From the NCBI GenBank assembly GCA_015059015.1, contig SVBG01000002.1, positions 113,636-177,635 on the forward strand: DNA of 64,000 nt, written 5' to 3'. Under the pieces are notes generated by a model. The model worked only from the letters and a program-made list of their open reading frames with translations, made no database searches and was not told the origin of the DNA. Positions 1 to 64,000 of the stretch are shown piece after piece; the first letter of the stretch is position 1; each line of letters begins with the position of its first letter. Source of the stretch: Erysipelotrichaceae bacterium (GTDB taxonomy: Bacteria > Bacillota_I > Bacilli_A > ML615J-28 > CAG-313). The position numbers were made by a program, and so were the translations under genes.

Positions 1-939
1 TACTATGTTGCAGGTTTGAAATATTCTAAAGAAACTAATTTAGTTATTCCCAATTCATATAATGGGAAAAAAATAACAGGCATTAGATTTAACGCTTTTC
101 CAAATTCTGAGTATTTAACAAGTATAGAAATTCCAAGTAGTATTAAATGTATAGAAGATAATGCATTAGTTGGCTTGTATAATTTAACAAGTATTAAAGT
201 AGATGAAAATAATTTATATTATAAGTCGATAGATGGAAATTTATATTCAAAGGATGAAAAAGTATTAATTCAATATGCTGTTGGCAAGACCGATTCCACA
301 TTTATAATACCAAATAGTATAGAAAAATTAAATATGGGAGCTTTTTATGGTGCATGTCATTTAACAAATATTGAGATACCAAATAGTGTAACTACTATTG
401 ATTCATCTGTATTCTGCGGTTGTGTAGGTTTAACTAGCATAGAAATACCAAATAGTGTAATTAGTATTGGTAGTTTCGCTTTTGTTGGTACTAACATAGT
501 AAGTATAACAATACCAGATAGCGTAACAAGCATTGGACAAAGTGCTTTTAAGAATTGTGACAAATTAGAAAATGTAATATTTTCAAATAGTTTAACATCT
601 ATTACAAAAGGTTTATTTGCTTCGTGTCATAGTTTGGAAACTTTAATAATCCCATGTAATATAACAAGTATTGAAGATGAAGCTTTTTCTTATTGCAGTA
701 AATTATCAAATATAGTAATGCCAAATAGTGTATTAAGTATTGGTTATCATGCTTTTTATTATTGTGCTAGTTTAGAAAATATTATTATTCCAAAAAGTGT
801 AGTAACAATTAAACCTTATGCTTTTGAAAAATGCTATTATTTAACAATTTATTGTGAAGCGGAATTTAAACCATCTACTTGGGATGACAAGTGGAATTAC
901 TATAATAATCATGTAATATGGGACTATACAGATAATTAA
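1..939 (+). CDS. BspA-type leucine-rich-repeat surface protein, 5' end cut by the window
   Basis: The reading frame is open from base 1, so the gene starts upstream and the TTG at 16 is not a real start. The visible part is a run of BspA/Treponema-type LRRs of about 23 residues with the recurring pattern 'I-P-N/S-S-V-x-S-I-G-x-x-A-F-x-x-C-x-x-L'. This family forms elongated extracellular solenoids used for adhesion or ligand binding. The chain ends just after the last repeat (ending 'WDYTDN') with no C-terminal membrane segment or sorting motif, so any anchor must lie in the missing N-terminus, most likely a lipobox. The same LRR class occurs in the proteins at 8066, 12338 and 35271. No terminator is evident directly downstream. 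Confidence 0.85.
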   Translation, partial: YYVAGLKYSKETNLVIPNSYNGKKITGIRFNAFPNSEYLTSIEIPSSIKCIEDNALVGLYNLTSIKVDENNLYYKSIDGNLYSKDEKVLIQYAVGKTDSTFIIPNSIEKLNMGAFYGACHLTNIEIPNSVTTIDSSVFCGCVGLTSIEIPNSVISIGSFAFVGTNIVSITIPDSVTSIGQSAFKNCDKLENVIFSNSLTSITKGLFASCHSLETLIIPCNITSIEDEAFSYCSKLSNIVMPNSVLSIGYHAFYYCASLENIIIPKSVVTIKPYAFEKCYYLTIYCEAEFKPSTWDDKWNYYNNHVIWDYTDN

Positions 940-1003
940 TTTGATATTTAAAGAACTATTATTGTAGTATTTATTTAATATATATAAATCAAATGAAAAA
1001 TAA

Positions 1004-1195
1004 CTAAAAGTTACTATTCAAAAACAAATCTTAAAAGCATATCTTCCTGCAAAACTAACAGAAGAAGAAATAAGAGAAATCATCAATTCTTTAGAAGATA
1101 AATCAATGCCTAATATAATGAAACATTTTAAACAAAACTATTTAGGCAAATGTGACATGAAACTAGTTAATAAACTAGCTAATGAAAGTAAGTAA
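1004..1195 (+). pseudogene. yqeY: C-terminal fragment of a YqeY (GatB/YqeY domain) gene
   Basis: An in-frame stretch ending at TAA 1193-1195 translates to about 60 residues that follow the C-terminal half of YqeY: 'QILKAYLPAKLTEEEIREII' lines up with the 'YLPEQLSEEEL' region, and a later 'GKCDMKLVNKLANE' matches the family's 'GKADGxLxNKL' tail. A stop codon (1001-1003) immediately precedes it and there is no start codon or ribosome site, so it is a 5'-truncated remnant. YqeY is a tRNA-amidotransferase-like domain protein of about 150 residues; the N-terminal half is absent here. A complete copy presumably lies elsewhere (inference). The remnant marks a past recombination event next to the LRR gene. 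Confidence 0.7.
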
Positions 1196-1204
1196 TTAAT
1201 TTGC

Positions 1205-1233
1205 TTGACATAGTATTATAAAAAATATATAAT
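1205..1233 (+). promoter_or_regulatory. Consensus sigma-A type promoter
   Basis: TTGACA at 1205-1210 and TATAAT at 1228-1233 are separated by exactly 17 bases, a perfect match to the vegetative consensus and the best promoter in the window. The start should be near 1240, upstream of a structured segment that ends in a terminator before the next gene. Confidence 0.85.
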
Positions 1234-1239
1234 ATTAGT

Positions 1240-1343
1240 GTGGGGCAAAATCTCATACTCTAAGATTGTTAAATTAAAACCTTAAAGTATGTATATTATA
1301 ATATTAATTAATTTTAACTCTCTTAGAAATAAGGGAGTTTTTT
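1240..1343 (+). ncRNA. Unclassified small structured RNA or attenuating leader
   Basis: The segment from the predicted start to a rho-independent terminator is about 100 nt and holds no convincing reading frame. A first hairpin pairs CATACTCTAAG (about 1254) with CTTAAAGTATG (about 1281-1291), 10 of 11 positions paired. A second hairpin at 1317-1338 is followed by six Ts. It lacks the SRP-RNA core (which is at 39252), the size of 6S RNA, and any T-box or known riboswitch core I can recognise. It is either an independent sRNA or a leader that terminates before the lipoprotein gene at 1382. Confidence 0.5.
1317..1343 (+). terminator. Rho-independent terminator
   Basis: ACTCTCTTA / TAAGGGAGT form a 9-bp stem with a GAAA loop and one T-G wobble, followed by a run of six Ts. 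It ends the small RNA and precedes the ribosome site of the gene at 1382. Confidence 0.8.
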
Positions 1344-1381
1344 GTATTTAAAACATATAGTGTAATAAGGAGGTTACTTTT

Positions 1382-3205
1382 ATGAAAAAGATTTTTCTGC
1401 TAATTGTATTTACTTTTTTAGTTTTGATTTCTACTAGTTGTAAACAAAATAAAACAATAGTTAAATATCAAGTTAATGGTGGAGATTTATCCAAAATGGA
1501 ATATGTATGGGATTTAAAAGAAGATTTATTATTGCCAACTCCTACTAAGGAAGATTATAAATTTGTAGGTTGGTATAAAGAATCAGACTTTAGTGGAGAA
1601 AAACTAGATTCTTTAAATAAAGAAGATTATAAAGAATTAGATGAAATTACACTTTACGCAAAATATGAAGAAATACAAAAACAAGCAATAGTTAAATATC
1701 AAGTTAATGGTGGTATTCTAGATGAGAAAGAATTTGTTTGGGATTTAAAAGAAGACTTAGTCTTATCTATTCCTACAAAAGAGTATTATGACTTTGTAGG
1801 TTGGTATAAAGAACCAGACTTTAGTGGTGAAAGGGTAGAAACTTTAAATAAAAGTGATTATAAAGATTTAGATGAAATCACTCTTTACGCAAAATTTGAA
1901 TTAGAATCTGCAAAAGAAATTAACAAATTTGGATATGATTTAAATGGAACTACGATTAGTATAAGTATTTATAGTAATAGAGATAATCCATATAGTGATG
2001 AATATATATACGAAGACAAAGAATTACGCAAGTTACAAATTGAATATATTGAAAATAAATATAATTGCAATATCGAATATGTATTGACTAATTTATATGA
2101 GCAACGCAAATTAATATATGTTGGTATGGATTCAGAGAATAGTGTTGGTAAAAAATACAAAGAAAATAATATTTTAATACACTATGGAGAATTAGATGAT
2201 ACTTTCTATGAAAGTTATAAAACTACTTATCAAAATCTTTTGTTTTATCCTTTGAGTAAAATAGAAAGTTATATAGAAACACCATATAGTAATCTGACAA
2301 AAAGATTTAATTATGGTTCTTATAATGGTGATATTTATGGATTAGTAAGTGATGAAATCCCAGTATTGAATATGTTTTTATATGATGAGGCTATATTTGA
2401 AAGTTTGAATCTTACTTCACCTCAAAAACTTTATCAAGAAGGTTTATGGACTGTTGATAAATTTATTGAATACATAACTTTATTAGATAAAGAAAACTAT
2501 GTAAATCTTGTTTCACCTGATTATTTTGTTCAAGCTATAGCAAATTATAAAGGCGAATACTTAATAGATTTTGGGAATAAAATTATTAATTTTGATAATG
2601 AAGTAAATTTAAGTAATTTAAATAAACTAAAGGAATTAGAGAAAAAAATTACTTTACATTATTTTAATAATTTTTCAAAAACAAAAGAAGATGAAGATAA
2701 GATGTATGGTTTTGTTAGTTGTAATTTATTAGATCAAACAAATAAAATTATTGAAAATGAAGGTGTTAATTATTCATTTGTACCATATCCATATGAAATA
2801 ATTAGTGATAATAATTTTGTAAGTTCTACTTATAATTGTTATGCATTATACAATAATTATAATATTGAAACTAATGGTATTACATATGACATGTTATATT
2901 CTATAATTAATGATTTAAGTAGTGGTTTTGAAACAAAATTAAAATATAATAAAGAATATTTGTATGAACTATGTGATAATGATTATGAACAAGATATGAT
3001 AGATTATTATTTAAATAATAAATTATTATTTGATGGAACTTATGTGGTTAATCGTCATAAATCTATAGAGGGAACATTCTCTTCAATACCTAATTATTTT
3101 AAATATTATTTAGACAATTATGATGAGTATACGGAAGAAAATATTGCTAATTTAATTAAAATTGTTAAAACTGAATTAAGAAGAATAATTTTTATAGAAG
3201 AGTAA
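1382..3205 (+). CDS. Lipoprotein with two InlB-type repeats and a solute-binding-like domain
   Basis: 607 residues. The N-terminus is a type II signal peptide with lipobox ISTS-C (Cys about residue 20), so the protein should be anchored outside the membrane. Two near-identical Listeria-Bacteroides (InlB B/Flg_new) repeats follow at about residues 27-96 and 104-173, each with 'GGWYK..DFSGE'-like and 'LYAK' cores. The remaining 430 residues resemble an ABC-type extracellular solute-binding protein: 'LYDEAIFESL' followed by 'LYQEGLWTVDKF' is the family's hinge-region signature. No permease genes are adjacent, so transport is not implied. The start is set by AAGGAGG seven bases upstream. A strong terminator follows the stop. 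Confidence 0.75.
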   Translation: MKKIFLLIVFTFLVLISTSCKQNKTIVKYQVNGGDLSKMEYVWDLKEDLLLPTPTKEDYKFVGWYKESDFSGEKLDSLNKEDYKELDEITLYAKYEEIQKQAIVKYQVNGGILDEKEFVWDLKEDLVLSIPTKEYYDFVGWYKEPDFSGERVETLNKSDYKDLDEITLYAKFELESAKEINKFGYDLNGTTISISIYSNRDNPYSDEYIYEDKELRKLQIEYIENKYNCNIEYVLTNLYEQRKLIYVGMDSENSVGKKYKENNILIHYGELDDTFYESYKTTYQNLLFYPLSKIESYIETPYSNLTKRFNYGSYNGDIYGLVSDEIPVLNMFLYDEAIFESLNLTSPQKLYQEGLWTVDKFIEYITLLDKENYVNLVSPDYFVQAIANYKGEYLIDFGNKIINFDNEVNLSNLNKLKELEKKITLHYFNNFSKTKEDEDKMYGFVSCNLLDQTNKIIENEGVNYSFVPYPYEIISDNNFVSSTYNCYALYNNYNIETNGITYDMLYSIINDLSSGFETKLKYNKEYLYELCDNDYEQDMIDYYLNNKLLFDGTYVVNRHKSIEGTFSSIPNYFKYYLDNYDEYTEENIANLIKIVKTELRRIIFIEE

Positions 3206-3216
3206 TTAATTAACTT

Positions 3217-3251
3217 TAAAGTCATATCTTTCAAAAGATATGGCTTTTTTC
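3217..3251 (+). terminator. Rho-independent terminator
   Basis: AGTCATATCTTT pairs with AAGATATGGCT across a short CAA loop and is followed by six Ts. It ends the lipoprotein gene at 1382. Confidence 0.85.
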
Positions 3252-3312
3252 TTTATCTAAAATACAAAATGTGCTAAACTATATAAGAATTAATTGTTAA
3301 AGGAGTATTCGT

Positions 3313-4614
3313 ATGAATAAGAAATTATTATATCTTGCAGAAAATTATGATTTAGTTATTGGTGATACATTTGAATTATTCTATCGTGGAGTAGTTAGAA
3401 GTATGAATCCATATAAATATTATATATATGTAACATCCCCTAAAGGGCGCCCTTATCCTAGATACTATACATATACACCAGGTGTAGGTGAAGAGGGGGA
3501 CTATCCTCTTTCAATTACTTTATATGATGATTTTGGTGATGTAATTGATACTGCTACAACTAATCTTCATGTTGTAAAACCTCTTGCCCCTAAGAAGAGA
3601 ATGAATATTTTATGTGTAGGAGATTCTATTACATTTAATGGTGTATGGCCATATGAAGGTTATAGAAGATTTACTAAAGAGGGTGGTGCTCCAGTTGGAT
3701 TAGGTTTTAAAGATAGTCTTAACTTTATTGGAACAATGAAAAAAGAAGAAGTTGGATATGAAGGATATGGTGGCTGGCAATGGCGTCATTTTGTTAAAAA
3801 TGAAGCAGTTTCAACAACATCTTCTGTATGGGTAGAAGTAGAAAGTCACAAGTTAGATGAAAATGATCAACACTCAACTTGGAAATCAAATAACTTACAA
3901 TGGGTATTAGAATCAATTGAAGATAAGAAACTTAAATTTAAACGTGGCCCTGGTAATTATTCATGTTTACCTACTGTTGGAGATGTATTTACTAATGTAG
4001 ATGGTGGTATTCATAAAGAGGATATAAAGGTTTCTAAATATTACTTTGAAAAAGGGAATCCATTTTATGATGAAGAGCTTGACGGACCTAACTTTAAGAA
4101 ATATTGTTTAGATAATAACTTTGATGGAATTGATTATTTATATATCTTACTTACTTGGAATGGTCAATATAAACCATTTAACGATGATTTCTCACATTTT
4201 GAACCATTTATTGTAGAGTTTATTAATCGTGCTAAAGAAGACTTTCCAAATATAAAGGTTCGCCTTATTGGTATTCATTCACCTTCTATTGATGGTGGTA
4301 TTGCAGCAAACTATGGTGCAAGTGGATTCTACTCAGATGTATTTGGTGAAGTTACTACTGCATATAATTATGACGCATATTTAGAAAACTTATGTAAACG
4401 TGATGAATATAAAGATTTCTGCAGATATATTGATATGAAAGCTCAATTTGATGTAGAAAACAATATGCCTGCTACAATGCTAAAGGTTAATAATCGTAAT
4501 GAAAAATTAGAGCGTATTGGTACAAATGGTGTACATCCTACAATGGAGGGATACCTTCAAATTGGTGATGTCTTCTATCGTGCACTAGTAGCTGATATGG
4601 AAAAAGAGGCTTAA
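3313..4614 (+). CDS. SGNH/GDSL-family hydrolase
   Basis: 433 residues, no signal peptide. An N-terminal beta-rich segment (about 1-92) precedes the SGNH fold. Block I is VGDSIT with Ser105 as probable nucleophile, a Gly-rich block II ('GYGGWQW') follows, and block V is 'NGVHPTMEGY' with His408. The residue three before that His is Asn405, where most relatives have Asp, so the triad may be modified. The family hydrolyses esters, often acetyl groups on glycans. Start is fixed by AAAGGAG eight bases upstream. Two bases separate it from the permease gene, and a NagZ-like gene follows, so a glycan-processing operon is plausible (inference). Confidence 0.8.
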   Translation: MNKKLLYLAENYDLVIGDTFELFYRGVVRSMNPYKYYIYVTSPKGRPYPRYYTYTPGVGEEGDYPLSITLYDDFGDVIDTATTNLHVVKPLAPKKRMNILCVGDSITFNGVWPYEGYRRFTKEGGAPVGLGFKDSLNFIGTMKKEEVGYEGYGGWQWRHFVKNEAVSTTSSVWVEVESHKLDENDQHSTWKSNNLQWVLESIEDKKLKFKRGPGNYSCLPTVGDVFTNVDGGIHKEDIKVSKYYFEKGNPFYDEELDGPNFKKYCLDNNFDGIDYLYILLTWNGQYKPFNDDFSHFEPFIVEFINRAKEDFPNIKVRLIGIHSPSIDGGIAANYGASGFYSDVFGEVTTAYNYDAYLENLCKRDEYKDFCRYIDMKAQFDVENNMPATMLKVNNRNEKLERIGTNGVHPTMEGYLQIGDVFYRALVADMEKEA

Positions 4615-4616
4615 AA

Positions 4617-5903
4617 ATGGCCTCTTTGATTATTGCAGTAATAACAATTATATTGATAATTTTATCAAGTTTATTATTGCCTCAAATTAAAATTAAAAAA
4701 ATAAAACTACAAACATATTGGATTGTAGCTCTTGTTGGTGCACTTAGTTTGCTTGTTATTAAAGAAGTAACAATATCTGAACTTTATAATCATTTTACTA
4801 GTTCAAAGATAGGTCCACTTCAAATACTAGTATTATTTATTTCAATGACTATTCTATCAATATTTTTAGATGAAATAAACTTTTTTAAGTATCTTGCTAC
4901 ACAAGTTACAAATCATGTAAAAGGTAAACAAATATATATATTTTTAGCTCTTTATGCACTAACTAGTATTTTAACAGTCTTTACATCTAATGATATTATT
5001 ATTCTTACATTTACTCCATTTATATGTTACTTTGCACGTCATGCGAAGATTAATCCTATTCCATATTTAATTGCAGAGTTTATTGCAGCTAATACTTGGA
5101 GTATGATGTTGATAATAGGTAACCCTACTAATATATATATTGCTAGTTACTTTGATATAGATTTTGCAGAATACTTTATGAAGATGGCTATTCCAACAAT
5201 TATTACAGGTATTACTACTCTTTTGTTAATGGTTATTGTATTCTCTAAAAAACTTCATGAACCAATTGTTTTAGAAGAAGAACACTCAACTATTAAAAAC
5301 AAATTTTTACTTAGTGTTGGATTATTTAATTTAATTACTTGCACTATTATACTTGCGGTCTCTTCATATATTAATATAGAAATGTGGATTGTAACACTAA
5401 TATTTGCAGTATCGTTAATAATTACAACACTTAGTTATGCACTTGTAAAACGTGAAAAACCTATGGAACTTAAGAGCACTTTAAAAAGAGCTCCTTGGAA
5501 TTTAGTTCCATTCTTACTTTCAATGTTTACAATTGTATTTGCAGTAACAAAAAGTGGTGTGCTTGATATTTTAATTAATGTATTTGAAAATACAGAATCT
5601 AACTATGTATATGGTATAGCATCATTTTTAGCATGTAACTTACTTAATAATATTCCAATGAGTGTTTTATTTACTGAAATATTAGAACTTTCTCATGCTA
5701 ATATGAATAATATATATACAGTTATTGCTGCAAGCAATATTGGTGCATTCTTAACACCAATTGGAGCACTTGCTGGAATTATGTGGTTATCACTTTTAAA
5801 GAAACAAAAACTTAAATTTTCTTTTGTTAGTTTTATGGAATATGGGTCACTATTTGCTGTTCCAGCAATTTTAATTGTAATTTTAATGATTACTATTATT
5901 TAA
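4617..5903 (+). CDS. ArsB/NhaD-superfamily (SLC13-like) membrane transporter
   Basis: 428 residues with about 11 hydrophobic segments. The conserved 'TSNDIIILTFTPF' and 'IGNPTNIYIA' stretches in the first half, and 'CNLLNNIPMSV' with 'NIGAFLTPIGALAG' in the second, are the paired re-entrant signatures of the ion transporter superfamily that holds ArsB, NhaD and citrate/dicarboxylate carriers. The substrate cannot be read from sequence; arsenite is unlikely because no arsenic genes are near. ATG lies two bases after the hydrolase stop with only a weak AAAGAGG site inside the hydrolase end, implying coupled translation. Confidence 0.8.
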   Translation: MASLIIAVITIILIILSSLLLPQIKIKKIKLQTYWIVALVGALSLLVIKEVTISELYNHFTSSKIGPLQILVLFISMTILSIFLDEINFFKYLATQVTNHVKGKQIYIFLALYALTSILTVFTSNDIIILTFTPFICYFARHAKINPIPYLIAEFIAANTWSMMLIIGNPTNIYIASYFDIDFAEYFMKMAIPTIITGITTLLLMVIVFSKKLHEPIVLEEEHSTIKNKFLLSVGLFNLITCTIILAVSSYINIEMWIVTLIFAVSLIITTLSYALVKREKPMELKSTLKRAPWNLVPFLLSMFTIVFAVTKSGVLDILINVFENTESNYVYGIASFLACNLLNNIPMSVLFTEILELSHANMNNIYTVIAASNIGAFLTPIGALAGIMWLSLLKKQKLKFSFVSFMEYGSLFAVPAILIVILMITII

Positions 5904-5918
5904 AAATAAATTTAATTA

Positions 5919-5927
5919 TGATATACT
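5919..5927 (+). promoter_or_regulatory. Extended -10 promoter for the NagZ-like gene
   Basis: TG-A-TATACT is an extended -10; the -35 position (5899-5904, TTTAAA) is poor. Start expected near 5934, 30 bases before the ATG. Confidence 0.5.
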
Positions 5928-5963
5928 ATTAATGTATTATAAATTATATAAGGAGTTAAACTT

Positions 5964-7511
5964 ATGAAACTAAAAAATGTTAACGAAATGACATTAAAAG
6001 AAAAACTAGGACAACTTATTTTACCAGGTTTTCATTCAACATATTATGATGATCAAATTAAAACATTAATTGAAGATTATCATGTAGGTAATGTTTTATT
6101 ATTTACAAGAAACTTTACTGATGCTAATCAAGTAAGAGAACTTACAAAAAAGATTCATGATGAAATCTATAAATCAACTGGTCACATTCCTTTTATTGCA
6201 ATCGACCAAGAAGGTGGACTTGTAACTAGAATGATGAAAGATGTTACTTTTGCACCAGGTCCAATGACTGCATCAGCATCAATTAGCGATGCAACATATT
6301 ATACAGGGCGCATGCTTGCAGAAGATATGATTAGACTTGGTATGAACCTAAACCTAGCACCAAGCCTTGACGTAAATAATAATCCAAATAACCCAGTTAT
6401 TAATGTAAGAAGTTATTCAGATGATCCAACTGTTGTTGCAAAATTAGGTAAGAGATTTATCGAAGGTTCTTTAGAATATGGTGTACTTGCTTGTGCAAAA
6501 CATTTCCCAGGACATGGTGACTGTGAAGTAGATTCACATTTAGGTCTTCCTACAATTAATTATGATTTAGATCGTATTCATAAAATTGAAATGTATCCAT
6601 TTATTGAAAATATTAATGTCCCTGCAATTATGAGTGCTCATATCTTATTCCCTGCATATGACACAGTTCCTGCAACTCTTTCTAAAAAGATTCTTACTAA
6701 TGTATTAAGAGAAGAGCTTGGGTATGAAGGATTAATTCTTACAGACTGTCTTGAAATGAAAGCTATTCAAAACGAATATGGTACTGCAAATGGTGCTTTA
6801 ATGGCAGTCTTAGCTGGTGCTGATTTATGTGACATTTCTCATACATTAGAATTTCAATTAAAAGCATTAGAACTACTTGAAGAAGCAGTTAATGATGGAA
6901 GACTTCCAATGGAAGAACTTGATAAAAAAGTTGAAAGAATTTTAAAAGCTAAAGAAAAAACTCTACCTTATTTAGAACAATATTTTTATGGTAAAGAAAT
7001 GAAATTTAGCGAAGAAAATAATAAACTTGCACAAGAAATAGTGGACAACTCACTTACTATGGTAAAAGGTAATAATGTAACTTTAACTTCTAATACTTTA
7101 TTAATTGCACCTGTTGCAATGGCAAGAACTATTATTGAAGATGAATTTGATGACAGAAACCTTGCTAAAGTATTAAAGAAAGAATTTAAAACCTTAGATG
7201 TATTAGAACTTCTTAATACAGATGAATTTAAAGAAAGTGTACTTAATAGTTTAGATAATTACGACAATGTAGTAATCTTTAGTTATAATGCTGCAACTTC
7301 ACCTAAACAAGTTGAATTCATCAATGCAGTACTTGCTAAGAAACAAGAAGTTACTGTTATTTCGTTAAAAGGACCAATGGACTTTAATAAGTATAATAAA
7401 TTAAATAACTACTTATGTTTATATGAATATACTCCTAATTCAATTAGGACAGTAGTAAAATATTTAAAGAAAGAACTTACTCCAAAAGGTAAACTAACAA
7501 TTAAATTATAA
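5964..7511 (+). CDS. nagZ: Glycoside hydrolase family 3, beta-N-acetylglucosaminidase (NagZ type)
   Basis: 515 residues, no signal peptide. The GH3 barrel carries 'IDQEGGLVTR' (about 80-89), the NagZ-type loop 'KHFPGHGD' (179-186) leading to 'DSH' (190-192), which supplies the acid/base Asp-His pair in this subgroup, and 'LTDCLEM' with Asp261 as probable nucleophile. A C-terminal domain of about 150 residues follows, longer than the minimal single-domain NagZ. The expected role is release of GlcNAc from muropeptides or glycans. TATAAGGAG lies eight bases upstream of the ATG. It may be read from its own promoter as well as from the operon at 3313. Confidence 0.85.
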   Translation: MKLKNVNEMTLKEKLGQLILPGFHSTYYDDQIKTLIEDYHVGNVLLFTRNFTDANQVRELTKKIHDEIYKSTGHIPFIAIDQEGGLVTRMMKDVTFAPGPMTASASISDATYYTGRMLAEDMIRLGMNLNLAPSLDVNNNPNNPVINVRSYSDDPTVVAKLGKRFIEGSLEYGVLACAKHFPGHGDCEVDSHLGLPTINYDLDRIHKIEMYPFIENINVPAIMSAHILFPAYDTVPATLSKKILTNVLREELGYEGLILTDCLEMKAIQNEYGTANGALMAVLAGADLCDISHTLEFQLKALELLEEAVNDGRLPMEELDKKVERILKAKEKTLPYLEQYFYGKEMKFSEENNKLAQEIVDNSLTMVKGNNVTLTSNTLLIAPVAMARTIIEDEFDDRNLAKVLKKEFKTLDVLELLNTDEFKESVLNSLDNYDNVVIFSYNAATSPKQVEFINAVLAKKQEVTVISLKGPMDFNKYNKLNNYLCLYEYTPNSIRTVVKYLKKELTPKGKLTIKL

Positions 7512-7522
7512 TTAAAATAAAA

Positions 7523-7570
7523 AATAACCTTACTTTGTATGTATATTACAAGGTAAGGTTATTTATTTTT
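7523..7570. terminator. Bidirectional terminator between nagZ-like gene and mgsA
   Basis: AATAACCTTACTTTGTA pairs with TACAAGGTAAGGTTATT with one G-T wobble around a short loop, with T-rich tracts on both sides. It serves the two convergent genes and overlaps the end of mgsA. Confidence 0.85.
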
Positions 7571-7940
7571 TAAAACCATTTTCAATTGCTTTAATAAGTA
7601 ATTCTCCAGTTGCAGGATTAGTTGCAAGTGGGACATGATATACATCACAAAGACGTAAGAGTGCAGAAATATCAGGTTCATGTGCTTGTGCAGTAAGAGG
7701 ATCTCTAAAGAAGAACACTGCATCTACTTTACCATTAGCAATTCTAGAACCAATTTCTTGATCACCACCAAGTGGACCAGATTTAAAACATCTAACAGTA
7801 AGACCTGTGTTTTCCATAATTTTCTTACCAGTTGTACCTGTTGCAAGAATAGTATGTTCTCTTAGGATGTATTCATATTTTTTAGCAAAATAAATCATGG
7901 CATCTTTCATTTTATCATGTGCAATTAATGCTAAAACCAT
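7563..7940 (-). CDS. mgsA: Methylglyoxal synthase
   Basis: 125 residues, typical single-domain length. Converts dihydroxyacetone phosphate to methylglyoxal and phosphate, a bypass of lower glycolysis under sugar-phosphate excess. Diagnostic features: 'ALIAHDKMK' at the start, 'ATGTTG' (33-38) phosphate loop, '[11 protein letters not shown]' with the catalytic Asp60, 'FFRDPL' and the 'AHEPD' motif with the conserved His. The start has an AAGGAGA site. It faces the NagZ-like gene and stands alone. Confidence 0.95.
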
Positions 7941-8015
7941 ATATATATTTCTCTCCTTTCATTAATATTATATATGAAAATATTTAAATAAACAAACATC
8001 TTACTTTTAAAATCG

Positions 8016-8044
8016 TTTACAAAAATCAACACTTGTGATATACT
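8016..8044 (+). promoter_or_regulatory. Promoter of the LRR lipoprotein gene
   Basis: TTTACA (8016-8021), 17-base spacer, TATACT (8039-8044), with an extended -10 TG at 8036-8037. The start falls near 8051, only about 15 bases before the ATG. Confidence 0.7.
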
Positions 8045-8065
8045 AAATATAGGTTGGTGATATAT

Positions 8066-9622
8066 ATGAAAAAAATAATTTTAATATTTATATGTTTAAC
8101 GTTATGTTTTATTTGTTCATGTAAAAATAAACATGAACATGAACATTACTTTATAGAAGGTACTTGTGAATGTGGAGAAAAAGATTCAAATTACGTACCA
8201 CCACATGTGCATGAATTTATTGAAGGTAGATGCATATGTGGAGAAGTAGATCAAAATTACGTACCACCACATGTTCATAACTTTATAAAAGGTGTTTGTG
8301 AATGTGGTGAAATAGATTCTACATATAAACCAGTAATATTGATTAATATAATTGAAAGCACAGTAGAAGATGAATATTATATTGATGAATTTGATATCAG
8401 TACAATTAAAATATCTGTATCTATTGATGATGAAGTTAAAGAAGTAAATTTATCAATAGATTTAATTGAAAATTATCCAAGTGAATTTATAGTTGGAAGT
8501 TATACATTTATAATTAATTATGAAGGTGTGAAAAAAGACTTAACACTTAATTTTGTCGAAAAAGAACTTTATACTGAAGGTTTAAATTTTTCTGTAAATA
8601 AAGCACTTGATGGGTATGTAGTATCAGGATATAATGGAACTGATAATGAAGTAGTTATTCCATCATCTTATGATGGATATCCTGTTACAGGAATTATGAC
8701 ATATGCTTTTAATGGTAATCAAGTCATTAAAAAAGTAACTCTTCCAGATACAATTGAAACAATTGAACAAAATGCATTTTCTAATTCTTCAATATCTGAA
8801 ATCAATATACCTGAATCTGTTACTGTGATTAAAGAAGCAGCATTTTATTATTGTGAAAACTTAAAAAGTGTTACACTACATAAAACATTAAAGACAATTG
8901 GAGATTATGCATTTGCTAACACAACTTTAGTTTATACCGATAAAACAGATATATCTTCTTGGAATAGTGGTGCTTTTGATGATAATTTAGTATATATACA
9001 TACAGGTCTTGATTTATCTAAAATAATTAAAAAAGATAACTTTGAATATTATGTAGATCAAACTGCAAGTATACTTAGCTATGTTGGTGATTCAAATAGT
9101 GTTGTAATACCAACTGAAATTAATGGTGTAATTGTAAATAAAATTGAAAACTCTGCATTTATGAAAAACACTTATTTAGAAGAAGTAACAATTAATAATA
9201 ATATTATCTATATTGGTGGTAGAGCTTTTAGAGAAACAGGACTTACAAAAGTTGAAATACCATCATCTGTAAAAGAAGTTGGTGTATATGCATTTAGTGG
9301 ATGTGAGTATTTAGAAAGTGTTACATTTAATGAAGGACTTGAAAAGATTAATATAAGTGCTTTTGCGGCATGTGTAAATCTACTAGAAGTAATTCTTCCA
9401 AGTACACTTACTACAATAGAACAATATGCTTTCCAAAATTGTTTAAGACTACAAAAAGCATTTATTCCAAAAAGTGTAGTAACTGTTGGTGATGGTGCGT
9501 TTTATGCATGTGGTAAATCAACACTATATATTGAAAGTGAAAGTATACCAGATACTTGGTCTGTAAATTTTAATCCAAGTAAAGCGAAAATATCATTAAA
9601 CGCTAGTAAAGAAAATATCTAA
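8066..9622 (+). CDS. Lipoprotein with Cys/His tandem repeats, an Ig-like domain and BspA LRRs
   Basis: ATG 8066 is chosen over the in-frame TTG at 8054 because GGTGAT lies at the right distance and the signal peptide then begins MKKII. The lipobox ends FICS-C. After an HEHEH stretch come three 24-residue repeats of the form H-x-F-I-x-G-x-C-x-C-G, suited to metal binding. A small Ig-like beta domain (about 90-175) follows, then two blocks of BspA-type LRRs separated by a linker, to residue 518. No C-terminal anchor is needed given the lipid anchor. It is probably a surface adhesin or binding protein; the ligand is unknown. Confidence 0.75.
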   Translation: MKKIILIFICLTLCFICSCKNKHEHEHYFIEGTCECGEKDSNYVPPHVHEFIEGRCICGEVDQNYVPPHVHNFIKGVCECGEIDSTYKPVILINIIESTVEDEYYIDEFDISTIKISVSIDDEVKEVNLSIDLIENYPSEFIVGSYTFIINYEGVKKDLTLNFVEKELYTEGLNFSVNKALDGYVVSGYNGTDNEVVIPSSYDGYPVTGIMTYAFNGNQVIKKVTLPDTIETIEQNAFSNSSISEINIPESVTVIKEAAFYYCENLKSVTLHKTLKTIGDYAFANTTLVYTDKTDISSWNSGAFDDNLVYIHTGLDLSKIIKKDNFEYYVDQTASILSYVGDSNSVVIPTEINGVIVNKIENSAFMKNTYLEEVTINNNIIYIGGRAFRETGLTKVEIPSSVKEVGVYAFSGCEYLESVTFNEGLEKINISAFAACVNLLEVILPSTLTTIEQYAFQNCLRLQKAFIPKSVVTVGDGAFYACGKSTLYIESESIPDTWSVNFNPSKAKISLNASKENI

Positions 9623-9637
9623 TATTATGGAGTTTAA

Positions 9638-10099
9638 ATGAAAAAAGTATTTTTTAAAAATAAATATTTTCCAAATCAAATTGATATATGTTTATTAGTT
9701 TGTACAAAAAATTGTTCACACGCATATTTGGGAACTTCAAACTTTATTCATTATTGTGATTGTGGTAATGAATTTAAAAAGATTTATAATCTGGAATATG
9801 AATTAGCAAATACAAAACTTTTCAATAAATGTAAGTTTTATGATCAATTATTATCTGATAAAGGTAATCAAGATGAATCATTAGATTGGATAGATGATAT
9901 TACTTTTGATGATTTAATAAATGGTAAAGTTGATTGTATTGGTGATATTAAAGAAATACATATTGCGTTAGCAGTATGTAGTAAAGAGTGTGGACATATT
10001 CAATTAATTTCTGATGGAGCACCACAAGTTTGTCCTAAATGTAGGAAACAATTATTTAGAGTTACAACGAAGAAGTATAAATTAAAAGAAACAGATTAA
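9638..10099 (+). CDS. Small protein with two Cys/His zinc-ribbon-like modules
   Basis: 153 residues, no signal peptide, family not recognised. It is an internal duplication: 'C-x3-C-S-H' with 'YCDCG' in the first half, then 'C-x3-C-G-H' with 'VCPKC' in the second. Each half begins with a similar hydrophobic strand ('DICLLVCTKNC' and 'IHIALAVCSKEC'). This could bind two Zn ions. The start has only TATGGAG 8 bases upstream, and it sits 15 bases after the LRR lipoprotein, whose repeats also carry Cys/His motifs, so a shared operon is likely. Confidence 0.6.
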   Translation: MKKVFFKNKYFPNQIDICLLVCTKNCSHAYLGTSNFIHYCDCGNEFKKIYNLEYELANTKLFNKCKFYDQLLSDKGNQDESLDWIDDITFDDLINGKVDCIGDIKEIHIALAVCSKECGHIQLISDGAPQVCPKCRKQLFRVTTKKYKLKETD

Positions 10100-10116
10100 A
10101 TTCTGTTTCTTTTTTC
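10086..10116. terminator. Bidirectional terminator overlapping two convergent gene ends
   Basis: AAGAAACAGA pairs with TCTGTTTCTT around a six-base loop, flanked by A-rich and T-rich runs. Both genes stop within the loop (TAA at 10097-10099 forward, 10096-10098 reverse), a very compact convergent end. Confidence 0.8.
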
Positions 10117-10452
10117 TTGGTAACAATCTATGTTAGTAATTTCTATATCAATTAGATATCTATTATTTTGGTTACATATTGATGGACATCTAAAACTTGT
10201 TGATGAAAGACTTGCAATTCCTTTAATAATTATATAATAAACATAGTCTTCATCACACACAGTAATATATATAATACAGTTATCATTATTGTTTAGATTT
10301 TCTAATAAATTTGTATAGTTAATGCATTCAATTAAAATTCTATTATCACAGTATTTATAATTACATATACCTACACTTACTTCATCATTATAACTTGATA
10401 CTAATAAACATTTGTTATTAGCTTTAATTCTTTTTATCATTTCATTGTTCAT
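10096..10452 (-). CDS. Small protein, possibly a PNPOx-like split barrel
   Basis: 118 residues from the ATG at 10452, preferred over an in-frame GTG at 10461 because the GTG lies inside the AGGAG ribosome site. The pattern 'MIKRIKANNKCLLVSS' followed by a short strand, a loop, 'RILIEC', 'LLENLNNNDNCIIYITV' and a further strand pair resembles small FMN-binding split-barrel (pyridoxamine-phosphate-oxidase-like) proteins. No catalytic residue is diagnostic, so the assignment is tentative. It overlaps the stop of the gene at 9638. Confidence 0.5.
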   Translation of the reverse strand: MNNEMIKRIKANNKCLLVSSYNDEVSVGICNYKYCDNRILIECINYTNLLENLNNNDNCIIYITVCDEDYVYYIIIKGIASLSSTSFRCPSICNQNNRYLIDIEITNIDCYQEKRNRI

Positions 10453-10519
10453 TTTAATCACTCCTAATTTAATATATGAAAAAATTATTAAATCGGTTTA
10501 TTTATTTTATAAAAAAGAG

Positions 10520-10525
10520 TATAAT
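10520..10525 (+). promoter_or_regulatory. -10 element immediately upstream of the CDF gene
   Basis: TATAAT ends six bases before the ATG at 10532, so a normal start would fall on or next to the initiation codon. The -35 position (10497-10502) reads TTTATT. No ribosome site lies between, which suggests a leaderless or very short-leader transcript. Confidence 0.45.
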
Positions 10526-10531
10526 AGTTAT

Positions 10532-11737
10532 ATGAGAAAATTACTTATTAGATTATTTATAAAAGATTATAAAAATATATCAAATCCAAAAGTTAGAGAG
10601 TCATATGGTACACTTGCGGGAATAGTAGGTATTATTAGTAATATTATCTTAGCTGCTATTAAAATGTTTATAGGTACTATTTGTATATCACCTGCAATAT
10701 TTGCAGATGGGGTTAATAATTTTTCTGATGGATTAGGTTCTATTATTACTATTATTGGTTTTAAAATAAGTACTAAAAAAGCTGATAAAGATCATCCATT
10801 TGGTCATCAAAGATTTGAATATATTACAGGAATGATTATTTCATTTATTATTTTAATGATTGGACTTTCTTTATTAAAAGATTCTGCGTTAGGTATTTAC
10901 GATTTAATTAATAATAAAGCTACTCCACTTGATATATCAAATGTCTATATCGTTATTGGTTCTTTAGTTTTATCTATTTTAGTTAAATGTTGGCAAGCAA
11001 TATTCTATACTAATATGGGAAAAGAAATAGGAAGTGATGCACTTCGTGCTAATTCCAAAGATTCTCTTAATGACTGTATTACAACTGTTGCGATATTAGT
11101 ATCTACTATAATCTTTATTGTAAGTGAAGGTAGAATTAATATTGATAGTATTGCAAGTTTACTTGTAGCGGTATTTATTATAGTATCAAGTATTAGTTTA
11201 ATTAAAGAAACAATTAATCCATTACTTGGTGAGATCCCTAGTGATGAATTTATTAAAGAGATTTCATCTAAGATACTTTCATATGAAGGTGTATATGGTA
11301 TTCATGATTTAGTTGTTCATAGTTATGGACCTAATATGAATTTTGCAACCGTACACGTTGAAGTATCTTGCGAAGTAGATGTTATGGAAAGTCATGATTT
11401 AATTGATAATATTGAAAAAGAAGTATCAAAAGAACTAAATATTGAACTTGTTATTCATATGGATCCAATTGAAGTAAATGATGAAGAAACGAATAAAATT
11501 AAAGAAGTTGTTAAAAATATATTAAATGAGATTGACGAATTGTTAGAGTTTCATGACTTTAGAATTGTTCCTGGTGTTACACATACAAACATCTTATTTG
11601 ATGTAGTTATGCCGTTTGAATATCCAATAACACCTAAGGAATTAAAAGATGCAATATGTGATAAAATTAAATCACATAATGAAAAATGGATACCAGTTAT
11701 ACATATTGATTTAATGTATAACCGTATTATAAAATAA
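10532..11737 (+). CDS. Cation diffusion facilitator (CDF) family metal exporter
   Basis: 401 residues from ATG 10532; an upstream in-frame extension to 10412 would run back through the divergent gene's ribosome site and does not resemble the family, whereas 'MRKLLIRLFIKDYK' does. CDF proteins export Zn, Mn, Fe or related divalent cations in exchange for protons. Visible signatures are 'FADGVNNFSDGLGS' in TM2, 'DHPFGHQRFEY' in the loop, and 'NSKDSLNDC' in TM5. The soluble C-terminal ferredoxin-like domain begins near residue 210 ('IHDLVVHSYG'), followed by an extra 70-residue tail. Metal specificity cannot be read. Confidence 0.88.
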   Translation: MRKLLIRLFIKDYKNISNPKVRESYGTLAGIVGIISNIILAAIKMFIGTICISPAIFADGVNNFSDGLGSIITIIGFKISTKKADKDHPFGHQRFEYITGMIISFIILMIGLSLLKDSALGIYDLINNKATPLDISNVYIVIGSLVLSILVKCWQAIFYTNMGKEIGSDALRANSKDSLNDCITTVAILVSTIIFIVSEGRINIDSIASLLVAVFIIVSSISLIKETINPLLGEIPSDEFIKEISSKILSYEGVYGIHDLVVHSYGPNMNFATVHVEVSCEVDVMESHDLIDNIEKEVSKELNIELVIHMDPIEVNDEETNKIKEVVKNILNEIDELLEFHDFRIVPGVTHTNILFDVVMPFEYPITPKELKDAICDKIKSHNEKWIPVIHIDLMYNRIIK

Positions 11738-11760
11738 TAATATATATTAAGGAGATAAAT

Positions 11761-12192
11761 ATGGATTTAAAACAAGCTGAACAAGTGTTATATAAATTAT
11801 TAAAAAAAGAATGGGAATTTGATGTTGAATCTGAAATACGTGAAGATTGGTTAGTATTTACTGCTAATCTTACTGCAAAAGGAATTGATGATGGTATATT
11901 CTTTAAAGTTGGTGTTTCTAATGATGATGCTTTTTATATTCAATTTGTTTTAGACAAAATTGATTTTTCATCATATGTATGTAAATTAATCTATGATTAT
12001 AATGCAAATTCTAATTGGTTACATTGTTATGTAAGAGAAGATGAATATTTAGTTGTTGAATATGCAATTAGATATATTTCACTTGATACTTTGGAAAATA
12101 ATGTATCATTTATGTTAAGTGAATTTATTGATGAAGAAAATATGAATTATTTGAAACCTCTTTCTGAATTAACACATCCTGTTGAAGAATAA
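11761..12192 (+). CDS. Conserved-looking acidic protein of unknown function (YbjN-like fold possible)
   Basis: 143 residues, soluble and acidic, no signal peptide. An N-terminal helix followed by strands ('WLVFTANLTA', 'FFKVGVSNDDAFYIQFVLD') and a C-terminal helix recalls YbjN/type III chaperone-like folds, but I see no diagnostic motif. AAGGAG lies six bases upstream of the ATG. It lies 23 bases after the CDF gene and is probably cotranscribed, and it ends at a strong terminator. Confidence 0.65.
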   Translation: MDLKQAEQVLYKLLKKEWEFDVESEIREDWLVFTANLTAKGIDDGIFFKVGVSNDDAFYIQFVLDKIDFSSYVCKLIYDYNANSNWLHCYVREDEYLVVEYAIRYISLDTLENNVSFMLSEFIDEENMNYLKPLSELTHPVEE

Positions 12193-12200
12193 AAATATTA

Positions 12201-12240
12201 GACTTTATTGTAAATATTAAATTACAATAAAGTCTTTTTT
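12201..12240 (+). terminator. Rho-independent terminator
   Basis: GACTTTATTGTAA and TTACAATAAAGTC form a perfect 13-bp stem with an eight-base loop and six Ts. It closes the CDF unit. Confidence 0.9.
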
Positions 12241-12291
12241 GTTTGAATTTTTTTCGATTTATGCATAGAGGTAGCAATTTTATAATTTATT

Positions 12292-12300
12292 TGATAAAAT
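12292..12300 (+). promoter_or_regulatory. Extended -10 promoter
   Basis: TG-A-TAAAAT, about 37 bases before the ATG of the GHL10 gene at 12338. No clear -35. Confidence 0.45.
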
Positions 12301-12337
12301 ATATAATTGAGAAAAAGATAAAAAATTTGGAGGCAAA

Positions 12338-15300
12338 ATGAAAAATCTATTTAAATTATTAATTTGTTTGGTATTAACATTTATAACTGTATTAACAGTT
12401 GTTAATTCTAATGTTAATGAATTAGCATCAGTTGAAGCTGATAGCGAACTTGTTGCGATAACTACTGATGATGGTAGCACAATTAAATACCGCAACACTA
12501 GTACTAATATTATGCGATTAAGTGAATATAACTATCCAACACAAAACTTAAGAGCATGTTGGGTTTCTCACTTTATTGGTAGTGTTCCTAATTATACAAC
12601 AGAAACAAAATGGAAGAGCGATTTTAACCATGTTCTTGATGTTATGGAATCATATGGTTTAAATTGCGTTATATTCCATGTTAGAACACATAATAATGCT
12701 TTATATAAATCAGAATTAAATCCTGTTGCTACATTCTTTAGTAAAGTAGATTTTGATTCATTTGACCCACTTGAATGGGCAATTGAAGCAACTCACGAAA
12801 GAGGTATGGAATTCCATGCATGGATGAATCCTTATCGTATTTCAACTAATGGAACTACAACACAATATGTATCAGGTTCAATTCCTTCAGTTAACCCTGT
12901 TAATGATTCAGATAATTTACTTCAATCAGGTAATTCAATTATTTTAAATCCAGGTATACAGTCTAATCGTGATTTTATTGTTGATTCTTGTATGGAAGTT
13001 GTAGAAAACTACGATGTAGATGCAATTCATTTTGATGACTATTTCTACATTGATGGTGTTGAAACAGATAAAAATGCTGATTGGAAAAGAGAACAAGTTG
13101 ATTTATTTATTGAAGATTTATCTAATAATTTAAGAACATATAATAAGAATAATAATAAGACAGTACAACTTGGTATTGCCCCTAGTGGAATTTATCGTAA
13201 TGGTAGTTATTCTTCAAGTGCTACTTATGATTCAAATGGAAATTTAAAATCTCCACTATATTCTAATACAAGTGGTTTCGCACATTATGATAATTATTTA
13301 TATTCAGATACATTAAAATGGATTAACGAAGAATGGATTGACTATATTATGCCTCAAACATATTGGGCTTTAAGTCATCCAACAGCAAGTTTTGGTGAAC
13401 TTTCTAAATGGTGGAGTTGGGCTGTTAAAAATAAAGATGTTAATCTTTATTTATCATCAGGTTTCTATATGGCAGCAGATGGTAATTCTTATTGGAATAA
13501 AAATATAAATGAAATAAGAGACCAATTATTAAACGCAGAAATGTATGATGAAGTTGGTGGTTTTGCTTTTTATCGATATAATGATCTTCAAGGTACAAAT
13601 ACTGTTATTGAGACAGGTATGAATCTTTTAAAAACTGATTATTTTAAAACTAAAATCCCTTGTGATGTTAAAAAGTATTATGCCCCACTTTATGATACAG
13701 TAGAAGTTGAAAATGTTAAAATTGAAAATAATACTATAACTTATGATGCGTGTGAAAATGTTCGTGGGTATGTAGTTTATAAAGTAGCTAATAATACTGA
13801 AGTTGATCAAGAAGATATTAATCAAGTATATTACTATGGAACAGATTTAAGTGTTGAACTTGATGATACATCAAATTATTCATATTATGTGTCTTCAGTG
13901 AATCTTGCAAATGAAATATCAGAACCAGTTACTGAAGTAACTGAAACACCTGTTGAACCTGAACAACCTGAAATAGATACAACATTGCCTTCAATTAATA
14001 TATATAAAAAGAATGTATCTTATTCAAGTGAAACATATATGATGTTTGCGGTAAATAACACGAACTTTGATGCAAACGAAAACAATATTAAAATGTTATT
14101 CTGGAATAGTCTTCAAGATTCATATACTAAAGGAACTGAATCTTATGAAGTAACAACTTCTGGTACTACTACAATTAATGGAACAACATGTTATATATAT
14201 AAATCAAATGGACTTGCGCCAAAAGAACTAACTGATAACATCTACGCAAGAGCATATGCAGAAGTAGATGGAGAAATTATTTATTCTGATGTTATTAAAT
14301 ATAGTGTTTTAGAATACTATTACGAAATGAAAGAAGCTGGCACTATGGGTACAAACCTTGCTAATTTACTAGATGGGTTAATGAATTATGGTGCACTTGC
14401 ACAACTTAATTTTAATTATAATACTTCACGTCTTGCAAATGCTACATATTATAAAGTAAATGTAGTAAACGGCGTATTACAAGATGGATTTACAAGTGGT
14501 AGATATCAAACTACAGAAACAATCACATTAACTCCAAATGAAGCACCACTTGGTATGAAATTTGCTTATTGGAAAGATTCTAATAATAATGTAATTAGTA
14601 CATCAAAAACTGTTACACTTGGAGTGACAAAAGCAGTAAGTTATGAAGCAGTATATGAAGAAGACTTAGGTGTTACAGTATTAGATGAAATTACAATTGA
14701 TGTTGAACAATATAAAGATATAGATACAACTCTTGTTCCTACAACTGTTACATTAAGTAGTGGATTGATTACAGAAGAAGTAGAAGTTTCTTGGGATTTA
14801 TCTACATATGATAAAACAAAAGTTGGTACTCAAACAGTTTATGGAGAACTTGTAAATAGTGATTATGAATTAGAAGAACCATTAACAATGGAAATTAATG
14901 TAATAGCTTATACGCTAGAATATGATTCAATAAATAATGAATATGCTATTATTGAATATTTTGGAACAACTGCAAATGAAACAGTTCCATCTACATTTAA
15001 TGGTATCCCTATTACAAGTATTGAACAATCGGCATTCTATGAATGTACTTACCTAACAAGTTTAGTAATTCCAGAAGGGATTGAGTCAATAGGAGCATAT
15101 GCATTCCAATATTGTTCAAACTTAGTAAGTATTGAACTTCCATCAACTCTAACAAGTACAGGAACATATGCATATTCAATGTGTAGTAGTTTACAAAACG
15201 TATATTATAATGGAACAATTGAAAATTGGTGTGGTATTTCATATGATAACTTATTTGCTAATCCAATGTATTATGCACAAAGTAATTTCTATCAAAAAGA

Positions 15301-15637
15301 TAATACTGGTACATGGCAAACAGTAACAGAAATTGTAATACCAGACACTGTTACAGTAATTAAAGATTACTCATTTGCATACTTTAGAAATGTTACAAGT
15401 ATTGAGTTACCAAGTTACGTTACTACAATTGGAACAGAATCATTTAGAGCTTGTAGAAACGTAACTAGTATTGCACTTCCTTCGACATTAAAATCAATCG
15501 GTGCAAATGCATTCTATTTATGTAATTCATTAAAAACAGTTTATAATGTATCTAGTTTATATTTAACTACAGGATCTTCTAATTATGGATATATTGCTTA
15601 TTACGCAAGTAATATCTATTCATATTTGCCTGAATAA
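12338..15637 (+). CDS. Secreted GHL10 (DUF187/YddW-type) glycosidase-like protein with BspA LRRs
   Basis: 1099 residues. Sec signal peptide (1-30). The GHL10 domain (about 60-440) starts with 'NLRACWVSHF' and contains 'FHVRTHNNALY', 'FHAWMNPYRIS', 'IHFDDYFY' and 'DYIMPQTYW', the conserved barrel strands of the YngK/YddW glycosyl-hydrolase-like family that acts on cell-wall or other glycans. Next are an FN3-like segment (465-540), an acidic Pro/Glu linker, an 'IYKKN...YSSE' module (550-775) also present at 35271, a Big-type Ig domain (778-870) and BspA LRRs (880-1099). No sorting signal is present. GGAGG lies six bases upstream of the ATG. A close paralogue of the enzyme part is at 27140. Confidence 0.82.
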   Translation: MKNLFKLLICLVLTFITVLTVVNSNVNELASVEADSELVAITTDDGSTIKYRNTSTNIMRLSEYNYPTQNLRACWVSHFIGSVPNYTTETKWKSDFNHVLDVMESYGLNCVIFHVRTHNNALYKSELNPVATFFSKVDFDSFDPLEWAIEATHERGMEFHAWMNPYRISTNGTTTQYVSGSIPSVNPVNDSDNLLQSGNSIILNPGIQSNRDFIVDSCMEVVENYDVDAIHFDDYFYIDGVETDKNADWKREQVDLFIEDLSNNLRTYNKNNNKTVQLGIAPSGIYRNGSYSSSATYDSNGNLKSPLYSNTSGFAHYDNYLYSDTLKWINEEWIDYIMPQTYWALSHPTASFGELSKWWSWAVKNKDVNLYLSSGFYMAADGNSYWNKNINEIRDQLLNAEMYDEVGGFAFYRYNDLQGTNTVIETGMNLLKTDYFKTKIPCDVKKYYAPLYDTVEVENVKIENNTITYDACENVRGYVVYKVANNTEVDQEDINQVYYYGTDLSVELDDTSNYSYYVSSVNLANEISEPVTEVTETPVEPEQPEIDTTLPSINIYKKNVSYSSETYMMFAVNNTNFDANENNIKMLFWNSLQDSYTKGTESYEVTTSGTTTINGTTCYIYKSNGLAPKELTDNIYARAYAEVDGEIIYSDVIKYSVLEYYYEMKEAGTMGTNLANLLDGLMNYGALAQLNFNYNTSRLANATYYKVNVVNGVLQDGFTSGRYQTTETITLTPNEAPLGMKFAYWKDSNNNVISTSKTVTLGVTKAVSYEAVYEEDLGVTVLDEITIDVEQYKDIDTTLVPTTVTLSSGLITEEVEVSWDLSTYDKTKVGTQTVYGELVNSDYELEEPLTMEINVIAYTLEYDSINNEYAIIEYFGTTANETVPSTFNGIPITSIEQSAFYECTYLTSLVIPEGIESIGAYAFQYCSNLVSIELPSTLTSTGTYAYSMCSSLQNVYYNGTIENWCGISYDNLFANPMYYAQSNFYQKDNTGTWQTVTEIVIPDTVTVIKDYSFAYFRNVTSIELPSYVTTIGTESFRACRNVTSIALPSTLKSIGANAFYLCNSLKTVYNVSSLYLTTGSSNYGYIAYYASNIYSYLPE

Positions 15638-15644
15638 ACAAATT

Positions 15645-15680
15645 GACTTTATAGAGATATTTTCTCTATAAAGTCTTTTT
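15645..15680 (+). terminator. Rho-independent terminator
   Basis: GACTTTATAGAGA / TCTCTATAAAGTC, perfect 13-bp stem, then five Ts. Confidence 0.9.
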
Positions 15681-15724
15681 CTTTTTCTAAAAAAATCAAA
15701 TCTAAATAAATTTTTCTAAAAAAG

Positions 15725-15733
15725 TGATATAAT
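15725..15733 (+). promoter_or_regulatory. Extended -10 promoter
   Basis: TG-A-TATAAT. Start expected near 15740, just upstream of AAAGGTG and the ATG at 15760. Probably drives the permease and the ABC pair. Confidence 0.6.
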
Positions 15734-15759
15734 ATATATATTATTAAAAGGTGAAAATT

Positions 15760-16656
15760 ATGAATTTTAAGAAACTAAAAGGACCATTTCTTTTACTAAT
15801 AACTGCATTTTTATGGGGAACAACATTTGTTGCACAAAGCTTAGGAAGTGATCATGTAGGTGCATTTACATATAATGCAGGAAGATTTATAACAACAGGT
15901 ATTATATTATTAATAATATCGTTAATTAGAAAAAGAAAAGTTAAAGAATATATTCCAACTAATAAGAATGTAAAATGGATATTAGTTATGTCTATATTTG
16001 TTGGTGTTGCGTTATTCTTAGGCGCAACTTTTCAACAACTTGGAATCAATATAACAAAGTCGCCAAGTAAATCAGGTTTTATATCATCACTATATATGAT
16101 GTTTGTACCAATTATTGGATATTTTATAAAGAAAAAACCTAGAGCGATTATTTGGTTATATTTAGTTATCGCAATAATCGGTTCTTATATGATTTCAATC
16201 AATGGAGAATTAAAACTTGAACTAGGTGATATTTTAACCCTTATATGTGCAGTAATGTTTGCAGTTCAAATAGTACTTGTAGATATTATTAATCCACATA
16301 TTGATAGTATTAAACTATCTGCAATTCAGTTTATAGTAGCTGGTATATTATCAATAATTTTTATGTTATTTACTGAAACCATTAACTTTAATGATATATA
16401 TAAAGCACTACCTGCAATAATGTATGCTGCAATATTTTCTGGATGTATTGCTTTTACTTTACAAATTGTTGCACAAAAATCTACAGAACCAACTATTGCT
16501 TCGATGATTATGAGTTTAGAGAGTGTGTTTGCACTAATTAGTGGAGTAGTTATTTTAAAAGAAGAATTAACACCTAAATTAATTATTGGTTGTAGTTTAA
16601 TATTTATAGCTGTAATATGTGCACAAATAGATTTTAAGAAAGTATTTAAAAAATAA
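15760..16656 (+). CDS. EamA/DMT-superfamily permease
   Basis: 298 residues. ATG 15760 is preferred to the in-frame GTG at 15751 because the GTG is part of the AAAGGTG ribosome site. Ten hydrophobic segments are arranged as two EamA halves; 'FLWGTTFVAQSLG' near the start and 'PSKSGFISSLYMMFVPI' are typical of the drug/metabolite transporter superfamily. Members export amino acids or other small metabolites; the substrate here is unknown. It precedes the ABC exporter genes by 15 bases and may be cotranscribed with them. Confidence 0.85.
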   Translation: MNFKKLKGPFLLLITAFLWGTTFVAQSLGSDHVGAFTYNAGRFITTGIILLIISLIRKRKVKEYIPTNKNVKWILVMSIFVGVALFLGATFQQLGINITKSPSKSGFISSLYMMFVPIIGYFIKKKPRAIIWLYLVIAIIGSYMISINGELKLELGDILTLICAVMFAVQIVLVDIINPHIDSIKLSAIQFIVAGILSIIFMLFTETINFNDIYKALPAIMYAAIFSGCIAFTLQIVAQKSTEPTIASMIMSLESVFALISGVVILKEELTPKLIIGCSLIFIAVICAQIDFKKVFKK

Positions 16657-16671
16657 TGAAAGGAGAAAGTT

Positions 16672-18381
16672 ATGAAACGTGTAATTAGTTATTTTAGACC
16701 TAATTTATTAAAAGTAATATTATGTTTAACTATTAAAATATCAGGTGTAATAGCTGAATTATTCATACCGATTATTCTTTCATATATACTAGATACAGTT
16801 GTAGATACTGGTACAATTTTAGATATCGTTTTATATGGACTATTAATGGTAGTTTTATCAGGGCTTGGATTTTTAGGAAATTGTAAAGCTAATCAAATTG
16901 CAGCTGGTGTTGCAAAAAGTGTATCAGTTAACTTACGAAAAGATTTATTTACTAAAATAATGTCACTTAGTCAATCTCAGGTAGATAGTGTTACAATGCC
17001 AAGTTTAATAGCAAGAATGTCAAGTGATACATATAATATTCATCAAATGTGTGGAATGATTCTTCGTCTTGGTGTTCGTGCTCCAATGTTATTAATTGGA
17101 GGTACAGTTTGTACTTTATTCTTAGATCCAATGCTTACATTAATAATGATACTTATTTTACCACTTGTTATACTTGCTTTATATATTACTTCTAAATATG
17201 GAATTCCATTATATGATAGAGTTCAAACAAGAGTTGATAAAATGGTATTGTCTATTAGAGAAAATATGACAGGAATAAGAGTAATTAAAGCATTATCTAA
17301 AGAAGACTATGAAAAGAAACGATTTAATACTGTTAATAAAGAATTAATGGATTATGAACTTAAATCAAGTATTGTAATGGCTACTCTTAATCCTGTAATT
17401 AATTTAATCTTAAACTTTGGTTTAATATTTGTAATAGTTGTTGGTGCATATCGTGTTAATAATGGTATAATACTACCTGGAAAAGTTTTATCATTTACAA
17501 CATTCTTTGCGATGATATTAAATGCATTAATTGCCTTAAATAGAATGATTACAATTATTTCTAAGGCATACGCATCATCAAAAAGAATTGATTATATTTT
17601 TGATTTAGGACTTGATTTACGAAAAGAGACTTATAATAATACATCTAAACATTATATAGAATTTAAAAATGTAAACTTCTCATATCTAGGTAAAGTTAAT
17701 AATTTATCTAATATTTCTTTTAAATTAGAAAAGGGTGAAACACTAGGTATTATTGGACCTACAGGTAGTGGTAAAAGCACAGTTATTAATTTATTACTAA
17801 GACTTTATGATGTAAATAGTGGTGCTATATATATTAATGGAAAAGATATAAGAAGTTATTCTTATCGAAAACTTAAATCTTTATTTGGTGTATCTTTTCA
17901 AAATGATACACTTCTTGCAGATACAATATATAATAACGTTGATTTTTATAGGAAATTATCAAAAAACGAAATTAAGAAAGCGTTATTAGTTTCACAGTCT
18001 TTCTTCGTAGAAAATCTAGAATTAAAAGAACAAACACAACTATCTGCTAAAGGAACAAACCTTTCTGGTGGACAGCGACAAAGACTAATCTTAGCACGTG
18101 CACTTGCGGGTAATCCAAAAATATTAATTCTTGATGATTCATCTAGTGCACTAGACTATAAAACTGATCTTGCATTAAGAGAAGCAATTAAAGAAAACTA
18201 TAAGAATACTACTAAAATAATAATCGCATCACGTATTAGTTCAATAATTAATGCTGATAAAATAATAGTACTTGAAGATGGTATAGTTACAGGTTTAGGA
18301 ACACATAATGAACTTCTTATGAATAATAACTTGTATAAAAGTATCTATAATATTCAACTAGGAGGTGATACTCATGAATAG
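16672..18381 (+). CDS. ABC exporter half-transporter, subunit with degenerate ATP site
   Basis: 569 residues: six-helix exporter membrane domain (1-310), then a nucleotide-binding domain. Walker A is intact (GPTGSGKST, 362-370) and the signature is canonical (LSGGQ, 464-468). In Walker B the catalytic Glu is Asp489 ('LILDDSS'), and the H-loop His is Ser520 ('IASRISS'). This is the pattern of the degenerate partner in heterodimeric exporters such as BmrCD and TM287/288. Its stop overlaps the next subunit by 8 bases, so both should be made in equal amounts. AAAGGAG precedes the ATG. The substrate is unknown; drugs, lipids or peptides are possible. Confidence 0.9.
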   Translation: MKRVISYFRPNLLKVILCLTIKISGVIAELFIPIILSYILDTVVDTGTILDIVLYGLLMVVLSGLGFLGNCKANQIAAGVAKSVSVNLRKDLFTKIMSLSQSQVDSVTMPSLIARMSSDTYNIHQMCGMILRLGVRAPMLLIGGTVCTLFLDPMLTLIMILILPLVILALYITSKYGIPLYDRVQTRVDKMVLSIRENMTGIRVIKALSKEDYEKKRFNTVNKELMDYELKSSIVMATLNPVINLILNFGLIFVIVVGAYRVNNGIILPGKVLSFTTFFAMILNALIALNRMITIISKAYASSKRIDYIFDLGLDLRKETYNNTSKHYIEFKNVNFSYLGKVNNLSNISFKLEKGETLGIIGPTGSGKSTVINLLLRLYDVNSGAIYINGKDIRSYSYRKLKSLFGVSFQNDTLLADTIYNNVDFYRKLSKNEIKKALLVSQSFFVENLELKEQTQLSAKGTNLSGGQRQRLILARALAGNPKILILDDSSSALDYKTDLALREAIKENYKNTTKIIIASRISSIINADKIIVLEDGIVTGLGTHNELLMNNNLYKSIYNIQLGGDTHE

Positions 18382-20152
18382 AAGACGTGGAGTATCTTTC
18401 TCTAGAGGGAAAGCTAAAAATAAAAAATATACATTTAGAAGACTTTGGAATTACTTATTTAAGTTTAGATTTCTACTTATTCTTGCGTTAATACTAACTA
18501 TTGCATCAAACATTCTAGCTCTACTTGGACCTAAACTTACAGGACTAATAATGGATGAAATAGATGTTGAAGAAGCAAATATTAATTTTGGTAATATATA
18601 CTATTATGCAGGTTTAATGGCTTTATTTTATTTAACATCAAGTATCTTTACATTTTTTATTTCTTTAGTTATGACTAATATTAGTAAACGATGTGTTTAT
18701 ACAATGAGACGCGATGCGTTCAATAAACTTCTTAGTTTACCAATATCTTATTTTGATAAAAATCAAATAGGTGATATTATTAGTAGAATGTCGTATGACA
18801 TTGATACGGTTAATACTTCTTTATCTACTGATTTAGTTCAAATACTAACAAGTATTATTACAATTATAGGTTCTCTTGTAATGATGATAATTGTATCACC
18901 AATATTAGTATTAGTATTTGCAGTAACACTACCTATTAGTTTATTATTTACAAGAATTATGATTAAAAAAACTAGTAAGCACTTTAAAGCAAGATCAAAT
19001 AATTTAGGAATTTTATCTGCATATAACGAAGAAATGATTACAAGCGTTAAAACAATTAAAGCATACGGAAAAGAAGAAGAAATAATTGATAACTTTAATA
19101 TTGTTAATGAAGAAGCTGCTCATTCTACTTATCTTGCGGAATACTATAGTGCATATACAGGTCCAGGAGTTAATTTTGTTAATAACCTATCTTTGTCACT
19201 AATTTGTTTATTTGGTGCAATTCTATATAAAAAGAGTTTATTATCACTTGGTGATATATCTTCATTTGTTCTATATTCCAAGAAATTCTCAGGCCCAATT
19301 AATGAAATAGCAAACATTTTAACAGACTTACAAAGTGCACTTGCTGCAGCTGAAAGAGTATTTGAACTTATTGACGAAGAAATAGAAACACCTGATATAA
19401 TAGATGCGATAGATTTAGAAGTAGAACTTGGCCATATTGAATTTAAAAATGTATATTTTGGTTATGAACAAAATAAAATAATCTTAAAAAATGTATCATT
19501 TAATGCATTACCTGGTAAACAAATAGCAATTGTTGGTCCAACTGGTGCTGGTAAAACAACAATAGTAAATTTACTTATGCGTTTTTATGATATTAATAGT
19601 GGTTCAATATATTTAGATGAAAATAACATACAGCTTATTAAAAGAGCATCGTTAAGAAAATCATATGCAATGGTTCTTCAGGATACTTGGTTATTTGAAG
19701 GAACGATATATGAAAATCTAAGTTATGGAAGTAACAATGTAACACTAGAAAAAGTAAAAGAAGCAGCAAAAGCTTCTAGAATTGATACATTTATAGAAAG
19801 CTTGCCAGATGGTTATGATACGATTTTATCAGAAGGTGGAACTAATATATCTAAAGGACAAAAACAACTTCTAACTATTGCTCGCGCAATGCTTCTAGAT
19901 GCTAAAATGTTAATTTTAGATGAAGCAACATCAAATGTTGATACCATTACAGAACTTAAAATTAGAGATGCTATGAAAAACTTAATGAAAGATAAAACTT
20001 CATTTATTATTGCTCATAGATTATCAACAATTAAAAATGCCGATTTAATATTAGTTGTAAAAGAGGGAAATATTGTAGAACAAGGTACTCATAAAGAATT
20101 AATTGAAAAACAAGGGTTCTATTATGAATTACATAATTCACAATATAGTTAG
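18374..20152 (+). CDS. ABC exporter half-transporter, catalytic subunit
   Basis: 593 residues. ATG 18374 follows AGGAGGTGAT, better than the GTG at 18365 that lies inside this site. Membrane domain, then an NBD with Walker A GPTGAGKTT (388-396), Walker B 'LILDEATS' with Glu517, and H-loop His548, all canonical. Its signature is ISKGQ (492-496), weaker than LSGGQ. Because each ATP site combines the Walker motifs of one subunit with the signature of the other, this weak signature faces the degenerate Walker B of the partner, giving one active and one impaired site in the dimer. Confidence 0.92.
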   Translation: MNRRRGVSFSRGKAKNKKYTFRRLWNYLFKFRFLLILALILTIASNILALLGPKLTGLIMDEIDVEEANINFGNIYYYAGLMALFYLTSSIFTFFISLVMTNISKRCVYTMRRDAFNKLLSLPISYFDKNQIGDIISRMSYDIDTVNTSLSTDLVQILTSIITIIGSLVMMIIVSPILVLVFAVTLPISLLFTRIMIKKTSKHFKARSNNLGILSAYNEEMITSVKTIKAYGKEEEIIDNFNIVNEEAAHSTYLAEYYSAYTGPGVNFVNNLSLSLICLFGAILYKKSLLSLGDISSFVLYSKKFSGPINEIANILTDLQSALAAAERVFELIDEEIETPDIIDAIDLEVELGHIEFKNVYFGYEQNKIILKNVSFNALPGKQIAIVGPTGAGKTTIVNLLMRFYDINSGSIYLDENNIQLIKRASLRKSYAMVLQDTWLFEGTIYENLSYGSNNVTLEKVKEAAKASRIDTFIESLPDGYDTILSEGGTNISKGQKQLLTIARAMLLDAKMLILDEATSNVDTITELKIRDAMKNLMKDKTSFIIAHRLSTIKNADLILVVKEGNIVEQGTHKELIEKQGFYYELHNSQYS

Positions 20153-20166
20153 AATTTAAGATAAAG

Positions 20167-20199
20167 AATAGTTTACATATATTTGTAAACTATTTTTTA
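20167..20199 (+). terminator. Rho-independent terminator
   Basis: AATAGTTTACA / TGTAAACTATT, 11-bp perfect stem with six Ts. Ends the ABC operon. Confidence 0.88.
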
Positions 20200-20225
20200 T
20201 ATTTTCTTTACTTTTTTCAAAATTA

Positions 20226-20234
20226 TGGTATAAT
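20226..20234 (+). promoter_or_regulatory. Extended -10 promoter with long leader
   Basis: TG-G-TATAAT. The start near 20241 leaves a leader of about 145 bases before the ATG at 20387. The leader contains AT-rich dyads (GAATATAT...ATATATTC near 20243, AAAGTTTTAAACTTT near 20279) but no riboswitch I recognise. Confidence 0.5.
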
Positions 20235-20386
20235 AAGAGTATGAATATATTTAGGGAATATATCTATATATTCAAATTAAAGTTTTAAACTTTCTATAAT
20301 CCATCTTTTATATTTTTGACATTATAATAAATTACTAACTAAAGATGAATAAAGTAGAAATAAATTATTATAAAGGGAGAAATAAA

Positions 20387-23300
20387 ATGAAGAAAATTAT
20401 TTACATTTTTATTATGTTATTAGCAATAATTGTAGTAACAACTAAAGCATCAAATGTAGAAGCTGCTAGTGCTCCTGAACTTATTGATGGTGCACAAATC
20501 AGAACAGATAATTTAAATGGTATTAAATTTGTTGCTAATGTTACTCCAGTTGATGGTGCTACATATGGATTTGTAGTAGGTCAAGGAACAGTAGTTGATT
20601 TAACTGTTGACACACCTAATACGATTACTGGTGAAACTACAACTTTAAATGAAGAAAGTCAATTTTATGTAACAATTGTTAATATTCCAGAACGTGCTTA
20701 TGCACAAAATTTATCAGTTAGAGCATACGTTTTAATTGATGGTGAATATACATATTCTACTAACATTGTTACAAGAAGTGTTGGTCAAGTTGCATTAGGT
20801 GCACAAGTAAAAGGAACTGAAGGTGAATATATTGAAACAGTTGCTGGAAGCATTCTAGAAAACTATAAGAAAGTTCACGTTGACTATCCTGGTAATACAC
20901 ATGTAGATGATGTTTTATATGAAACTGATCATAAAAAACTTGCTGAAAAATTTGTTGAAGATTGGAACGCAATGTTTGAAACTACACTAGATGCAGAAAC
21001 TGCATTTGTTCAAGGAGACAACTATGCTTCACCATTCAAAACTGCTGCAAGAAATAATTCTACAACTAATCCAGAAGGTGCTAATATTACTGCATTCTTC
21101 CGTGATGAAGCAATGTATAATAAATGGGGTTGGATTTTAGATTATATTCAAAATGAATTAACTACAGGTTTAGCATTTTCTGCTTGTGAATCACAAATTA
21201 ATTGTATTTTAAATAATACTACTGATGAAACAGGCAACTGGTATTATGGTTTAACACTTGCTTCTTATTTACAAAGTATTTTCTGTGGTAAAGGATCTTC
21301 TACAGGTTCTGGTAGATTTAACTTTGAAAGAAGCGTAGAAAATATGGAAAAACTAGCATTAATTGTAAATTACAACAATAAAGTATATTCTACATTTGGT
21401 GAACTTAAACTTGTAAAAGTTGGTAGTGATCTTAAGTTAGAAGAATTATCAAAAGAAAATTATAATTTTGATGGTTATAGTATAAATGGCACATTATACA
21501 ATGAAACATACAATGTTACAAACGATAACGTATTATTAATGCCTACATTTACAGCTGTTGAATATGATATTAAATACTATAAAGATGGTGTTGAATTAAC
21601 TGACTTAGCAGATGTTTATACAGTAGAAGATGCTGTAACACTTCCAACTATTACAGTTGAAGGTTATGACTTTGTTGGTTGGTGTGAAGATGAAGCTTGT
21701 GAAGGTGAAGTAGTTACATCACTTTCTGAAGGAAGTAGTGGTGATAAAGTATATTATGCTAAATATGTTGAAAAACAATTAAAGGATGTTAATGTTACAT
21801 ATGACTTAAATGGTGGTTACTTTAACTATCCTTCATTAGATGATGCTATTGCTGATTTTATTGTTGATTTTAATGCGTCACGCAATAGAACTCATACCGC
21901 TTCAACATTCTATGCATTAGGATCTTGGAGTGAAATTAGCGATGCTTCTAATTTCTTATATGATGCTAATTATAAAGCTAAATGGTCGTGGTTAGTTGAG
22001 TATCTTGCTACTACTGCAATAACAGCAACTAATAAAAAAGCATTTGAAGTTTTCCATAATTATACTAAGCAATCAGAACTTAATGCTGCAAACTCTAATT
22101 ATATTTATTGTATTGCATATGAACTTCGTGGTTGGGTTGGTAAAGCTCAATATACTCAAAATTCAAGTTTTAAATCTGCAAATTATTCTTCACTTATTGC
22201 ACAATCTGAAACAGCAGCAAAAGGACAAACTGCATACACATATAAAGACCCTTGTGACTTAGAAGTTCCTACAAAAGATGGGTATGAATTTATTGGTTGG
22301 ACATCAAGCATTAATGGTCAAGTAGTCACTACATTCCCTGGTTATTATGATAATCCTGGTGATATTACATATACTGCTGTATGGGAACAAATAGCTCCTG
22401 TATTAAATGTATCTATTTATGTAGATGCATCTGCTACAACAGGTAGTGTTTATGAAGCAAATGGTAAAGAATATGTTTATGGAACTGATTTATTTGCAAC
22501 TATTACTGATGCACTTGCGAATGCTGTAGAAAACGATACTATTTATGTTCTTGCTGGTACATATTCAGATGCTATTACTATTTCTACTGCAAATATTACA
22601 ATTTGCGGTCCAAATGCAGGTGTTCCATATAATGGTAGTCGTAATGAAGAAGCAGTTATTAGTGGAACAATTTCAGTTTCTGCAAATAACTTTAAACTTG
22701 ATGGTGTTAAATTTACAGGTACTCAAATTAAAGCTACACAAGCTTTAGAGGGTTTAACAATTCTAAATATAGTATCTCAAAGTAATGGTGCTTTAATTCA
22801 AGATTCTGGTGGACGTCATGCAGTACTTGGTTCAAATTATAACCTTAGTAATTTAGTAATTAGAAATTCTAAGTTCTATGTTCCTTACGCAACTGATGGT
22901 AAAAATGGTCTTGCATTCTATGGTATTGTAACAAATGCTAATATTGAAAATAATAGTTTTGTAAATAAACTTACAGCATCTGCATTAAATGAAGCTATCT
23001 TACTTCAAAAAGTTGCTGGAGAAATTTATGTAACTAATAATAATATTGATTGGTCAACAGATAACTATTCTATTTTCTTAGGTAGTGGATCTAACTCTGC
23101 AACAGTAATTGATGTTTTAGATAATGTAGTTAATTGTTCAAATACAACTTATCATACTTCTGGTATTGCAATTAGACGTATTCCTGCTTCTACAACAGTA
23201 AATATTGTAGGTAATAAGATTTACAATATGGGTGGAAATACATTTAACTTCCAATATGCTGTAAGTGGTTCTAAAGTTAATATTTCTTATAACTACTTTG

Positions 23301-23473
23301 ATGCTAATACTTCATTTAAGTGTAACGTAGCTGGTAGTGCAACAATTACTACAAATAATAACTGTTACGCTGGTGGTATTACAACTGCTAATGGACATAA
23401 TCCTAATACATCAACAGAAACTACTTATGCAAATCTTGCTGCTTTAGAAGAAGCTTATGCTAAAGTAAAATAA
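20387..23473 (+). CDS. Secreted multi-domain surface protein: InlB repeats, duplicated helical module, beta-helix
   Basis: ATG 20387 follows AAAGGGAG; the upstream in-frame ATG at 20345 has no ribosome site. 1028 residues. Sec signal peptide ending near 'NVEAA'. An all-beta N-terminal domain (about 25-155) with 'LSVRAYVLIDGEYTYS' recalls modules in the proteins at 12338 and 35271. A module of about 130 residues appears twice (about 185-325 and 485-615), sharing 'F-V/I-x-D-F/W-N-A' and 'KW-x-W-x-x-x-Y', each next to InlB-type repeats ('DFVGWCEDE', 'EFIGWTSS'). The C-terminal third (690-1015) is a right-handed beta-helix starting at 'DTIYVLAGTYSDAITI'. No anchor is visible. Ends at a strong terminator. 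Confidence 0.75.
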   Translation: MKKIIYIFIMLLAIIVVTTKASNVEAASAPELIDGAQIRTDNLNGIKFVANVTPVDGATYGFVVGQGTVVDLTVDTPNTITGETTTLNEESQFYVTIVNIPERAYAQNLSVRAYVLIDGEYTYSTNIVTRSVGQVALGAQVKGTEGEYIETVAGSILENYKKVHVDYPGNTHVDDVLYETDHKKLAEKFVEDWNAMFETTLDAETAFVQGDNYASPFKTAARNNSTTNPEGANITAFFRDEAMYNKWGWILDYIQNELTTGLAFSACESQINCILNNTTDETGNWYYGLTLASYLQSIFCGKGSSTGSGRFNFERSVENMEKLALIVNYNNKVYSTFGELKLVKVGSDLKLEELSKENYNFDGYSINGTLYNETYNVTNDNVLLMPTFTAVEYDIKYYKDGVELTDLADVYTVEDAVTLPTITVEGYDFVGWCEDEACEGEVVTSLSEGSSGDKVYYAKYVEKQLKDVNVTYDLNGGYFNYPSLDDAIADFIVDFNASRNRTHTASTFYALGSWSEISDASNFLYDANYKAKWSWLVEYLATTAITATNKKAFEVFHNYTKQSELNAANSNYIYCIAYELRGWVGKAQYTQNSSFKSANYSSLIAQSETAAKGQTAYTYKDPCDLEVPTKDGYEFIGWTSSINGQVVTTFPGYYDNPGDITYTAVWEQIAPVLNVSIYVDASATTGSVYEANGKEYVYGTDLFATITDALANAVENDTIYVLAGTYSDAITISTANITICGPNAGVPYNGSRNEEAVISGTISVSANNFKLDGVKFTGTQIKATQALEGLTILNIVSQSNGALIQDSGGRHAVLGSNYNLSNLVIRNSKFYVPYATDGKNGLAFYGIVTNANIENNSFVNKLTASALNEAILLQKVAGEIYVTNNNIDWSTDNYSIFLGSGSNSATVIDVLDNVVNCSNTTYHTSGIAIRRIPASTTVNIVGNKIYNMGGNTFNFQYAVSGSKVNISYNYFDANTSFKCNVAGSATITTNNNCYAGGITTANGHNPNTSTETTYANLAALEEAYAKVK

Positions 23474-23483
23474 ACAATTAAAA

Positions 23484-23519
23484 ATACTCCACTAAGATTT
23501 AGTGGAGTATTAATTTTTT
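23484..23519. terminator. Rho-independent terminator (first copy)
   Basis: ATACTCCACTAA / TTAGTGGAGTAT, 12-bp stem with a three-base loop, then TAATTTTTT. Identical to the hairpin at 25907; it belongs to the tspO-derived repeat and now ends the beta-helix gene. Confidence 0.9.
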
Positions 23520-23658
23520 AGATATAACATTATTGAATATATTGTTGCAAAAGTAGTCCATAAGATATATGGTATATATAAAAGAGTTATACGTTTATTT
23601 AATAGAAGAACTTGCATAGATAAAAGTATTGCAGTAATATATGTAAATAATGTAAATT
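23510..23658 (-). pseudogene. tspO: Truncated C-terminal copy of tspO
   Basis: On the minus strand this encodes the last 40-odd residues of the TspO protein at 25933, with the same stop codon. The two base differences inside the matching part are both synonymous ('QVLLLN' is unchanged). The frame loses similarity upstream of about 23658 and there is no start. It is the partner of the intact gene in the direct repeat. Confidence 0.8.
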
Positions 23659-23741
23659 AAGAATTGAATCACAAAAATTAATTAACTTCATATATTATGG
23701 TGTAATTAGTTATCATATGTATTGAAAAATAATATTATTTG

Positions 23742-23750
23742 TGGTATATT
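23742..23750 (+). promoter_or_regulatory. Possible extended -10 promoter of the island genes
   Basis: TG-G-TATATT, overlapped by a further TATAAT at 23749. AAGGGAGAAG (about 23767) follows, but the nearest ATG after it opens only very short frames. The segment 23658-23823 otherwise holds nothing recognisable. Confidence 0.35.
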
Positions 23751-23823
23751 ATAATTGAAATATAATAAGGGAGAAGATATGTTATTATGAATAAAATAAT
23801 TATAATATGTTGTGAAGTGTATA

Positions 23824-24400
23824 ATGATTAAATTTAAAATGACTTTTGTTTTTATATGTTTAGCTTTAATAATTATATTTTTTAAGAATTAATGTTAATG
23901 CTTCAAGCATACAATTTAATGATGCTAAAGTGAAATTATCTGATAGTACAACGGTTAATTTAAATAGTGGTGAAAATTCAGTTATTAAAAATGAAATATA
24001 TGTATGTGATAATGAAATTGAAATAAATAATTATAATGTGTATTTAAATGTCAATAATAATGATGATGCAATTTATAATGAAGTATTACCGATTGAAGAT
24101 GATATATCAAATGTGGATGTTGTAACAATATGTGGCTATTTAAAGTGGCTAGGACGTTCACAAGATGGTACTTTTATGTGCCCGATTACAATTAATACAA
24201 CAAGATTAATATGTCTTGGAGGTGACTCTCCATCGCCTTATTTACAAAATTTTGTATGGACATCTAGCAGTAATAGTGTCATTGTTAGTTCCTTTGGAAC
24301 TATTACTGCTATAGAACAATTTGATAGCATTGTTACAATAACAGGAGTATATAAGTATAATGAAAGATTTATTGTAACAATTAATCTTGTTTACGTTTAA
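23824..24400 (+). CDS. Secreted Ig-like (Big_2) protein whose signal peptide is out of frame
   Basis: From ATG 23824 a signal peptide 'MIKFKMTFVFICLALIII' is read, but the frame stops at 23890. The next frame continues without a stop through 'INVNASSIQF' to 24400. Removing one T from the six-T run at 23878-23883 joins the two into a normal secreted protein of about 190 residues. The only in-frame start of the long part is GTG 23930, which lacks a ribosome site. The C-terminal 80 residues match a bacterial Ig-like Big_2 fold ('FVWTSSSNSVIVSSFGTITA'). It is a sequencing error, a fresh pseudogene or a phase-variable gene; the sequence cannot decide. Confidence 0.6.
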
Positions 24401-24430
24401 TAATAAATTGTAAAAAGAAAGGAGTTTAAA

Positions 24431-25900
24431 GTGAGGAAAAATTTATTAATTATTTTATTATTTTTCATTTGTTTAAGTGGATGTCGCAGTAATAATCAAA
24501 TTAAAGAACAAAAAAATCAAAATGCCCCCATATATACTCAAAATGATCCTCAAAATACTCAAAAAGATAAGCACACTAATTCTTTCAATGATAAAAATGT
24601 AACATATAAAATAGGTGATTATGTGTTTTATGAAACGACAACAAGTGAAAATGAAATTGTAGAGTATGATTGGATTTATGTTGAAAATTATATGCAATTT
24701 CTTGTTGATGAATATCATTATTTATATATGACTAGTGGAACTACAATTGATTGTATCTTAAATGTTAAATGGAATAAAGTTGAAGATAATAATAATATAA
24801 TTATGAATGCAGAAGTTAAAAGTATTTTAAGAGCTGGTATTTTTGATGTATATAATTATTCTTTAAATACTGATGATATTTTAATATCTGGAATTATATA
24901 TTCTGATGATCCAACTTTTGTATATCCTGAGTTTGTATATAGAAATATAAATAATGAAATAGTAACTAAAGATTCATTTAGATTTGTTGATTTTGAATTA
25001 TTAGAATTTGAGGAATCACTTGGGGAATTAATTTATGATGATGTTGATGTAAATACTTTTATTGTGAAAGACGCAAATCAATTAGTTTATTGTAATTCTG
25101 AAATAAATAAAATAGTAATTCCTGAACAATATACAAAAAATAAATCTATTCCAGGATTTTTATTTAGTAATAAGAATAAACTTGATGAAATAGAAATATC
25201 AGGAGACGTTGGACAAATCAATCCTAATGCTTTTGTTGATTCAGCATATAAGATTACTATTAAAGGGAATATAAAAAATATTGAACCTCTAGGATTTGTA
25301 TCAGGTTGTGAGATTACCATTAACGGAAATATTGAAAATTATAACAAATATTCTTTTTATAAGTGTGATAAAATTAATTATGATAATGGAATATTTCAAG
25401 TACTTGATTATTTTGAAAATAAACGATATGATATAGGACTATTTATCGAATTTAAAAATAGTTATAATTTGAGTGAAGGAATTAAAATATTATATACTCC
25501 TTATGTTGATACTAAGTTTGAATATGATGGAGATTTAATTGTTTCATATAATGTTGATAATAAAGATAATAATAGTAACATTGTAGAAAGTATTATACTA
25601 GATGATAATTTAGAAATATATCGTGAGTCAAAAATTAATTACAATCAAGACTATTATTTATGGAGTAAGTTTGTTGGACGCGAATTTCAACAAGAAAGTT
25701 TAAAAGAAATTGTTATTACTGAAAGTGAATTATCTAGTGAAACTGGAATTTTATTTTTTTCAGCTGAATTTATTGATGAAGATAGATTTGATAATCTAAT
25801 TTATATTTGCAAAGTTTTATGTTCATTAAAATATGAAATAATTGATGATGTTATTTATTTACAATATAATGATGTTGTATATTCCCTAGACACTATATAA
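24431..25900 (+). CDS. Lipoprotein with degenerate BspA-like repeats
   Basis: 489 residues from GTG 24431, eight bases after AAAGGAG. Lipobox CLSG-C at about residue 18. A Lys/Asn/Gln-rich linker (20-55) leads to a beta-rich domain, then a short run of degenerate LRR-like units (about 225-320: 'INPNAFVDSAYKITIKGNIK'), and an acidic beta-rich C-terminus. It follows the Ig-like gene by 30 bases and shares its operon. Both genes lie between the two tspO-derived repeats, which suggests they arrived together. Function unknown. Confidence 0.7.
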   Translation: MRKNLLIILLFFICLSGCRSNNQIKEQKNQNAPIYTQNDPQNTQKDKHTNSFNDKNVTYKIGDYVFYETTTSENEIVEYDWIYVENYMQFLVDEYHYLYMTSGTTIDCILNVKWNKVEDNNNIIMNAEVKSILRAGIFDVYNYSLNTDDILISGIIYSDDPTFVYPEFVYRNINNEIVTKDSFRFVDFELLEFEESLGELIYDDVDVNTFIVKDANQLVYCNSEINKIVIPEQYTKNKSIPGFLFSNKNKLDEIEISGDVGQINPNAFVDSAYKITIKGNIKNIEPLGFVSGCEITINGNIENYNKYSFYKCDKINYDNGIFQVLDYFENKRYDIGLFIEFKNSYNLSEGIKILYTPYVDTKFEYDGDLIVSYNVDNKDNNSNIVESIILDDNLEIYRESKINYNQDYYLWSKFVGREFQQESLKEIVITESELSSETGILFFSAEFIDEDRFDNLIYICKVLCSLKYEIIDDVIYLQYNDVVYSLDTI

Positions 25901-26081
25901 TTAAAAATACTCCACTAAGATTTAGTGGAGTATTAATTTTTTAGATATAACATTATTGAATATATTGTTGCAAAAGTAGTCCATAAGATATATGGTATAT
26001 ATAAAAGAGTTATACGTTTATTTAATAAAAGTACTTGCATAGATAAAAGTATTGCAGTAACACAAGTAAATAGTGTAAATA
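25899..26081. repeat. Direct repeat copy 2: terminator plus intact tspO 3' end
   Basis: Matches 23476-23658. This copy is continuous with the full tspO gene, so it is probably the original. Confidence 0.9.
25907..25942. terminator. Bidirectional terminator (second copy)
   Basis: Same 12-bp hairpin as at 23484, placed between the convergent lipoprotein gene and tspO, with a T-run on the plus side. Confidence 0.9.
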
Positions 26082-26400
26082 AGTAACCTAAAAATAAATT
26101 TTCAAGAACAAAGAATCCAAGTGGAAATAAAAAGATGAAGACATAGTTTATAAACATTAGGATAAAGTATGTTCTAAATTCTTTTTTATCATATGTTTTT
26201 CTATTACTAAATAAATAAGTATTAATAAATGATAAAATAGCGAATAAAATTGTCCATACTATTATAAATACAATATTAGGAATAAAAGTTCCTTCTAATG
26301 ATTTATAAAAACCATTGTCACTTCTAAATAAAATTGAAGGTAGGAAATATACAAATAAGCCAAGTAAAAAGAATAAAATGTTTTTTAATGTTTTGTTCAT
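25933..26400 (-). CDS. tspO: TspO/MBR family membrane protein
   Basis: 155 residues from ATG 26400, which has AAAGGA upstream; the extended frame to 26439 lacks a ribosome site. Five hydrophobic segments, with 'YKSLEGTFIPN-VFIIVWTILF' corresponding to the conserved TspO 'P-x-W-x-F-x-x-x-W' region in divergent form, and 'YIPYILWTTFATI' as the family's fifth helix. TspO proteins bind porphyrins or sterol-like ligands and affect stress responses. The 3' end is duplicated at 23476. Confidence 0.75.
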   Translation of the reverse strand: MNKTLKNILFFLLGLFVYFLPSILFRSDNGFYKSLEGTFIPNIVFIIVWTILFAILSFINTYLFSNRKTYDKKEFRTYFILMFINYVFIFLFPLGFFVLENLFLGYLFTLFTCVTAILLSMQVLLLNKRITLLYIPYILWTTFATIYSIMLYLKN

Positions 26401-26449
26401 ACTAAAAAATCCTTTCAGTAATATATATGAATTTAACAATAATTTTATG

Positions 26450-26487
26450 AATAAAAATATGGTAAGTATAAACTTACCATATTTTCT
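26450..26487 (-). terminator. Terminator of the coat-like gene pair
   Basis: AAAATATGGTAAG / CTTACCATATTTT, perfect 13-bp stem followed on the minus strand by a T-rich tract. Confidence 0.75.
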
Positions 26488-26759
26488 TATCTACAAGGAG
26501 CAGTATAATCAACGTCTAATGGTTGAACATTAGCTTTTTCTTGGTTAATAGCTTGTTGTTCAACATTTTGTTGTTGATAATATCCCATTTGTTCCATATG
26601 TTTAAAAATAGCATTTTGCCATTCTAAACATACGTTTAACCCTGTTTGGAATTTTTGATGAACTTCTGGGTTTGAAGATTCTGTAGTTGCAGCAAATAAT
26701 AAGTTACATAATGCTTTACATTCAGTAAGTAGTGATTCTAAATAAAATTTATCATTCAT
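26487..26759 (-). CDS. CotF-like small spore-coat family protein
   Basis: 90 residues from ATG 26759, eight bases after AGGAGG; the longer frame would start inside that site. Helical, with 'ESLLTECKALCNLL', 'SNPEVHQKFQTGLN' and 'IFKHMEQMGYYQ', the four-helix pattern and 'M-x-x-x-G-W/Y-Y' ending of CotF-type coat proteins. A Gln-rich tail ends in 'APCR'. The start overlaps the stop of the partner gene by one base, implying coupled translation. Confidence 0.6.
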   Translation of the reverse strand: MNDKFYLESLLTECKALCNLLFAATTESSNPEVHQKFQTGLNVCLEWQNAIFKHMEQMGYYQQQNVEQQAINQEKANVQPLDVDYTAPCR

Positions 26760-26950
26760 TAGCAACAACCTCCTGTGCAAACTAAACTAGTGTATTCTTT
26801 ATAAGAGCAGATTGCATCTGATAATACACTACAAACAACTTGTTTAGATGATTCGTTTTGAAGTTCATCTTTGACTTCATTTAATGATTCAGCAAAATGT
26901 TTTAAATGGTTTACTGTATCCATTATGTAAAGTAATTCTTTTTGAGTCAT
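26759..26950 (-). CDS. Small Cys-tailed partner of the CotF-like protein
   Basis: 63 residues, AAGGAG upstream. Two amphipathic helices ('MDTVNHLKHFAESLNEV' and 'VCSVLSDAICSYKEYTSL') and a terminal 'CTGGCC'. In CotF-type families such short proteins are coat or surface components; the Cys-rich end could crosslink or bind metal. The family is not certain. Together with yunB and cwlD it points to a sporulation heritage. Confidence 0.55.
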   Translation of the reverse strand: MTQKELLYIMDTVNHLKHFAESLNEVKDELQNESSKQVVCSVLSDAICSYKEYTSLVCTGGCC

Positions 26951-27037
26951 AATTTAAAATCTCCTTCAAGATTAGTATGAACAATAAATAAACATTTATA
27001 ATTGGTAAAAAATGTTAATAAAAAATTTATATATATA

Positions 27038-27046
27038 TGATATAAT
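27038..27046 (+). promoter_or_regulatory. Extended -10 promoter, distal
   Basis: TG-A-TATAAT about 95 bases before the GHL10 gene at 27140. Confidence 0.5.
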
Positions 27047-27089
27047 CAATGTAAAGAGTAGCAAAGGGGTGGAGTTTTTTAGTATTTTT

Positions 27090-27098
27090 TGGTATAAT
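27090..27098 (+). promoter_or_regulatory. Extended -10 promoter, proximal
   Basis: TG-G-TATAAT with start near 27105, 35 bases before the ATG at 27140. With the distal element this gene appears to have two promoters. Confidence 0.55.
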
Positions 27099-27139
27099 AT
27101 ATTTAAAGAGAAATATAAATAAAAATTAATGGAGGTAAA

Positions 27140-30100
27140 ATGAAAAAATTAATTAAATTATTTGTTTGTTTAATTTTAGTTGTTTGTGCTGGTTTTGCAG
27201 TTGCAAACTCTAAAGTAAATCAAAATGTATCAATTGATGCTGCTAGCAATTTAGTAGAAGTTACTGATGATAATGGTAATATTGTTTATCATCGTAATAG
27301 TAGTGAACCAGTTATGAGATTAAAGGAATATAATTATCCAACACAAAATTTAAGAGCTTGTTGGGTGTCTAACTTTGTTGGAAGTTTACCAAAATATTCT
27401 AGTGAAGAAAATTGGAAAGCTGATTATACATATGTGCTAGATAAAATGGAAGAATATGGCTTAAACTGTATTATTTTCCATGTTAGAACACATAATAATG
27501 CATTATATAAATCAGAATTAAATCCTGTTGCTAGTTGGTTTGCAAATGTAAATTTTGATGAATTCGATCCACTAGCATGGGCAATTGAAGAAACACATAA
27601 GAGAGGGATTGAATTCCATGCATGGTTAAATCCTTATCGTATTTCTACAAACGGTGGTAAAACTCAATATGTATCTGGATCAATTCCAGCAAATAATCCT
27701 GTTAATGATTCAAGTAAATTACTTCAATCTGGTGATTCAATTATTTTAAATCCAGGTATTCAGTCTAACCGTGATTTTATTGTTGATTCTTGTATGGAAG
27801 TTGTAGAAAATTATGATGTAGATGCAATTCATTTTGATGACTATTTCTATATTTCTGGTGTTGAAACTGATAAATCAGGTGATTGGAAAAGACAACAAGT
27901 TGATTTATTTATTGAACAATTATCTAACGAATTAAGAGATTTTAATGAAAAACATAACAAAGCTATTCAACTTGGTATATCTCCTAGTGGTATTTATCAA
28001 AATGGTGGTTATTCAACAACTCCTAAATATGATTCTAATGGTAATTTAACATCACCACTATATTCTAATACAAGTGGTTTTGCACATTATGGTAACTATC
28101 TATATTCAGATACATTAAAATGGATTAATGAAGAATGGATTGACTATATTATGCCTCAAACATATTGGTCATTAGAACAAACTGCTGCTCAATTTGGTTC
28201 TTTATCTAGATGGTGGAGTTGGGCTGTTGCAAATAAAGATGTTAACTTATATTTAGGTATGGGTATTTATATGCCAGGGGATAATTCTAACTGGCGTAAG
28301 AATAAGTATGAAGTAAGAGATCAAATCTTAAATGCAGAAATGTATGATGAAGTTGGTGGTTTCTCATTCTATAGTTATAACTACCTAGACTCAACTAATG
28401 TTTATACTAAAACTGGTATGGATATTGTAAAAGATGATTATTTCAGTGTTAAAATACCTGGTGACGTTAAGAAATATTATGCAAACATTTATGATACTAT
28501 TGATGTTGAAAATGTTCAAGTAAAAGATGGTGTATTAATGTTTGATGAATGTGAAAATGTTCGTGGTTATGTTGTTTATAAAGTAAAACGCGGTAATGTT
28601 TTAGATCAAGAAAATATCAACCATATGTATTATTACGGAACTGATACAAATATTAAACTAGATGATACAATTAATTATGTATATTATGTTTCTTCAGTTA
28701 ATCTTGCTAATGAAATATCTACTCCTGTATGTACTGAAAATATCGATTTAAAAGCTGAAGATGTAGTTGAAAGAATTAATAAACTTCCTGAAGTTATTAA
28801 GTTTGAACATGAAAATTTAGTTAAAGAAATTGAAGCTGTATATAATGTTTTACCTCAAACTGAACGTACAAAAGTAACTAATATTAAAGTTTTAAATGAT
28901 GCACTTGCACTATTAGAAGAAAAACATAATGCTGTTGAAGTTACTGTTAAATATAAAGATTTAGATAACTATACTACAGATACGAAAGTCTTGATGCAAG
29001 CCTTAATAGATAAAACGCAAGACGATATAAATTTACAACCTAATCTAACTGATCTTAACGATTTAATGACTAATTTTAAAAATGAAATGGATAAATTTAA
29101 AGTATTAAGTGAAGAACTTGCAGAAATAATTGTTACAGCGAAAGAAACACTTAATAACCATTTTGCAACATTTGATCTATCTTATTATGAAAGTCAAGAT
29201 CAGAAAGATATGCAAGGTTATTTAGAAGATGCGTTAGAAGCAATTGATAAGGCTAAATCAGCAAGTGAAATTAATGAGATTGTTGCAACTACAATTGAGA
29301 ATATGGATTCTACACCACATTTTAAAGAAGAGTATGATGCTGCAATTAAAGAAATAGAAGATGCTTTACAGAAGTTAGTTAATGAAGCTCTTTCAATAAA
29401 TGAATGGTATAAATATCATGATTTAACTGCTAAAACAGAAGAAATTATTACAAATACAAAAGCAATAACTAAATTCTCTATATATAAAAATAGTACTAAA
29501 TATTTGAATCAAGCAACAGCTGATTTCAATGAATATATTGCATTATTAGATGAGCTTTATTCTTTAATACAACAACCAATTCAATCATTAAAAGATTATT
29601 ATAATAGTTTAGAATTAGATTATTATGAAGAGAACGAAAAAGATACTTTAGATAGTATTTTAGCTAATGCAATTGATTCGTTAAATAAAATTAGTTCACA
29701 AGATGAAATTGAATCAATTGTAAATGACGCAAAATCAGCTATGAATGAAGTACCTACATTTAAAGAAGCATATGATGAAATTATTAATGAAATTAATGAT
29801 GCAATAGATTTAGCTATCAACGAACTTATTTTAAATGATGAATGGTTAGCAAATCGTAATTATGAAGATGCTAAAGAAAATATTATTAATAACATTAAAA
29901 ATGAAAATAAAGTTCTAGTATATCAAAATAGTACTACATATATTAATAATGCTAAAAACGCATGTAATGAATATGTTAATGAATTAAAAGAACTTTATAA
30001 AGTTATTCAAGAACCAATTCAATCGTTAAAAGATTATTGTACTAATTTAGGTTTAGACTATTATGAAGATGTTGATAAACAAACTCTAAATACAATTTTA

Positions 30101-30691
30101 GAAAATGCAATAGCTGAATTAAACCAAGTTGATGCAAAATCAGAAATTGATGAAATTATTACTAATGCAAAATTAGCTATGAATGAAGTGCCAAGTTTCA
30201 AAGCAGCATATAACGCAAAAATTAAAGAAATTGACGATACTATTCAAACTTTAATTAATGAAAATATTGCTGATAATGAATGGTTTGCAAAACGTAATTT
30301 AACTGCTAAAAAAGATGAAATCATAAATGCTATTAAAAATGAATCAAAAATTAATGTTTATAAAGATACAAATACTTACTTAAATAATGCTAAAAAAGAA
30401 TTTAATGAATACGTTCAAGACTTAAGAGTATTATATATTAAGATTAAAAATGTTGTTTCTACAATAAATAGTTATGATGATTCTAAAAAAGGAGCAAGTG
30501 AATTAATATCTGAATATATTGAAAAGATTGAACTTGCTGAAAATAAAGAAATGGTTGTTACATTAGAAAATGAATTTAAGACTAAATACGAAGAATTATC
30601 TAATAAATCTAAATGTTCATTTGGTGTAATTAGTTTTATTAATTTATTTGCAGCATTATCACTTGCATTGATTATTTTTAGAAAGAAATAA
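27140..30691 (+). CDS. Secreted GHL10 glycosidase-like protein with coiled-coil repeats and C-terminal membrane anchor
   Basis: 1183 residues. Sec signal peptide (1-28). GHL10/DUF187 domain (about 60-440) very close to that at 12338, including 'FHVRTHNNALY', 'IHFDDYFY' and 'DYIMPQTYW'. An FN3-like segment (465-535) follows. In place of Ig and LRR domains it has about 600 residues of helical, coiled-coil-prone sequence with roughly 165-residue repeats: 'PIQSLKDY' and 'LDYYE' recur near 815 and 970, and a more diverged unit precedes them. The C-terminus 'CSFGVISFINLFAALSLALI' then FRKK is a Cys-preceded membrane helix with basic stop, so the protein is probably membrane-held with the enzyme on a long stalk. 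Confidence 0.82.
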   Translation: MKKLIKLFVCLILVVCAGFAVANSKVNQNVSIDAASNLVEVTDDNGNIVYHRNSSEPVMRLKEYNYPTQNLRACWVSNFVGSLPKYSSEENWKADYTYVLDKMEEYGLNCIIFHVRTHNNALYKSELNPVASWFANVNFDEFDPLAWAIEETHKRGIEFHAWLNPYRISTNGGKTQYVSGSIPANNPVNDSSKLLQSGDSIILNPGIQSNRDFIVDSCMEVVENYDVDAIHFDDYFYISGVETDKSGDWKRQQVDLFIEQLSNELRDFNEKHNKAIQLGISPSGIYQNGGYSTTPKYDSNGNLTSPLYSNTSGFAHYGNYLYSDTLKWINEEWIDYIMPQTYWSLEQTAAQFGSLSRWWSWAVANKDVNLYLGMGIYMPGDNSNWRKNKYEVRDQILNAEMYDEVGGFSFYSYNYLDSTNVYTKTGMDIVKDDYFSVKIPGDVKKYYANIYDTIDVENVQVKDGVLMFDECENVRGYVVYKVKRGNVLDQENINHMYYYGTDTNIKLDDTINYVYYVSSVNLANEISTPVCTENIDLKAEDVVERINKLPEVIKFEHENLVKEIEAVYNVLPQTERTKVTNIKVLNDALALLEEKHNAVEVTVKYKDLDNYTTDTKVLMQALIDKTQDDINLQPNLTDLNDLMTNFKNEMDKFKVLSEELAEIIVTAKETLNNHFATFDLSYYESQDQKDMQGYLEDALEAIDKAKSASEINEIVATTIENMDSTPHFKEEYDAAIKEIEDALQKLVNEALSINEWYKYHDLTAKTEEIITNTKAITKFSIYKNSTKYLNQATADFNEYIALLDELYSLIQQPIQSLKDYYNSLELDYYEENEKDTLDSILANAIDSLNKISSQDEIESIVNDAKSAMNEVPTFKEAYDEIINEINDAIDLAINELILNDEWLANRNYEDAKENIINNIKNENKVLVYQNSTTYINNAKNACNEYVNELKELYKVIQEPIQSLKDYCTNLGLDYYEDVDKQTLNTILENAIAELNQVDAKSEIDEIITNAKLAMNEVPSFKAAYNAKIKEIDDTIQTLINENIADNEWFAKRNLTAKKDEIINAIKNESKINVYKDTNTYLNNAKKEFNEYVQDLRVLYIKIKNVVSTINSYDDSKKGASELISEYIEKIELAENKEMVVTLENEFKTKYEELSNKSKCSFGVISFINLFAALSLALIIFRKK

Positions 30692-30694
30692 AAA

Positions 30695-30721
30695 AATTAA
30701 AACAATTAAAACAATTAAAAC
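30695..30721 (+). repeat. Short tandem repeat, 9-bp unit x3
   Basis: Three exact AATTAAAAC units lie between the GHL10 stop and its terminator. Copy number may vary by slippage. Confidence 0.8.
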
Positions 30722-30749
30722 AATCTCTATCATTTAGAGATTGTTTTTA
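30721..30749 (+). terminator. Rho-independent terminator
   Basis: CAATCTCTA / TAGAGATTG, perfect 9-bp stem, then TTTTTA. Confidence 0.85.
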
Positions 30750-30758
30750 TCTTTATTA

Positions 30759-30767
30759 TGGTATAAT
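30759..30767 (+). promoter_or_regulatory. Extended -10 promoter of the chrA pair
   Basis: TG-G-TATAAT; start near 30774, at the AGAGGTGA ribosome site of the GTG start at 30786. Confidence 0.55.
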
Positions 30768-30785
30768 GTTATAGAGGTGAGATAA

Positions 30786-31349
30786 GTGAAGAAATTATTT
30801 AATTTATTCTACATTTTTTTAAAAATAGGATTATTTACTTTTGGTGGTGGATATGCTATGATTGCTCAAATAAAAGAAATAATAGTTGAAAAGAAAAAAT
30901 GGATAACAGAAGAAGACCTATTAGAAATAATTACAATAGCAGAATCTACTCCTGGTCCAATTGCAATCAATGTGGCTACATATATAGGGTATAAAAGAGA
31001 AAAAATCCTTGGTAGTATAGCAGCAACACTTGGTGTAATACTTCCGTCATTTAGTATTATCTTTGTAATATCGTTATTTATAGAACAATTTATGAGTTTA
31101 AAAGTAGTAAAATATGCTTTTATAGGCATTAATGCTGGAGTATGTTTTTTAATACTAAAAACTGCAATTAATATGTTTAAAAAGATAGAAAAAAAGGTAT
31201 TACCAATTATAATATTTTGTTTAGTATTTTGTTCACTTTTGTTATTTGAAATTTTATCAATAAAACTTTCTTCAATATTCTTTATATTATCTGGCGGAAT
31301 AATTGGAATAATATATTATTCCATTGTTCAAAAAGAGGTGAATAGCTAA
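30786..31349 (+). CDS. chrA: Chromate transporter family, N-terminal-type half (short-chain ChrA)
   Basis: 187 residues from GTG 30786, eight bases after AGAGGTGA. 'FGGGYAMI', 'TPGPIAINVATYIGY' and 'ATLGVILPSF' are the CHR-domain signatures. Short-chain CHR proteins are encoded as adjacent pairs that act together. Members export chromate or related anions; in organisms like this the native substrate is uncertain. The stop overlaps the start of the second half by one base. Confidence 0.88.
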   Translation: MKKLFNLFYIFLKIGLFTFGGGYAMIAQIKEIIVEKKKWITEEDLLEIITIAESTPGPIAINVATYIGYKREKILGSIAATLGVILPSFSIIFVISLFIEQFMSLKVVKYAFIGINAGVCFLILKTAINMFKKIEKKVLPIIIFCLVFCSLLLFEILSIKLSSIFFILSGGIIGIIYYSIVQKEVNS

Positions 31350-31924
31350 TGATATATCTAAAGTTATTTTATGAGTTCTTTTTGATTGGTTTATTCACAT
31401 TTGGTGGTGGATATGCAATGATTCCATTGATTAAAGAAACTGTCGTTAATAATGGATGGTTAACGCTTGATGAATTTTATAGTTTCATTGGAATTTGTGA
31501 ATCAACTCCAGGACCTATTGCGGTTAATATGGCTACATATATTGGCTCAACACAAGGTGGAATATTTGGTAGTATAGCAGCAACACTTGGTGTTGTACTT
31601 CCTTCTTTTATAATTATTTTATTAATTGCAATATGTCTTAAAAAATTTACTAAAAATAAACACTTTAAAAACTTTATTAAAGGTGTAAAACCAGTAATTG
31701 TTTCTTTAATATTATTTGCGGGAATTACACTATTGATTAAATGTATAGGTATTGATATTGATACATTTGAAATTAATATTAACTATATATCAATATTTAT
31801 ATTAGTTATAATTACAGTACTTTATTTTGTATTATTAAAGGTATTCAAAAAGAAGATTTCTTCAATCCAAATAATTTTAATATCTGGAGTACTTGGTATT
31901 ATATTATCATATATATTAGAATAG
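31349..31924 (+). CDS. chrA: Chromate transporter family, second half (short-chain ChrA)
   Basis: 191 residues, starting at the A shared with the TAA of the first half (TAATG), with AAGAGGTG upstream. It repeats the CHR signatures 'FGGGYAMIPL', 'TPGPIAVNMATYIG' and 'ATLGVVLPSF'. The two halves are close paralogues (even 'GSIAATLGV' is identical), consistent with a tandem duplication and a heterodimer in the membrane. Confidence 0.88.
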   Translation: MIYLKLFYEFFLIGLFTFGGGYAMIPLIKETVVNNGWLTLDEFYSFIGICESTPGPIAVNMATYIGSTQGGIFGSIAATLGVVLPSFIIILLIAICLKKFTKNKHFKNFIKGVKPVIVSLILFAGITLLIKCIGIDIDTFEININYISIFILVIITVLYFVLLKVFKKKISSIQIILISGVLGIILSYILE

Positions 31925-31931
31925 AAAAAAT

Positions 31932-31951
31932 AGAGAAAAATTCTTTTCTCT
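31932..31951. terminator. Short bidirectional terminator
   Basis: AGAGAAAA / TTTTCTCT with a four-base loop between convergent genes; T-rich on both strands. Confidence 0.6.
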
Positions 31952-31952
31952 G

Positions 31953-32471
31953 TCATTTTTCTATAATATAAAATCCATATGGATAAAGTTCTACAGTGTC
32001 ACTAAATTCAACTTCATCACCACAATTAATGCAATAATGTACACCATTTTTAATAGAATCTGGTAGTGGAATATTAATATCTACTTCAGTTGTATTAAAG
32101 ATAATAATAATATTTCCTCGTTCATATATTTGATAGTTGAATGTTTTCTTTAAAGTATTAAGTGGTGCTTTAAAGTCATCAGGATATGAATCAATGACAC
32201 TTTTAATAAAAGATAAATACATATTATCTGCACCTGTTAATTGACTTTGTTGAGTAAGCCTATTTGGGAATAACCAAAGGTATAGATATGTAAGCATTAC
32301 CATATCTGGATCATATTCTACAAAACTATCATCTGTTATATGATTGCAAAATAGAGTGAGCTCTCCAGGATTAACTGTTTTTATATATTCATCAATTCTA
32401 TTTTGAAATTCAGTAAATGGAACTTGCTTTGTAAAAAAATCATTAAAATACATTAAATAAGATATTTGCAT
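31953..32471 (-). CDS. Unknown protein, possibly a degenerate C-terminal part of an alpha-amylase-like enzyme
   Basis: 172 residues from ATG 32471 with AAAGGAGT upstream; the longer frame to 32525 lacks a site. The last 50 residues ('NIIIIFNTTEVDINIPLP' ... 'ELYPYGFYIIEK') look like the small beta-domain that ends GH13 enzymes. The first part, with 'LTLFCNHITDDSFV' and 'MVMLTYLYLWLFPN', could be a worn version of the GH13 'NHD' strand and following helix. No catalytic residues remain, so it would be non-enzymatic. The homology is tentative and nothing nearby is carbohydrate-related. Confidence 0.5.
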   Translation of the reverse strand: MQISYLMYFNDFFTKQVPFTEFQNRIDEYIKTVNPGELTLFCNHITDDSFVEYDPDMVMLTYLYLWLFPNRLTQQSQLTGADNMYLSFIKSVIDSYPDDFKAPLNTLKKTFNYQIYERGNIIIIFNTTEVDINIPLPDSIKNGVHYCINCGDEVEFSDTVELYPYGFYIIEK

Positions 32472-32598
32472 AGAGACTCCTTTATTACATAGTAATAGTA
32501 TACTATATTTTAATAAAAATTGCAAAAATAATAGTCGGTAATAATCATTAAAACAAAAATAAAAAGATTATTTTATTAGTTGAAGAAAATAAGAAATT

Positions 32599-32607
32599 TG
32601 ATATAAT
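32599..32607 (+). promoter_or_regulatory. Extended -10 promoter of tdk-tadA
   Basis: TG-A-TATAAT, about 50 bases before the tdk start. Confidence 0.55.
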
Positions 32608-32657
32608 ATATAATATAAGGGAAAATTAAAGAAGAAAATTTAGAAAGAGGAATTATT

Positions 32658-33251
32658 ATGGATATTAGACGTAACAATGATGGTTGGATAGAAGTTATAT
32701 GCGGAAGTATGTTCGCAGGAAAGACTGAAGAATTAATTAGAAGAATTAATCGTATTAAATATGCAAAGAAAGATATAATTGTATTTAAACCTAAAATTGA
32801 TAATCGTTATGATGACATCCAAGTAGTTTCTCATTCTAATTTAAGAGTTGATGCAATTCCTGTTTCTACTGCAAAAGAAGCTTGTAAATATCTTAATAAT
32901 TTACCATATGCTGTTGCGTTTGATGAAGTTCAATTTTTTAAAAAAGATATTTTAGATCTTTGTGAACGTCTTGCTAATTCTGGAGTTAGAGTTATTTGTG
33001 CTGGACTTGATCTTGACTTTAGAGGTGAACCATTTGGTATTATGCCAAAACTTCTTGCACAAGCAGAATTTGTTACAAAATTAAATGCTATATGTAATGT
33101 ATGTGGTGCTCCTGCTACACGTACGCAACGTATTATTAATGGTAGACCTGCTGACTATGATGATCCAATTATTTTAGTAAGTGCTTCTGAAAAGTATGAA
33201 GCAAGATGTAGATTCTGTCATCAAGTACCACATAAGAATTATGGAAAATAA
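32658..33251 (+). CDS. tdk: Thymidine kinase
   Basis: 197 residues, type II enzyme of the nucleotide salvage pathway (thymidine + ATP to dTMP). P-loop 'GSMFAGKT' (16-23), Walker B-like 'VAFDEVQFF' with the catalytic Glu, '[11 protein letters not shown]', and a structural zinc site from 'CNVCG' and 'CRFCH'. AAAGAGG lies upstream. The last 11 bases overlap tadA, so the two are coupled. Confidence 0.96.
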
Positions 33252-33714
33252 AGATGATATCTTCTTTATGAAAGAAGCTTTAAAAGAAGCTAAAAAAGCC
33301 TATCTTAAAGAAGAAGTTCCAGTTGGTTGTGTAATTGTATATAACAATGAAATAATAGCACGCGCTCATAACACGAGACATAAGAATAAATCAGCCCTTG
33401 ATCATGCTGAAATACTTGCGATTAAAAAAGCAAATAAAAAACTTGGTGCTTGGATGCTAGATAATGCTACAATCTATGTAACACTAGAACCTTGTCTTAT
33501 GTGTGCTGGTGCAATTTTTCAATCAAGAATTAAACGAGTTGTTTATGCTGCAAGCGAACCTAAATTTGGTTCATTTGGTAGTATAATAGATGTATCTAAT
33601 CCAAATTATAAATTTAATCATAAAGTAGAACTTACTAAAGGAATTCTTGAAAGTGATGCATCAGAGTTATTAAAATCATTCTTTAAAGAAATCAGATCTA
33701 AGAAGCAATCATAA
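33241..33714 (+). CDS. tadA: tRNA-specific adenosine deaminase
   Basis: 157 residues from ATG 33241, inside the end of tdk; the frame extended to 33181 would lie wholly within tdk. Makes inosine at the wobble position of tRNA-Arg(ACG). The zinc site is 'HAEILAI' and 'PCLMCAGA', with the proton-shuttle Glu in HAE; 'FGSFGS' is a family loop. An in-frame terminator hairpin begins before the stop. Confidence 0.95.
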
Positions 33715-33742
33715 TTATAATATGATTGCTTTATTTGTTTTT
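33705..33742 (+). terminator. Rho-independent terminator
   Basis: GCAATCATA / TATGATTGC with a seven-base loop followed by TTTATTTGTTTTT. The 5' arm overlaps the end of tadA. Confidence 0.75.
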
Positions 33743-33754
33743 ATGATTATTTTA

Positions 33755-33763
33755 TGATAAAAT
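33755..33763 (+). promoter_or_regulatory. Extended -10 promoter
   Basis: TG-A-TAAAAT with TTGTTT 17 bases upstream; 25 bases before the acyltransferase start. Confidence 0.45.
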
Positions 33764-33787
33764 AATGTATGAAAGAAGGATTTAATT

Positions 33788-35059
33788 ATGAAGAAGACTT
33801 TAGATCAAAAATTACATTCAAGAAAAATAAAGAAACCAAATTTTATATATCCTATTTTAGGATATGTTTGGAAGTTATTATTTTATAAAAAATATAACGT
33901 TACTCCTATTTTTAAAACAGATATTAAAAAAGTAAAAGAACCATACATTTTATTATCAAGTCATGCTTCACGTCTTGACTATATGTTTACTGCAATACCA
34001 CTACTACCTAAAAGATTTAACTTTGTAGCAGGTTATAATGAATTTTTTAGATCTCACTTAGCAGGTGTATTTAAATTGCTTAGAGTAATTCCTAAAAAGA
34101 ACTTTACTGCTGATATTTATACAATAAAAGAAGTATCTAGAGTAATTAAAAAGGGTGGTAATATTATTTTATATCCAGAAGGCATGAGTTCTATTTCTGG
34201 TGCTAATCAACCTGTTGCAGTAGGAACTGGAAAGTTTATTAAACATTTTAAATTACCAGTATATTATTCAGTAATTAAAGGCGGTTATTTAACAAGTCCA
34301 AAATATGATTTAACAGAACGATATGGAAAAGTTGAAGTTGTTTATGATATTATGTTTACTAAAGAAGAAATAGAAAAACTATCGCCAACTGAAATAGAAG
34401 ATATTATCAATGAAAAACTTTATCATGATGATTATGCATGGAACAAACAAGTTAAAAACGAATTTAAGATTAAAGGTGATATATCTAACAATTTACATCA
34501 CTTATTATATTATTGTCCAAAATGTAAATCTGAATTTACAATGAAAGGTGAAAATAATAAAATATATTGTACAAAATGTGGTAATGGAGCAAATATAACC
34601 AATACTTATGAAATGATACCATTTGATGAAACTTGTGTAATTCCAACTACTCAAACAGAGTGGTTTAACTTAGAAAGAAAATTAGCTGAAATTGAAATAG
34701 AAAACAAAGATTTTAAATTAACAGAAAAAGTTAAACTTGGAATGCTTCCTAAAGATAAATTATTAAAAGATCAAAAAACATCTATTATTGTTGGTGAAGG
34801 AACAATTACTTTAGATCATACAGGTCTTACATATAATGGTACTTGTAATAATGAAGCGTTTAGTTTCCATCTAAATACAAACGAAGTACCAACTTATGGA
34901 ATGTGTACTGATTTATCTAGATTTTATACATTCTATAAAGGAGAATTTATGGAATTTTATCCAGAGAATGAAACTGTTGAGAAATGGTTTTTGTGCACTG
35001 AATCACTTCATAGATATCATAATGGTAAATGGAGAAATTTTAAATTTGAAAAAAAGTAG
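33788..35059 (+). CDS. PlsC-like acyltransferase with C-terminal zinc ribbon
   Basis: 423 residues. The N-terminal 230 residues are an acylglycerol-phosphate acyltransferase domain: 'SHASRLDYM' gives the H-x4-D catalytic motif, 'LYPEGMSS' the phosphate-binding block, preceded by one hydrophobic segment. Unlike a plain PlsC, a C4 zinc ribbon ('CPKCKSEF', 'CTKCGNGA') follows near 240-275 and then about 140 residues of beta-rich sequence. This longer architecture is seen in Firmicutes but its exact acyl acceptor is unknown. Start has GAAGGA upstream. Confidence 0.82.
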   Translation: MKKTLDQKLHSRKIKKPNFIYPILGYVWKLLFYKKYNVTPIFKTDIKKVKEPYILLSSHASRLDYMFTAIPLLPKRFNFVAGYNEFFRSHLAGVFKLLRVIPKKNFTADIYTIKEVSRVIKKGGNIILYPEGMSSISGANQPVAVGTGKFIKHFKLPVYYSVIKGGYLTSPKYDLTERYGKVEVVYDIMFTKEEIEKLSPTEIEDIINEKLYHDDYAWNKQVKNEFKIKGDISNNLHHLLYYCPKCKSEFTMKGENNKIYCTKCGNGANITNTYEMIPFDETCVIPTTQTEWFNLERKLAEIEIENKDFKLTEKVKLGMLPKDKLLKDQKTSIIVGEGTITLDHTGLTYNGTCNNEAFSFHLNTNEVPTYGMCTDLSRFYTFYKGEFMEFYPENETVEKWFLCTESLHRYHNGKWRNFKFEKK

Positions 35060-35078
35060 TTTAAAACTACTTTTTTTT
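35051..35078 (+). terminator. Rho-independent terminator
   Basis: AAAAAGTAGT / ACTACTTTTT with a five-base loop running into eight Ts; the 5' arm overlaps the acyltransferase stop. Confidence 0.85.
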
Positions 35079-35151
35079 ATTTTTACTGAAATTTTTTTAG
35101 GATTTTTTGTGTCTTATTCTATGTAATTAATTTATAGTAAGGAGAAAAAAT

Positions 35152-35268
35152 ATGAAAAAAGAATTTGAAACTCCCACAATTGAAATCATCAATTTTGATG
35201 AAAACATTAATTTAGGACCAAATGACGAATGGTACGATTCAAATGTTGATATGGGTGGGTGGATTTAA
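35152..35268 (+). CDS. 38-residue peptide, RiPP-precursor-like
   Basis: A short frame with a strong site (AAGGAG, seven bases before ATG 35152). It begins 'MKKEFETPTIEIINFDENIN', which has the 'K-x-x-x-x-P-x-x-E-x-I-x-F' opening of many small Firmicutes peptides proposed as ribosomal-peptide precursors or signals, and ends in a Gly/Trp-rich acidic tail ('NEDWY'-like, finishing 'MGGWI'). It stops two bases before the ATG of the large surface protein at 35271. No maturation enzyme, protease or dedicated exporter gene is adjacent. Whether it is a signal, a modified peptide or a leader controlling the downstream gene is open. Confidence 0.6.
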   Translation: MKKEFETPTIEIINFDENINLGPNDEWYDSNVDMGGWI

Positions 35269-35270
35269 TT

Positions 35271-38200
35271 ATGAAAAAGAATTTATTTAAATTATTATTT
35301 GTAATGTTATTCTTATTAACAATTTCGTTTACAATTGTTTTAAAAAATAGCAATTTTGCAGAAGCAGACGAAATCGTAGAAACTGAAGAAGTAGTAGAAC
35401 CTTCACTTAATATATATAAAAAGAATATTTCATATTCAAGTGAAATCTATGTTATGTATGCAGTTTCATATGAAGGAATAGATGTAACAACAAATCCAGT
35501 TAAAATGTTATTCTATAACACTGTTCAAGATGAATATACAACACAAACTGCGGCATATATTGCACCGTCAAAAGGTGGAACTATTATTGATAATGAGACT
35601 TGTCAAATATTCTCATCTAATGGGCTTGCGGCTAAACAAATGACAGATGATATCTACGCAAGAGCTTATGTTGAAGTAGAAGGACAAACTATTTATTCAG
35701 AAGTAGTAAAATACAGTGTACTTGAATATTACTATGAAATTAAAGAAGCAGGTACTGCTTCAACTAATATCTTAAATTTACTTGATGCTATGATTAATTA
35801 TGGTGCTGCAGCACAAACTAACTTTAACTATAATACTGAAAAATTAGCTAACGCAACATATTATAAAGTAAGTGTAGAAAACGCAGTATTACCTGATGGC
35901 TTTACAAGTGGAAGATTTAAGGCTGAAGAACAAGTAACACTTACTGCACCTTTAAAAGAAGGTTATGTATTTACTGGATGGACTAATTCAAATGATGAGG
36001 TTGTATCAACTGAATCAACTTATACACTAACAATAACACAAGATGAAACATTAACTGCTAATTATATTGATGCTTCTGTTGTAACACTAAATCTAACAAA
36101 AGAAGTAGCTTATGACGCAACTCTTTCTACACTAGACTTACCTACAACTGTTACATTTGATTATAATAATGAAACAGTAACAGAAAATGTTACATGGGAT
36201 ACAACTTCATTTGTAGTAAATCAAATCGGTAAACAAAAGTTATATGGAACATTATCTAATGATTCATATAAAGTAAATGAACTTAGTATTGAAATAGATG
36301 TATTACCATATACATTTAGTTTAAATGAATCAGGAAATAAATACACCATTACTAAATATTATGGAAATGATTCAGAGATTACTATTCCATCTAAATTTAA
36401 CAATATAATTATTACATGTATAGGAGACTATGCCTTCGCTTATTGTAGAAATTTAGCAAGTATAACAATTCCGAGTAGTATTATAAGAATTGGAGATTCT
36501 GCCTTTTATAGTTGTAAAAGTTTGACAAACGTAGAAATCCCTAATAGTGTGACAACTATTGGGAACAAAGCGTTCTATTTTTGTGAAAGTTTAACAAGCA
36601 TAACAATCCCGAGTAGTGTAACAAGTATAGGAGCCCTTGCCTTCGATGACTGTAGTAGTTTAGAAAGCATAACAATTCCAAGTAGCGTAACAAGTATAGA
36701 AAGAAATGCCTTCTATAATTGTAGTAGTTTAACAAATGTATATTACGAAGGAACGATAGAATCTTGGTGTAATTTCTTATTTAATGATTATTATTCTAAT
36801 CCAATGTATTATGCTGATCACTTCTATTTGAAAAATGAAAAAGATAATTGGTATGAAGTAACAGAAATAGTAGTACCTGATACAATTACTGAAATAGGAG
36901 AATATCAATTCTGTAGATTTAAAAATGTAACAAGTATAACAATCCCAAATATTGTGTTAAGTATCGGGAAGTATGCCTTCTATAATTGTAGTAGTTTAAC
37001 AAATATAATAATTCCGGAAGGAGTTACAAGCATTGGTATGTTCGCTTTTAATAATTGTAATAGTTTAACAAGCATAACAATCTCAAATAGTGTCATAAGT
37101 ATTGACGCGAAAGCTTTCGAATATTGCAATAATTTATCAAATGTATATTATGAAGGAACAATAGAAGATTGGTGTAATATTTCATTTGGAAGTTCTTATT
37201 CTAATCCAATGTACTATGCAGATTATTTTTATATGAAAAACGAAAAAGGTGATTGGTATGAAGAAACAGAAATAGTAATACCTGAAACAATTACTGAAAT
37301 AGGTGATTACCAATTTTGTAGTTTTAATAATTTTACATATATTGAAATTCCTAAAAATTTAACTAATATAGGTAAAGATGCTTTCTATGATTGGACAAGT
37401 ATGGAAAATGTATATTATAACGGCACAATAGAAAATTGGTGTAACATTTTGTTTGAAGGATTATATTCAACTCCAATGTATTATGGTGCAAGTTTCTATA
37501 TGTTAACTGAAAATGATATTTATGAAGAAGTTACTGAGGTTAGTATTCCAGAATCAATAACATCTATAGGAAATTATCAATTTTTTTGCTTTGATAATTT
37601 AACAAGTGTAGAAATTCATGAAAGTGTAAAAAGTATCGGATATGGTGCATTTGGAAAATGTTCAAATTTAGAAAAAATTGTATTACCTGAAAGTGTAGAA
37701 AGTATAGGTGACTCAGCATTTCGTGAAAGTGGATTAGTTGATGTTAAAATTTATAGTAAAATAAGTTATTTAAGCAATTATATGTTTAGCGGGTGTAGTA
37801 GTTTAGTATCAGTTGAACTTCCTGAAGGATTAGTAGATTTAGGTAGTGATGCTTTCTTTAAATGTTCTAAATTAGAAACAATAAATATTCCAAGTACTGT
37901 GACTAGATTAGGAATGAGAACATTTGCTTATTGTAGTAGTTTAACAAGTATAACAATTCCAAGTGGAGTTACAGGAATATCTCAACTTCCATTTGCTGGT
38001 TGTTCTTGTGAAATATTATGGAATAACCCTACAATTCAAGGTTTTTATGACTTTGGATTTGCTGATTATAAAGGAGAAAGCTTAATAATACCAAATACAG
38101 TTAAATATATATCATCTTATGCCTTTAATACTTGCAATAATTTAGCAGATATTTATTATCAAGGAACTGAAGAAGAATGGAATAATATTGAAATAGGTAC

Positions 38201-39119
38201 AGATGGTAATGATGCATTATTTAAGGCAAATATTCATTTTGTAGAAGAAAATAAAATTGAAATATTTGAAGAAAATGGAACTAAATATTTGTATCTAGGT
38301 AAATACCCTCAAACAGTAGTATCAGATGAAAGCATTATTAGTAATTTAAATAATATATCTACAACTAATTCAGTAGGTTATATCGAATATGACGGAAATG
38401 AATATGCTAAGGTTACTGCAAATCCATATGGTTCTAATTATACATTTACAAATGGTACAAGTATTATATCTGTTAATGTATATTACTTTATAGTAGAACC
38501 TATTAAATGGAGAGTACTTGAAGGAGTGGATGGAAAATTTAAACTATTGTCTGAAATGTTATTAGATAGTATTTATTTTTATCAAACATGTGGTGCAGCA
38601 AGGAAAATTAATTCAATTTTAGTTTATCCTAATAATTATGAATATTCAAATATACGTGCATGGTTAAATGGATATGATGGAACAAGTTATAATGTAAGTG
38701 ATTATACAAATAAAGGATTTATTGATATAGCATTTACAGAAGAAGAAAGAAATTTAATTAATAGTACACTTGTTGATAATAGTTTAGCATCAACTGGTGA
38801 TTCAGCAAATCAATATATATGTAACGATACAACAGATAAAATATATTTATTAAGTTATAATGAAGCAACAAATACAAATTATGGATTTGATAATGATGAA
38901 TCAAGAAGAGCAATTGTTTCTGATTACGCAAGAAGCAAATCTTGCTTTATTTGGACAGGTAGTACTTCTTATGGTAGTGGATATTGGTGGCTTCGTTCTC
39001 CTCGTTGTGACTACTTTAATGATGCACGTTCTGTCAAATATTTGGGTAATATTAATACTACTCTTATTGATCGATCTGATTATGGTGTTCGTCCAGCTTT
39101 AGAAATAACAATTAAGTAA
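35271..39119 (+). CDS. Giant secreted BspA LRR protein with C-terminal DUF6273
   Basis: 1282 residues. ATG 35271 is two bases after the peptide gene; GGTGG within that gene can serve as ribosome site. Sec signal peptide (1-33), an 'IYKKN...YSSE' module (43-265) with an InlB-like 'VFTGWTNSN', a Big-type Ig domain (270-350), then about 640 residues of BspA LRRs. Three to four units with the insert 'YYEGTIE-WCN...YSNPMYYA' interrupt the solenoid, and the same insert occurs in the protein at 12338. The C-terminus (1000-1282) is DUF6273 ('YLGKYPQTVV', 'IKWRVLE', 'SNIRAWLNG', 'GYWWLRSP', 'DYGVRPAL'). No anchor is seen. It ends at a strong terminator. Confidence 0.85.
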   Translation: MKKNLFKLLFVMLFLLTISFTIVLKNSNFAEADEIVETEEVVEPSLNIYKKNISYSSEIYVMYAVSYEGIDVTTNPVKMLFYNTVQDEYTTQTAAYIAPSKGGTIIDNETCQIFSSNGLAAKQMTDDIYARAYVEVEGQTIYSEVVKYSVLEYYYEIKEAGTASTNILNLLDAMINYGAAAQTNFNYNTEKLANATYYKVSVENAVLPDGFTSGRFKAEEQVTLTAPLKEGYVFTGWTNSNDEVVSTESTYTLTITQDETLTANYIDASVVTLNLTKEVAYDATLSTLDLPTTVTFDYNNETVTENVTWDTTSFVVNQIGKQKLYGTLSNDSYKVNELSIEIDVLPYTFSLNESGNKYTITKYYGNDSEITIPSKFNNIIITCIGDYAFAYCRNLASITIPSSIIRIGDSAFYSCKSLTNVEIPNSVTTIGNKAFYFCESLTSITIPSSVTSIGALAFDDCSSLESITIPSSVTSIERNAFYNCSSLTNVYYEGTIESWCNFLFNDYYSNPMYYADHFYLKNEKDNWYEVTEIVVPDTITEIGEYQFCRFKNVTSITIPNIVLSIGKYAFYNCSSLTNIIIPEGVTSIGMFAFNNCNSLTSITISNSVISIDAKAFEYCNNLSNVYYEGTIEDWCNISFGSSYSNPMYYADYFYMKNEKGDWYEETEIVIPETITEIGDYQFCSFNNFTYIEIPKNLTNIGKDAFYDWTSMENVYYNGTIENWCNILFEGLYSTPMYYGASFYMLTENDIYEEVTEVSIPESITSIGNYQFFCFDNLTSVEIHESVKSIGYGAFGKCSNLEKIVLPESVESIGDSAFRESGLVDVKIYSKISYLSNYMFSGCSSLVSVELPEGLVDLGSDAFFKCSKLETINIPSTVTRLGMRTFAYCSSLTSITIPSGVTGISQLPFAGCSCEILWNNPTIQGFYDFGFADYKGESLIIPNTVKYISSYAFNTCNNLADIYYQGTEEEWNNIEIGTDGNDALFKANIHFVEENKIEIFEENGTKYLYLGKYPQTVVSDESIISNLNNISTTNSVGYIEYDGNEYAKVTANPYGSNYTFTNGTSIISVNVYYFIVEPIKWRVLEGVDGKFKLLSEMLLDSIYFYQTCGAARKINSILVYPNNYEYSNIRAWLNGYDGTSYNVSDYTNKGFIDIAFTEEERNLINSTLVDNSLASTGDSANQYICNDTTDKIYLLSYNEATNTNYGFDNDESRRAIVSDYARSKSCFIWTGSTSYGSGYWWLRSPRCDYFNDARSVKYLGNINTTLIDRSDYGVRPALEITIK

Positions 39120-39154
39120 TATAAATGTTATTTTAATTTAATAGTATATTTATT

Positions 39155-39198
39155 ACACATTGATATCATTAGTTTGATATCAATGTGTTTTCTTTTTT
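39155..39198 (+). terminator. Rho-independent terminator
   Basis: ACACATTGATATCA / TGATATCAATGTGT, perfect 14-bp stem with a T-rich tail. Confidence 0.9.
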
Positions 39199-39216
39199 AA
39201 AACTTTAGTTTTAAAG

Positions 39217-39245
39217 TTGACTTATCAAAAGTTTTATAGTATAAT
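39217..39245 (+). promoter_or_regulatory. SRP RNA promoter
   Basis: TTGACT (39217-39222), 17-base spacer, TATAAT (39240-39245). Start expected at about 39252, the first base of the RNA's terminal stem. Confidence 0.8.
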
Positions 39246-39251
39246 ATAGTA

Positions 39252-39368
39252 GGATCTTATCTTAAGTACCTTCATCCAAGGTTGCATAGCGAACCAGGTC
39301 AGATCGTGATTGAAGCAGCCTTAAACTTTTTGTAACTTGTGGGTGGGGGGACTTAAGATATAGATCTG
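39252..39368 (+). ncRNA. ffs: Signal recognition particle RNA, small bacterial type
   Basis: About 115 nt. The terminal stem pairs GATCTTATCTTAAGT (39253) with ACTTAAGATATAGATC (ends 39366) with a bulge. The conserved domain IV core is present: GGTCAG at about 39298 and GAAGCAGCC at about 39312. The six bases at the hairpin tip are GTGATT where nearly all bacterial SRP RNAs have CGGAAG, so the standard GGAA tetraloop is changed. A run of Ts follows the stem. SRP RNA binds Ffh and targets membrane proteins. No Alu domain of the B. subtilis type is present. Confidence 0.85.
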
Positions 39369-39409
39369 TTTTTTATTTCTTTTTCTTTTTAAAAAAGTAT
39401 TTTATGTAG

Positions 39410-39415
39410 TATAAT
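39410..39415 (+). promoter_or_regulatory. -10 element for the YwaF-type gene
   Basis: TATAAT about 30 bases before ATG 39445; no good -35. Confidence 0.4.
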
Positions 39416-39444
39416 ATAATATAAGTAATTTGGAGGAAATTAGT

Positions 39445-40206
39445 ATGCGAGAATTTTTCCATTATTTTTTTGGTGCAGGTGAGCAAATTGAATTTAAGTA
39501 TTTTTCTCTTGCACATATATTACCAATTTTAATAGCTGTTGTTATTATATATTTGATATATAGATATCGTGACTTTTTAAGAGAGTCTAAATGGGATGAA
39601 AAGATTAGGTTAATAATGAGTTTTGCTTTGATTATTACAGAGATGTCATATTTCTGGAGGCTTGTTGGTGTTCCTGATTTAAAACCTGATCCGACTGATC
39701 ATTTACCTATTACTGTATGTGGATGGGGTGTAATTTTTAGTGCTTATTTTGTAATTACTAAAAATCAAACATTATTTGATATAACATATTTTTGGTTATT
39801 TTCTGGAACTTTATTTGCTCTTGCAACACCTACAGTAATTTCATACTGTGGTCCAACACGTTTTAGATATTATCAATTTTGGTGTGAACATTTACTTGGA
39901 TATATAGCGTTGTTCTATATGATATTTGTTCATGGTATGAAGATTAAGTTTAAAGCTATTTTTAAATCTGTTGCATGTCTTGCGGTGCTTGCTGTAATTG
40001 CGTATATTGCAAATGTAACTTTAGGTGATGATGCAAACTATTTATTTATGGCAATGCCTGAAGATACAACTTCTGTTTTAGACTTCTTACCGAAGAATTT
40101 TATTTTACGTGTAGTTATTATGGGAGTTGTAATAATAGCATTATTTGTTGTTGCATATTTACCTTGGTATTTTATTGATAAGAAAAATAAAAAGAAAGAA
40201 GCATAA
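39445..40206 (+). CDS. YwaF/TIGR02206-type integral membrane protein
   Basis: 253 residues from ATG 39445 with GGAGGA upstream; the TTG at 39430 precedes this site. Six to seven hydrophobic helices. 'FSLAHILPI' at the start, 'LPITVCGWGVIFSAYF', 'LFDITYFWLFSGTLFALATP' and 'FRYYQFWCEHLLGYIALFYMI' match the TIGR02206 (YwaF) family, whose function is unknown. It shares an operon with dapF (one base between stop and start). Confidence 0.85.
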   Translation: MREFFHYFFGAGEQIEFKYFSLAHILPILIAVVIIYLIYRYRDFLRESKWDEKIRLIMSFALIITEMSYFWRLVGVPDLKPDPTDHLPITVCGWGVIFSAYFVITKNQTLFDITYFWLFSGTLFALATPTVISYCGPTRFRYYQFWCEHLLGYIALFYMIFVHGMKIKFKAIFKSVACLAVLAVIAYIANVTLGDDANYLFMAMPEDTTSVLDFLPKNFILRVVIMGVVIIALFVVAYLPWYFIDKKNKKKEA

Positions 40207-40207
40207 T

Positions 40208-40960
40208 ATGAAATTTGAAAAATATCACGGTCTTGGTAATGATTTTTTAATTACTGAAGATATATCTATTATTGGTAATCATGAACTGATTAAAAGTATT
40301 TGTAATCGTTATACTGGTATTGGTGCTGATGGATTAATTATTGTAAAAAAAGATCCCCTTGAAATGGTATTCTATAATCAAGATGGATCTCGTGGTGAAA
40401 TGTGTGGAAATGGAATTAGATGTTTTAGTTATTACTGTTATAATCATAAACTAATAGAGGGAAATAATTTTGATTGTCTAACACTTGATGGTATAAAACA
40501 TTTAGAAATTAAATCTATTACACCTTTTATTGTAAAAGTAAAAATGGGAAAAATGATTGATAAATTAGATAGTACATTCATAGAATTTAATGAAAAAAAA
40601 TATCTAGTATATTCACTTAACTTTGGTGTTCCTCATGCAGTTATTTATACAACTGATATTAGTGAAGAATTTGGTTCATATATATCTAACCATGAATGCT
40701 TTCCTAATAAAACGAATGTAAATTTTGTTAAAGTAAATGATTTAAAAAGTTTAAGCCTTGTTACTTATGAACGTGGTGTAGGGTTTACTAAGGCTTGTGG
40801 GACAGGTTCTTGTAGTAGTGTTATTGTAAGTAAGTTGCTTGGCTTAACTGATGATAAAGTTTATGTTCATCAAGCATTAGGAAAGTTATTAATAACTATT
40901 GAAAATGATGAAATATATATGGAAGGTGAAAGTATAAAAGTTGGTGAAATCATTTTATAA
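40208..40960 (+). CDS. dapF: Diaminopimelate epimerase
   Basis: 250 residues from ATG 40208; the upstream extension lies in the previous gene. Converts LL- to meso-diaminopimelate for lysine and peptidoglycan. The two catalytic Cys lie in 'GEMCGNGIRCF' and 'TKACGTGSCSS'; 'YHGLGNDFLI' opens the fold. Slightly shorter than most DapF (about 270-280). Presence implies a DAP-containing cell wall, unlike true mollicutes. The site upstream (AGAAAG) is weak, so translation probably depends on the preceding gene. Confidence 0.95.
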   Translation: MKFEKYHGLGNDFLITEDISIIGNHELIKSICNRYTGIGADGLIIVKKDPLEMVFYNQDGSRGEMCGNGIRCFSYYCYNHKLIEGNNFDCLTLDGIKHLEIKSITPFIVKVKMGKMIDKLDSTFIEFNEKKYLVYSLNFGVPHAVIYTTDISEEFGSYISNHECFPNKTNVNFVKVNDLKSLSLVTYERGVGFTKACGTGSCSSVIVSKLLGLTDDKVYVHQALGKLLITIENDEIYMEGESIKVGEIIL

Positions 40961-40967
40961 GGAGTAA

Positions 40968-42332
40968 ATGATGCGATTTATTATTAACTATTGGTATGTG
41001 CCAATTCTTATTTTAATATTTTTAACTGGGATTGTTTTAACAATCAAATTAAAAGGTATTCAGTTTAGGAAAATGGGACTTGCCTTTAAGTTGATGTTGA
41101 AATCTTCAAGTGATGGTACAGGAGAAGTGTCAACATTTCAAGCATTATGCATATCGCTTTCTGCAACACTTGGTACTGGTAATATTATTGGCGTATCAAC
41201 AGCACTTGCACTTGGTGGAGCGGGGAGCTTATTTTGGATGTTTATTTTTGCAGTTGTAGGTCTTGCTACAAAATATACAGAAGGTTATCTTGCGATAAAA
41301 TACCGTAAATTAAATGATGAAGGTGAAGTTATTGGTGGACCTTTTGCCTATATCGAATATGGCATGGGAAAAAAATATATTCCTCTTGCAAAAATATTTG
41401 CCTTTTTAGCGGCTTTATGTGCTGTAATGGGAATGGGAACAATGACACAAAGTAATGCAATGGTTGATGGTTTAAATATTATTTTTAAACCTAAACACTT
41501 TGTAACTATTTTTAATTATGATGTATCAATTTTAGCGCTCGTCGCTGGATTAATTATAACTGTTTTATGTGGTATAATTTTATTTGGTGGATTAAAAAGA
41601 ATATCTGTTGTATGTGAAAAGATCATTCCGTTTATGGCAATTTTATATATTTGTTTATCTTTATTAATAATAATCTTTAATATTACAAAAGTTCCTGGTG
41701 CTTTTTTAACAATCTTTGAAATGGCTTTTTCTTCAAAAAGCGTAATAGCAGGTATTACTGGTTATTCTGTTTTAAGAGCAATTACTAATGGTGCACAAAA
41801 GGGAATATTTGCAAATGAAGCTGGACTTGGTTCCACACCGATTGCTCTTGCAACAGCTAAAACAAGTTCTGCAACCGATGAAGGTTTAATATCAATGGCT
41901 GCAATGGTTATTACAATGATTGTTTGTTTAATTACTGGACTTGTTGTAATAGTTACTGATGCTTGGTTAAATCCTTTAGAAGGATTATATATAACTGACT
42001 ATGCATTTAAAGAAGGTTTATTTTTTAATGAGACTTTTAGTTCTATATTGTTAATTGTATGTTTATGTATATTTGCATTTTCATCAATTATTGGCTGGTG
42101 TGTATATGGAGAAAAATCTGTAAGTTACTTAACTAATAACAATAAACTTATTAGAAAAATATATATATTAATATATGTATTATCAGTATTCTTTGGAGCA
42201 ATCTTGAAAGTAGATTTAATATGGAATTTAGCTGATATTTTTAATGGTCTTATGGCAATACCTAATTTAATTGCATTAATATTTTTAAGTAAGTTAGTAC
42301 AAGTTGATACAATTAAAGAATTACAATTATAA
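40968..42332 (+). CDS. Amino acid carrier, alanine/Na+ symporter (AGCS) family
   Basis: About 454 residues, 10-11 membrane helices. 'FQALCISLSATLGTGNIIGV' and 'GGAGSLFWMF' near residues 57-90 and 'GAQKGIFANEAGLGSTPIALA' (about 272-292) are the AGCS (AlsT/DagA) signatures. Imports alanine or glycine with Na+, which would use the sodium gradient made by the decarboxylase at 61833. Two adjacent ATGs (40968, 40971) follow AAGGAG; the second has the more usual spacing. Confidence 0.9.
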   Translation: MMRFIINYWYVPILILIFLTGIVLTIKLKGIQFRKMGLAFKLMLKSSSDGTGEVSTFQALCISLSATLGTGNIIGVSTALALGGAGSLFWMFIFAVVGLATKYTEGYLAIKYRKLNDEGEVIGGPFAYIEYGMGKKYIPLAKIFAFLAALCAVMGMGTMTQSNAMVDGLNIIFKPKHFVTIFNYDVSILALVAGLIITVLCGIILFGGLKRISVVCEKIIPFMAILYICLSLLIIIFNITKVPGAFLTIFEMAFSSKSVIAGITGYSVLRAITNGAQKGIFANEAGLGSTPIALATAKTSSATDEGLISMAAMVITMIVCLITGLVVIVTDAWLNPLEGLYITDYAFKEGLFFNETFSSILLIVCLCIFAFSSIIGWCVYGEKSVSYLTNNNKLIRKIYILIYVLSVFFGAILKVDLIWNLADIFNGLMAIPNLIALIFLSKLVQVDTIKELQL

Positions 42333-42348
42333 CCTACAGGAGTTATCT

Positions 42349-43329
42349 ATGAAAATAGGAAATGTCGAAACAAAAAATAATTTAATATTAGCTCCTATGG
42401 CAGGAGTTACAACATCAGCATTTAGAACAATATGTCTAGAACATGGTGCAGGACTTGTATATGCTGAAATGGTAAGTGATAAAGGATTATCATATGAAAA
42501 TAATAAAACATTAGATATGATTGAAATATGGGAAAATGAACACCCTATTTCAATGCAAGTATTTGGTTCTAGTCCTGATACAATTCTTGTTGCTGCGAAA
42601 ATGATTGAAGAACGATCAAATGTTGATATTATAGATATTAATATGGGATGTCCTGTTCAAAAAATAGTACGTGCTGGAAGCGGTTCAGCTTTAATGAAAA
42701 CACCGGATAAGATATATACAATAGTTAAAACACTTACTGATAATATTAATAAACCAATTACAGTTAAAATTAGAACAGGTTGGGATCACTCTTCAATAAA
42801 TTGTGTAGAAGTTGCAAAACTAATTGAACAAGCTGGTGCAAGTGCACTTGCGATACATGGTAGAACAAGATCTGATATGTATACAGGAAGTGCTAATTTA
42901 GATCACATTAAAGCTGTTAAAGAAGCGGTATCTATACCAGTTATTGGTAATGGAGATATTAAAGATATAGCATCAGCTATTAAAATGAAAGAATATACCG
43001 GTGTAGATGCATTAATGATTGGGCGTGCTGCTTGTGGTAACCCATGGTTGTTTCAGGAGTTAAATGCATATTTTGAAAATGGAGAAATCCTTGAAAAACC
43101 AACTAAAGAAGTAATTATTAATACAATGCTAGATCATACAAAAAGATTAATTTCTTTAAAAGGAGAACATGTTGCTCTTGTTGAAATGAGAACTCATGCT
43201 GCGTGGTATTTAAAACAATTAATTGGTACAAAGTCTTATAAACCAAAAGTTGTATCAGTATCAAGTTATGATGAACTTGTAATGCTTGCCAAAGAGATTA
43301 TTAATAATCCCCTTATAACAGTTAAATAA
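42349..43329 (+). CDS. dusB: tRNA-dihydrouridine synthase
   Basis: 326 residues from ATG 42349, eight bases after CAGGAG; the frame extended to 42304 lies in the previous gene. FMN enzyme that reduces uridines in the tRNA D-loop. 'LAPMAGVTTSAFR', 'DINMGCPVQKI', catalytic Cys in 'GCP', 'KIRTGWDHSS', 'IHGRTRSDMYTG' and 'IGNGDI' are all present. The fit is to the DusB group common in Firmicutes. Confidence 0.93.
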   Translation: MKIGNVETKNNLILAPMAGVTTSAFRTICLEHGAGLVYAEMVSDKGLSYENNKTLDMIEIWENEHPISMQVFGSSPDTILVAAKMIEERSNVDIIDINMGCPVQKIVRAGSGSALMKTPDKIYTIVKTLTDNINKPITVKIRTGWDHSSINCVEVAKLIEQAGASALAIHGRTRSDMYTGSANLDHIKAVKEAVSIPVIGNGDIKDIASAIKMKEYTGVDALMIGRAACGNPWLFQELNAYFENGEILEKPTKEVIINTMLDHTKRLISLKGEHVALVEMRTHAAWYLKQLIGTKSYKPKVVSVSSYDELVMLAKEIINNPLITVK

Positions 43330-43376
43330 ATTTAAAAATTAATCATAAATTAAATATTTGAGTAATACATTTAAGT

Positions 43377-44108
43377 ATGAAAAAGTATTTAATTTTTTTA
43401 TTATTAACATTTATAATATTCTCAACATCATGTAAAAAAGACAACATAACATTTATAGAATCATCTAAAGTATCATGTTATGAAGATTTAAATAATTCTT
43501 CTAGAACACTTTATTTAAATATATATACAAGTATTAATATCTTAAACTTATCATTAAAAGAACATAATAATGTTGAAACAAGTGATATAGTTTTTAAAGC
43601 AGTTACAAAATACCTTTACAACAACAAAGAAGTAGATGCAGTATTTTATCAATTTAAAATAACATTTTATCCAAATCAAGTTTCAATTACACACCTTGAG
43701 TTCATTAATAATAATGATTCCTTTGATGTAGATATTGGCAAGTATCAACTTGTTAAAATGCCTATTAATGATACATTGATTTCTGGTGTTGTTGATATTA
43801 ATGATAACAATTTAGTAATATATATACATAACGGGTTAGACAGGACTATTTATTTATCTAGAGTAAGTTCTTATATTATTAATCATGAGTTGCTACAAAT
43901 AAAAAAACATGTAGTAAGTGAAGCGTATATTTATGAAGGAACAACAAGATTCTTTAATCATATTTCAATTAATGTTCCAACTAACCTACTTGTTGTATCT
44001 GGAATGTTAAAATTAGAATTTACTACTAATATTAAAGAATATGTTATATATGTATATTATAGTTATAATAAAGCAATTGATGCCTTAAAAGTAAAAGAAG
44101 CAACCTAA
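43377..44108 (+). CDS. Lipoprotein of unknown function
   Basis: 243 residues. Lipobox FSTS-C (Cys about 19). The rest is beta-rich, possibly two Ig-like folds (about 30-135 and 140-243), with no family signature that I recognise. There is no ribosome site in front of the ATG ('ACATTTAAGT'), unusual for this region, so initiation is weak or the transcript is nearly leaderless. It shares a terminator with hflX. Confidence 0.65.
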   Translation: MKKYLIFLLLTFIIFSTSCKKDNITFIESSKVSCYEDLNNSSRTLYLNIYTSINILNLSLKEHNNVETSDIVFKAVTKYLYNNKEVDAVFYQFKITFYPNQVSITHLEFINNNDSFDVDIGKYQLVKMPINDTLISGVVDINDNNLVIYIHNGLDRTIYLSRVSSYIINHELLQIKKHVVSEAYIYEGTTRFFNHISINVPTNLLVVSGMLKLEFTTNIKEYVIYVYYSYNKAIDALKVKEAT

Positions 44109-44128
44109 GAAAAGTTGCTTCTATTTTT
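44095..44128. terminator. Bidirectional terminator
   Basis: AGAAGCAAC / GTTGCTTCT stem with T-rich tail, overlapping the ends of the convergent lipoprotein and hflX genes. Confidence 0.8.
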
Positions 44129-45404
44129 CAATTTCATACTTTTTATAAAGTTCATATAAATGTTTACTTAAAGTAACATTTACCATAGTACCAGTATCAA
44201 TATAACTAGTTTCATGAACATTAGCTTTTTCCATTAAAACATTATAAACTTCACCATTTGTATATGGAATAAGTAGAGTAGTTGTTACATCATCAGGGAA
44301 TAATTCTTTTTCAATATATTCAATTAATTCTTTTATACCAATATTTTTCTTATTAGATATTCTTAAAGATGGAGTATATGATGTAGGTATAAAAATTTCA
44401 TTAGTTACTAAATCAACTTTATTAAATACATATACACAAGGAATACTAGAACAATGAAGTTTATCTAAAACATTCATTGTAGTTTCTATTTGCCAATCTA
44501 CATATGGACTTGAAGTATCAATTAAATGAACGATTAAGGATGCTTCAGTGATTTCTTCTAGCGTTGATTTAAATGATTCTACTAAGTGATGTGGTAGTTT
44601 ATTTACAAAACCTACTGTATCTGTAATTAAGAATTCATGATTATTTGCAAGTTTTATCCTTCTTGTAGAAGTTTCAAGTGTTGCAAATAGCATATCTTTA
44701 ACAAATACTTGTTTATCAACATTTCCTTCAACATAGTTTAAGATACTATTAATAGTTGATGATTTACCTGCATTTGTATAGCCCACAAATGCAACAGTCT
44801 TTACTTCATTTTTTGCACGTGACTTACGCGATGTTTGACGATTTAATACAACATCATCAAGTTCTTGTTTTAATTTATAAATTCTGTTTTCAATATAACG
44901 TCTATCTAGTTCTAGTTTTGTTTCACCAGCACCACGTCTAGCACCACTTCCACCGCCGCCGCCACCACCAGTACGTGATAGATTCTTTCTTGCGCCAATT
45001 AGACGAGGTAGCATATAATTAAGGTTTGCTATTTCTACTTGTAGCATTGCTTCTTTAGTTTTAGCACGTGTTTTAAAGATTTCAAGAATTAGCATTGTTC
45101 TATCCATAATCTCACAAGGAATTTGATCTGCAAGATTAGATAGTTCAGCTGGAGATAATTCGTCATTAAAAACAACATAGTCTACATCTAATAAATTACA
45201 TAGTTCGACAAGTTCTATTAATTTTCCACTACCTATATATGTAGCATTATTTGTGTACGCAAGGTTTTGTGTAACAGTTTCAATACATTCAATATTACAC
45301 GCTTCACAAAGATTAACTAGTTCTTTCATTTCATAGTTAAATACTTCATCACGCCCTGTACATACACCAACTAAAATTGCTTTAGAAGAAGTAATATTTT
45401 CCAT
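44121..45404 (-). CDS. hflX: GTPase HflX, ribosome-splitting factor
   Basis: 427 residues. N-terminal HflX domain, the Gly-rich linker (about 146-155, a run of seven Gly) leading to 'GARRGAGETKLELDRR', then the G domain: P-loop 'GYTNAGKS' (208-215), switch 'TLETSTRRI', G3 'DTVGFVNKLP', G4 'NKVD'. HflX splits stalled 70S ribosomes under stress. AAGGAGG lies eight bases upstream. Transcribed divergently from the Clp-like gene. Confidence 0.95.
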   Translation of the reverse strand: MENITSSKAILVGVCTGRDEVFNYEMKELVNLCEACNIECIETVTQNLAYTNNATYIGSGKLIELVELCNLLDVDYVVFNDELSPAELSNLADQIPCEIMDRTMLILEIFKTRAKTKEAMLQVEIANLNYMLPRLIGARKNLSRTGGGGGGGSGARRGAGETKLELDRRYIENRIYKLKQELDDVVLNRQTSRKSRAKNEVKTVAFVGYTNAGKSSTINSILNYVEGNVDKQVFVKDMLFATLETSTRRIKLANNHEFLITDTVGFVNKLPHHLVESFKSTLEEITEASLIVHLIDTSSPYVDWQIETTMNVLDKLHCSSIPCVYVFNKVDLVTNEIFIPTSYTPSLRISNKKNIGIKELIEYIEKELFPDDVTTTLLIPYTNGEVYNVLMEKANVHETSYIDTGTMVNVTLSKHLYELYKKYEIEK

Positions 45405-45436
45405 AGGTTTACCTCCTTGTTTAATAAATCATATAT

Positions 45437-45445
45437 AGTATATCA
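45437..45445 (-). promoter_or_regulatory. Extended -10 promoter of hflX
   Basis: On the minus strand TG-A-TATACT, about 33 bases before the ATG. Confidence 0.5.
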
Positions 45446-45534
45446 AAAATTAATAACAATTTCTAAAATTATAATAATTTACCTATTTTCATCATATAAT
45501 AAATCGTATATTAAAAGATAAGGAGAAAAGGTAA

Positions 45535-47466
45535 ATGTTAGAAACATTTAGCATAAGAGCAGTAGAATTAATAGAAACTGCCAAAAACCTTGTAAAAATA
45601 AATAGCCAAACAAGCGATGTAGATACAGTATCAACATTTTATTTATTACTTTCAATGTTTAACGCTAATGATACAATATGTCATTTCTTACTTAATGAAT
45701 TAGATATTACACAAGATGACTTATACAAATCATATAACGAATTAACAATAAAAGAATCTCCTCAAAAAGTATTTTCTAAAGAATTTGAAACCCTTGTGTT
45801 AAACGCAACTAATCTTGCAAAAGAAGTAAAATCAGAATATGTATATGATGAACACTTATTCTATGTAATGTTAGAAGATAAAAACACTCTAGGTACTCAA
45901 ACATTAATTAACCTTAATATTAATATTGAACAATTAAAACAAGACATTAGTGATATATTTAATTTCTATGAAGAACAAATTTTTATAGTAGATAAAGTAG
46001 AATTAAAAGAACCAACTTATTTAATAAATTTATCAAAACAAATTCCTGTTCACTCATATATTGAAAGAAAAGATTATATTAATCAAGTTATATATATTTT
46101 ATCCAAAAGACAAAAAAATAATCCATTATTAATTGGACAAGCAGGAGTAGGGAAAACTGCTTTAATTACAGCACTTACAAAAATAATAGATATAGATATA
46201 TATGAACTTGATTTAGGTTGTTTAATATCAGGAACAAAATACCGAGGAGAAATGGAAGAAAAACTTACTGATGCGATTAAATACGTAATAAACAAAAATG
46301 CAATTCTTTTTATTGATGAGGTACATAATATCGTAGGAGCAGGATCAAACGATGGATCACTAGATGCTGCAAACATCATTAAACCATATCTATCAAAAGG
46401 AAAACTGAAACTGATAGCCGCAACAACTCTAGATGAATATTATAAATATATTGAAAAAGATAAAGCGTTAACAAGAAGGTTCCAAACAATCTTTATTGAT
46501 GAACCATCCAAAGAAGAAACACTTGAAATCTTAAAAGGAATTAAACAAAATTATATTGATTTTTATCATATCGATATACCTGATGAATTATTAGAATATA
46601 TAACTGATTTATGTGATAACTTTATTTTAAATAAAACATTCCCCGATAAAGCAATCGATGTTTTAGATGAAACACTTTCTAGATACACATATGAAAAGAA
46701 AGACTTAAAAAGTCTTGTAAAAGAAGTAATCAATTCACATCAAGGAATAACTATTCCTACTATTAACGAACTATTAAACTATAATTTGTATTATAATGAG
46801 TTTAAAACATTATATTTAAGAAAAATAAAACCAATTAATATATTAAAAAACTTAGGAATAGTATATGTAGATAAATCATTTAATAACGGTTTATTTCAAA
46901 AAGATTTAAATAAAGTATTTGGTTTAAAAAAAGAAAACTTTCTAGAACTAGATTTAAATGACTATTTAAATTCTGAATCAATAACCAACTTAATAGGTTC
47001 ATCAAAAGGTTATGTTGGATACTCAGAAGGTGGAATACTATACAATCATTTATTAAAATATCCATTTAGTATAATATATCTAAAAAACTTTGATAATACT
47101 AATTCATATTTAAAAACATTCTTTAATAATTTATTTAAAAAAGACTATATTATTGATCCTCATTCAAGATATGTATACTTAAAAAATACATTATTTATCT
47201 TAGAAAAAACAGAACTAAAATATAAAGTAGGTTTTATAACGAATAACGAAACTAATACATTAAACTCAGATTTAATAATAACCACAAAAATAGAAGAATC
47301 AAATGAACTATTTAATAACCTCTTAAAAAAAGGAATTATCATTGAAGGATTTAAAAACTTATCAATAACAGACCAAATTAATATATATTATCAAGCATTA
47401 CTTAAACCTATTGGAAAGTATCAAATCACTAGTTCAAAAACATTAGAATCTATAAACACTAATTAG
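45535..47466 (+). CDS. ClpC-like AAA+ protein with degenerate second ATPase domain
   Basis: 643 residues against about 810 for ClpC. Double Clp_N repeat (1-145). The first AAA+ domain is intact: Walker A GQAGVGKT (201-208), Walker B 'LFIDEVHN' (Asp261, Glu262), 'TRRFQ' arginine. No coiled-coil M domain is inserted. The second domain (about 440-640) still follows the ClpC pattern, with 'GYVGYSEGG' (492-500), but Walker A is replaced by 'VDKSFNNG' (about 445-452) and Walker B 'LLDEIEKA' by 'YLKNFDNT' (515-522), so it cannot bind or hydrolyse ATP normally. 'YKVGF' (563-567) sits where ClpC has its ClpP-docking tripeptide. AAGGAG precedes the ATG. Alone in its transcript. Confidence 0.82.
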   Translation: MLETFSIRAVELIETAKNLVKINSQTSDVDTVSTFYLLLSMFNANDTICHFLLNELDITQDDLYKSYNELTIKESPQKVFSKEFETLVLNATNLAKEVKSEYVYDEHLFYVMLEDKNTLGTQTLINLNINIEQLKQDISDIFNFYEEQIFIVDKVELKEPTYLINLSKQIPVHSYIERKDYINQVIYILSKRQKNNPLLIGQAGVGKTALITALTKIIDIDIYELDLGCLISGTKYRGEMEEKLTDAIKYVINKNAILFIDEVHNIVGAGSNDGSLDAANIIKPYLSKGKLKLIAATTLDEYYKYIEKDKALTRRFQTIFIDEPSKEETLEILKGIKQNYIDFYHIDIPDELLEYITDLCDNFILNKTFPDKAIDVLDETLSRYTYEKKDLKSLVKEVINSHQGITIPTINELLNYNLYYNEFKTLYLRKIKPINILKNLGIVYVDKSFNNGLFQKDLNKVFGLKKENFLELDLNDYLNSESITNLIGSSKGYVGYSEGGILYNHLLKYPFSIIYLKNFDNTNSYLKTFFNNLFKKDYIIDPHSRYVYLKNTLFILEKTELKYKVGFITNNETNTLNSDLIITTKIEESNELFNNLLKKGIIIEGFKNLSITDQINIYYQALLKPIGKYQITSSKTLESINTN

Positions 47467-47489
47467 AAGTTTAATTAGTGTTTTTTTTC
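47454..47489 (+). terminator. Rho-independent terminator
   Basis: AACACTAATTA / TAATTAGTGTT, perfect 11-bp stem overlapping the stop, followed by eight Ts. Confidence 0.88.
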
Positions 47490-47533
47490 TTTAAAAATAA
47501 TTTTTCCTAATTTATCGCTTTTTTTTATTAATG

Positions 47534-47542
47534 TGATATAAT
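47534..47542 (+). promoter_or_regulatory. Extended -10 promoter of the helicase-ankyrin-cdaA operon
   Basis: TG-A-TATAAT; start near 47549, so the ATG at 47547 is excluded and the ATG at 47577 (after GAGGTG) is the start. Confidence 0.6.
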
Positions 47543-47576
47543 ATAAATGTATAAGTATGTTTACACGAGGTGCAAT

Positions 47577-50500
47577 ATGAGTAAAATTGAAAAAGAAAGA
47601 AGAATTAATGAATATAATATTCAATCAATTAATACACATTTAGTAAATATTTTAGAAGAAAATTATTATATTGAACTTGGTAATGTTGATATAAAAGTTC
47701 TTGATAAGCTTTTTAGTGGTCATCCTGTTGCATTAAGTGAAATATTTTATTTTGATATTACTGCAAATGGTATTGGAAGAATAAGTAGTGAAGTAAAAGA
47801 TGATGTTAACTATCAACTTAATTATTTATATAGTCTTCATCAAAAGTCATCATCATCTAAATTTATTCTTACTTGTGGTACCACAAAATATCTTGATAAA
47901 ACTGGTGTAGAAAAGTTTTCACCGATTGTTTTAATACCACTTTCAATTGATTATGTTAGACAAGAACTAGTAATTGTCGGTAATGCTTGTTTTAATACAA
48001 TGTTACTTAGAATTTGTAAGTCAGAAAAACTTTTAGATGATAAACAAATAGTTGAATTAACTAATCTTGCTAATAATAAAATTGAAAATGTATTTGAACT
48101 TGATAATGTTTGTGTGAAACTTCGTGATATTACTGGATTTGAAATTGACACTTGTAACTATTTATCACTTATGGAAGTAGAATATTCTGACTATGTTGAA
48201 CAAGAAAATTTCTTTAATGTTCAACGTTCTATTTATGAAATAAATGATATTGAATTAATTAAAAAGTATTTTAAAAATGTTCATGCGATTAAACCTAGTA
48301 ATATTGAACAAAAATATGTAATATTAAAAGCTCATAATGGAGAAAATATTGTTATTGATGGTAAGCTTGGTGCTGGTAAAAGTTCGACTGCTTTAAATAT
48401 TATTGCGGATAAAATTTATGATGGTAAGAAAGTTTTATATGTAAATCAAGATTTAGATAATATTAGTGATTTTAGAAGATATATTAAATATTTAGGTTTT
48501 GAACCATATGCTTATGATTTAACTAAAAACGTTTGGAATTTAGATGATTTAAAACCACTAGATGTTGTTTCTCATGATAAATTTAATGAAAGTGTAATTG
48601 ATGACGTTGCGGCATATCGTGATACATATCATAAGAAATTTCATGGATATCCATATAGTTATATTTTAGAAAAACTTGCAACAAGAAAATCAATGGGATT
48701 AGAAGATAAGATATATTTAGAAACTAATCTAGATCGTGAAGAAGTTGAATATATATATAAAACATTAAAAGAAGTAGAAGCATGTTTATCCAATGTTGAT
48801 CCACTTCCTAATAATGTTTGGGCGCGCTTACAATCTGGACAAAATTCATTAACACCTGCTGATATTAAGAATCATACTAAAACTTTCTATGAAGAAAATA
48901 AAAAGTTAATGAAATATCTTGATAAGATAGCTGCAAAACATCATTTAAATAAAATCGATAATATAACTGCTTTTTACCATTTAATTGAAGAAATTAATAG
49001 TTTTAAATTATATAAACCACTTCCTATTTGGGGAAGTGATGAGTTTGTTGAAAAAAATACAGATGCGCTTAATAAAATTGCTCATTATGTAGATTACTAT
49101 GATAATTGTGTAACTTATTATAATTCACACTGTACTAAGAAATATGTTACTGGAAGTATTGGTGAGGATTTTAAATCTATTATTAATAAACGTTATCAAA
49201 TAACTAATCATAATTCTAGTGATGTAAAGTACGTAGATGAGTTATTAAATAATTTTGATTTAGTAGAAAATCTACATACAAAATCTATTCGTTGGGTTGA
49301 AGCGTCAATTGGCATATATGATAAAATAAAAAATTATTTTGATTTTGAATCACCAAGTAGTGAACAATTTGTGTTATTAAATAAATTACTTAATTTGCTT
49401 GAAACTACTGATGTTGATGATGCTTGGTTTGATGAATTTATTTTAAATCCTAAATTACTTCGTGATAAAGCACAAAAACTAAATAAAATAAATAATCAAA
49501 TTATTGAACAATATCAATTATTAGATCCATTTCTACATATGAATGAAATGACATATGAACTAATGGATGAACTTGTAAATAATAAACGTTATGTAAAAAT
49601 TGTAAAGGGTTTATTAAACAAAGATGATTTAAAAAGACATAAAACTAATGCTTCAATTATTGCGACAAATTTAAAATTATATTATGAGAAAGTAACTGAA
49701 TTAAAAGCTGAATTACCAAAAGATACAAAATTAAATATTTTAGATGAAAATACATGGGGTAGTTATTTATCATTCTTAAACTTTATAGATTTACTTACAC
49801 CATGGGAAACAATTGTATTAAATTTATTTATTAAAAAGACAAAAGCTATTAAAGATTTTAAACGTTCTGATTTAATCAAAGACTTAACGATTTTAAGAGA
49901 AAATCAACGTGAATTAGATGTAATAGAGTCAGGTCTTGCAAAATTTAACTTACGCATCACTGGAAGTAACTTTATTGAATCTGTAAAATCAATTAAATCA
50001 TATATTCCATATTTAGCTCAAGTTCTTGTTGCAATTGAAAATATTAAATCTTATTTTAAAAATAGCGCTAATATTACTACTTACGATGTTTTATATTTAA
50101 TTGAAATAGATAAACAATTTACTGAAAGTAAAAAACATTTTGAAGAAAACGATGAATATTATAAAACATTATATGGTAATGGTTATTTAGACAAAGATAC
50201 TGATGTTATAACGTTGGGTCAAACTGTTGAACACTTTAGAAATTTTATTAATAAACTTAGAGTTTATGAGGGTATTACAAAAGAAAATATTTATGTTGCG
50301 TTATTAAATGATAAAGTGTATAGTGAATTTATGGATAGTTGTGCTCATTTTGATGAACTATATGAATCTTGGTACAATGCATTAAGAGGATTTTCAATAT
50401 GCTTTTATCAAGGTAAACTTGAATTACAAAGTGAAACATTTGCTACGATTAATAAAGTATTATCCGAATATGTCAATAAACTTGATCAATTAGAACCTAT

Positions 50501-51908
50501 TTATCGTGTGGAACATATCTTAGATTCATATTATTATTATGGTTTAAGAGACTTTGCTAAAAAAATTCAAAGTGGGTATTTTAATGATGATATTTCTATC
50601 ATATCTGAATTATATTTATATTCAACAATGAATAAATATTATAAAGATATGCTTAAAGAAGGACATCATGAATTTAGTATTTCTAATTTAGTTAAAACTG
50701 TAAATATGTTTGCACAAGAAGAAGAAGATTATTGTGAAAACAATATCTTTGAACTTAGAAAACGTATAAGTGGATATTCAAATAAAAAACGTAAGGCATT
50801 TAAAGTTACACCATTTGTGGATCCGTTTAATTCAATAGTAGAAAATACACCTCATTATAAGAAAATATTTATTGCAGATATTGATGTATTTAACAGAATG
50901 AATGATTTTTCTTACTTTGATTTAGTTATTATTGATGATGCTCATTTATCAACATCTAATAAATATTCTAATCTATATAAGGCTAATCAAGTAGTTATTT
51001 TAGGGGATGCGTCATTCCAATCTTCTGCAACTAACTCACTGATGCAAAGAAATAAAAACTTTACTTGTATCCCACTTCATAAACGTTATATTGAAATGAA
51101 ATCCGAGTTTGGAAATATTTGGCAAACTGATAATCAATATATTTATACACCATCAATGGTTATTGAAAAAAATAAAATAACATCATTAAGTGTAATGGCT
51201 GATATGATTATTGAGAAATTCAAAGAACATTATGAAAAAGCTAACAAAAAGACAATTAATGTTTTAGTTACTAAATCAACTACAAGAAGAGAAATCTATA
51301 GTCTATTAGTAAATAGATTAAAAAACGAATTTTCAATGGAAGATACAATTAAGATTCTTAATTTATCAATTAAAATTATTTCTACAAATTATGAATCAAA
51401 TAGATTATCAGACTATACATATATGTGGTATGAAGATTTAGAAGATTTAAATAACATTGCATTAGAACTTGTAAAACGTAATTATATTACCGCAAAACAT
51501 GAAGTTCATTTATGTTATCAAGATTTAAGAGCTACTAAAAAGAATGAAATCTTAATGGAAAAAATTGATGATTTCATTGGTAAACCATTAACGCTTGATT
51601 TTAGAATTGATGGTATAACAAAAATTATTTATACTCGTCTAATTAAAAAAAGTATTGAAGTAGAAATAGGACCTGGATATATTGACTTAGTAGTAAAGAA
51701 AAACAATAAAAACTTAGGATTTATTATTTATGGCCAAAGAACAGATATGTGCTACTCTATGGTTGATGATTATATATATTATGTTAATGAATATCAAAAA
51801 CGTGGGTGGGATATATATATATATTGTATGGAAGAACTTTATAAAAACTTAGATGATGTAATCGAAAAAATTTATAAACTTGCAAAAGAAGGTAATAATA
51901 ATGCCTAG
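47577..51908 (+). CDS. Divergent superfamily 1 (Upf1-like) helicase with nuclease-like tail
   Basis: 1443 residues. The N-terminal part (about 1-240) resembles the DUF4011-type region that precedes SF1 helicases ('FSPIVLIPLSIDY' matches its 'yPlvLiPv' strand). Walker A is GKLGAGKS (262-269) in place of the usual GPPGTGKS. A long helical insertion (about 370-1080) separates it from motif II, 'VIIDDAHLS' (Asp1120, Asp1121 where Glu is normal), and motif III 'VVILGDASFQSS'. The C-terminal 110 residues follow the MTES_1575/Vsr-like pattern 'GYIDLVV' ... 'RGWDIYIY' but the catalytic Glu/Asp positions are lost. ATP turnover and nuclease activity may both be weak or absent. Overlaps the ankyrin gene by 8 bases. 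Confidence 0.7.
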   Translation: MSKIEKERRINEYNIQSINTHLVNILEENYYIELGNVDIKVLDKLFSGHPVALSEIFYFDITANGIGRISSEVKDDVNYQLNYLYSLHQKSSSSKFILTCGTTKYLDKTGVEKFSPIVLIPLSIDYVRQELVIVGNACFNTMLLRICKSEKLLDDKQIVELTNLANNKIENVFELDNVCVKLRDITGFEIDTCNYLSLMEVEYSDYVEQENFFNVQRSIYEINDIELIKKYFKNVHAIKPSNIEQKYVILKAHNGENIVIDGKLGAGKSSTALNIIADKIYDGKKVLYVNQDLDNISDFRRYIKYLGFEPYAYDLTKNVWNLDDLKPLDVVSHDKFNESVIDDVAAYRDTYHKKFHGYPYSYILEKLATRKSMGLEDKIYLETNLDREEVEYIYKTLKEVEACLSNVDPLPNNVWARLQSGQNSLTPADIKNHTKTFYEENKKLMKYLDKIAAKHHLNKIDNITAFYHLIEEINSFKLYKPLPIWGSDEFVEKNTDALNKIAHYVDYYDNCVTYYNSHCTKKYVTGSIGEDFKSIINKRYQITNHNSSDVKYVDELLNNFDLVENLHTKSIRWVEASIGIYDKIKNYFDFESPSSEQFVLLNKLLNLLETTDVDDAWFDEFILNPKLLRDKAQKLNKINNQIIEQYQLLDPFLHMNEMTYELMDELVNNKRYVKIVKGLLNKDDLKRHKTNASIIATNLKLYYEKVTELKAELPKDTKLNILDENTWGSYLSFLNFIDLLTPWETIVLNLFIKKTKAIKDFKRSDLIKDLTILRENQRELDVIESGLAKFNLRITGSNFIESVKSIKSYIPYLAQVLVAIENIKSYFKNSANITTYDVLYLIEIDKQFTESKKHFEENDEYYKTLYGNGYLDKDTDVITLGQTVEHFRNFINKLRVYEGITKENIYVALLNDKVYSEFMDSCAHFDELYESWYNALRGFSICFYQGKLELQSETFATINKVLSEYVNKLDQLEPIYRVEHILDSYYYYGLRDFAKKIQSGYFNDDISIISELYLYSTMNKYYKDMLKEGHHEFSISNLVKTVNMFAQEEEDYCENNIFELRKRISGYSNKKRKAFKVTPFVDPFNSIVENTPHYKKIFIADIDVFNRMNDFSYFDLVIIDDAHLSTSNKYSNLYKANQVVILGDASFQSSATNSLMQRNKNFTCIPLHKRYIEMKSEFGNIWQTDNQYIYTPSMVIEKNKITSLSVMADMIIEKFKEHYEKANKKTINVLVTKSTTRREIYSLLVNRLKNEFSMEDTIKILNLSIKIISTNYESNRLSDYTYMWYEDLEDLNNIALELVKRNYITAKHEVHLCYQDLRATKKNEILMEKIDDFIGKPLTLDFRIDGITKIIYTRLIKKSIEVEIGPGYIDLVVKKNNKNLGFIIYGQRTDMCYSMVDDYIYYVNEYQKRGWDIYIYCMEELYKNLDDVIEKIYKLAKEGNNNA

Positions 51909-52413
51909 TAATAAGAAAATGTTTATTAGTATTATTCATATCTTTAGAGATTATCCAAATCATCTTGCATTAATTAAGAAAACTATTCGTAATCAACTTG
52001 CAAATGGCTTCGATATTAATACAAAATATTTAAAAGGAAAAACACTTGCTCATTATGTAGTTAAATATAATGTTACAGGACTATTTTTATACTTATTAAA
52101 ATGTGGACTTAACTTAAATATTTGTGATGATAATTATGATACACCACTGCATGCTGCAGTAAAATGTAATCGAGTAATTCTAGTAAAAGAATTAATAAAA
52201 TGTGGTGTAGATATTAATTTATCTGGTGAATTTGAAGCAACACCACTACACACTGCTGTATCTGAAGGATATAGTGAAATTGTAATGTTATTACTTAAAG
52301 CAGGTGTTGATGTATCGTTAGTAGATGAAAGAAATCAATCTGCACTTGATTATGCAATAGATGAAAAAAACGATCAAATAATTAATTTATTAAAAAATAG
52401 AAAGGTATCATAA
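51901..52413 (+). CDS. Ankyrin-repeat protein
   Basis: 170 residues from ATG 51901 (GAAGGTAATA upstream, within the helicase end). Four ankyrin units: 'KGKTLAHYVVKYNVTGLFLYL', then 'NYDTPLHAAVKCNRVILVKEL', 'FEATPLHTAVSEGYSEIVML' and 'RNQSALDYAIDEKNDQIINL'. No signal peptide, so cytosolic. Ankyrin domains bind proteins. It lies between the helicase gene (8-base overlap) and cdaA (one base apart), so its partner may be either product; this is inference. Confidence 0.85.
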   Translation: MPSNKKMFISIIHIFRDYPNHLALIKKTIRNQLANGFDINTKYLKGKTLAHYVVKYNVTGLFLYLLKCGLNLNICDDNYDTPLHAAVKCNRVILVKELIKCGVDINLSGEFEATPLHTAVSEGYSEIVMLLLKAGVDVSLVDERNQSALDYAIDEKNDQIINLLKNRKVS

Positions 52414-52414
52414 A

Positions 52415-53206
52415 ATGGGTGAAAATTTAATTAATATAGGAATGATAAATGACCAAACTAATTATATTAAATTAGCAATAGAACTTGGCATTTTTATTCT
52501 TATAGTTATTATCATAGCAGCTTTTATTTATAAGAAAACAAAAAGATCAAAAACTGTTGTAATATCAATCTTATATTTAATTGCTGGAATTGCTGTATGT
52601 ATTTTAGATTTAAATATTTTAAAATATGCATTATTAGTTGTTGGAACTATTATTAGTACTAACTGTTTATTAGTAACAAATCAAGAACAAAGAACTAATT
52701 CAAGAACTCATGTTGCTCCTGTTAAAGTGCCAAAAAATGCTTTAACTGATGAAGGTGCAAAAGAAAAATTAATTGAAACACTTGTTGCCGCAACAGCATA
52801 TTTATCCTCAAGAAAGATTGGTGCAATAATCACAATTGAAAAAACACAAAATCTAAACACATATATTGAAAAAGGTGTTAAACTTGATGCAGAAGTAACA
52901 GTAGAACTGTTAAAAACAATTTTCTTCCCTAATACTGCTTTACATGATGGGGCTGTAATTATTAGAGGAAATCGTATTATGTGTGCTGGAACATTCTATA
53001 CTCCAAGTGATAAACCAGATATTAGTAGTGAACTAGGGAGTCGTCACCGTGCTGCTATTGGTATTAGCGAAGATAGCGATGCATTTACTGTAGTTGTATC
53101 AGAAGAATCAGGTAAAATATCTACTACACTTGGTGGAACGATTACAAGAGAATTAAGTGAAGAAGCATTAAGATTATCACTTACAAATCATATTATTATT
53201 CAATAA
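52415..53206 (+). CDS. cdaA: Membrane diadenylate cyclase (c-di-AMP synthase)
   Basis: 263 residues, AAAGGT upstream. Three N-terminal membrane helices (about 17-85), then the DAC domain: 'LHDGAVII' with the DGA motif (178-180), 'GSRHRAAIGISE' with RHR (210-212), and 'VVSEESGKIS'. It makes c-di-AMP from two ATP, a signal controlling potassium and osmotic balance and wall integrity in Firmicutes. The usual partner genes cdaR and glmM are absent; the next gene is a PAS membrane protein. An unusually long loop precedes the DAC domain. Confidence 0.95.
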   Translation: MGENLINIGMINDQTNYIKLAIELGIFILIVIIIAAFIYKKTKRSKTVVISILYLIAGIAVCILDLNILKYALLVVGTIISTNCLLVTNQEQRTNSRTHVAPVKVPKNALTDEGAKEKLIETLVAATAYLSSRKIGAIITIEKTQNLNTYIEKGVKLDAEVTVELLKTIFFPNTALHDGAVIIRGNRIMCAGTFYTPSDKPDISSELGSRHRAAIGISEDSDAFTVVVSEESGKISTTLGGTITRELSEEALRLSLTNHIIIQ

Positions 53207-53219
53207 AAAGAGGTAACAA

Positions 53220-54440
53220 ATGATTACAACAATTAATACATTAGCATTTGTATATCAAGGCGTAGAAAAAATTGGAATAGTAGTTTATTCAATGTTATTT
53301 GCAGTACTTGTATGTACAATGGTAGCGAAGTTTTTTGTATTTAAAAAGTATGACTATTTATCACTTGTTCAATTATTATTATTAATTGCTGTATTATTCT
53401 TAAGTAACGATAAAAAAGTATTATTCTATGTTGTAGTAGTATTATCTGTAATAATTATAGCTTTAAGATTATGTCAATTAACATATTACTATTTATGTGA
53501 AAATACAATTAAACAAAAAGTAGAAGAACATCTTAAAAATGATACAATTGACTTCTTTATCACAATGGATAAAAAGAATCGTATTATTAATTCTAGTGTA
53601 TCATTTGCGCAATTGACAAAACTAACTAAAAAAGAAATTTTAAAAAAGAATGGTTGGTACTTAATGTTTGATGCACTTGATGTAGTCAAAATCAATAACG
53701 AAGAATTTATTACATCTAATAAAGAATTATTTATCGCACACTTAGATGAAGTATTAAGCAAATATAAAATGTATGAGTTTACTCTTGATCTTAAATTAGA
53801 AGAACAAGATCTTCCAACTCACTATAATGGATATATTCAAGCAATATATTTTAAAGATAGAAAAATTGGAACGGCAGTGTATTTATATAGTGATAGACAA
53901 AGTTTAATAGCTGGCATTAAAGGTAAACTTGATTATGCAATTAATAACTTATATAATCATAAAAATGTATTACATATCTTAATGAGTTTGTCAGAAGGTG
54001 TAGCATTATATTATGATTATCAAGAAAGATTATTCTTTGCTACACAAAGCTTCCAAGAGTTTGTTGGATTAGAAAAAGAATCATATACATTTAAAGAAGT
54101 ATATGAAATGATTGTAGCTGAAGATCGTGAATTGTATAATGAACAAAGCGCAACAATTAATAGTATAAGTCCTACTAGAATTAAAATTAGACTTGAAATT
54201 AATAATGTATGTTTTAATGCAATTGAAGACGCATTATTCTTAACAAGAGAAGGTGAAGAATATATATCTATTATTCATATAACTTCTAGATGCGATGAAG
54301 CAACAAATAATCGTATTTTATCTTCAAAAGAATCTGCTGAAATCTTATCAGGACTTTCAGAAAGTTCAATAGCTCCAGTAGTATATAAAGTTGAAGAATT
54401 ATTAAATAACTCATTAAAGGATGATATCGATGAAGAGTAG
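53220..54440 (+). CDS. Membrane-anchored double-PAS sensor-like protein
   Basis: 406 residues. Three to four membrane helices (about 18-92), a short linker helix, then two PAS-like domains (about 107-230 and 250-365): 'DFFITMDKKNRIINSSVSFAQLT' and 'EGVALYYDYQERLFFATQSF' have the typical PAS strand-turn-strand opening. No kinase, GGDEF, HD or other output domain follows; the chain ends in a short acidic tail. It starts 13 bases after cdaA (AAAGAGG site) and overlaps ispDF by 11 bases. In this place most Bacilli have cdaR, so it is a candidate regulator of CdaA (inference). Confidence 0.7.
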   Translation: MITTINTLAFVYQGVEKIGIVVYSMLFAVLVCTMVAKFFVFKKYDYLSLVQLLLLIAVLFLSNDKKVLFYVVVVLSVIIIALRLCQLTYYYLCENTIKQKVEEHLKNDTIDFFITMDKKNRIINSSVSFAQLTKLTKKEILKKNGWYLMFDALDVVKINNEEFITSNKELFIAHLDEVLSKYKMYEFTLDLKLEEQDLPTHYNGYIQAIYFKDRKIGTAVYLYSDRQSLIAGIKGKLDYAINNLYNHKNVLHILMSLSEGVALYYDYQERLFFATQSFQEFVGLEKESYTFKEVYEMIVAEDRELYNEQSATINSISPTRIKIRLEINNVCFNAIEDALFLTREGEEYISIIHITSRCDEATNNRILSSKESAEILSGLSESSIAPVVYKVEELLNNSLKDDIDEE

Positions 54441-55554
54441 TTTAATTTTATTAATGGCAGGAAGTGGAACAAGAAGTGGCCTTGAAATTAATAAAGTTCT
54501 ATATCAAATAAATAAAATTCCACTATTTATGTATAGCTTAGATAAGTTTAATCAAGTGGGGTTTGATGAATATATTCTAGTAGTATCAAAAAATGATTTT
54601 GATATCGTATCTGAATATATGGAAAATACACAACTTGATGTCAAAATAATTACAGGTGGTTCAACTCGTTGTGAAAGTGTTAGATGTGCATTAAAATGTG
54701 TAACAACTGATGTTGCGTTTATTCATGATGCCGCAAGACCACTTATTAACATATCTGATATTAAGAATATTAAGGAAGCATCTAAATCATATAAACTAGG
54801 TACAATGTACCATCAAGTTACTGATACAATTAGAAAAGTAACAAATACTATAGAACTTGTTAATAGAGATAACTTATATTCAATAACAACCCCTCAATTC
54901 TTTCATAAATCGTTATTTAATACAATACTAAATAATAAAACATTAATTACTGATGAAATAACATTATTTGAAAACATTTATGAAATAAGTTTTATAAAAG
55001 AAACTACACATAACTTAAAACTTACAACAAAAGAAGATATTGAATATATTGAATATGAATTATCTTGTAAACACAATTATTCAACAGGTCATTCTCTTGA
55101 TTATCATCCATTTGATAGTTGTGGTAAACTTATTTTAGGTGGAGTAACATTTGATGATTATCCAATCCTTAAAGGACACAGTGATGCAGATGTAGTATTA
55201 CATGCGGTAACAGAAAGTTTACTTGGCGCTGCATGTTTAGGTGATCTTGGAACATTGTTTCCTGATACTGATCCTACATATAAAGGATATGATTCAAGTA
55301 TCTTCTTAAAAGAAGTAGTTAAAATATTAAATAAAAAACATATTAAAATTCAGTCTATTGATGTAATGGTTTATTTAATTAAACCTAATCTAAAAGATTA
55401 TAAAGTTAAAATGGCTAAACACATTAAAGATATAACAGGTGCATCTTTTGTATGCGTTAAAGCAGCTACACTAAATAAACGTGGACTTATATCTTTAGAA
55501 GAAGGCATTGGTGCTGAAGCAATTTCATTAATAAAAATACCTCATAATAAATAA
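54430..55554 (+). CDS. ispDF: Bifunctional IspDF (MEP-pathway isoprenoid synthesis)
   Basis: 374 residues from ATG 54430 (AAAGGATGAT upstream). IspD part (1-215): 'LMAGSGTRSG' nucleotide loop, 'HDAARPLI'. IspF part (220-374): 'LDYHPF' metal motif (D-x-H), 'LGGVTF', 'GHSDADVVLHA', 'GDLGTLFPDTD' and C-terminal 'KAATLNKRG'. Converts MEP to CDP-ME and later CDP-MEP to MEcPP. The fused form is common in alpha- and epsilon-proteobacteria; most Firmicutes keep separate genes. Shows that the organism uses the MEP route. Confidence 0.93.
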   Translation: MKSSLILLMAGSGTRSGLEINKVLYQINKIPLFMYSLDKFNQVGFDEYILVVSKNDFDIVSEYMENTQLDVKIITGGSTRCESVRCALKCVTTDVAFIHDAARPLINISDIKNIKEASKSYKLGTMYHQVTDTIRKVTNTIELVNRDNLYSITTPQFFHKSLFNTILNNKTLITDEITLFENIYEISFIKETTHNLKLTTKEDIEYIEYELSCKHNYSTGHSLDYHPFDSCGKLILGGVTFDDYPILKGHSDADVVLHAVTESLLGAACLGDLGTLFPDTDPTYKGYDSSIFLKEVVKILNKKHIKIQSIDVMVYLIKPNLKDYKVKMAKHIKDITGASFVCVKAATLNKRGLISLEEGIGAEAISLIKIPHNK

Positions 55555-55572
55555 AATATTATGAGGTTTTTA
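55539..55572 (+). terminator. Hairpin after ispDF that contains the yunB ribosome site
   Basis: ACCTCATAATA / TATTATGAGGT, perfect 11-bp stem, then TTTTATT. The GAGG in the 3' arm (55563-55566) is also the ribosome site for ATG 55575, so termination and yunB translation are linked. Confidence 0.75.
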
Positions 55573-55574
55573 TT

Positions 55575-56207
55575 ATGAAAAAAATTAAATTTATTGTCTT
55601 TTTTTTATTATTTATTTTAATACCACTTACCGCTATTAAAGCTGTAGATAACTACTTTAGTGAAAGAACAAATGAATTCCTAGAACAAGCAGTTACATTT
55701 GCAGCAAGTGATATTTTCTCTATGGCATCTTTAGAAGTTGCAGCACTATCAAGTGAAGAAAACTTTTTAAAATATAAATATGATGAAAACAATAATATTA
55801 CTGGTGTTTATGTAGATACAATTATTGTAAATAAAATTTTAGCACTAGTATCCAATCTTATCAGTGATTCTTTGAATAATGGTCAAATAGAAGAACGTCT
55901 AGGACTAGTAGAAATACCACTTGGTCAATTATGCAGTGAAGCACTCTTTGCAAATTTTGGTCCAAAGATTAAAATAGAAACATCACCAATGTATTCTTAT
56001 ACAACAGATCTTTTTACCGAAACTAGTGAATATGGAATTAATAATACGTTATTTGAAGTATATCTTAAAGCGTGTATCTCAATTGAGGCTTTTATTCCTT
56101 TAAAAAGTCAACATATAAATTTAGAAACTAAAATATATTTAGTATCTGAAGTATTACAGGGAAGTATCCCAATCTACTATTTTTCTGGTAATTTGAAAGA
56201 AAATTAA
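55575..56207 (+). CDS. yunB: Sporulation protein YunB
   Basis: 210 residues with an N-terminal membrane helix. The family pattern is clear: 'NITGVYVDTIIVNKI', 'VEIPLGQLCSEALFANFGPKI' (YunB has 'IPLG-L-G-LLA--GP'), then 'SEYGINNTLFEVYLKACISIEAFIP' and 'YLVSEVLQGSIP'. YunB is needed for normal spore formation in B. subtilis, expressed in the mother cell; its biochemical role is unknown. The ribosome site is buried in the preceding hairpin. Confidence 0.82.
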   Translation: MKKIKFIVFFLLFILIPLTAIKAVDNYFSERTNEFLEQAVTFAASDIFSMASLEVAALSSEENFLKYKYDENNNITGVYVDTIIVNKILALVSNLISDSLNNGQIEERLGLVEIPLGQLCSEALFANFGPKIKIETSPMYSYTTDLFTETSEYGINNTLFEVYLKACISIEAFIPLKSQHINLETKIYLVSEVLQGSIPIYYFSGNLKEN

Positions 56208-56247
56208 AAATAAAACCAAATTAATACAAAATATTAACAAAATGTAG

Positions 56248-56253
56248 TATAAT
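56248..56253 (+). promoter_or_regulatory. -10 element for the nfu-like gene
   Basis: TATAAT 40 bases before ATG 56293, no clear -35. Confidence 0.4.
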
Positions 56254-56292
56254 ATATATAAGTAAAATTAATTAGTTTAGAGGTAAATAAAA

Positions 56293-56538
56293 ATGACTCA
56301 AGAAGAAATTATTAAACAAGTAAAAAAAGTAATTAAAAAATTACGTCCATATTTAAATCAAGATGGTGGGGATTTAGATTATGTTGATTTTAGAGATGGT
56401 ATCGTATATATCAAATTACTAGGTGCATGTATCGGATGCTCAAGTAGTGATGATACAATTAAAAATAGCATTGAAGTAATGATGTTGGAAGAAGTACCTG
56501 GTGTAATTGGTGTAGAAAAAGTTGAGGAAGAATTATAA
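56293..56538 (+). CDS. NifU C-terminal-domain protein (Fe-S cluster carrier)
   Basis: 81 residues, a bare NifU C-terminal domain: 'LRPYLNQDGGDLDYVDF' and the cluster-binding 'GACIGCSSS' (C-x2-C), ending 'EVPGVIGVEKV'. Such Nfu proteins carry 4Fe-4S clusters to targets. AGAGG lies upstream. Its TAA overlaps the next ATG (TAATG), so the S1 protein is coupled to it. Confidence 0.92.
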   Translation: MTQEEIIKQVKKVIKKLRPYLNQDGGDLDYVDFRDGIVYIKLLGACIGCSSSDDTIKNSIEVMMLEEVPGVIGVEKVEEEL

Positions 56539-56867
56539 TGCAGCCAGGAGATATCGTTATAGCGAAAATTACTAGTATTGTAGGCTATGGCGCATTTGTT
56601 AGTGTAGGAGAATATTTAGGACTTGTACATATATCTGAATTTTCTGATAACTATGTAAAATCAATTAAAGAATTTGTATCTGTTGGTCAAGAAATTAGAC
56701 TAAGAGTTTTAGAAATTGATGAAGAAAACAAAAAAGTAAAACTAAGTTATAAACAGCTACATAAAACAAGAGGTATTAAATGCCGTGTACCCGAATACAA
56801 TATTGGATTTAAATCATTAGGTGATAAGTTAGAAGGATGGGTTGAAAAATTCAAATTGGAGGACTAA
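56538..56867 (+). CDS. S1-domain RNA-binding protein (YugI/GSP13-like)
   Basis: 109 residues. A single S1 domain (1-72): 'GDIVIAKITSIVGYGAFVSV', 'GLVHISEFSD' and 'KKVKLSYK'. The tail of about 35 residues ends basic then acidic. Similar small S1 proteins in Firmicutes (YugI) bind ribosomes or RNA. Starts at the A of the nfu-like stop. Confidence 0.85.
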   Translation: MQPGDIVIAKITSIVGYGAFVSVGEYLGLVHISEFSDNYVKSIKEFVSVGQEIRLRVLEIDEENKKVKLSYKQLHKTRGIKCRVPEYNIGFKSLGDKLEGWVEKFKLED

Positions 56868-56868
56868 A

Positions 56869-57417
56869 ATGAAAACATTAAAAGTCTTATGTATAATGTT
56901 ATGTTTAGCATTAACACTCACAGTTACATCATGTGAAAAAGAGGATAAAATTATGGAAAACTATCCAGGTATTACTGATAATAAACATATTATTAGAGAA
57001 CTATCTTTAAAGGAACTTACAGAAAAAATATCAAATCAAGAAACGTTTGTTGTAGTTTTGGGCTTTCCTGAATGTCCTTGGTGTCAAGCTTTAATGCCTG
57101 AAGTAAATGAAGTAGGAAAAAACCTAGACTTAGATGAAGCATATTATTGTAACATTAAAGATGCAAGAGATAATCCTGAATCAAAAGATAAAATCTATTA
57201 TTTAGGACTTTATGAATACTTTAAAGAATGTGTTGATACAGAAAAAAATAGAATTAATGCTCCAACAACAATTAAAGTAAACAGTGGAAAACTAGCTGGT
57301 TATCACATTGATACAGTCCCTACTCATACAATTAGTGAAACGGGAGTACTTCCTCCTTTAACAGAAGATGAAAAATTAGAGTTACACACATTATTAAAAG
57401 AATTATTTAATAAATAA
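56869..57417 (+). CDS. Lipoprotein with thioredoxin-like C-P-W-C motif
   Basis: 182 residues from ATG 56869 (TTGGAGG upstream); the extension to 56842 overlaps the S1 gene. Lipobox TVTS-C (Cys about 22). The body is a thioredoxin-like fold: 'TFVVVLGFPECPWCQALMPE' with the redox CPWC, and 'NAPTTIKVNSGKLAG' with the cis-Pro loop. Likely an extracytoplasmic thiol oxidoreductase, possibly for disulfide handling. Partner DsbD/CcdA genes are not in view. Confidence 0.82.
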   Translation: MKTLKVLCIMLCLALTLTVTSCEKEDKIMENYPGITDNKHIIRELSLKELTEKISNQETFVVVLGFPECPWCQALMPEVNEVGKNLDLDEAYYCNIKDARDNPESKDKIYYLGLYEYFKECVDTEKNRINAPTTIKVNSGKLAGYHIDTVPTHTISETGVLPPLTEDEKLELHTLLKELFNK

Positions 57418-57465
57418 TGTATAAATTAAAAAAGTTAAAAATAAAATACATTGGTGATTTAAGTT

Positions 57466-58113
57466 TTGAAAAAACGTCGTGTAACTTTATTTTTAACTTT
57501 TATTATTGTAATAACCCTATTACTTGTATCATTTACAGTATATATAACAACTCCTTCAGAAACTATTTGTATAGACGCAGGCCATGGTGGATTTGATGGT
57601 GGAGCGGTTGTAAAAAATACTTTAGAAAAAGATATAACACTATCTGCAAGTCTTATCTTAGGTAGAATGTTAGAAAATACGGGATATAGTGTTATATATA
57701 CAAGAAAAACAGATAATTCTCTTACTAATGAAAAAGTAAGTGATATGAAAGAACGACTTAAAATTATAAATAAGAAATCAAATATTATATATATATCAAT
57801 TCACGCAAATAAATATCCAAGTAGCGTAGTTAGTGGCGCTCAAGTTTTTTATAGTAATAAAAATAGTTTATCAAAAAATCTTTCAGAAAATATTCAAACA
57901 TACCTTAAAGAAGAAGATAAAACAAATAAGAGACTTGCTAAAGTTATAAAAGATAAATATATAACTGATAATGCTATAATTCCTGGATGTATCGTAGAAC
58001 TAGGATTTATGTCAAATGAAAATGACTTAAAAATAATGACTACAAATAAAACACTTGAATATAGGTGTTTAATGATATACCTTGGAATTTTAAAATATTT
58101 AGAATATAATTAG
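57466..58113 (+). CDS. cwlD: N-acetylmuramoyl-L-alanine amidase, CwlD type
   Basis: 215 residues from TTG 57466, seven bases after GGTGAT. One N-terminal membrane helix (7-28), then an Amidase_3 domain: 'DAGHGGFDGGAV' (zinc His), 'LEKDITL' (zinc Glu), 'ISIHANKYPS' (zinc His) and 'CIVELGFMSN' (catalytic Glu). 'GAQVFYSNKN' after the zinc site and the short single-domain form match CwlD, which makes muramic lactam in spore cortex. With yunB upstream this supports a sporulation link. Confidence 0.85.
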   Translation: MKKRRVTLFLTFIIVITLLLVSFTVYITTPSETICIDAGHGGFDGGAVVKNTLEKDITLSASLILGRMLENTGYSVIYTRKTDNSLTNEKVSDMKERLKIINKKSNIIYISIHANKYPSSVVSGAQVFYSNKNSLSKNLSENIQTYLKEEDKTNKRLAKVIKDKYITDNAIIPGCIVELGFMSNENDLKIMTTNKTLEYRCLMIYLGILKYLEYN

Positions 58114-58122
58114 GAGATAACT

Positions 58123-58620
58123 ATGAAAGAAGTAGTAGTAAAAGTAATAAATCAAGATGCAATGATTAACCTTGGAAAGTTGCTTACACAATATATGTAT
58201 CCGAGTCTTGTAATAGCAGCTCGTGGTGACTTAGGTGCTGGTAAGACAACATTTACAAAAGGAATAGGTCTTGCACTTGGTGTAAAAAGAACAATTAATA
58301 GCCCTACATTTACAATTATGAAAATCTATGAACCAACCATAAATATAAATAATATTGAAAAATTATACCATTTAGATGTATATAGATTAAATGATTCAAG
58401 TGGTGATGATGCGCTTTCTGAATACTTTGATTTAGGTGGTGTATCAGTTGTTGAATGGGCTGATATTATTGATGACTTATTACCAGAAAATCTTTGGCAT
58501 ATTACAATTACTAATATTTCTTTAAATGAAAGATTATTTAAATTAGAATTAAATGATGATACAAATATTGAAAGTATTAAGGAAACATTAAGGAGTAATA
58601 ATTATGAAATTATTAATTGA
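58123..58620 (+). CDS. tsaE: tRNA t6A synthesis ATPase TsaE
   Basis: 165 residues. P-loop 'GDLGAGKTTF', 'NSPTFTIMKIYE' and 'HLDVYRLN', with 'VSVVEWADII' further on. TsaE helps the TsaB-TsaD complex turn over in making N6-threonylcarbamoyl-adenosine at tRNA position 37. TTAGGAG precedes the ATG. It ends TGA, and its last 17 bases overlap tsaB. Confidence 0.95.
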   Translation: MKEVVVKVINQDAMINLGKLLTQYMYPSLVIAARGDLGAGKTTFTKGIGLALGVKRTINSPTFTIMKIYEPTININNIEKLYHLDVYRLNDSSGDDALSEYFDLGGVSVVEWADIIDDLLPENLWHITITNISLNERLFKLELNDDTNIESIKETLRSNNYEIIN

Positions 58621-59185
58621 TTCTTCAACTAATTATTTATATTTAAGTATTATTAATGAAAGTTATGTAAAATCATTTGTTAGAAGTGGTAAAAACGATC
58701 ACTCTGAAACACTAGTTGATTTTTTAAATAAATTCTTAAATGAAAATAATGTTAAAATTGATGATATAAAGGAAGTATATGTAGGTCGTGGTCCTGGATC
58801 ATATACAGGACTTAGAATTGCAGGAACAGTAGGTAAAGTACTTGCTCATATTAAAAATAAGAAACTATATAGTTTCTCATCACTTGATTTAATCTTAGCT
58901 TCTAAACTAGAGTTAAATGGCTCATATATTTCAAGAATAGATGCAAAGAAAAATCACAGTTATTATAAAATAGTAAATATTGAAAATAATATTCTAAATG
59001 TAATAGTAGATGAATCATTCGGCAAAGATGAAGATGCATTTAAAGATTACCAAGACTATGAGATTTTAGAAATGAATGATGAATTCTTTGAATCAAATCC
59101 TGCTAAAAATATTATCAAATATAGCTTATTTAAGGAAGAATCAACACTAGATTTTACACCTAACTATATAAGAAGTGGTATCTAA
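58604..59185 (+). CDS. tsaB: tRNA t6A synthesis protein TsaB
   Basis: 193 residues, on the short side for the family (about 220-230). 'LLIDSSTNYLYLS' start, 'VGRGPGSYTGLRIA' and 'FSSLDLI' are typical. TsaB is the non-catalytic ASKHA partner of TsaD. AAGGAG inside tsaE sets the start. The TAA overlaps the rimI ATG. Confidence 0.93.
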   Translation: MKLLIDSSTNYLYLSIINESYVKSFVRSGKNDHSETLVDFLNKFLNENNVKIDDIKEVYVGRGPGSYTGLRIAGTVGKVLAHIKNKKLYSFSSLDLILASKLELNGSYISRIDAKKNHSYYKIVNIENNILNVIVDESFGKDEDAFKDYQDYEILEMNDEFFESNPAKNIIKYSLFKEESTLDFTPNYIRSGI

Positions 59186-59616
59186 TGATAAAAATAGAAA
59201 GACTAATTAAAGAAGATATTCCTCAAGTAGTACTTTTAGAAGAAGAATTATTAGGTGATTCCTTAGGTGTAGAAATGCTAGAAAACGAAATTAATAATAC
59301 GAGTATTTGTTTTTTAACTGCAAAAGATAATAAAAAAGTATTAGGATATATTGGCGCATATGTTATAGAAGGTGAAATGGAAATCTTAAACTTTGTTGTA
59401 GATAAAGCACACCAAAGAAGTGGTATTGGAACACTTTTATTTAATGAATTACTAAAACGTTATCCAAATACTTTATCAATTATTTTAGAAGTAAGAGAAA
59501 ATAACGAACAAGGAATAAACTTTTATAAAAAAAATAATTTTAATGTAATATCAAAAAGAAAGCATTACTATAAAAACGGCGATGACGCACTAGTAATGAT
59601 GAAGGAAATAATATGA
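59185..59616 (+). CDS. rimI: GNAT N-acetyltransferase RimI
   Basis: 143 residues. Acetyl-CoA loop 'HQRSGIGTLLF', 'LEVRENNEQGINFYKKNNF'. RimI acetylates protein N-termini such as ribosomal bS18; in Firmicutes it is commonly placed between tsaB and tsaD, as here. Starts on the tsaB stop (TAATG) and overlaps tsaD by four bases. Confidence 0.92.
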   Translation: MIKIERLIKEDIPQVVLLEEELLGDSLGVEMLENEINNTSICFLTAKDNKKVLGYIGAYVIEGEMEILNFVVDKAHQRSGIGTLLFNELLKRYPNTLSIILEVRENNEQGINFYKKNNFNVISKRKHYYKNGDDALVMMKEII

Positions 59617-60572
59617 TAATACTATCAATTGAATCAAGCTGTGATGAAACAGCAATGGCCATAGTAGAAGATGGTAGAAAAATTTTAAGTAATACCGTTT
59701 ATACTCAAATATCAATCCATACAATGTATGGGGGTGTAGTACCTGAGGTTGCAAGTAGAGAACATATCAAAAAGATTACATATGTATTAGATGATGCGTT
59801 AAAACAAGCGAACCTTACACTAGATGATATTGATGCTGTTGCGGTAACAAAAGAACCAGGTCTAATTGGATCTTTAATGGTAGGAGTAAACACTGCTAAA
59901 ACAATTAGTTTATGTTTTAATAAACCACTTATCTATGTAAATCATATTCATGGTCATATATATGCAAACTATCTAGAAGAAGATTTTTCATTTCCACTAC
60001 TTGCACTTGTTGTATCAGGTGGACATACAGAACTTGTTTTAATGAAAGACCATATGGACTTTGAAATCTTAGGTGAAACACTAGACGATGCAGTAGGTGA
60101 AGCGTACGATAAAGTAGCAAGAGTAGTAAATGTTGGTTATCCTGGTGGCCCCATTATTGATAAAATGGCTTCGCTTGGTACTCCTACATATCCACTTCCA
60201 CATATTAAACTTTCTAAAGATTCACTTGACTTTAGTTTCTCAGGACTAAAATCAGCAGTAATTAATTTATGTCATAATGCAAATCAAAGAGGTGAAACAA
60301 TTGATGCAAACAATCTTGCAGCAAGTTTCCAAAATGCAGTTATTGATGTATTAGTTTCTAAAACATCAAAAGCCGCTACAATGTATAATGTTAATCAAGT
60401 AATTATTGCAGGTGGCGTTGCAGCAAACAAAGGTTTAAGAAGTGCAATGCAAGAAGAAATGGATAAAATTGGAATTAAACTAACAGTACCTGAGTTTAAA
60501 TATTGTACAGATAACGCTGCAATGATAGCAGCTGCAGCATATAATCAATATATAAAAGAAAATAAGAATTAA
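59613..60572 (+). CDS. tsaD: tRNA t6A transferase TsaD
   Basis: 319 residues. 'SIESSCDETAMAIV' opens the ASKHA fold; the metal motif is 'HIHGHIYANYL'; then 'SGGHTELVLM', 'DDAVGEAYDKVAR' and 'GGVAANKGLR'. TsaD transfers threonylcarbamoyl from TC-AMP to A37. A strong hairpin terminator follows. The first-step enzyme gene tsaC is not in the window. Confidence 0.97.
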   Translation: MIILSIESSCDETAMAIVEDGRKILSNTVYTQISIHTMYGGVVPEVASREHIKKITYVLDDALKQANLTLDDIDAVAVTKEPGLIGSLMVGVNTAKTISLCFNKPLIYVNHIHGHIYANYLEEDFSFPLLALVVSGGHTELVLMKDHMDFEILGETLDDAVGEAYDKVARVVNVGYPGGPIIDKMASLGTPTYPLPHIKLSKDSLDFSFSGLKSAVINLCHNANQRGETIDANNLAASFQNAVIDVLVSKTSKAATMYNVNQVIIAGGVAANKGLRSAMQEEMDKIGIKLTVPEFKYCTDNAAMIAAAAYNQYIKENKN

Positions 60573-60593
60573 GATAAACTTAATTCTTATTTT
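60561..60593 (+). terminator. Rho-independent terminator
   Basis: AATAAGAATTAAG / CTTAATTCTTATT, perfect 13-bp stem overlapping the tsaD stop; the following tract (TTAAAAAG) is only moderately T-rich. Confidence 0.75.
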
Positions 60594-60621
60594 AAAAAGT
60601 TTTATACTTGTTGGTAACATA

Positions 60622-60630
60622 TGATATAAA
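60622..60630 (+). promoter_or_regulatory. Extended -10 promoter of the ASCH gene
   Basis: TG-A-TATAAA, 36 bases before ATG 60666. Confidence 0.45.
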
Positions 60631-60665
60631 TAAGTAATATCTATTAATAAATAAGGAGCCATATT

Positions 60666-61019
60666 ATGCAACAACCTACTTCTAATATCCATTATATGAA
60701 ATTATGGGATGCACCATTTAATTCTATAAAAAATGGTAGTAAAACTATTGAGATGAGATTAAATGATGAAAAAAGATCAACTATAAAAGTAAATGATGTA
60801 ATAGTATTTACGAATATTTCTACTGGTGATAAAATTAAAACAAAAGTTGATAACTTATATAAATATAAAACATTTGAAGAACTTTATAATAACCATGATA
60901 AAATATCAATAGGATATAAAATAGATGAAACTGCAAGTTTTGAGGACATGTATAATTATTATTCTAAAGAAGATATTGATAAATATGGAGTTGTTGGAAT
61001 AGAGGTTAGAGTAATTTAA
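60666..61019 (+). CDS. ASCH-domain protein
   Basis: 117 residues. 'KLWDAPFNSIKNGSKTIEMRLNDEKR' contains the ASCH 'G-x-K-T-x-E-x-R' motif, and 'IKVNDVIVFTN' is the following strand. ASCH domains adopt a PUA-like fold and bind RNA; some are amidohydrolases or nucleases. No further specificity is visible. AAGGAGCC lies upstream. Confidence 0.85.
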   Translation: MQQPTSNIHYMKLWDAPFNSIKNGSKTIEMRLNDEKRSTIKVNDVIVFTNISTGDKIKTKVDNLYKYKTFEELYNNHDKISIGYKIDETASFEDMYNYYSKEDIDKYGVVGIEVRVI

Positions 61020-61064
61020 AAATTAATATATGATATATTTATGTAGTATAGAAAGGAATAATCT

Positions 61065-61616
61065 ATGAAAATTGAAAATAAAATAGATAAGAATTTAATG
61101 ACTAGGATGTTAGCAAAAGTTATAAAATACGTAAATTTACAAAAAAGTAATAATATACGAATTTTGATACTTATAATGCTTATAGGTGGTCCTGTTTCAA
61201 TATTTAATTATTTCGTTTTTGTTCATGAGTTAATAATTTTAATTGTAGGATTACTTGCAATTCCGTATGGAATATTTTTAATTTTTAGATGGAAAAATAC
61301 ATTAAATAAAGCATATAAGGAACTACTAAATCTTAAATTAAAATCATTTGATACTGTGGAATATGTTTATAAGACATATGAGTTTGATAAAAAAGATTTA
61401 GTAATAACTACAAAAGATGGTGATAAGACTGATGTATTAAAATTATCTTTTGATGGTTATTATAAGATTTGGATTGAGAGATATACTAATTTTATAATTA
61501 TTCAGTTTAATCAAAAACAAGATGTTAGAATAACTGTAATTGAGTCTAATGAATTAGATGTGTTCAAGAAATATTGTCTAGATAATAATATTGAATATTC
61601 TTTTGTAGAAAAATAA
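61065..61616 (+). CDS. YcxB-like small membrane protein
   Basis: 183 residues. Two membrane helices (about 30-52 and 56-76), then a cytoplasmic beta-rich domain with 'YEFDKKDLVITTKDGD' and 'NFIIIQFNQ', the usual layout of YcxB-like proteins. Function unknown. AAAGGAATA upstream; 45 bases after the ASCH gene. Confidence 0.65.
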   Translation: MKIENKIDKNLMTRMLAKVIKYVNLQKSNNIRILILIMLIGGPVSIFNYFVFVHELIILIVGLLAIPYGIFLIFRWKNTLNKAYKELLNLKLKSFDTVEYVYKTYEFDKKDLVITTKDGDKTDVLKLSFDGYYKIWIERYTNFIIIQFNQKQDVRITVIESNELDVFKKYCLDNNIEYSFVEK

Positions 61617-61631
61617 AAAAATATAATTTAA

Positions 61632-61665
61632 GAATGAGTAAGTATAAAATGCTTACTCTTTTATT
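61632..61665 (+). terminator. Rho-independent terminator
   Basis: GAGTAAG / CTTACTC with a nine-base loop and TTTTATT tail. Confidence 0.75.
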
Positions 61666-61751
61666 GTAGGAAAATATAGAAAAACTAATTTTAAGCTAAT
61701 GTTATTGGATTTTTAAGTTTTAGCATTAAGGTTGATAAAAATTCTTAATTA

Positions 61752-61760
61752 TGGTAAAAT
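61752..61760 (+). promoter_or_regulatory. Extended -10 promoter of the decarboxylase operon
   Basis: TG-G-TAAAAT; start near 61767, leaving a 65-base leader before the ATG at 61833. Confidence 0.5.
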
Positions 61761-61832
61761 GAATATGAAGAATGTGGTTTTTTTAAAATCAATTCCTAGA
61801 AAATATATTTTTTACAAAAGGAGAACAATAAG

Positions 61833-63227
61833 ATGGGTGTAAAAATTGTTGATACTTGTTTAAGAGATGGTCATCAATCATTAATTGCAACACGTCTATC
61901 TACTAAAGACATTATACCTGTAGCTGAACTTTTAGATAAAGCTGGGTATCATGCACTTGAAGTATGGGGTGGTGCTACATTTGATGCATGTTTACGTTTC
62001 TTAAATGAAGATCCATGGGAAAGACTTGATGCTATTCGTAAAGCTTGCCCAAACACTAAATTACAAATGTTATTTAGAGGACAAAACATTCTAGGTTATC
62101 GTCATTATTCTGATGAAGTTGTAGAAAAGTTTGTTCAAAAATCATTAGAACATGGTATTAATATTATTCGTATTTTTGATGCATTAAACGATTTAAGAAA
62201 CTTAAAGAGTGCTGTTGACGCTACTAATAAATATAAAGCTAAGTATGATGGACATTGTCAAATTGCTTTATCATATACAACTAGTCCTGTACATACAATT
62301 GATTATTATGTTGAACTTGCAAAAGAAGTAGAAAAAATGGGTGCTGATTCTATCTGTATCAAAGATATGGCTGGTGTACTTTTACCAACTGATGCATATG
62401 AATTATTCTCTCGTTTAAAACAAAGTGTAAAACTTCCTTTAGAACTTCATACTCACTGTACTGGTGGTATTGCAGAAATGACAGTTATGAAAGCTATTGA
62501 AGCTGGTTGTGACATTGTTGATACTGCGCTTTCACCACTATCTGGTGGTACTTCTCAACCTTGTACAGAAAGTTTACAATATGGTCTTCAAGGTACTGAG
62601 TATGATCCAGGTTTAAATCTTGATTACTTAAAGAAAGCTTGTGAAAAATTAACTGTTGTTAAAGATGCATTCTTAAAAGAAGGAAAATTAAATCCTAAAG
62701 CATTAACAGTTAATCCAAACATCTTAAAGTACCAAGTTCCAGGTGGAATGTTATCTAACCTTATGAGCCAATTACAAGGTCAAGGTGCTATGGATAAATA
62801 TGAAGAAGTATTACGTGAAATTCCTCGTGTAAGAAAAGATTTAGGTTATCCACCACTAGTAACACCACTTTCACAAATGGTTGGTACACAAGCAGTTATG
62901 AATGTATTATTCGGTGAAAGATATAAATCTTGTCCAAAAGAAATTATTGAATACTTAAAAGGTAACTATGGACAAGCACCTGCTCCTGTTAACGAAGATG
63001 TTCGTAAAAAGATTATTGGTGATGCTGAAGTTATTACATATCGTCCTGCAGATAAGATTGCTCCAGAATTTGAAGCAATGAAAGAAAAATATGGTGATAT
63101 CTGTAAGTGTGATGAAGATGTATTATCTTGTGCATTATTTGAAAACGTTGCAGTTAAGTTCTTAGAAGCTAAATATGCTCCAAAAGAAAAAGATGAAGTT
63201 GTTGAATTCAACGTTGTTATTGGGTAG
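61833..63227 (+). CDS. oadA: Oxaloacetate/methylmalonyl-CoA decarboxylase-type carboxyltransferase (alpha subunit, no biotin domain)
   Basis: 464 residues. 'DTCLRDGHQSLIATR' metal/substrate motif, 'LFRGQNILGYRHY', carboxylated-Lys loop 'SICIKDMAG', metal His in 'ELHTHCTGG', and 'LSGGTSQP'. It transfers CO2 from oxaloacetate (making pyruvate) to biotin, as part of the membrane Na+-pumping decarboxylase. The biotin domain that many OadA carry is missing; a separate carrier starts at 63940. AAAGGAG upstream. Codon use is richer in preferred codons than the surface genes, consistent with high expression. Confidence 0.92.
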   Translation: MGVKIVDTCLRDGHQSLIATRLSTKDIIPVAELLDKAGYHALEVWGGATFDACLRFLNEDPWERLDAIRKACPNTKLQMLFRGQNILGYRHYSDEVVEKFVQKSLEHGINIIRIFDALNDLRNLKSAVDATNKYKAKYDGHCQIALSYTTSPVHTIDYYVELAKEVEKMGADSICIKDMAGVLLPTDAYELFSRLKQSVKLPLELHTHCTGGIAEMTVMKAIEAGCDIVDTALSPLSGGTSQPCTESLQYGLQGTEYDPGLNLDYLKKACEKLTVVKDAFLKEGKLNPKALTVNPNILKYQVPGGMLSNLMSQLQGQGAMDKYEEVLREIPRVRKDLGYPPLVTPLSQMVGTQAVMNVLFGERYKSCPKEIIEYLKGNYGQAPAPVNEDVRKKIIGDAEVITYRPADKIAPEFEAMKEKYGDICKCDEDVLSCALFENVAVKFLEAKYAPKEKDEVVEFNVVIG

Positions 63228-63234
63228 GTGTAAT

Positions 63235-63927
63235 ATGAAAAAGTTATTTAAATTATTTATTTTAGTTATTACATGTCTATTTGTGTTTAGCTTAACTAGT
63301 TGTAAAAAAGGATCATTTGCTGATGCAGAACTTGTTGATGCAGCAGTTTTAGTAGTTGACAGACCAGTTGAAGGAAAAACATTTGTTGGTTATTATTCAT
63401 TTAATGAAGATACTAAAACTGGTACATTATATTTAGTAGGAGCTGTAATTCCTGCTGGTAAATATGAACCTGTTTATGTAGATAATACTACTGGTGATTA
63501 TTCACTTCCAGCTCATGGGCATCAAAGAGATGGTTACTACTTTGCTGGATGGTATAAAACAGCTGAATTTGCTAATGGTCAAAGAGTCACAACTCTTTCA
63601 ACTGTAGATGAAGATAAAATTGTTTGTGCTAAATATATCACTTTAGCAGATTCTGGTTTAATTGCTGTAATTTGTATTGCAATAGTATTCTTAATGTTAT
63701 TATTATTATGCTTTATTGTATCAGCATTTAAATATCTTCCTAAGAAGAAAGAACAAGTTAAAAAAGAAGTTCCTACTGCACCTGTAGTTAAGGCGCCTCA
63801 AAAAGCATTCACAATGGATGACATTAAAGATGAAGATATGATGGTAGCTGCACTTGTTGCTACAATCGATTATCATAACGAAACTAACGAAGACGTTAGA
63901 GTAGTTTCAGTAAAACAAATTGGATAG
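63235..63927 (+). CDS. oadG: OadG-like gamma subunit carrying an InlB-type ectodomain
   Basis: 230 residues from ATG 63235 (TAGGTG upstream); the extension to 63175 overlaps the alpha gene. Signal peptide with lipobox SLTS-C (Cys23), then about 110 extracellular residues with an InlB/Listeria-Bacteroides-type repeat ('YYFAGWYKTAEFANGQ' ... 'VCAKYI'), one membrane helix (about 142-170), a Lys/Pro-rich linker, and a C-terminal 'DEDMMVAALVATIDY' ... 'RVVSVKQIG', the tail typical of OadG-type gamma subunits. The gamma subunit normally has only a short periplasmic end. Position between alpha and biotin carrier supports the role. Confidence 0.78.
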   Translation: MKKLFKLFILVITCLFVFSLTSCKKGSFADAELVDAAVLVVDRPVEGKTFVGYYSFNEDTKTGTLYLVGAVIPAGKYEPVYVDNTTGDYSLPAHGHQRDGYYFAGWYKTAEFANGQRVTTLSTVDEDKIVCAKYITLADSGLIAVICIAIVFLMLLLLCFIVSAFKYLPKKKEQVKKEVPTAPVVKAPQKAFTMDDIKDEDMMVAALVATIDYHNETNEDVRVVSVKQIG

Positions 63928-63939
63928 GAGAATAAAATT

Positions 63940-64000
63940 ATGAAAGTTTATAAAGTTAAAGTAAATGGTAAGGTTTACGAAGTTGAATTAGAAAGTGTAA
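63940..64000 (+). CDS. Biotin carboxyl carrier protein, 3' end beyond the window
   Basis: ATG 63940 follows AGGAGAATAAAA. The 20 residues visible (starting MKVYKVKVNGK, continuing VYEVELE) match the N-terminus of decarboxylase biotin-carrier subunits and free-standing biotin/lipoyl proteins. It would carry CO2 from the alpha subunit to the membrane beta subunit, expected next downstream. Confidence 0.75.
   Translation, partial: MKVYKVKVNGKVYEVELESV

Follow-up and report, generated by a model that had tools for sequence, protein, structure and literature searches.

Headless 3′ ends of conserved genes beside inserted surface-type genes at tspO and other loci of an uncultured gut bacterium

The tspO locus and its direct repeat

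The window analysed here is a 64,000-nucleotide stretch of contig SVBG01000002.1 from an Erysipelotrichaceae bacterium (assembly GCA_015059015.1). From left to right, the locus consists of an ABC transporter gene, a first inserted segment with a 1042-aa surface-type gene (cassette 2), a 3′ end of tspO without the rest of the gene, a second segment with an Ig-like remnant and a leucine-rich repeat (LRR) gene (cassette 1), and an intact tspO (Table 1).

Table 1. Features of the tspO locus and of the yqeY locus, in window coordinates
Feature	Position	Strand	Basis or remark
C-terminal part of inserted 629-aa LRR gene (start left of window)	16..939	+	LRR domain
Headless yqeY 3′ end	994..1198	+	205 bp, 92.7%; YqeY family; intact gene just left of window, C7:112150-112575
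ABC transporter gene, left neighbour of empty site	18365..20152	+	Pfam ABC_membrane, ABC_tran; adjoins tspO in G003 and G004
Cassette 2, with 1042-aa surface-type gene (20345-23473)	20155..23475	+	Absent here in G003 and G004; List_Bact_rpt repeats
Copy 1, terminator and headless tspO 3′ end	23476..23660	-	Repeat comparison
Terminator-like hairpin, copy 1	23483..23511	strand-neutral	Terminator scoring
Cassette 1, Ig-like remnant and LRR lipoprotein gene	23661..25890	+	Absent from tspO locus of G003 and G004
Broken Ig-like surface gene	23824..24400	+	22-residue start, stop, C-terminal part in other frame
489-aa LRR_5 protein	24431..25900	+	PF13306, E 1.2e-07; lipoprotein-like N terminus by eye
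Native-junction remnant at LRR gene end	25891..25903	+	13 nt match to ABC gene end, one mismatch to G003 junction
Copy 2, terminator and 3′ end of intact tspO	25899..26083	-	Repeat comparison
Terminator-like hairpin, copy 2	25906..25934	strand-neutral	Terminator scoring
Intact tspO	25933..26400	-	ORF, Pfam

We found that the 161 bases of 23476-23636 match those of 25899-26059 except at 23605/26028 and 23609/26032, both synonymous positions in tspO; this confirms the near-identical repeat reported in the initial annotation. The homology extends to 23660/26083 with six further differences (8/185) and then falls to background identity; on the other side it ends at 23476/25899. Repeat finding returned two copies of 216 nt with 90% identity and a spacing of 2423. 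Copy 1 lacks the 5′ part of tspO and is referred to as headless, and copy 2 is continuous with an intact TspO/MBR gene (Pfam PF03073, E 4.8e-13), again as first described. When the tspO end was searched against 60 genomes, the matches in its own genome were the query itself (E 8.4e-289), copy 1 (E 1.4e-82) and four short weak ones. The match to copy 1 places the repeat far beyond chance.

A hairpin with a 13-pair stem is present in both copies and is scored as a terminator whichever strand is read, and four terminator-like hairpins were found compared with a mean of 0.7 in shuffled sequences. Each cassette abuts one copy of the same hairpin, so the proposed terminator on both sides is present in this genome, but the corresponding junction in the relative G004 (described below) has no such hairpin. 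Recombination between the two tspO repeats could possibly excise the sequence between them.

The two genes of cassette 1 had both been taken for surface genes. The one at 24431 encodes the 489-aa LRR protein. The one at 23824 is an interrupted remnant, whose relative in G004 is an ORF of 1048 aa. The LRR protein had matches only in its own genome and G004 among the 60 genomes, which include its own. The G004 relative is 34% identical and lies on another contig than the tspO locus, directly after an Ig-like gene, so that the pair is found together there too. By eye, the G004 pair (L062:7492-15642, G004:C20) precedes another ABC transporter gene pair, and the pair in the window lies beyond an ABC pair. 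The 1042-aa protein of cassette 2 belongs to a large paralogous set: 15 of 16 genomes gave matches to it, and its own genome alone gave 40. The G+C content of cassette 1 is 23%, compared with 26.7% for the window, and 2.1% of 618 windows of the same length are equally low.

A phage or plasmid origin of the cassettes was considered and rejected: three stretches of viral contigs fitted the LRR protein pattern and none was confirmed, and no plasmid matched it. Among the PHROGs families, the LRR lipoprotein matched one weak family of unassigned function (E 2e-4), and the LRR part of the insert at yqeY matched two strong families, also of unassigned function.

The empty site in two relatives

Among the 60 genomes searched, only RGIG1779 (G003; goat cecum; 93%) and RGIG9028 (G004; water deer rectum; 80%) gave long matches to the tspO end. 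Both are same-genus assemblies of ruminant-gut Bacilli, and the near relatives of the source genome are metagenome-assembled genomes. In both, the ABC gene, which ends at window position 20152, directly meets the convergent tspO at a single junction without an insert. This is the empty site that had been proposed for sister strains, and the island is absent from this place in both relatives that have the locus rather than present there in all of them.

The window holds 5736 bases between the flank alignments to G003 and 5750 between those to G004. The G003 flank alignments overlap by 16 bases, because the end of the ABC gene is partly repeated at 25891-25903. Furthermore, the 1042-aa gene is also missing from between ABC gene and tspO in both relatives. 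The insert is therefore two cassettes with the headless tspO end between them, about 5.7 kb in all (about 20155-25890), and not the single unit bracketed by the repeats that the initial annotation had drawn. The 13-nt match to the ABC gene end occurs at three places on the window + strand, namely 20139 (the ABC end itself), 25891 and 36399. These 13 nt of the ABC/tspO junction survive, with one mismatch, at the end of the LRR gene, which identifies the junction at copy 2 as the original one.

Headless gene ends elsewhere in the genome

We scanned 853,248 bases of the source genome, the window included, for repeats that take in gene ends, and found three more headless 3′-end copies beyond surface-type genes, at yqeY, ligA and a gene for a 306-aa protein. 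The names ligA, malQ and pfkB-like are presumptive, taken from reading the sequences alone. The inserts are a 629-aa LRR protein at yqeY, a 378-aa ORF at ligA and five ORFs of 433, 180, 1658, 93 and 271 aa at the 306-aa gene, as compared with the Ig-like remnant and LRR gene at tspO. LRR domains were detected in the scanned part of the 629-aa protein and in the 1658-aa ORF. The inserted 433-, 271- and 378-aa ORFs had no Pfam match and were judged lipoprotein-like by their N termini.

The yqeY scar is as clean as that of tspO. In G003 and G004 the intact yqeY is followed directly by the leader that in the source genome follows the headless yqeY copy, and this marks the 629-aa insert as the recent addition and the distal part as the older sequence. 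At ligA, the flanks are joined in G003 with a 46-base overlap, an empty site, and the G004 stretch compared had no match to the locus. The ligA copy has decayed, with 5 of 45 positions different and two stops.

The 306-aa locus is more complex. In G004 the next gene stands right behind the 306-aa gene (flank alignments 85 bases apart), and in G003 ORFs of 451 and 285 aa follow it without a fragment. A 65-bp stretch upstream of the gene is repeated at 65 of 65 positions after the 1658-aa ORF (103450-103514 and 111741-111805), and in G004 part of this ORF has a relative on the upstream side of the 306-aa gene (a 1299-aa ORF, with 67% over 1300 nt). These two observations indicate that the locus was built in more than one step, possibly by a larger duplication followed by loss.

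A conserved hairpin leader precedes the surface-type genes that follow yqeY and the 306-aa gene (window about 1200-1345; L191 at C3:104519, L192, L193, L194 and L190). It had no Rfam match in the window or in L112. Its pattern occurs in 4 of 60 genomes, and the window copy, one base shorter, falls outside it.

Next, a strict test was applied in which the last, first and middle 180 nt of each ORF of at least 130 aa were searched for copies within 12 kb and outside other such ORFs. In the source genome, 3′-end copies were found for 4 of 589 ORFs (yqeY, tspO, ligA and the 306-aa gene), all downstream of the gene. There were two 5′-end copies, one AT-rich and one between Rhs-like ORFs, and two middle copies, one of which was the yqeY fragment again. 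The control genomes G005, G006 and G052 gave no 3′-end copy, no 5′-end copy and one middle copy among 552 ORFs, a contrast of small numbers that we give without significance. The G003 and G004 stretches together had no 3′-end copy and one 5′-end copy among 180 ORFs. A looser scan was less clean: in control G052 it paired seven 3′ ends with intergenic sequence, every one belonging to an ORF of 88-125 aa.

Several other candidates were set aside. The 1099-aa gene at 12338-15637 is absent in G003, and its apparent repeat proved to be two terminators with similar stem ends and different loops (12193-12240 and 15638-15690). Repeats at C7:102418/105812/107494, 32111/33686, 207579/210343 and 306905/312841 and five on C14 looked intergenic by eye and were left out of the count. 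Left of the window, C7:102418-102887, 105797-106264 and 107494-107959 are three copies (88-96%) of a 470-bp element with a small hydrophobic ORF, which we take to resemble a type I toxin-antitoxin element. Two further repeats were noted, one of 352 bp and 76% identity next to additional genes of G004, the other of 130 bp and 72% at window -7435/-5358.

Origin of the copies

To compare the intact and headless ends, copy pairs were aligned over 147 nt for tspO, 186 nt for yqeY and 123 nt for the 306-aa gene, with ends chosen by hand. Pooled over the three pairs, there were 14.5 synonymous differences at 99 sites and 10.5 non-synonymous differences at 357 sites (rates of 0.146 vs 0.029; binomial p 2e-4 from the rounded 14/25), an excess that depends on where the edge is cut. 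The synonymous and non-synonymous counts were 4 and 2 for tspO, 4.5 and 4.5 for yqeY, and 6 and 4 for the 306-aa gene. All six tspO differences lie 96-141 nt from the stop, and seven of the nine in yqeY lie 162-186 nt from the stop with an identical interior. The differences of both genes are mostly at the outer edge, with identical interiors, as at a recombination joint. By reading of the alignment, eight sites of the 306-aa pair can be judged against G004, and the fragment and its intact copy each match it at about four of them. Where the tspO copies differ, it is mostly the intact one that matches the relatives, a pattern that a decaying fragment would produce as well.

The synonymous enrichment suggests that the fragments may derive from another strain's functional allele rather than from decay. 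The initial annotation had reached a similar view from tspO differences that seemed synonymous only; the allele-like pattern holds, but with the edge included the pair has four synonymous and two non-synonymous differences in 147 nt.

The arrangement is best read as additive recombination between strains, to which we give about an even chance. A donor's gene plus cassette would have been added onto the resident gene end, in the manner of homology-facilitated illegitimate recombination or of insertion with long target duplication, and gene-end homology likely guided the insertion. The repeat, the empty sites, the two cassettes, the parallel scars and the synonymous excess are observed; the donor, the entry of its DNA, the illegitimate joint and the order of events are given here as we infer them. 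A donor strain would have carried surface-type genes beside the 3′ end of a conserved gene, here tspO with its terminator. Its DNA would have paired with the resident copy of that gene, with one joint homologous and the other illegitimate, inside the 3′ part of the resident gene. The product would run from the intact gene through the new cassette and a headless gene end to the prior content, here the 1042-aa gene, and the repeated hairpin would supply each cassette with a terminator. The observed order of parts is compatible with a homologous joint on one side only. Under this history, the LRR pair probably stood beside tspO in one lineage and the 1042-aa gene in another, and the second lineage then took up DNA of the first. 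A circle that integrated through a single crossover in the gene end would give the same order, and we count it within the same explanation. The earlier proposal that the genes arrived by recombination at the tspO end appears largely right in the light of the empty sites and the absence of the LRR gene from this place in the relatives, although its limits of the island were wrong.

In favour of additive recombination are the single-junction empty sites, the same design at yqeY, ligA and the 306-aa gene, the synonymous excess, the edge placement of the differences at tspO and yqeY, the lack of a shared core and the RecA family, detected in 6 of 6 genomes. Against it weigh the dependence of the excess on the cut of the edge, the equal counts at yqeY, the agreement of the intact tspO with the relatives, the stepwise build-up of the 306-aa locus and the G052 pairs of the looser scan. 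For natural uptake the signs are mixed, with the ComEC family in 6 of 6 genomes and the DprA family in 0 of 6. Transposition was rejected. Only one inverted pair reaches both ends of cassette 1, and it is the palindrome of the terminator. Integrases of genomic islands keep their target gene intact through a repeat, and the repeat does so here. Site-specific integration at gene 3′ ends, as for many such islands, is nevertheless highly improbable in our view: no integrase or transposase family was found in the nine larger inserted ORFs scanned, and the four gene ends share no clear core. Their longest common words are 7-11 nt, and two of six gene-end pairs equal or surpass the 95% level for random pairs, the margin being no more than one base. 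An assembly artefact or strain mixture is very unlikely. In its favour, short reads resolve repeats of this length poorly, the near relatives are metagenome-assembled, and the same sequence would also fit a locus lacking cassette 1 together with a 2423-bp circle. On the other side, four separate loci share the same order, the contig is 313 kb long and contamination of the genome is listed at 0.41%; moreover, the joint at the head of each fragment is unique sequence and so offers no overlap from which a false join could arise.

Insertion with long target duplication, taken separately, would copy the end of the resident gene, so that the copies start identical and the useless one decays. We consider this rather unlikely, although its geometry is that described for Helicobacter pylori (PMC4978471, PMC1643837, PMC3154945), where the insert is also reported to lie between long direct target repeats and a related genome to have a one-copy empty site. 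In the present genome, the inserts are flanked by direct target repeats whose length ranges from tens to hundreds of bp, relatives have single-copy empty sites (tspO and yqeY in G003 and G004; ligA in G003), the ligA copy has decayed, and the tspO fragment bears most of the changes relative to the relatives. The synonymous excess, the edge clustering at tspO and yqeY and the evenly divided matches of the 306-aa pair to G004 argue against it. The H. pylori case is described mainly for restriction-modification genes, whereas here the genes are surface-type and the copies resemble different alleles. We regard as quite improbable a larger tandem duplication, of the merodiploid type made by transformation, from which most of the second copy of the gene was later lost. 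The 65-bp stretch at the 306-aa locus does stand before the expected site of that second copy, and merodiploid formation by unequal exchange, leaving two copies of resident DNA as here, is known in Streptococcus pneumoniae (PMC3784515). However, the merodiploids described there span about 100-900 kb and form via existing repeats, in contrast to the 45-205 bp of gene end found here. The repeat at tspO and yqeY comprises only the 3′ end, and the sequences outside it are not alike.

Additive recombination of this kind has a parallel in the type VI secretion system (T6SS) effector-immunity modules of Vibrio cholerae, for which sequential displacement by homology-facilitated illegitimate recombination was proposed (PMC5361080). 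In that report, a conserved anchor likewise has non-homologous cargo beside it, a 3′-end remnant of the displaced gene is left and older cargo is pushed outward. The V. cholerae anchor precedes the toxin module, and what is displaced belongs to the cargo, whereas here a housekeeping-gene anchor stays intact and the cargo consists of surface-type genes at several loci. Our literature search, within the text available for its sources, found no closer precedent than these systems. The tspO case looks like a repeatable type of gene uptake that is already known, and by itself it is a modest example of this kind of recombination.

In a bolder and less probable reading, the ends of conserved genes might serve this gut lineage as recurrent docking points for surface cassettes of other strains. 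The latest arrival would stand beside the gene, earlier ones would be displaced away from it, and a headless gene end would close off each, in an integrase-free analogue of an integron at several loci. The several loci of this one genome suggest how surface-protein genes can be gained by an uncultured gut bacterium with no evident help from mobile-element machinery and without damage to the anchor gene. Because each headless fragment is a scar with an orientation, any genome can be screened for such fragments, which makes the frequency and order of additions measurable.

Some further features were noted. At window 35259-39119 there is a 1286-aa surface-type gene, in the place of which G003 has a 482-aa ORF that by eye resembles a transposase. 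At C3:229910-240660 of the source genome, large restriction-modification-like ORFs stand, by eye, between two recombinase-like ORFs of 545 and 546 aa, and Rhs-like tips lie close by. Just beyond the 1286-aa gene, window 39263-39358 encodes the Bacterial small SRP RNA (RF00169).

Follow-up and report, generated by a model that had tools for sequence, protein, structure and literature searches.

ClpC of Bacillus and Staphylococcus and ClpC1 of Mycobacterium share with the protein described here, which we call psi-D2 Clp, an N domain, a first AAA+ domain (D1), a pore loop in the second domain (D2), and a ClpP-docking loop of the [IVLA]GF type. In contrast to ClpC, psi-D2 Clp has lost the D2 ATPase motifs, the D2 arginine finger, and the middle domain, and a search of 22 carrier genomes for MecA was negative. 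The nearest clade in a tree of D1 sequences comprises short ClpC proteins of Erysipelotrichia-like Bacilli (Beduini L104; L070, L072, L074, L103), which are about 700 aa long and possess a docking loop, but in which, unlike in psi-D2 Clp, both Walker motifs (A and B) of D2 are intact. Double-ring AAA+ machines with one working ring and a second ring in a different role include Pex1/Pex6 and NSF; these differ in belonging to other AAA+ clades and in not docking a protease.

D2 has been described as the principal motor ring of ClpA, with D1 in an auxiliary role (PMC9663308), which makes a layout driven by D1 alone the reverse of what would be expected. Enterococcus ClpE mutated in the Walker B motif of its second ring resembles psi-D2 Clp in combining a working D1, a dead second ring, and a ClpP partner; it loses disaggregation of MDH and the stimulation of its ATPase by ClpP, and retains partial activity on casein and CtsR (PMC13125188). 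This mutant differs, however, in being laboratory-made with an intact P-loop, and ClpE as it occurs in nature carries a zinc-binding N domain together with a coiled-coil middle domain. Since the mutant is weakened, a D1-only machine must be weak or have changed. In S. aureus ClpC, mutation of the loop abolishes ClpP binding (PMC12521514). ClpI of Actinomycetota is also an unusual ClpC-like class found by comparison, and ClpIa has a docking loop; its ATPase modules are nevertheless intact (PMC10149685), so psi-D2 Clp, in which D2 is dead, does not belong to the same class, and membership in ClpI was rejected. We found no published description of the psi-D2 class in the open-access literature.

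This study concerns a psi-D2 Clp gene located in a 64,000-nucleotide stretch of contig SVBG01000002.1 from an Erysipelotrichaceae bacterium (hereafter the window). We propose that its product is probably a ClpC-derived, ClpP-partnered unfoldase running on a single ATPase ring, D1, with psi-D2 serving as a passive pore and docking ring.

The gene and its degenerate second domain

The features of the locus are as follows.

44121..45404, minus strand: hflX (TIGR03156), a conserved divergent neighbour outside the machine
45520..45525, plus strand: ribosome-binding site AAGGAG, 9 nt ahead of the ATG, read from the sequence
45535..47466, plus strand: psi-D2 Clp gene, stop included, encoding a putative ClpC-derived unfoldase of 643 aa (ORF, Pfam, alignment)
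45535..45969, plus strand: N-terminal substrate/adaptor domain Clp_N, residues 1-145 (PF02861 at 93-140; aligned with ClpC from residue 1)
46006..46740, plus strand: D1, intact AAA+ module, residues 158-402 (PF00004, PF17871; catalytic residues in 33/33 homologues)
46135..46158, plus strand: D1 Walker A GQAGVGKT, residues 201-208 (alignment, conservation count)
46237..46248, plus strand: D1 pore loop KYRG, residues 235-238 (alignment, conservation count)
46309..46320, plus strand: D1 Walker B FIDE, residues 259-262 (alignment, conservation count)
46474..46479, plus strand: D1 arginine finger RR, residues 314-315 (33/33)
46756..47250, plus strand: psi-D2 large subdomain, degenerate AAA_2 module, residues 408-572 (PF07724 at 453-556; AF2, Foldseek)
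46867..46890, plus strand: lost Walker A position VDKSFNNG, residues 445-452 (GxxxxGK[ST] kept in 0/33)
47008..47022, plus strand: retained D2 pore loop GYVGY, residues 492-496 (GY[VI]G[YF] in 33/33)
47077..47100, plus strand: lost Walker B position YLKNFDNT, residues 515-522 (Glu to Asn in 29/33, Asp to Lys in 24/33)
47227..47235, plus strand: retained putative ClpP-docking tripeptide VGF, residues 565-567 (Gly in 32/32, then Phe in 27/32)
47299..47463, plus strand: D2 small-domain remnant, residues 589-643 (AF2 secondary structure; dN/dS higher here in several pairs)
47454..47483, plus strand: terminator-like hairpin followed by a T run (-11.4 kcal/mol, z -4.25)

The initial annotation had described an otherwise healthy gene, with an open frame, a ribosome site, a terminator, and a promoter region. 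The first three were confirmed, the hairpin, being AT-rich, having been overlooked by a simple terminator scan; the promoter region was not, as a promoter scan returned 18 matches in this AT-rich DNA against 19.9 expected by chance. The locus continues (45535-53206) with a 1443-aa helicase-like protein, an ankyrin-repeat protein, and cdaA (diadenylate cyclase), an order kept in many relatives of families f1, f2, and f4, and hflX lies near the gene in families f1, f2, f8, and f21. The helicase-like protein weakly matches the anti-phage models ProA and PDC-S37; a defence role for psi-D2 Clp was rejected, since it would rest on this neighbour alone.

Pfam assigned Clp_N, AAA and AAA_lid_9 (D1), and a partial AAA_2 match (D2) to the protein. 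Every D1 element was found, which agrees with the initial annotation, and alignment with sister ClpC proteins bore out its account of D2: where these carry GPTGVGKT and [VIL]LDE[VI]EKA, the window protein has VDKSFNNG and YLKNFDNT, whereas GYVGY is kept and VGF occupies the position of the [LIM]G[FY] that follows sensor 1 in canonical and sister ClpCs. The family profile aligns this docking loop with KYVGF of B. subtilis ClpC. Deletion of the D2 arginine-finger segment had not been mentioned earlier. Alignment with ClpB and ClpC revealed no middle domain. Membership in ClpB was rejected, given the docking loop, the lack of a long middle domain, and the separation from ClpB in the D1 tree, as was membership in ClpE, whose N-terminal zinc finger is replaced here by Clp_N, the window sequence having no CxxC pair.

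The same D2 losses were sought in related genomes and were found in five families. Conservation was counted over 33 different psi-D2 proteins, the docking loop being scored in 32. The D1 Walker A lysine, Walker B Asp-Glu pair, pore tyrosine, and arginine finger are present in all 33, whereas in D2 the P-loop and Walker B are present in none and the arginine-finger segment is deleted in all; the stretch corresponding to Walker A is unconserved, variable in length, and without a P-loop of any form. By contrast, the GY[VI]G pore loop of D2 occurs in 33/33. Only six columns of the 32-row psi-D2 alignment are invariant, namely four in LIGxxxGYVG, one Asp, and the docking-loop Gly, around which the region is otherwise poorly conserved; the docking tripeptide in a few members is TGF, AGF, KGF, or LGI rather than IGF. 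Judged from this alignment of 33 diverged homologues, the D2 motif pattern is not due to chance. The dead Walker B is itself not random, with Lys (24/33) and Asn (29/33) at the positions of residues 517-518 (47083-47088), possibly a new structural motif.

The D2 small-domain remnant is absent from seven homologues (L020, L022, L023, L034, L040, L041, L160), and in the shortest members the docking loop is a bare C-terminal tail. Three proteins end zero to two residues past IGF (L160 ...KNKIGF, L040 ...EKIGFNF, L041 ...EKIGFVS), so trimming of the domain has reached the docking motif without cutting into it. In the G016 homologue, what look like stops lie beyond its natural end, ...EKIGFNF.

An AF2 model of the whole protein reached a pLDDT of 77, with values below 50 in the GYVGY loop and the 561-587 loop that includes VGF, as expected if both are flexible. 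The psi-D2 fragment alone (residues 408-643) reached 85, and Foldseek placed this predicted structure closest to the D2 domains of ClpB, ClpA, and ClpC. It superposed on the Skd3 AAA domain at 2.4 A over 141 columns but only poorly (12 A) on the full ClpB NBD2, probably owing to a reduced and differently placed small domain in the model.

Spread, origin, and selection

psi-D2 Clp occurs in all six genera of its own family and in 11/28 genomes of a second family in the same order, and a psi-D2 profile search added three more families of the class Bacilli (f4, f8, f21), giving five in total. Carriers include gut Bacilli, a MAG called Anaeroplasma bactoclasticum, Acholeplasmatales, and Ca. Bathyoplasma. 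In a tree built from D1 alone, and thus without the columns of the trait itself, all 35 psi-D2 rows formed one clade (UFBoot 99, SH-aLRT 97) that was recovered in 100% of 200 bootstrap trees, which indicates a single origin. The sister group in a quick tree was the short ClpCs of Erysipelotrichia-like Bacilli with a live D2 and a docking loop, and most branches tracked organism families, the exception being the long-branched L156.

The f8 gene has radA as its direct neighbour, with ispD, ispF, gltX, and cysS close by; this is the clpC neighbourhood of Bacillus, where clpC likewise adjoins radA. For this reason psi-D2 Clp is most simply regarded as clpC itself with a dead D2 and not as an added copy. 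At the window locus radA is not adjacent, the neighbours being hflX and the helicase-like gene.

psi-D2 is under purifying selection. Its dN/dS (Nei-Gojobori; pairs with saturated dS left out) was 0.09-0.37 wherever dS was unsaturated, well below 1. In the G000-G001 pair, the values were 0.06 for the N domain, 0.12 for D1, and 0.09 for psi-D2, and in the L017-L018 pair 0.009, 0.024, and 0.10, respectively; the pore-loop segment showed no amino-acid change in these two closest pairs. The C-terminal tail is looser (0.30 in L017-L018, 0.90 in L015-L016). Together with the spread and the open frames, these values support the earlier view of a maintained one-engine Clp; neither an intact D2 at the locus in near relatives nor decay in sister strains was found. 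The gene thus appears to encode an old, working design with one engine and not a broken Clp. A pseudogene in decay or an assembly artefact, for which nothing speaks beyond the lost motifs, can be dismissed, being refuted by the occurrence in five families, the one origin, the open frames, the low dN/dS, and the independent assemblies, one of which is a single contig.

Clp complement and linkage with ClpP

The genome of the window (G000; 2.01 Mb, 98% complete) encodes psi-D2 Clp as its only Hsp100-type Clp, in addition to one ClpP with Ser-His-Asp residues, ClpX, and Lon; genome searches found neither a complete ClpC nor a ClpB. Many of its relatives carry a ClpB of about 710 aa without an N domain, and ClpB occurs alongside psi-D2 Clp in f8 and f21 as well as in part of f1 and of f2. 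Hit regions with stops in G003 and G007 proved to belong to ClpB reading frames that are clean.

Canonical ClpP was found in 44/45 psi-D2 Clp carriers vs 13/29 non-carriers, the exception being G026 (82% complete), in which ClpP was not detected. As the genomes are related and kinship was left uncorrected, the Fisher value (p 1e-7) is descriptive only, and contrasts within genera therefore weigh more. In three genera psi-D2 Clp and ClpP are absent together while ClpB stays: in g79, G229 and G377 have both and G116, G317, and G383 neither; in g20, G038 and G040 have both and G039 (97% complete) neither; in g1, G000-G002 have both and G003 neither. In f21, canonical ClpP was present in 12/12 carriers and 0/8 non-carriers; a divergent ClpP-like protein (E about 1e-35) in five of these non-carriers was not counted as canonical.

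ClpX was not found in the 13 f21 genomes tested (5 carriers, 8 non-carriers), though several keep ClpP, and the f21 ClpBs that were read have no docking loop. On these sequence grounds, psi-D2 Clp is the only recognisable partner of ClpP in this family. The remaining matches to AAA_2 in f21 come from proteins of Lon size, from RarA, or from an AAA protein that is unrelated, and a possible extra ClpX (about 410 aa, weak AAA_2 match) reads by eye as RarA. One divergent ClpP-like gene (L169, in G182 of f21) lies near a Clp-type ATPase fragment with an intact Walker B; the two perhaps form a separate Clp pair in genus g118. A further genome, G082 of f8, has four ClpP-like genes, of which three (239-261 aa) match only weakly.

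A proposed one-motor Clp and its alternatives

We infer that six copies would assemble through D1, with the N domain selecting substrates and ATP hydrolysis in D1 alone pulling the chain by means of the KYRG loops. The stacked psi-D2 ring would burn no ATP; its GYVG loops would line the lower pore and passively guide or hold the chain. The [IVLAT]G[FLY] loops of the same ring would plug into the hydrophobic pockets of ClpP, so that the chain enters the protease. By analogy with the partial activity of the ClpE mutant and the ClpC loop data, it is plausible that D1 drives soft substrates through a passive psi-D2 and into ClpP. Against this reading stand the leading role of D2 in ClpA, the weakened ClpE mutant, the members whose docking tripeptide departs from IGF, and, in the ClpP counts, the kinship of the genomes and the case of G026. 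With somewhat more reserve, we regard it as likely that these proteins form a natural Hsp100/Clp class in which D1 is the sole motor and D2 a nucleotide-free pore and docking ring, and which in one Bacilli family accounts for the only recognisable partner of ClpP.

The initial annotation had also suggested that the protein might act only as a scaffold. D1 would then cycle only to assemble or open the ring, and psi-D2 would dock and open ClpP without real unfolding, leaving ClpP to degrade unfolded or small proteins. Loss of the stronger motor and of the middle domain would suit this role, as would the failure to find MecA in 22 carrier genomes and the restriction of ClpE with a dead second ring to partial activity on soft substrates (PMC13125188). 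We nevertheless consider it unlikely, and less probable than an unfoldase driven by D1, because all 33 proteins have an intact D1, its pore tyrosine and arginine finger included, and keep it together with the ClpP loop and ClpP itself; the equally invariant psi-D2 pore loop suits threading.

A chaperone or disaggregase that works independently of ClpP and merely retains the loop could fill the role of the ClpB missing from G000, yet this is quite improbable: the loop Gly is invariant amid poorly conserved surroundings, the truncations stop just past the motif, and in g1, g20, and g79 psi-D2 Clp is absent together with ClpP while ClpB stays. The fairly conserved replacement of the Walker B Asp-Glu pair by Lys-Asn might point to a new motif by which psi-D2 still binds or hydrolyses nucleotide; the unconserved Walker A stretch, with no P-loop of any form, and the missing arginine-finger segment make this most improbable. 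Mixing of subunits with a complete Clp in hetero-hexamers has as candidate partners the ClpBs that accompany psi-D2 Clp in f8 and f21 and in part of f1 and of f2, but we give it hardly any credence, as G000 has no other Hsp100 and ClpB has no docking loop and a D1 in a separate clade.

Under the preferred reading, a ClpP-partnered unfoldase driven by D1, weakly folded proteins would be the expected substrates of choice, since D2 no longer adds power. Work on how the two rings divide their labour in ClpA and ClpC has relied mostly on point mutants; in psi-D2 Clp evolution ran the experiment, taking away the principal motor a single time, long ago, while the machine persisted. psi-D2 Clps thus allow one to ask whether D1 alone is enough for unfolding and threading into ClpP, which role the pore loop of D2 can play in the absence of ATP, and what minimal D2 is needed for ClpP docking. 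Automatic annotation would probably label these proteins ordinary Clp ATPases, and their recognition changes the reading of protein quality control in Anaeroplasma-type and other wall-poor Bacilli.
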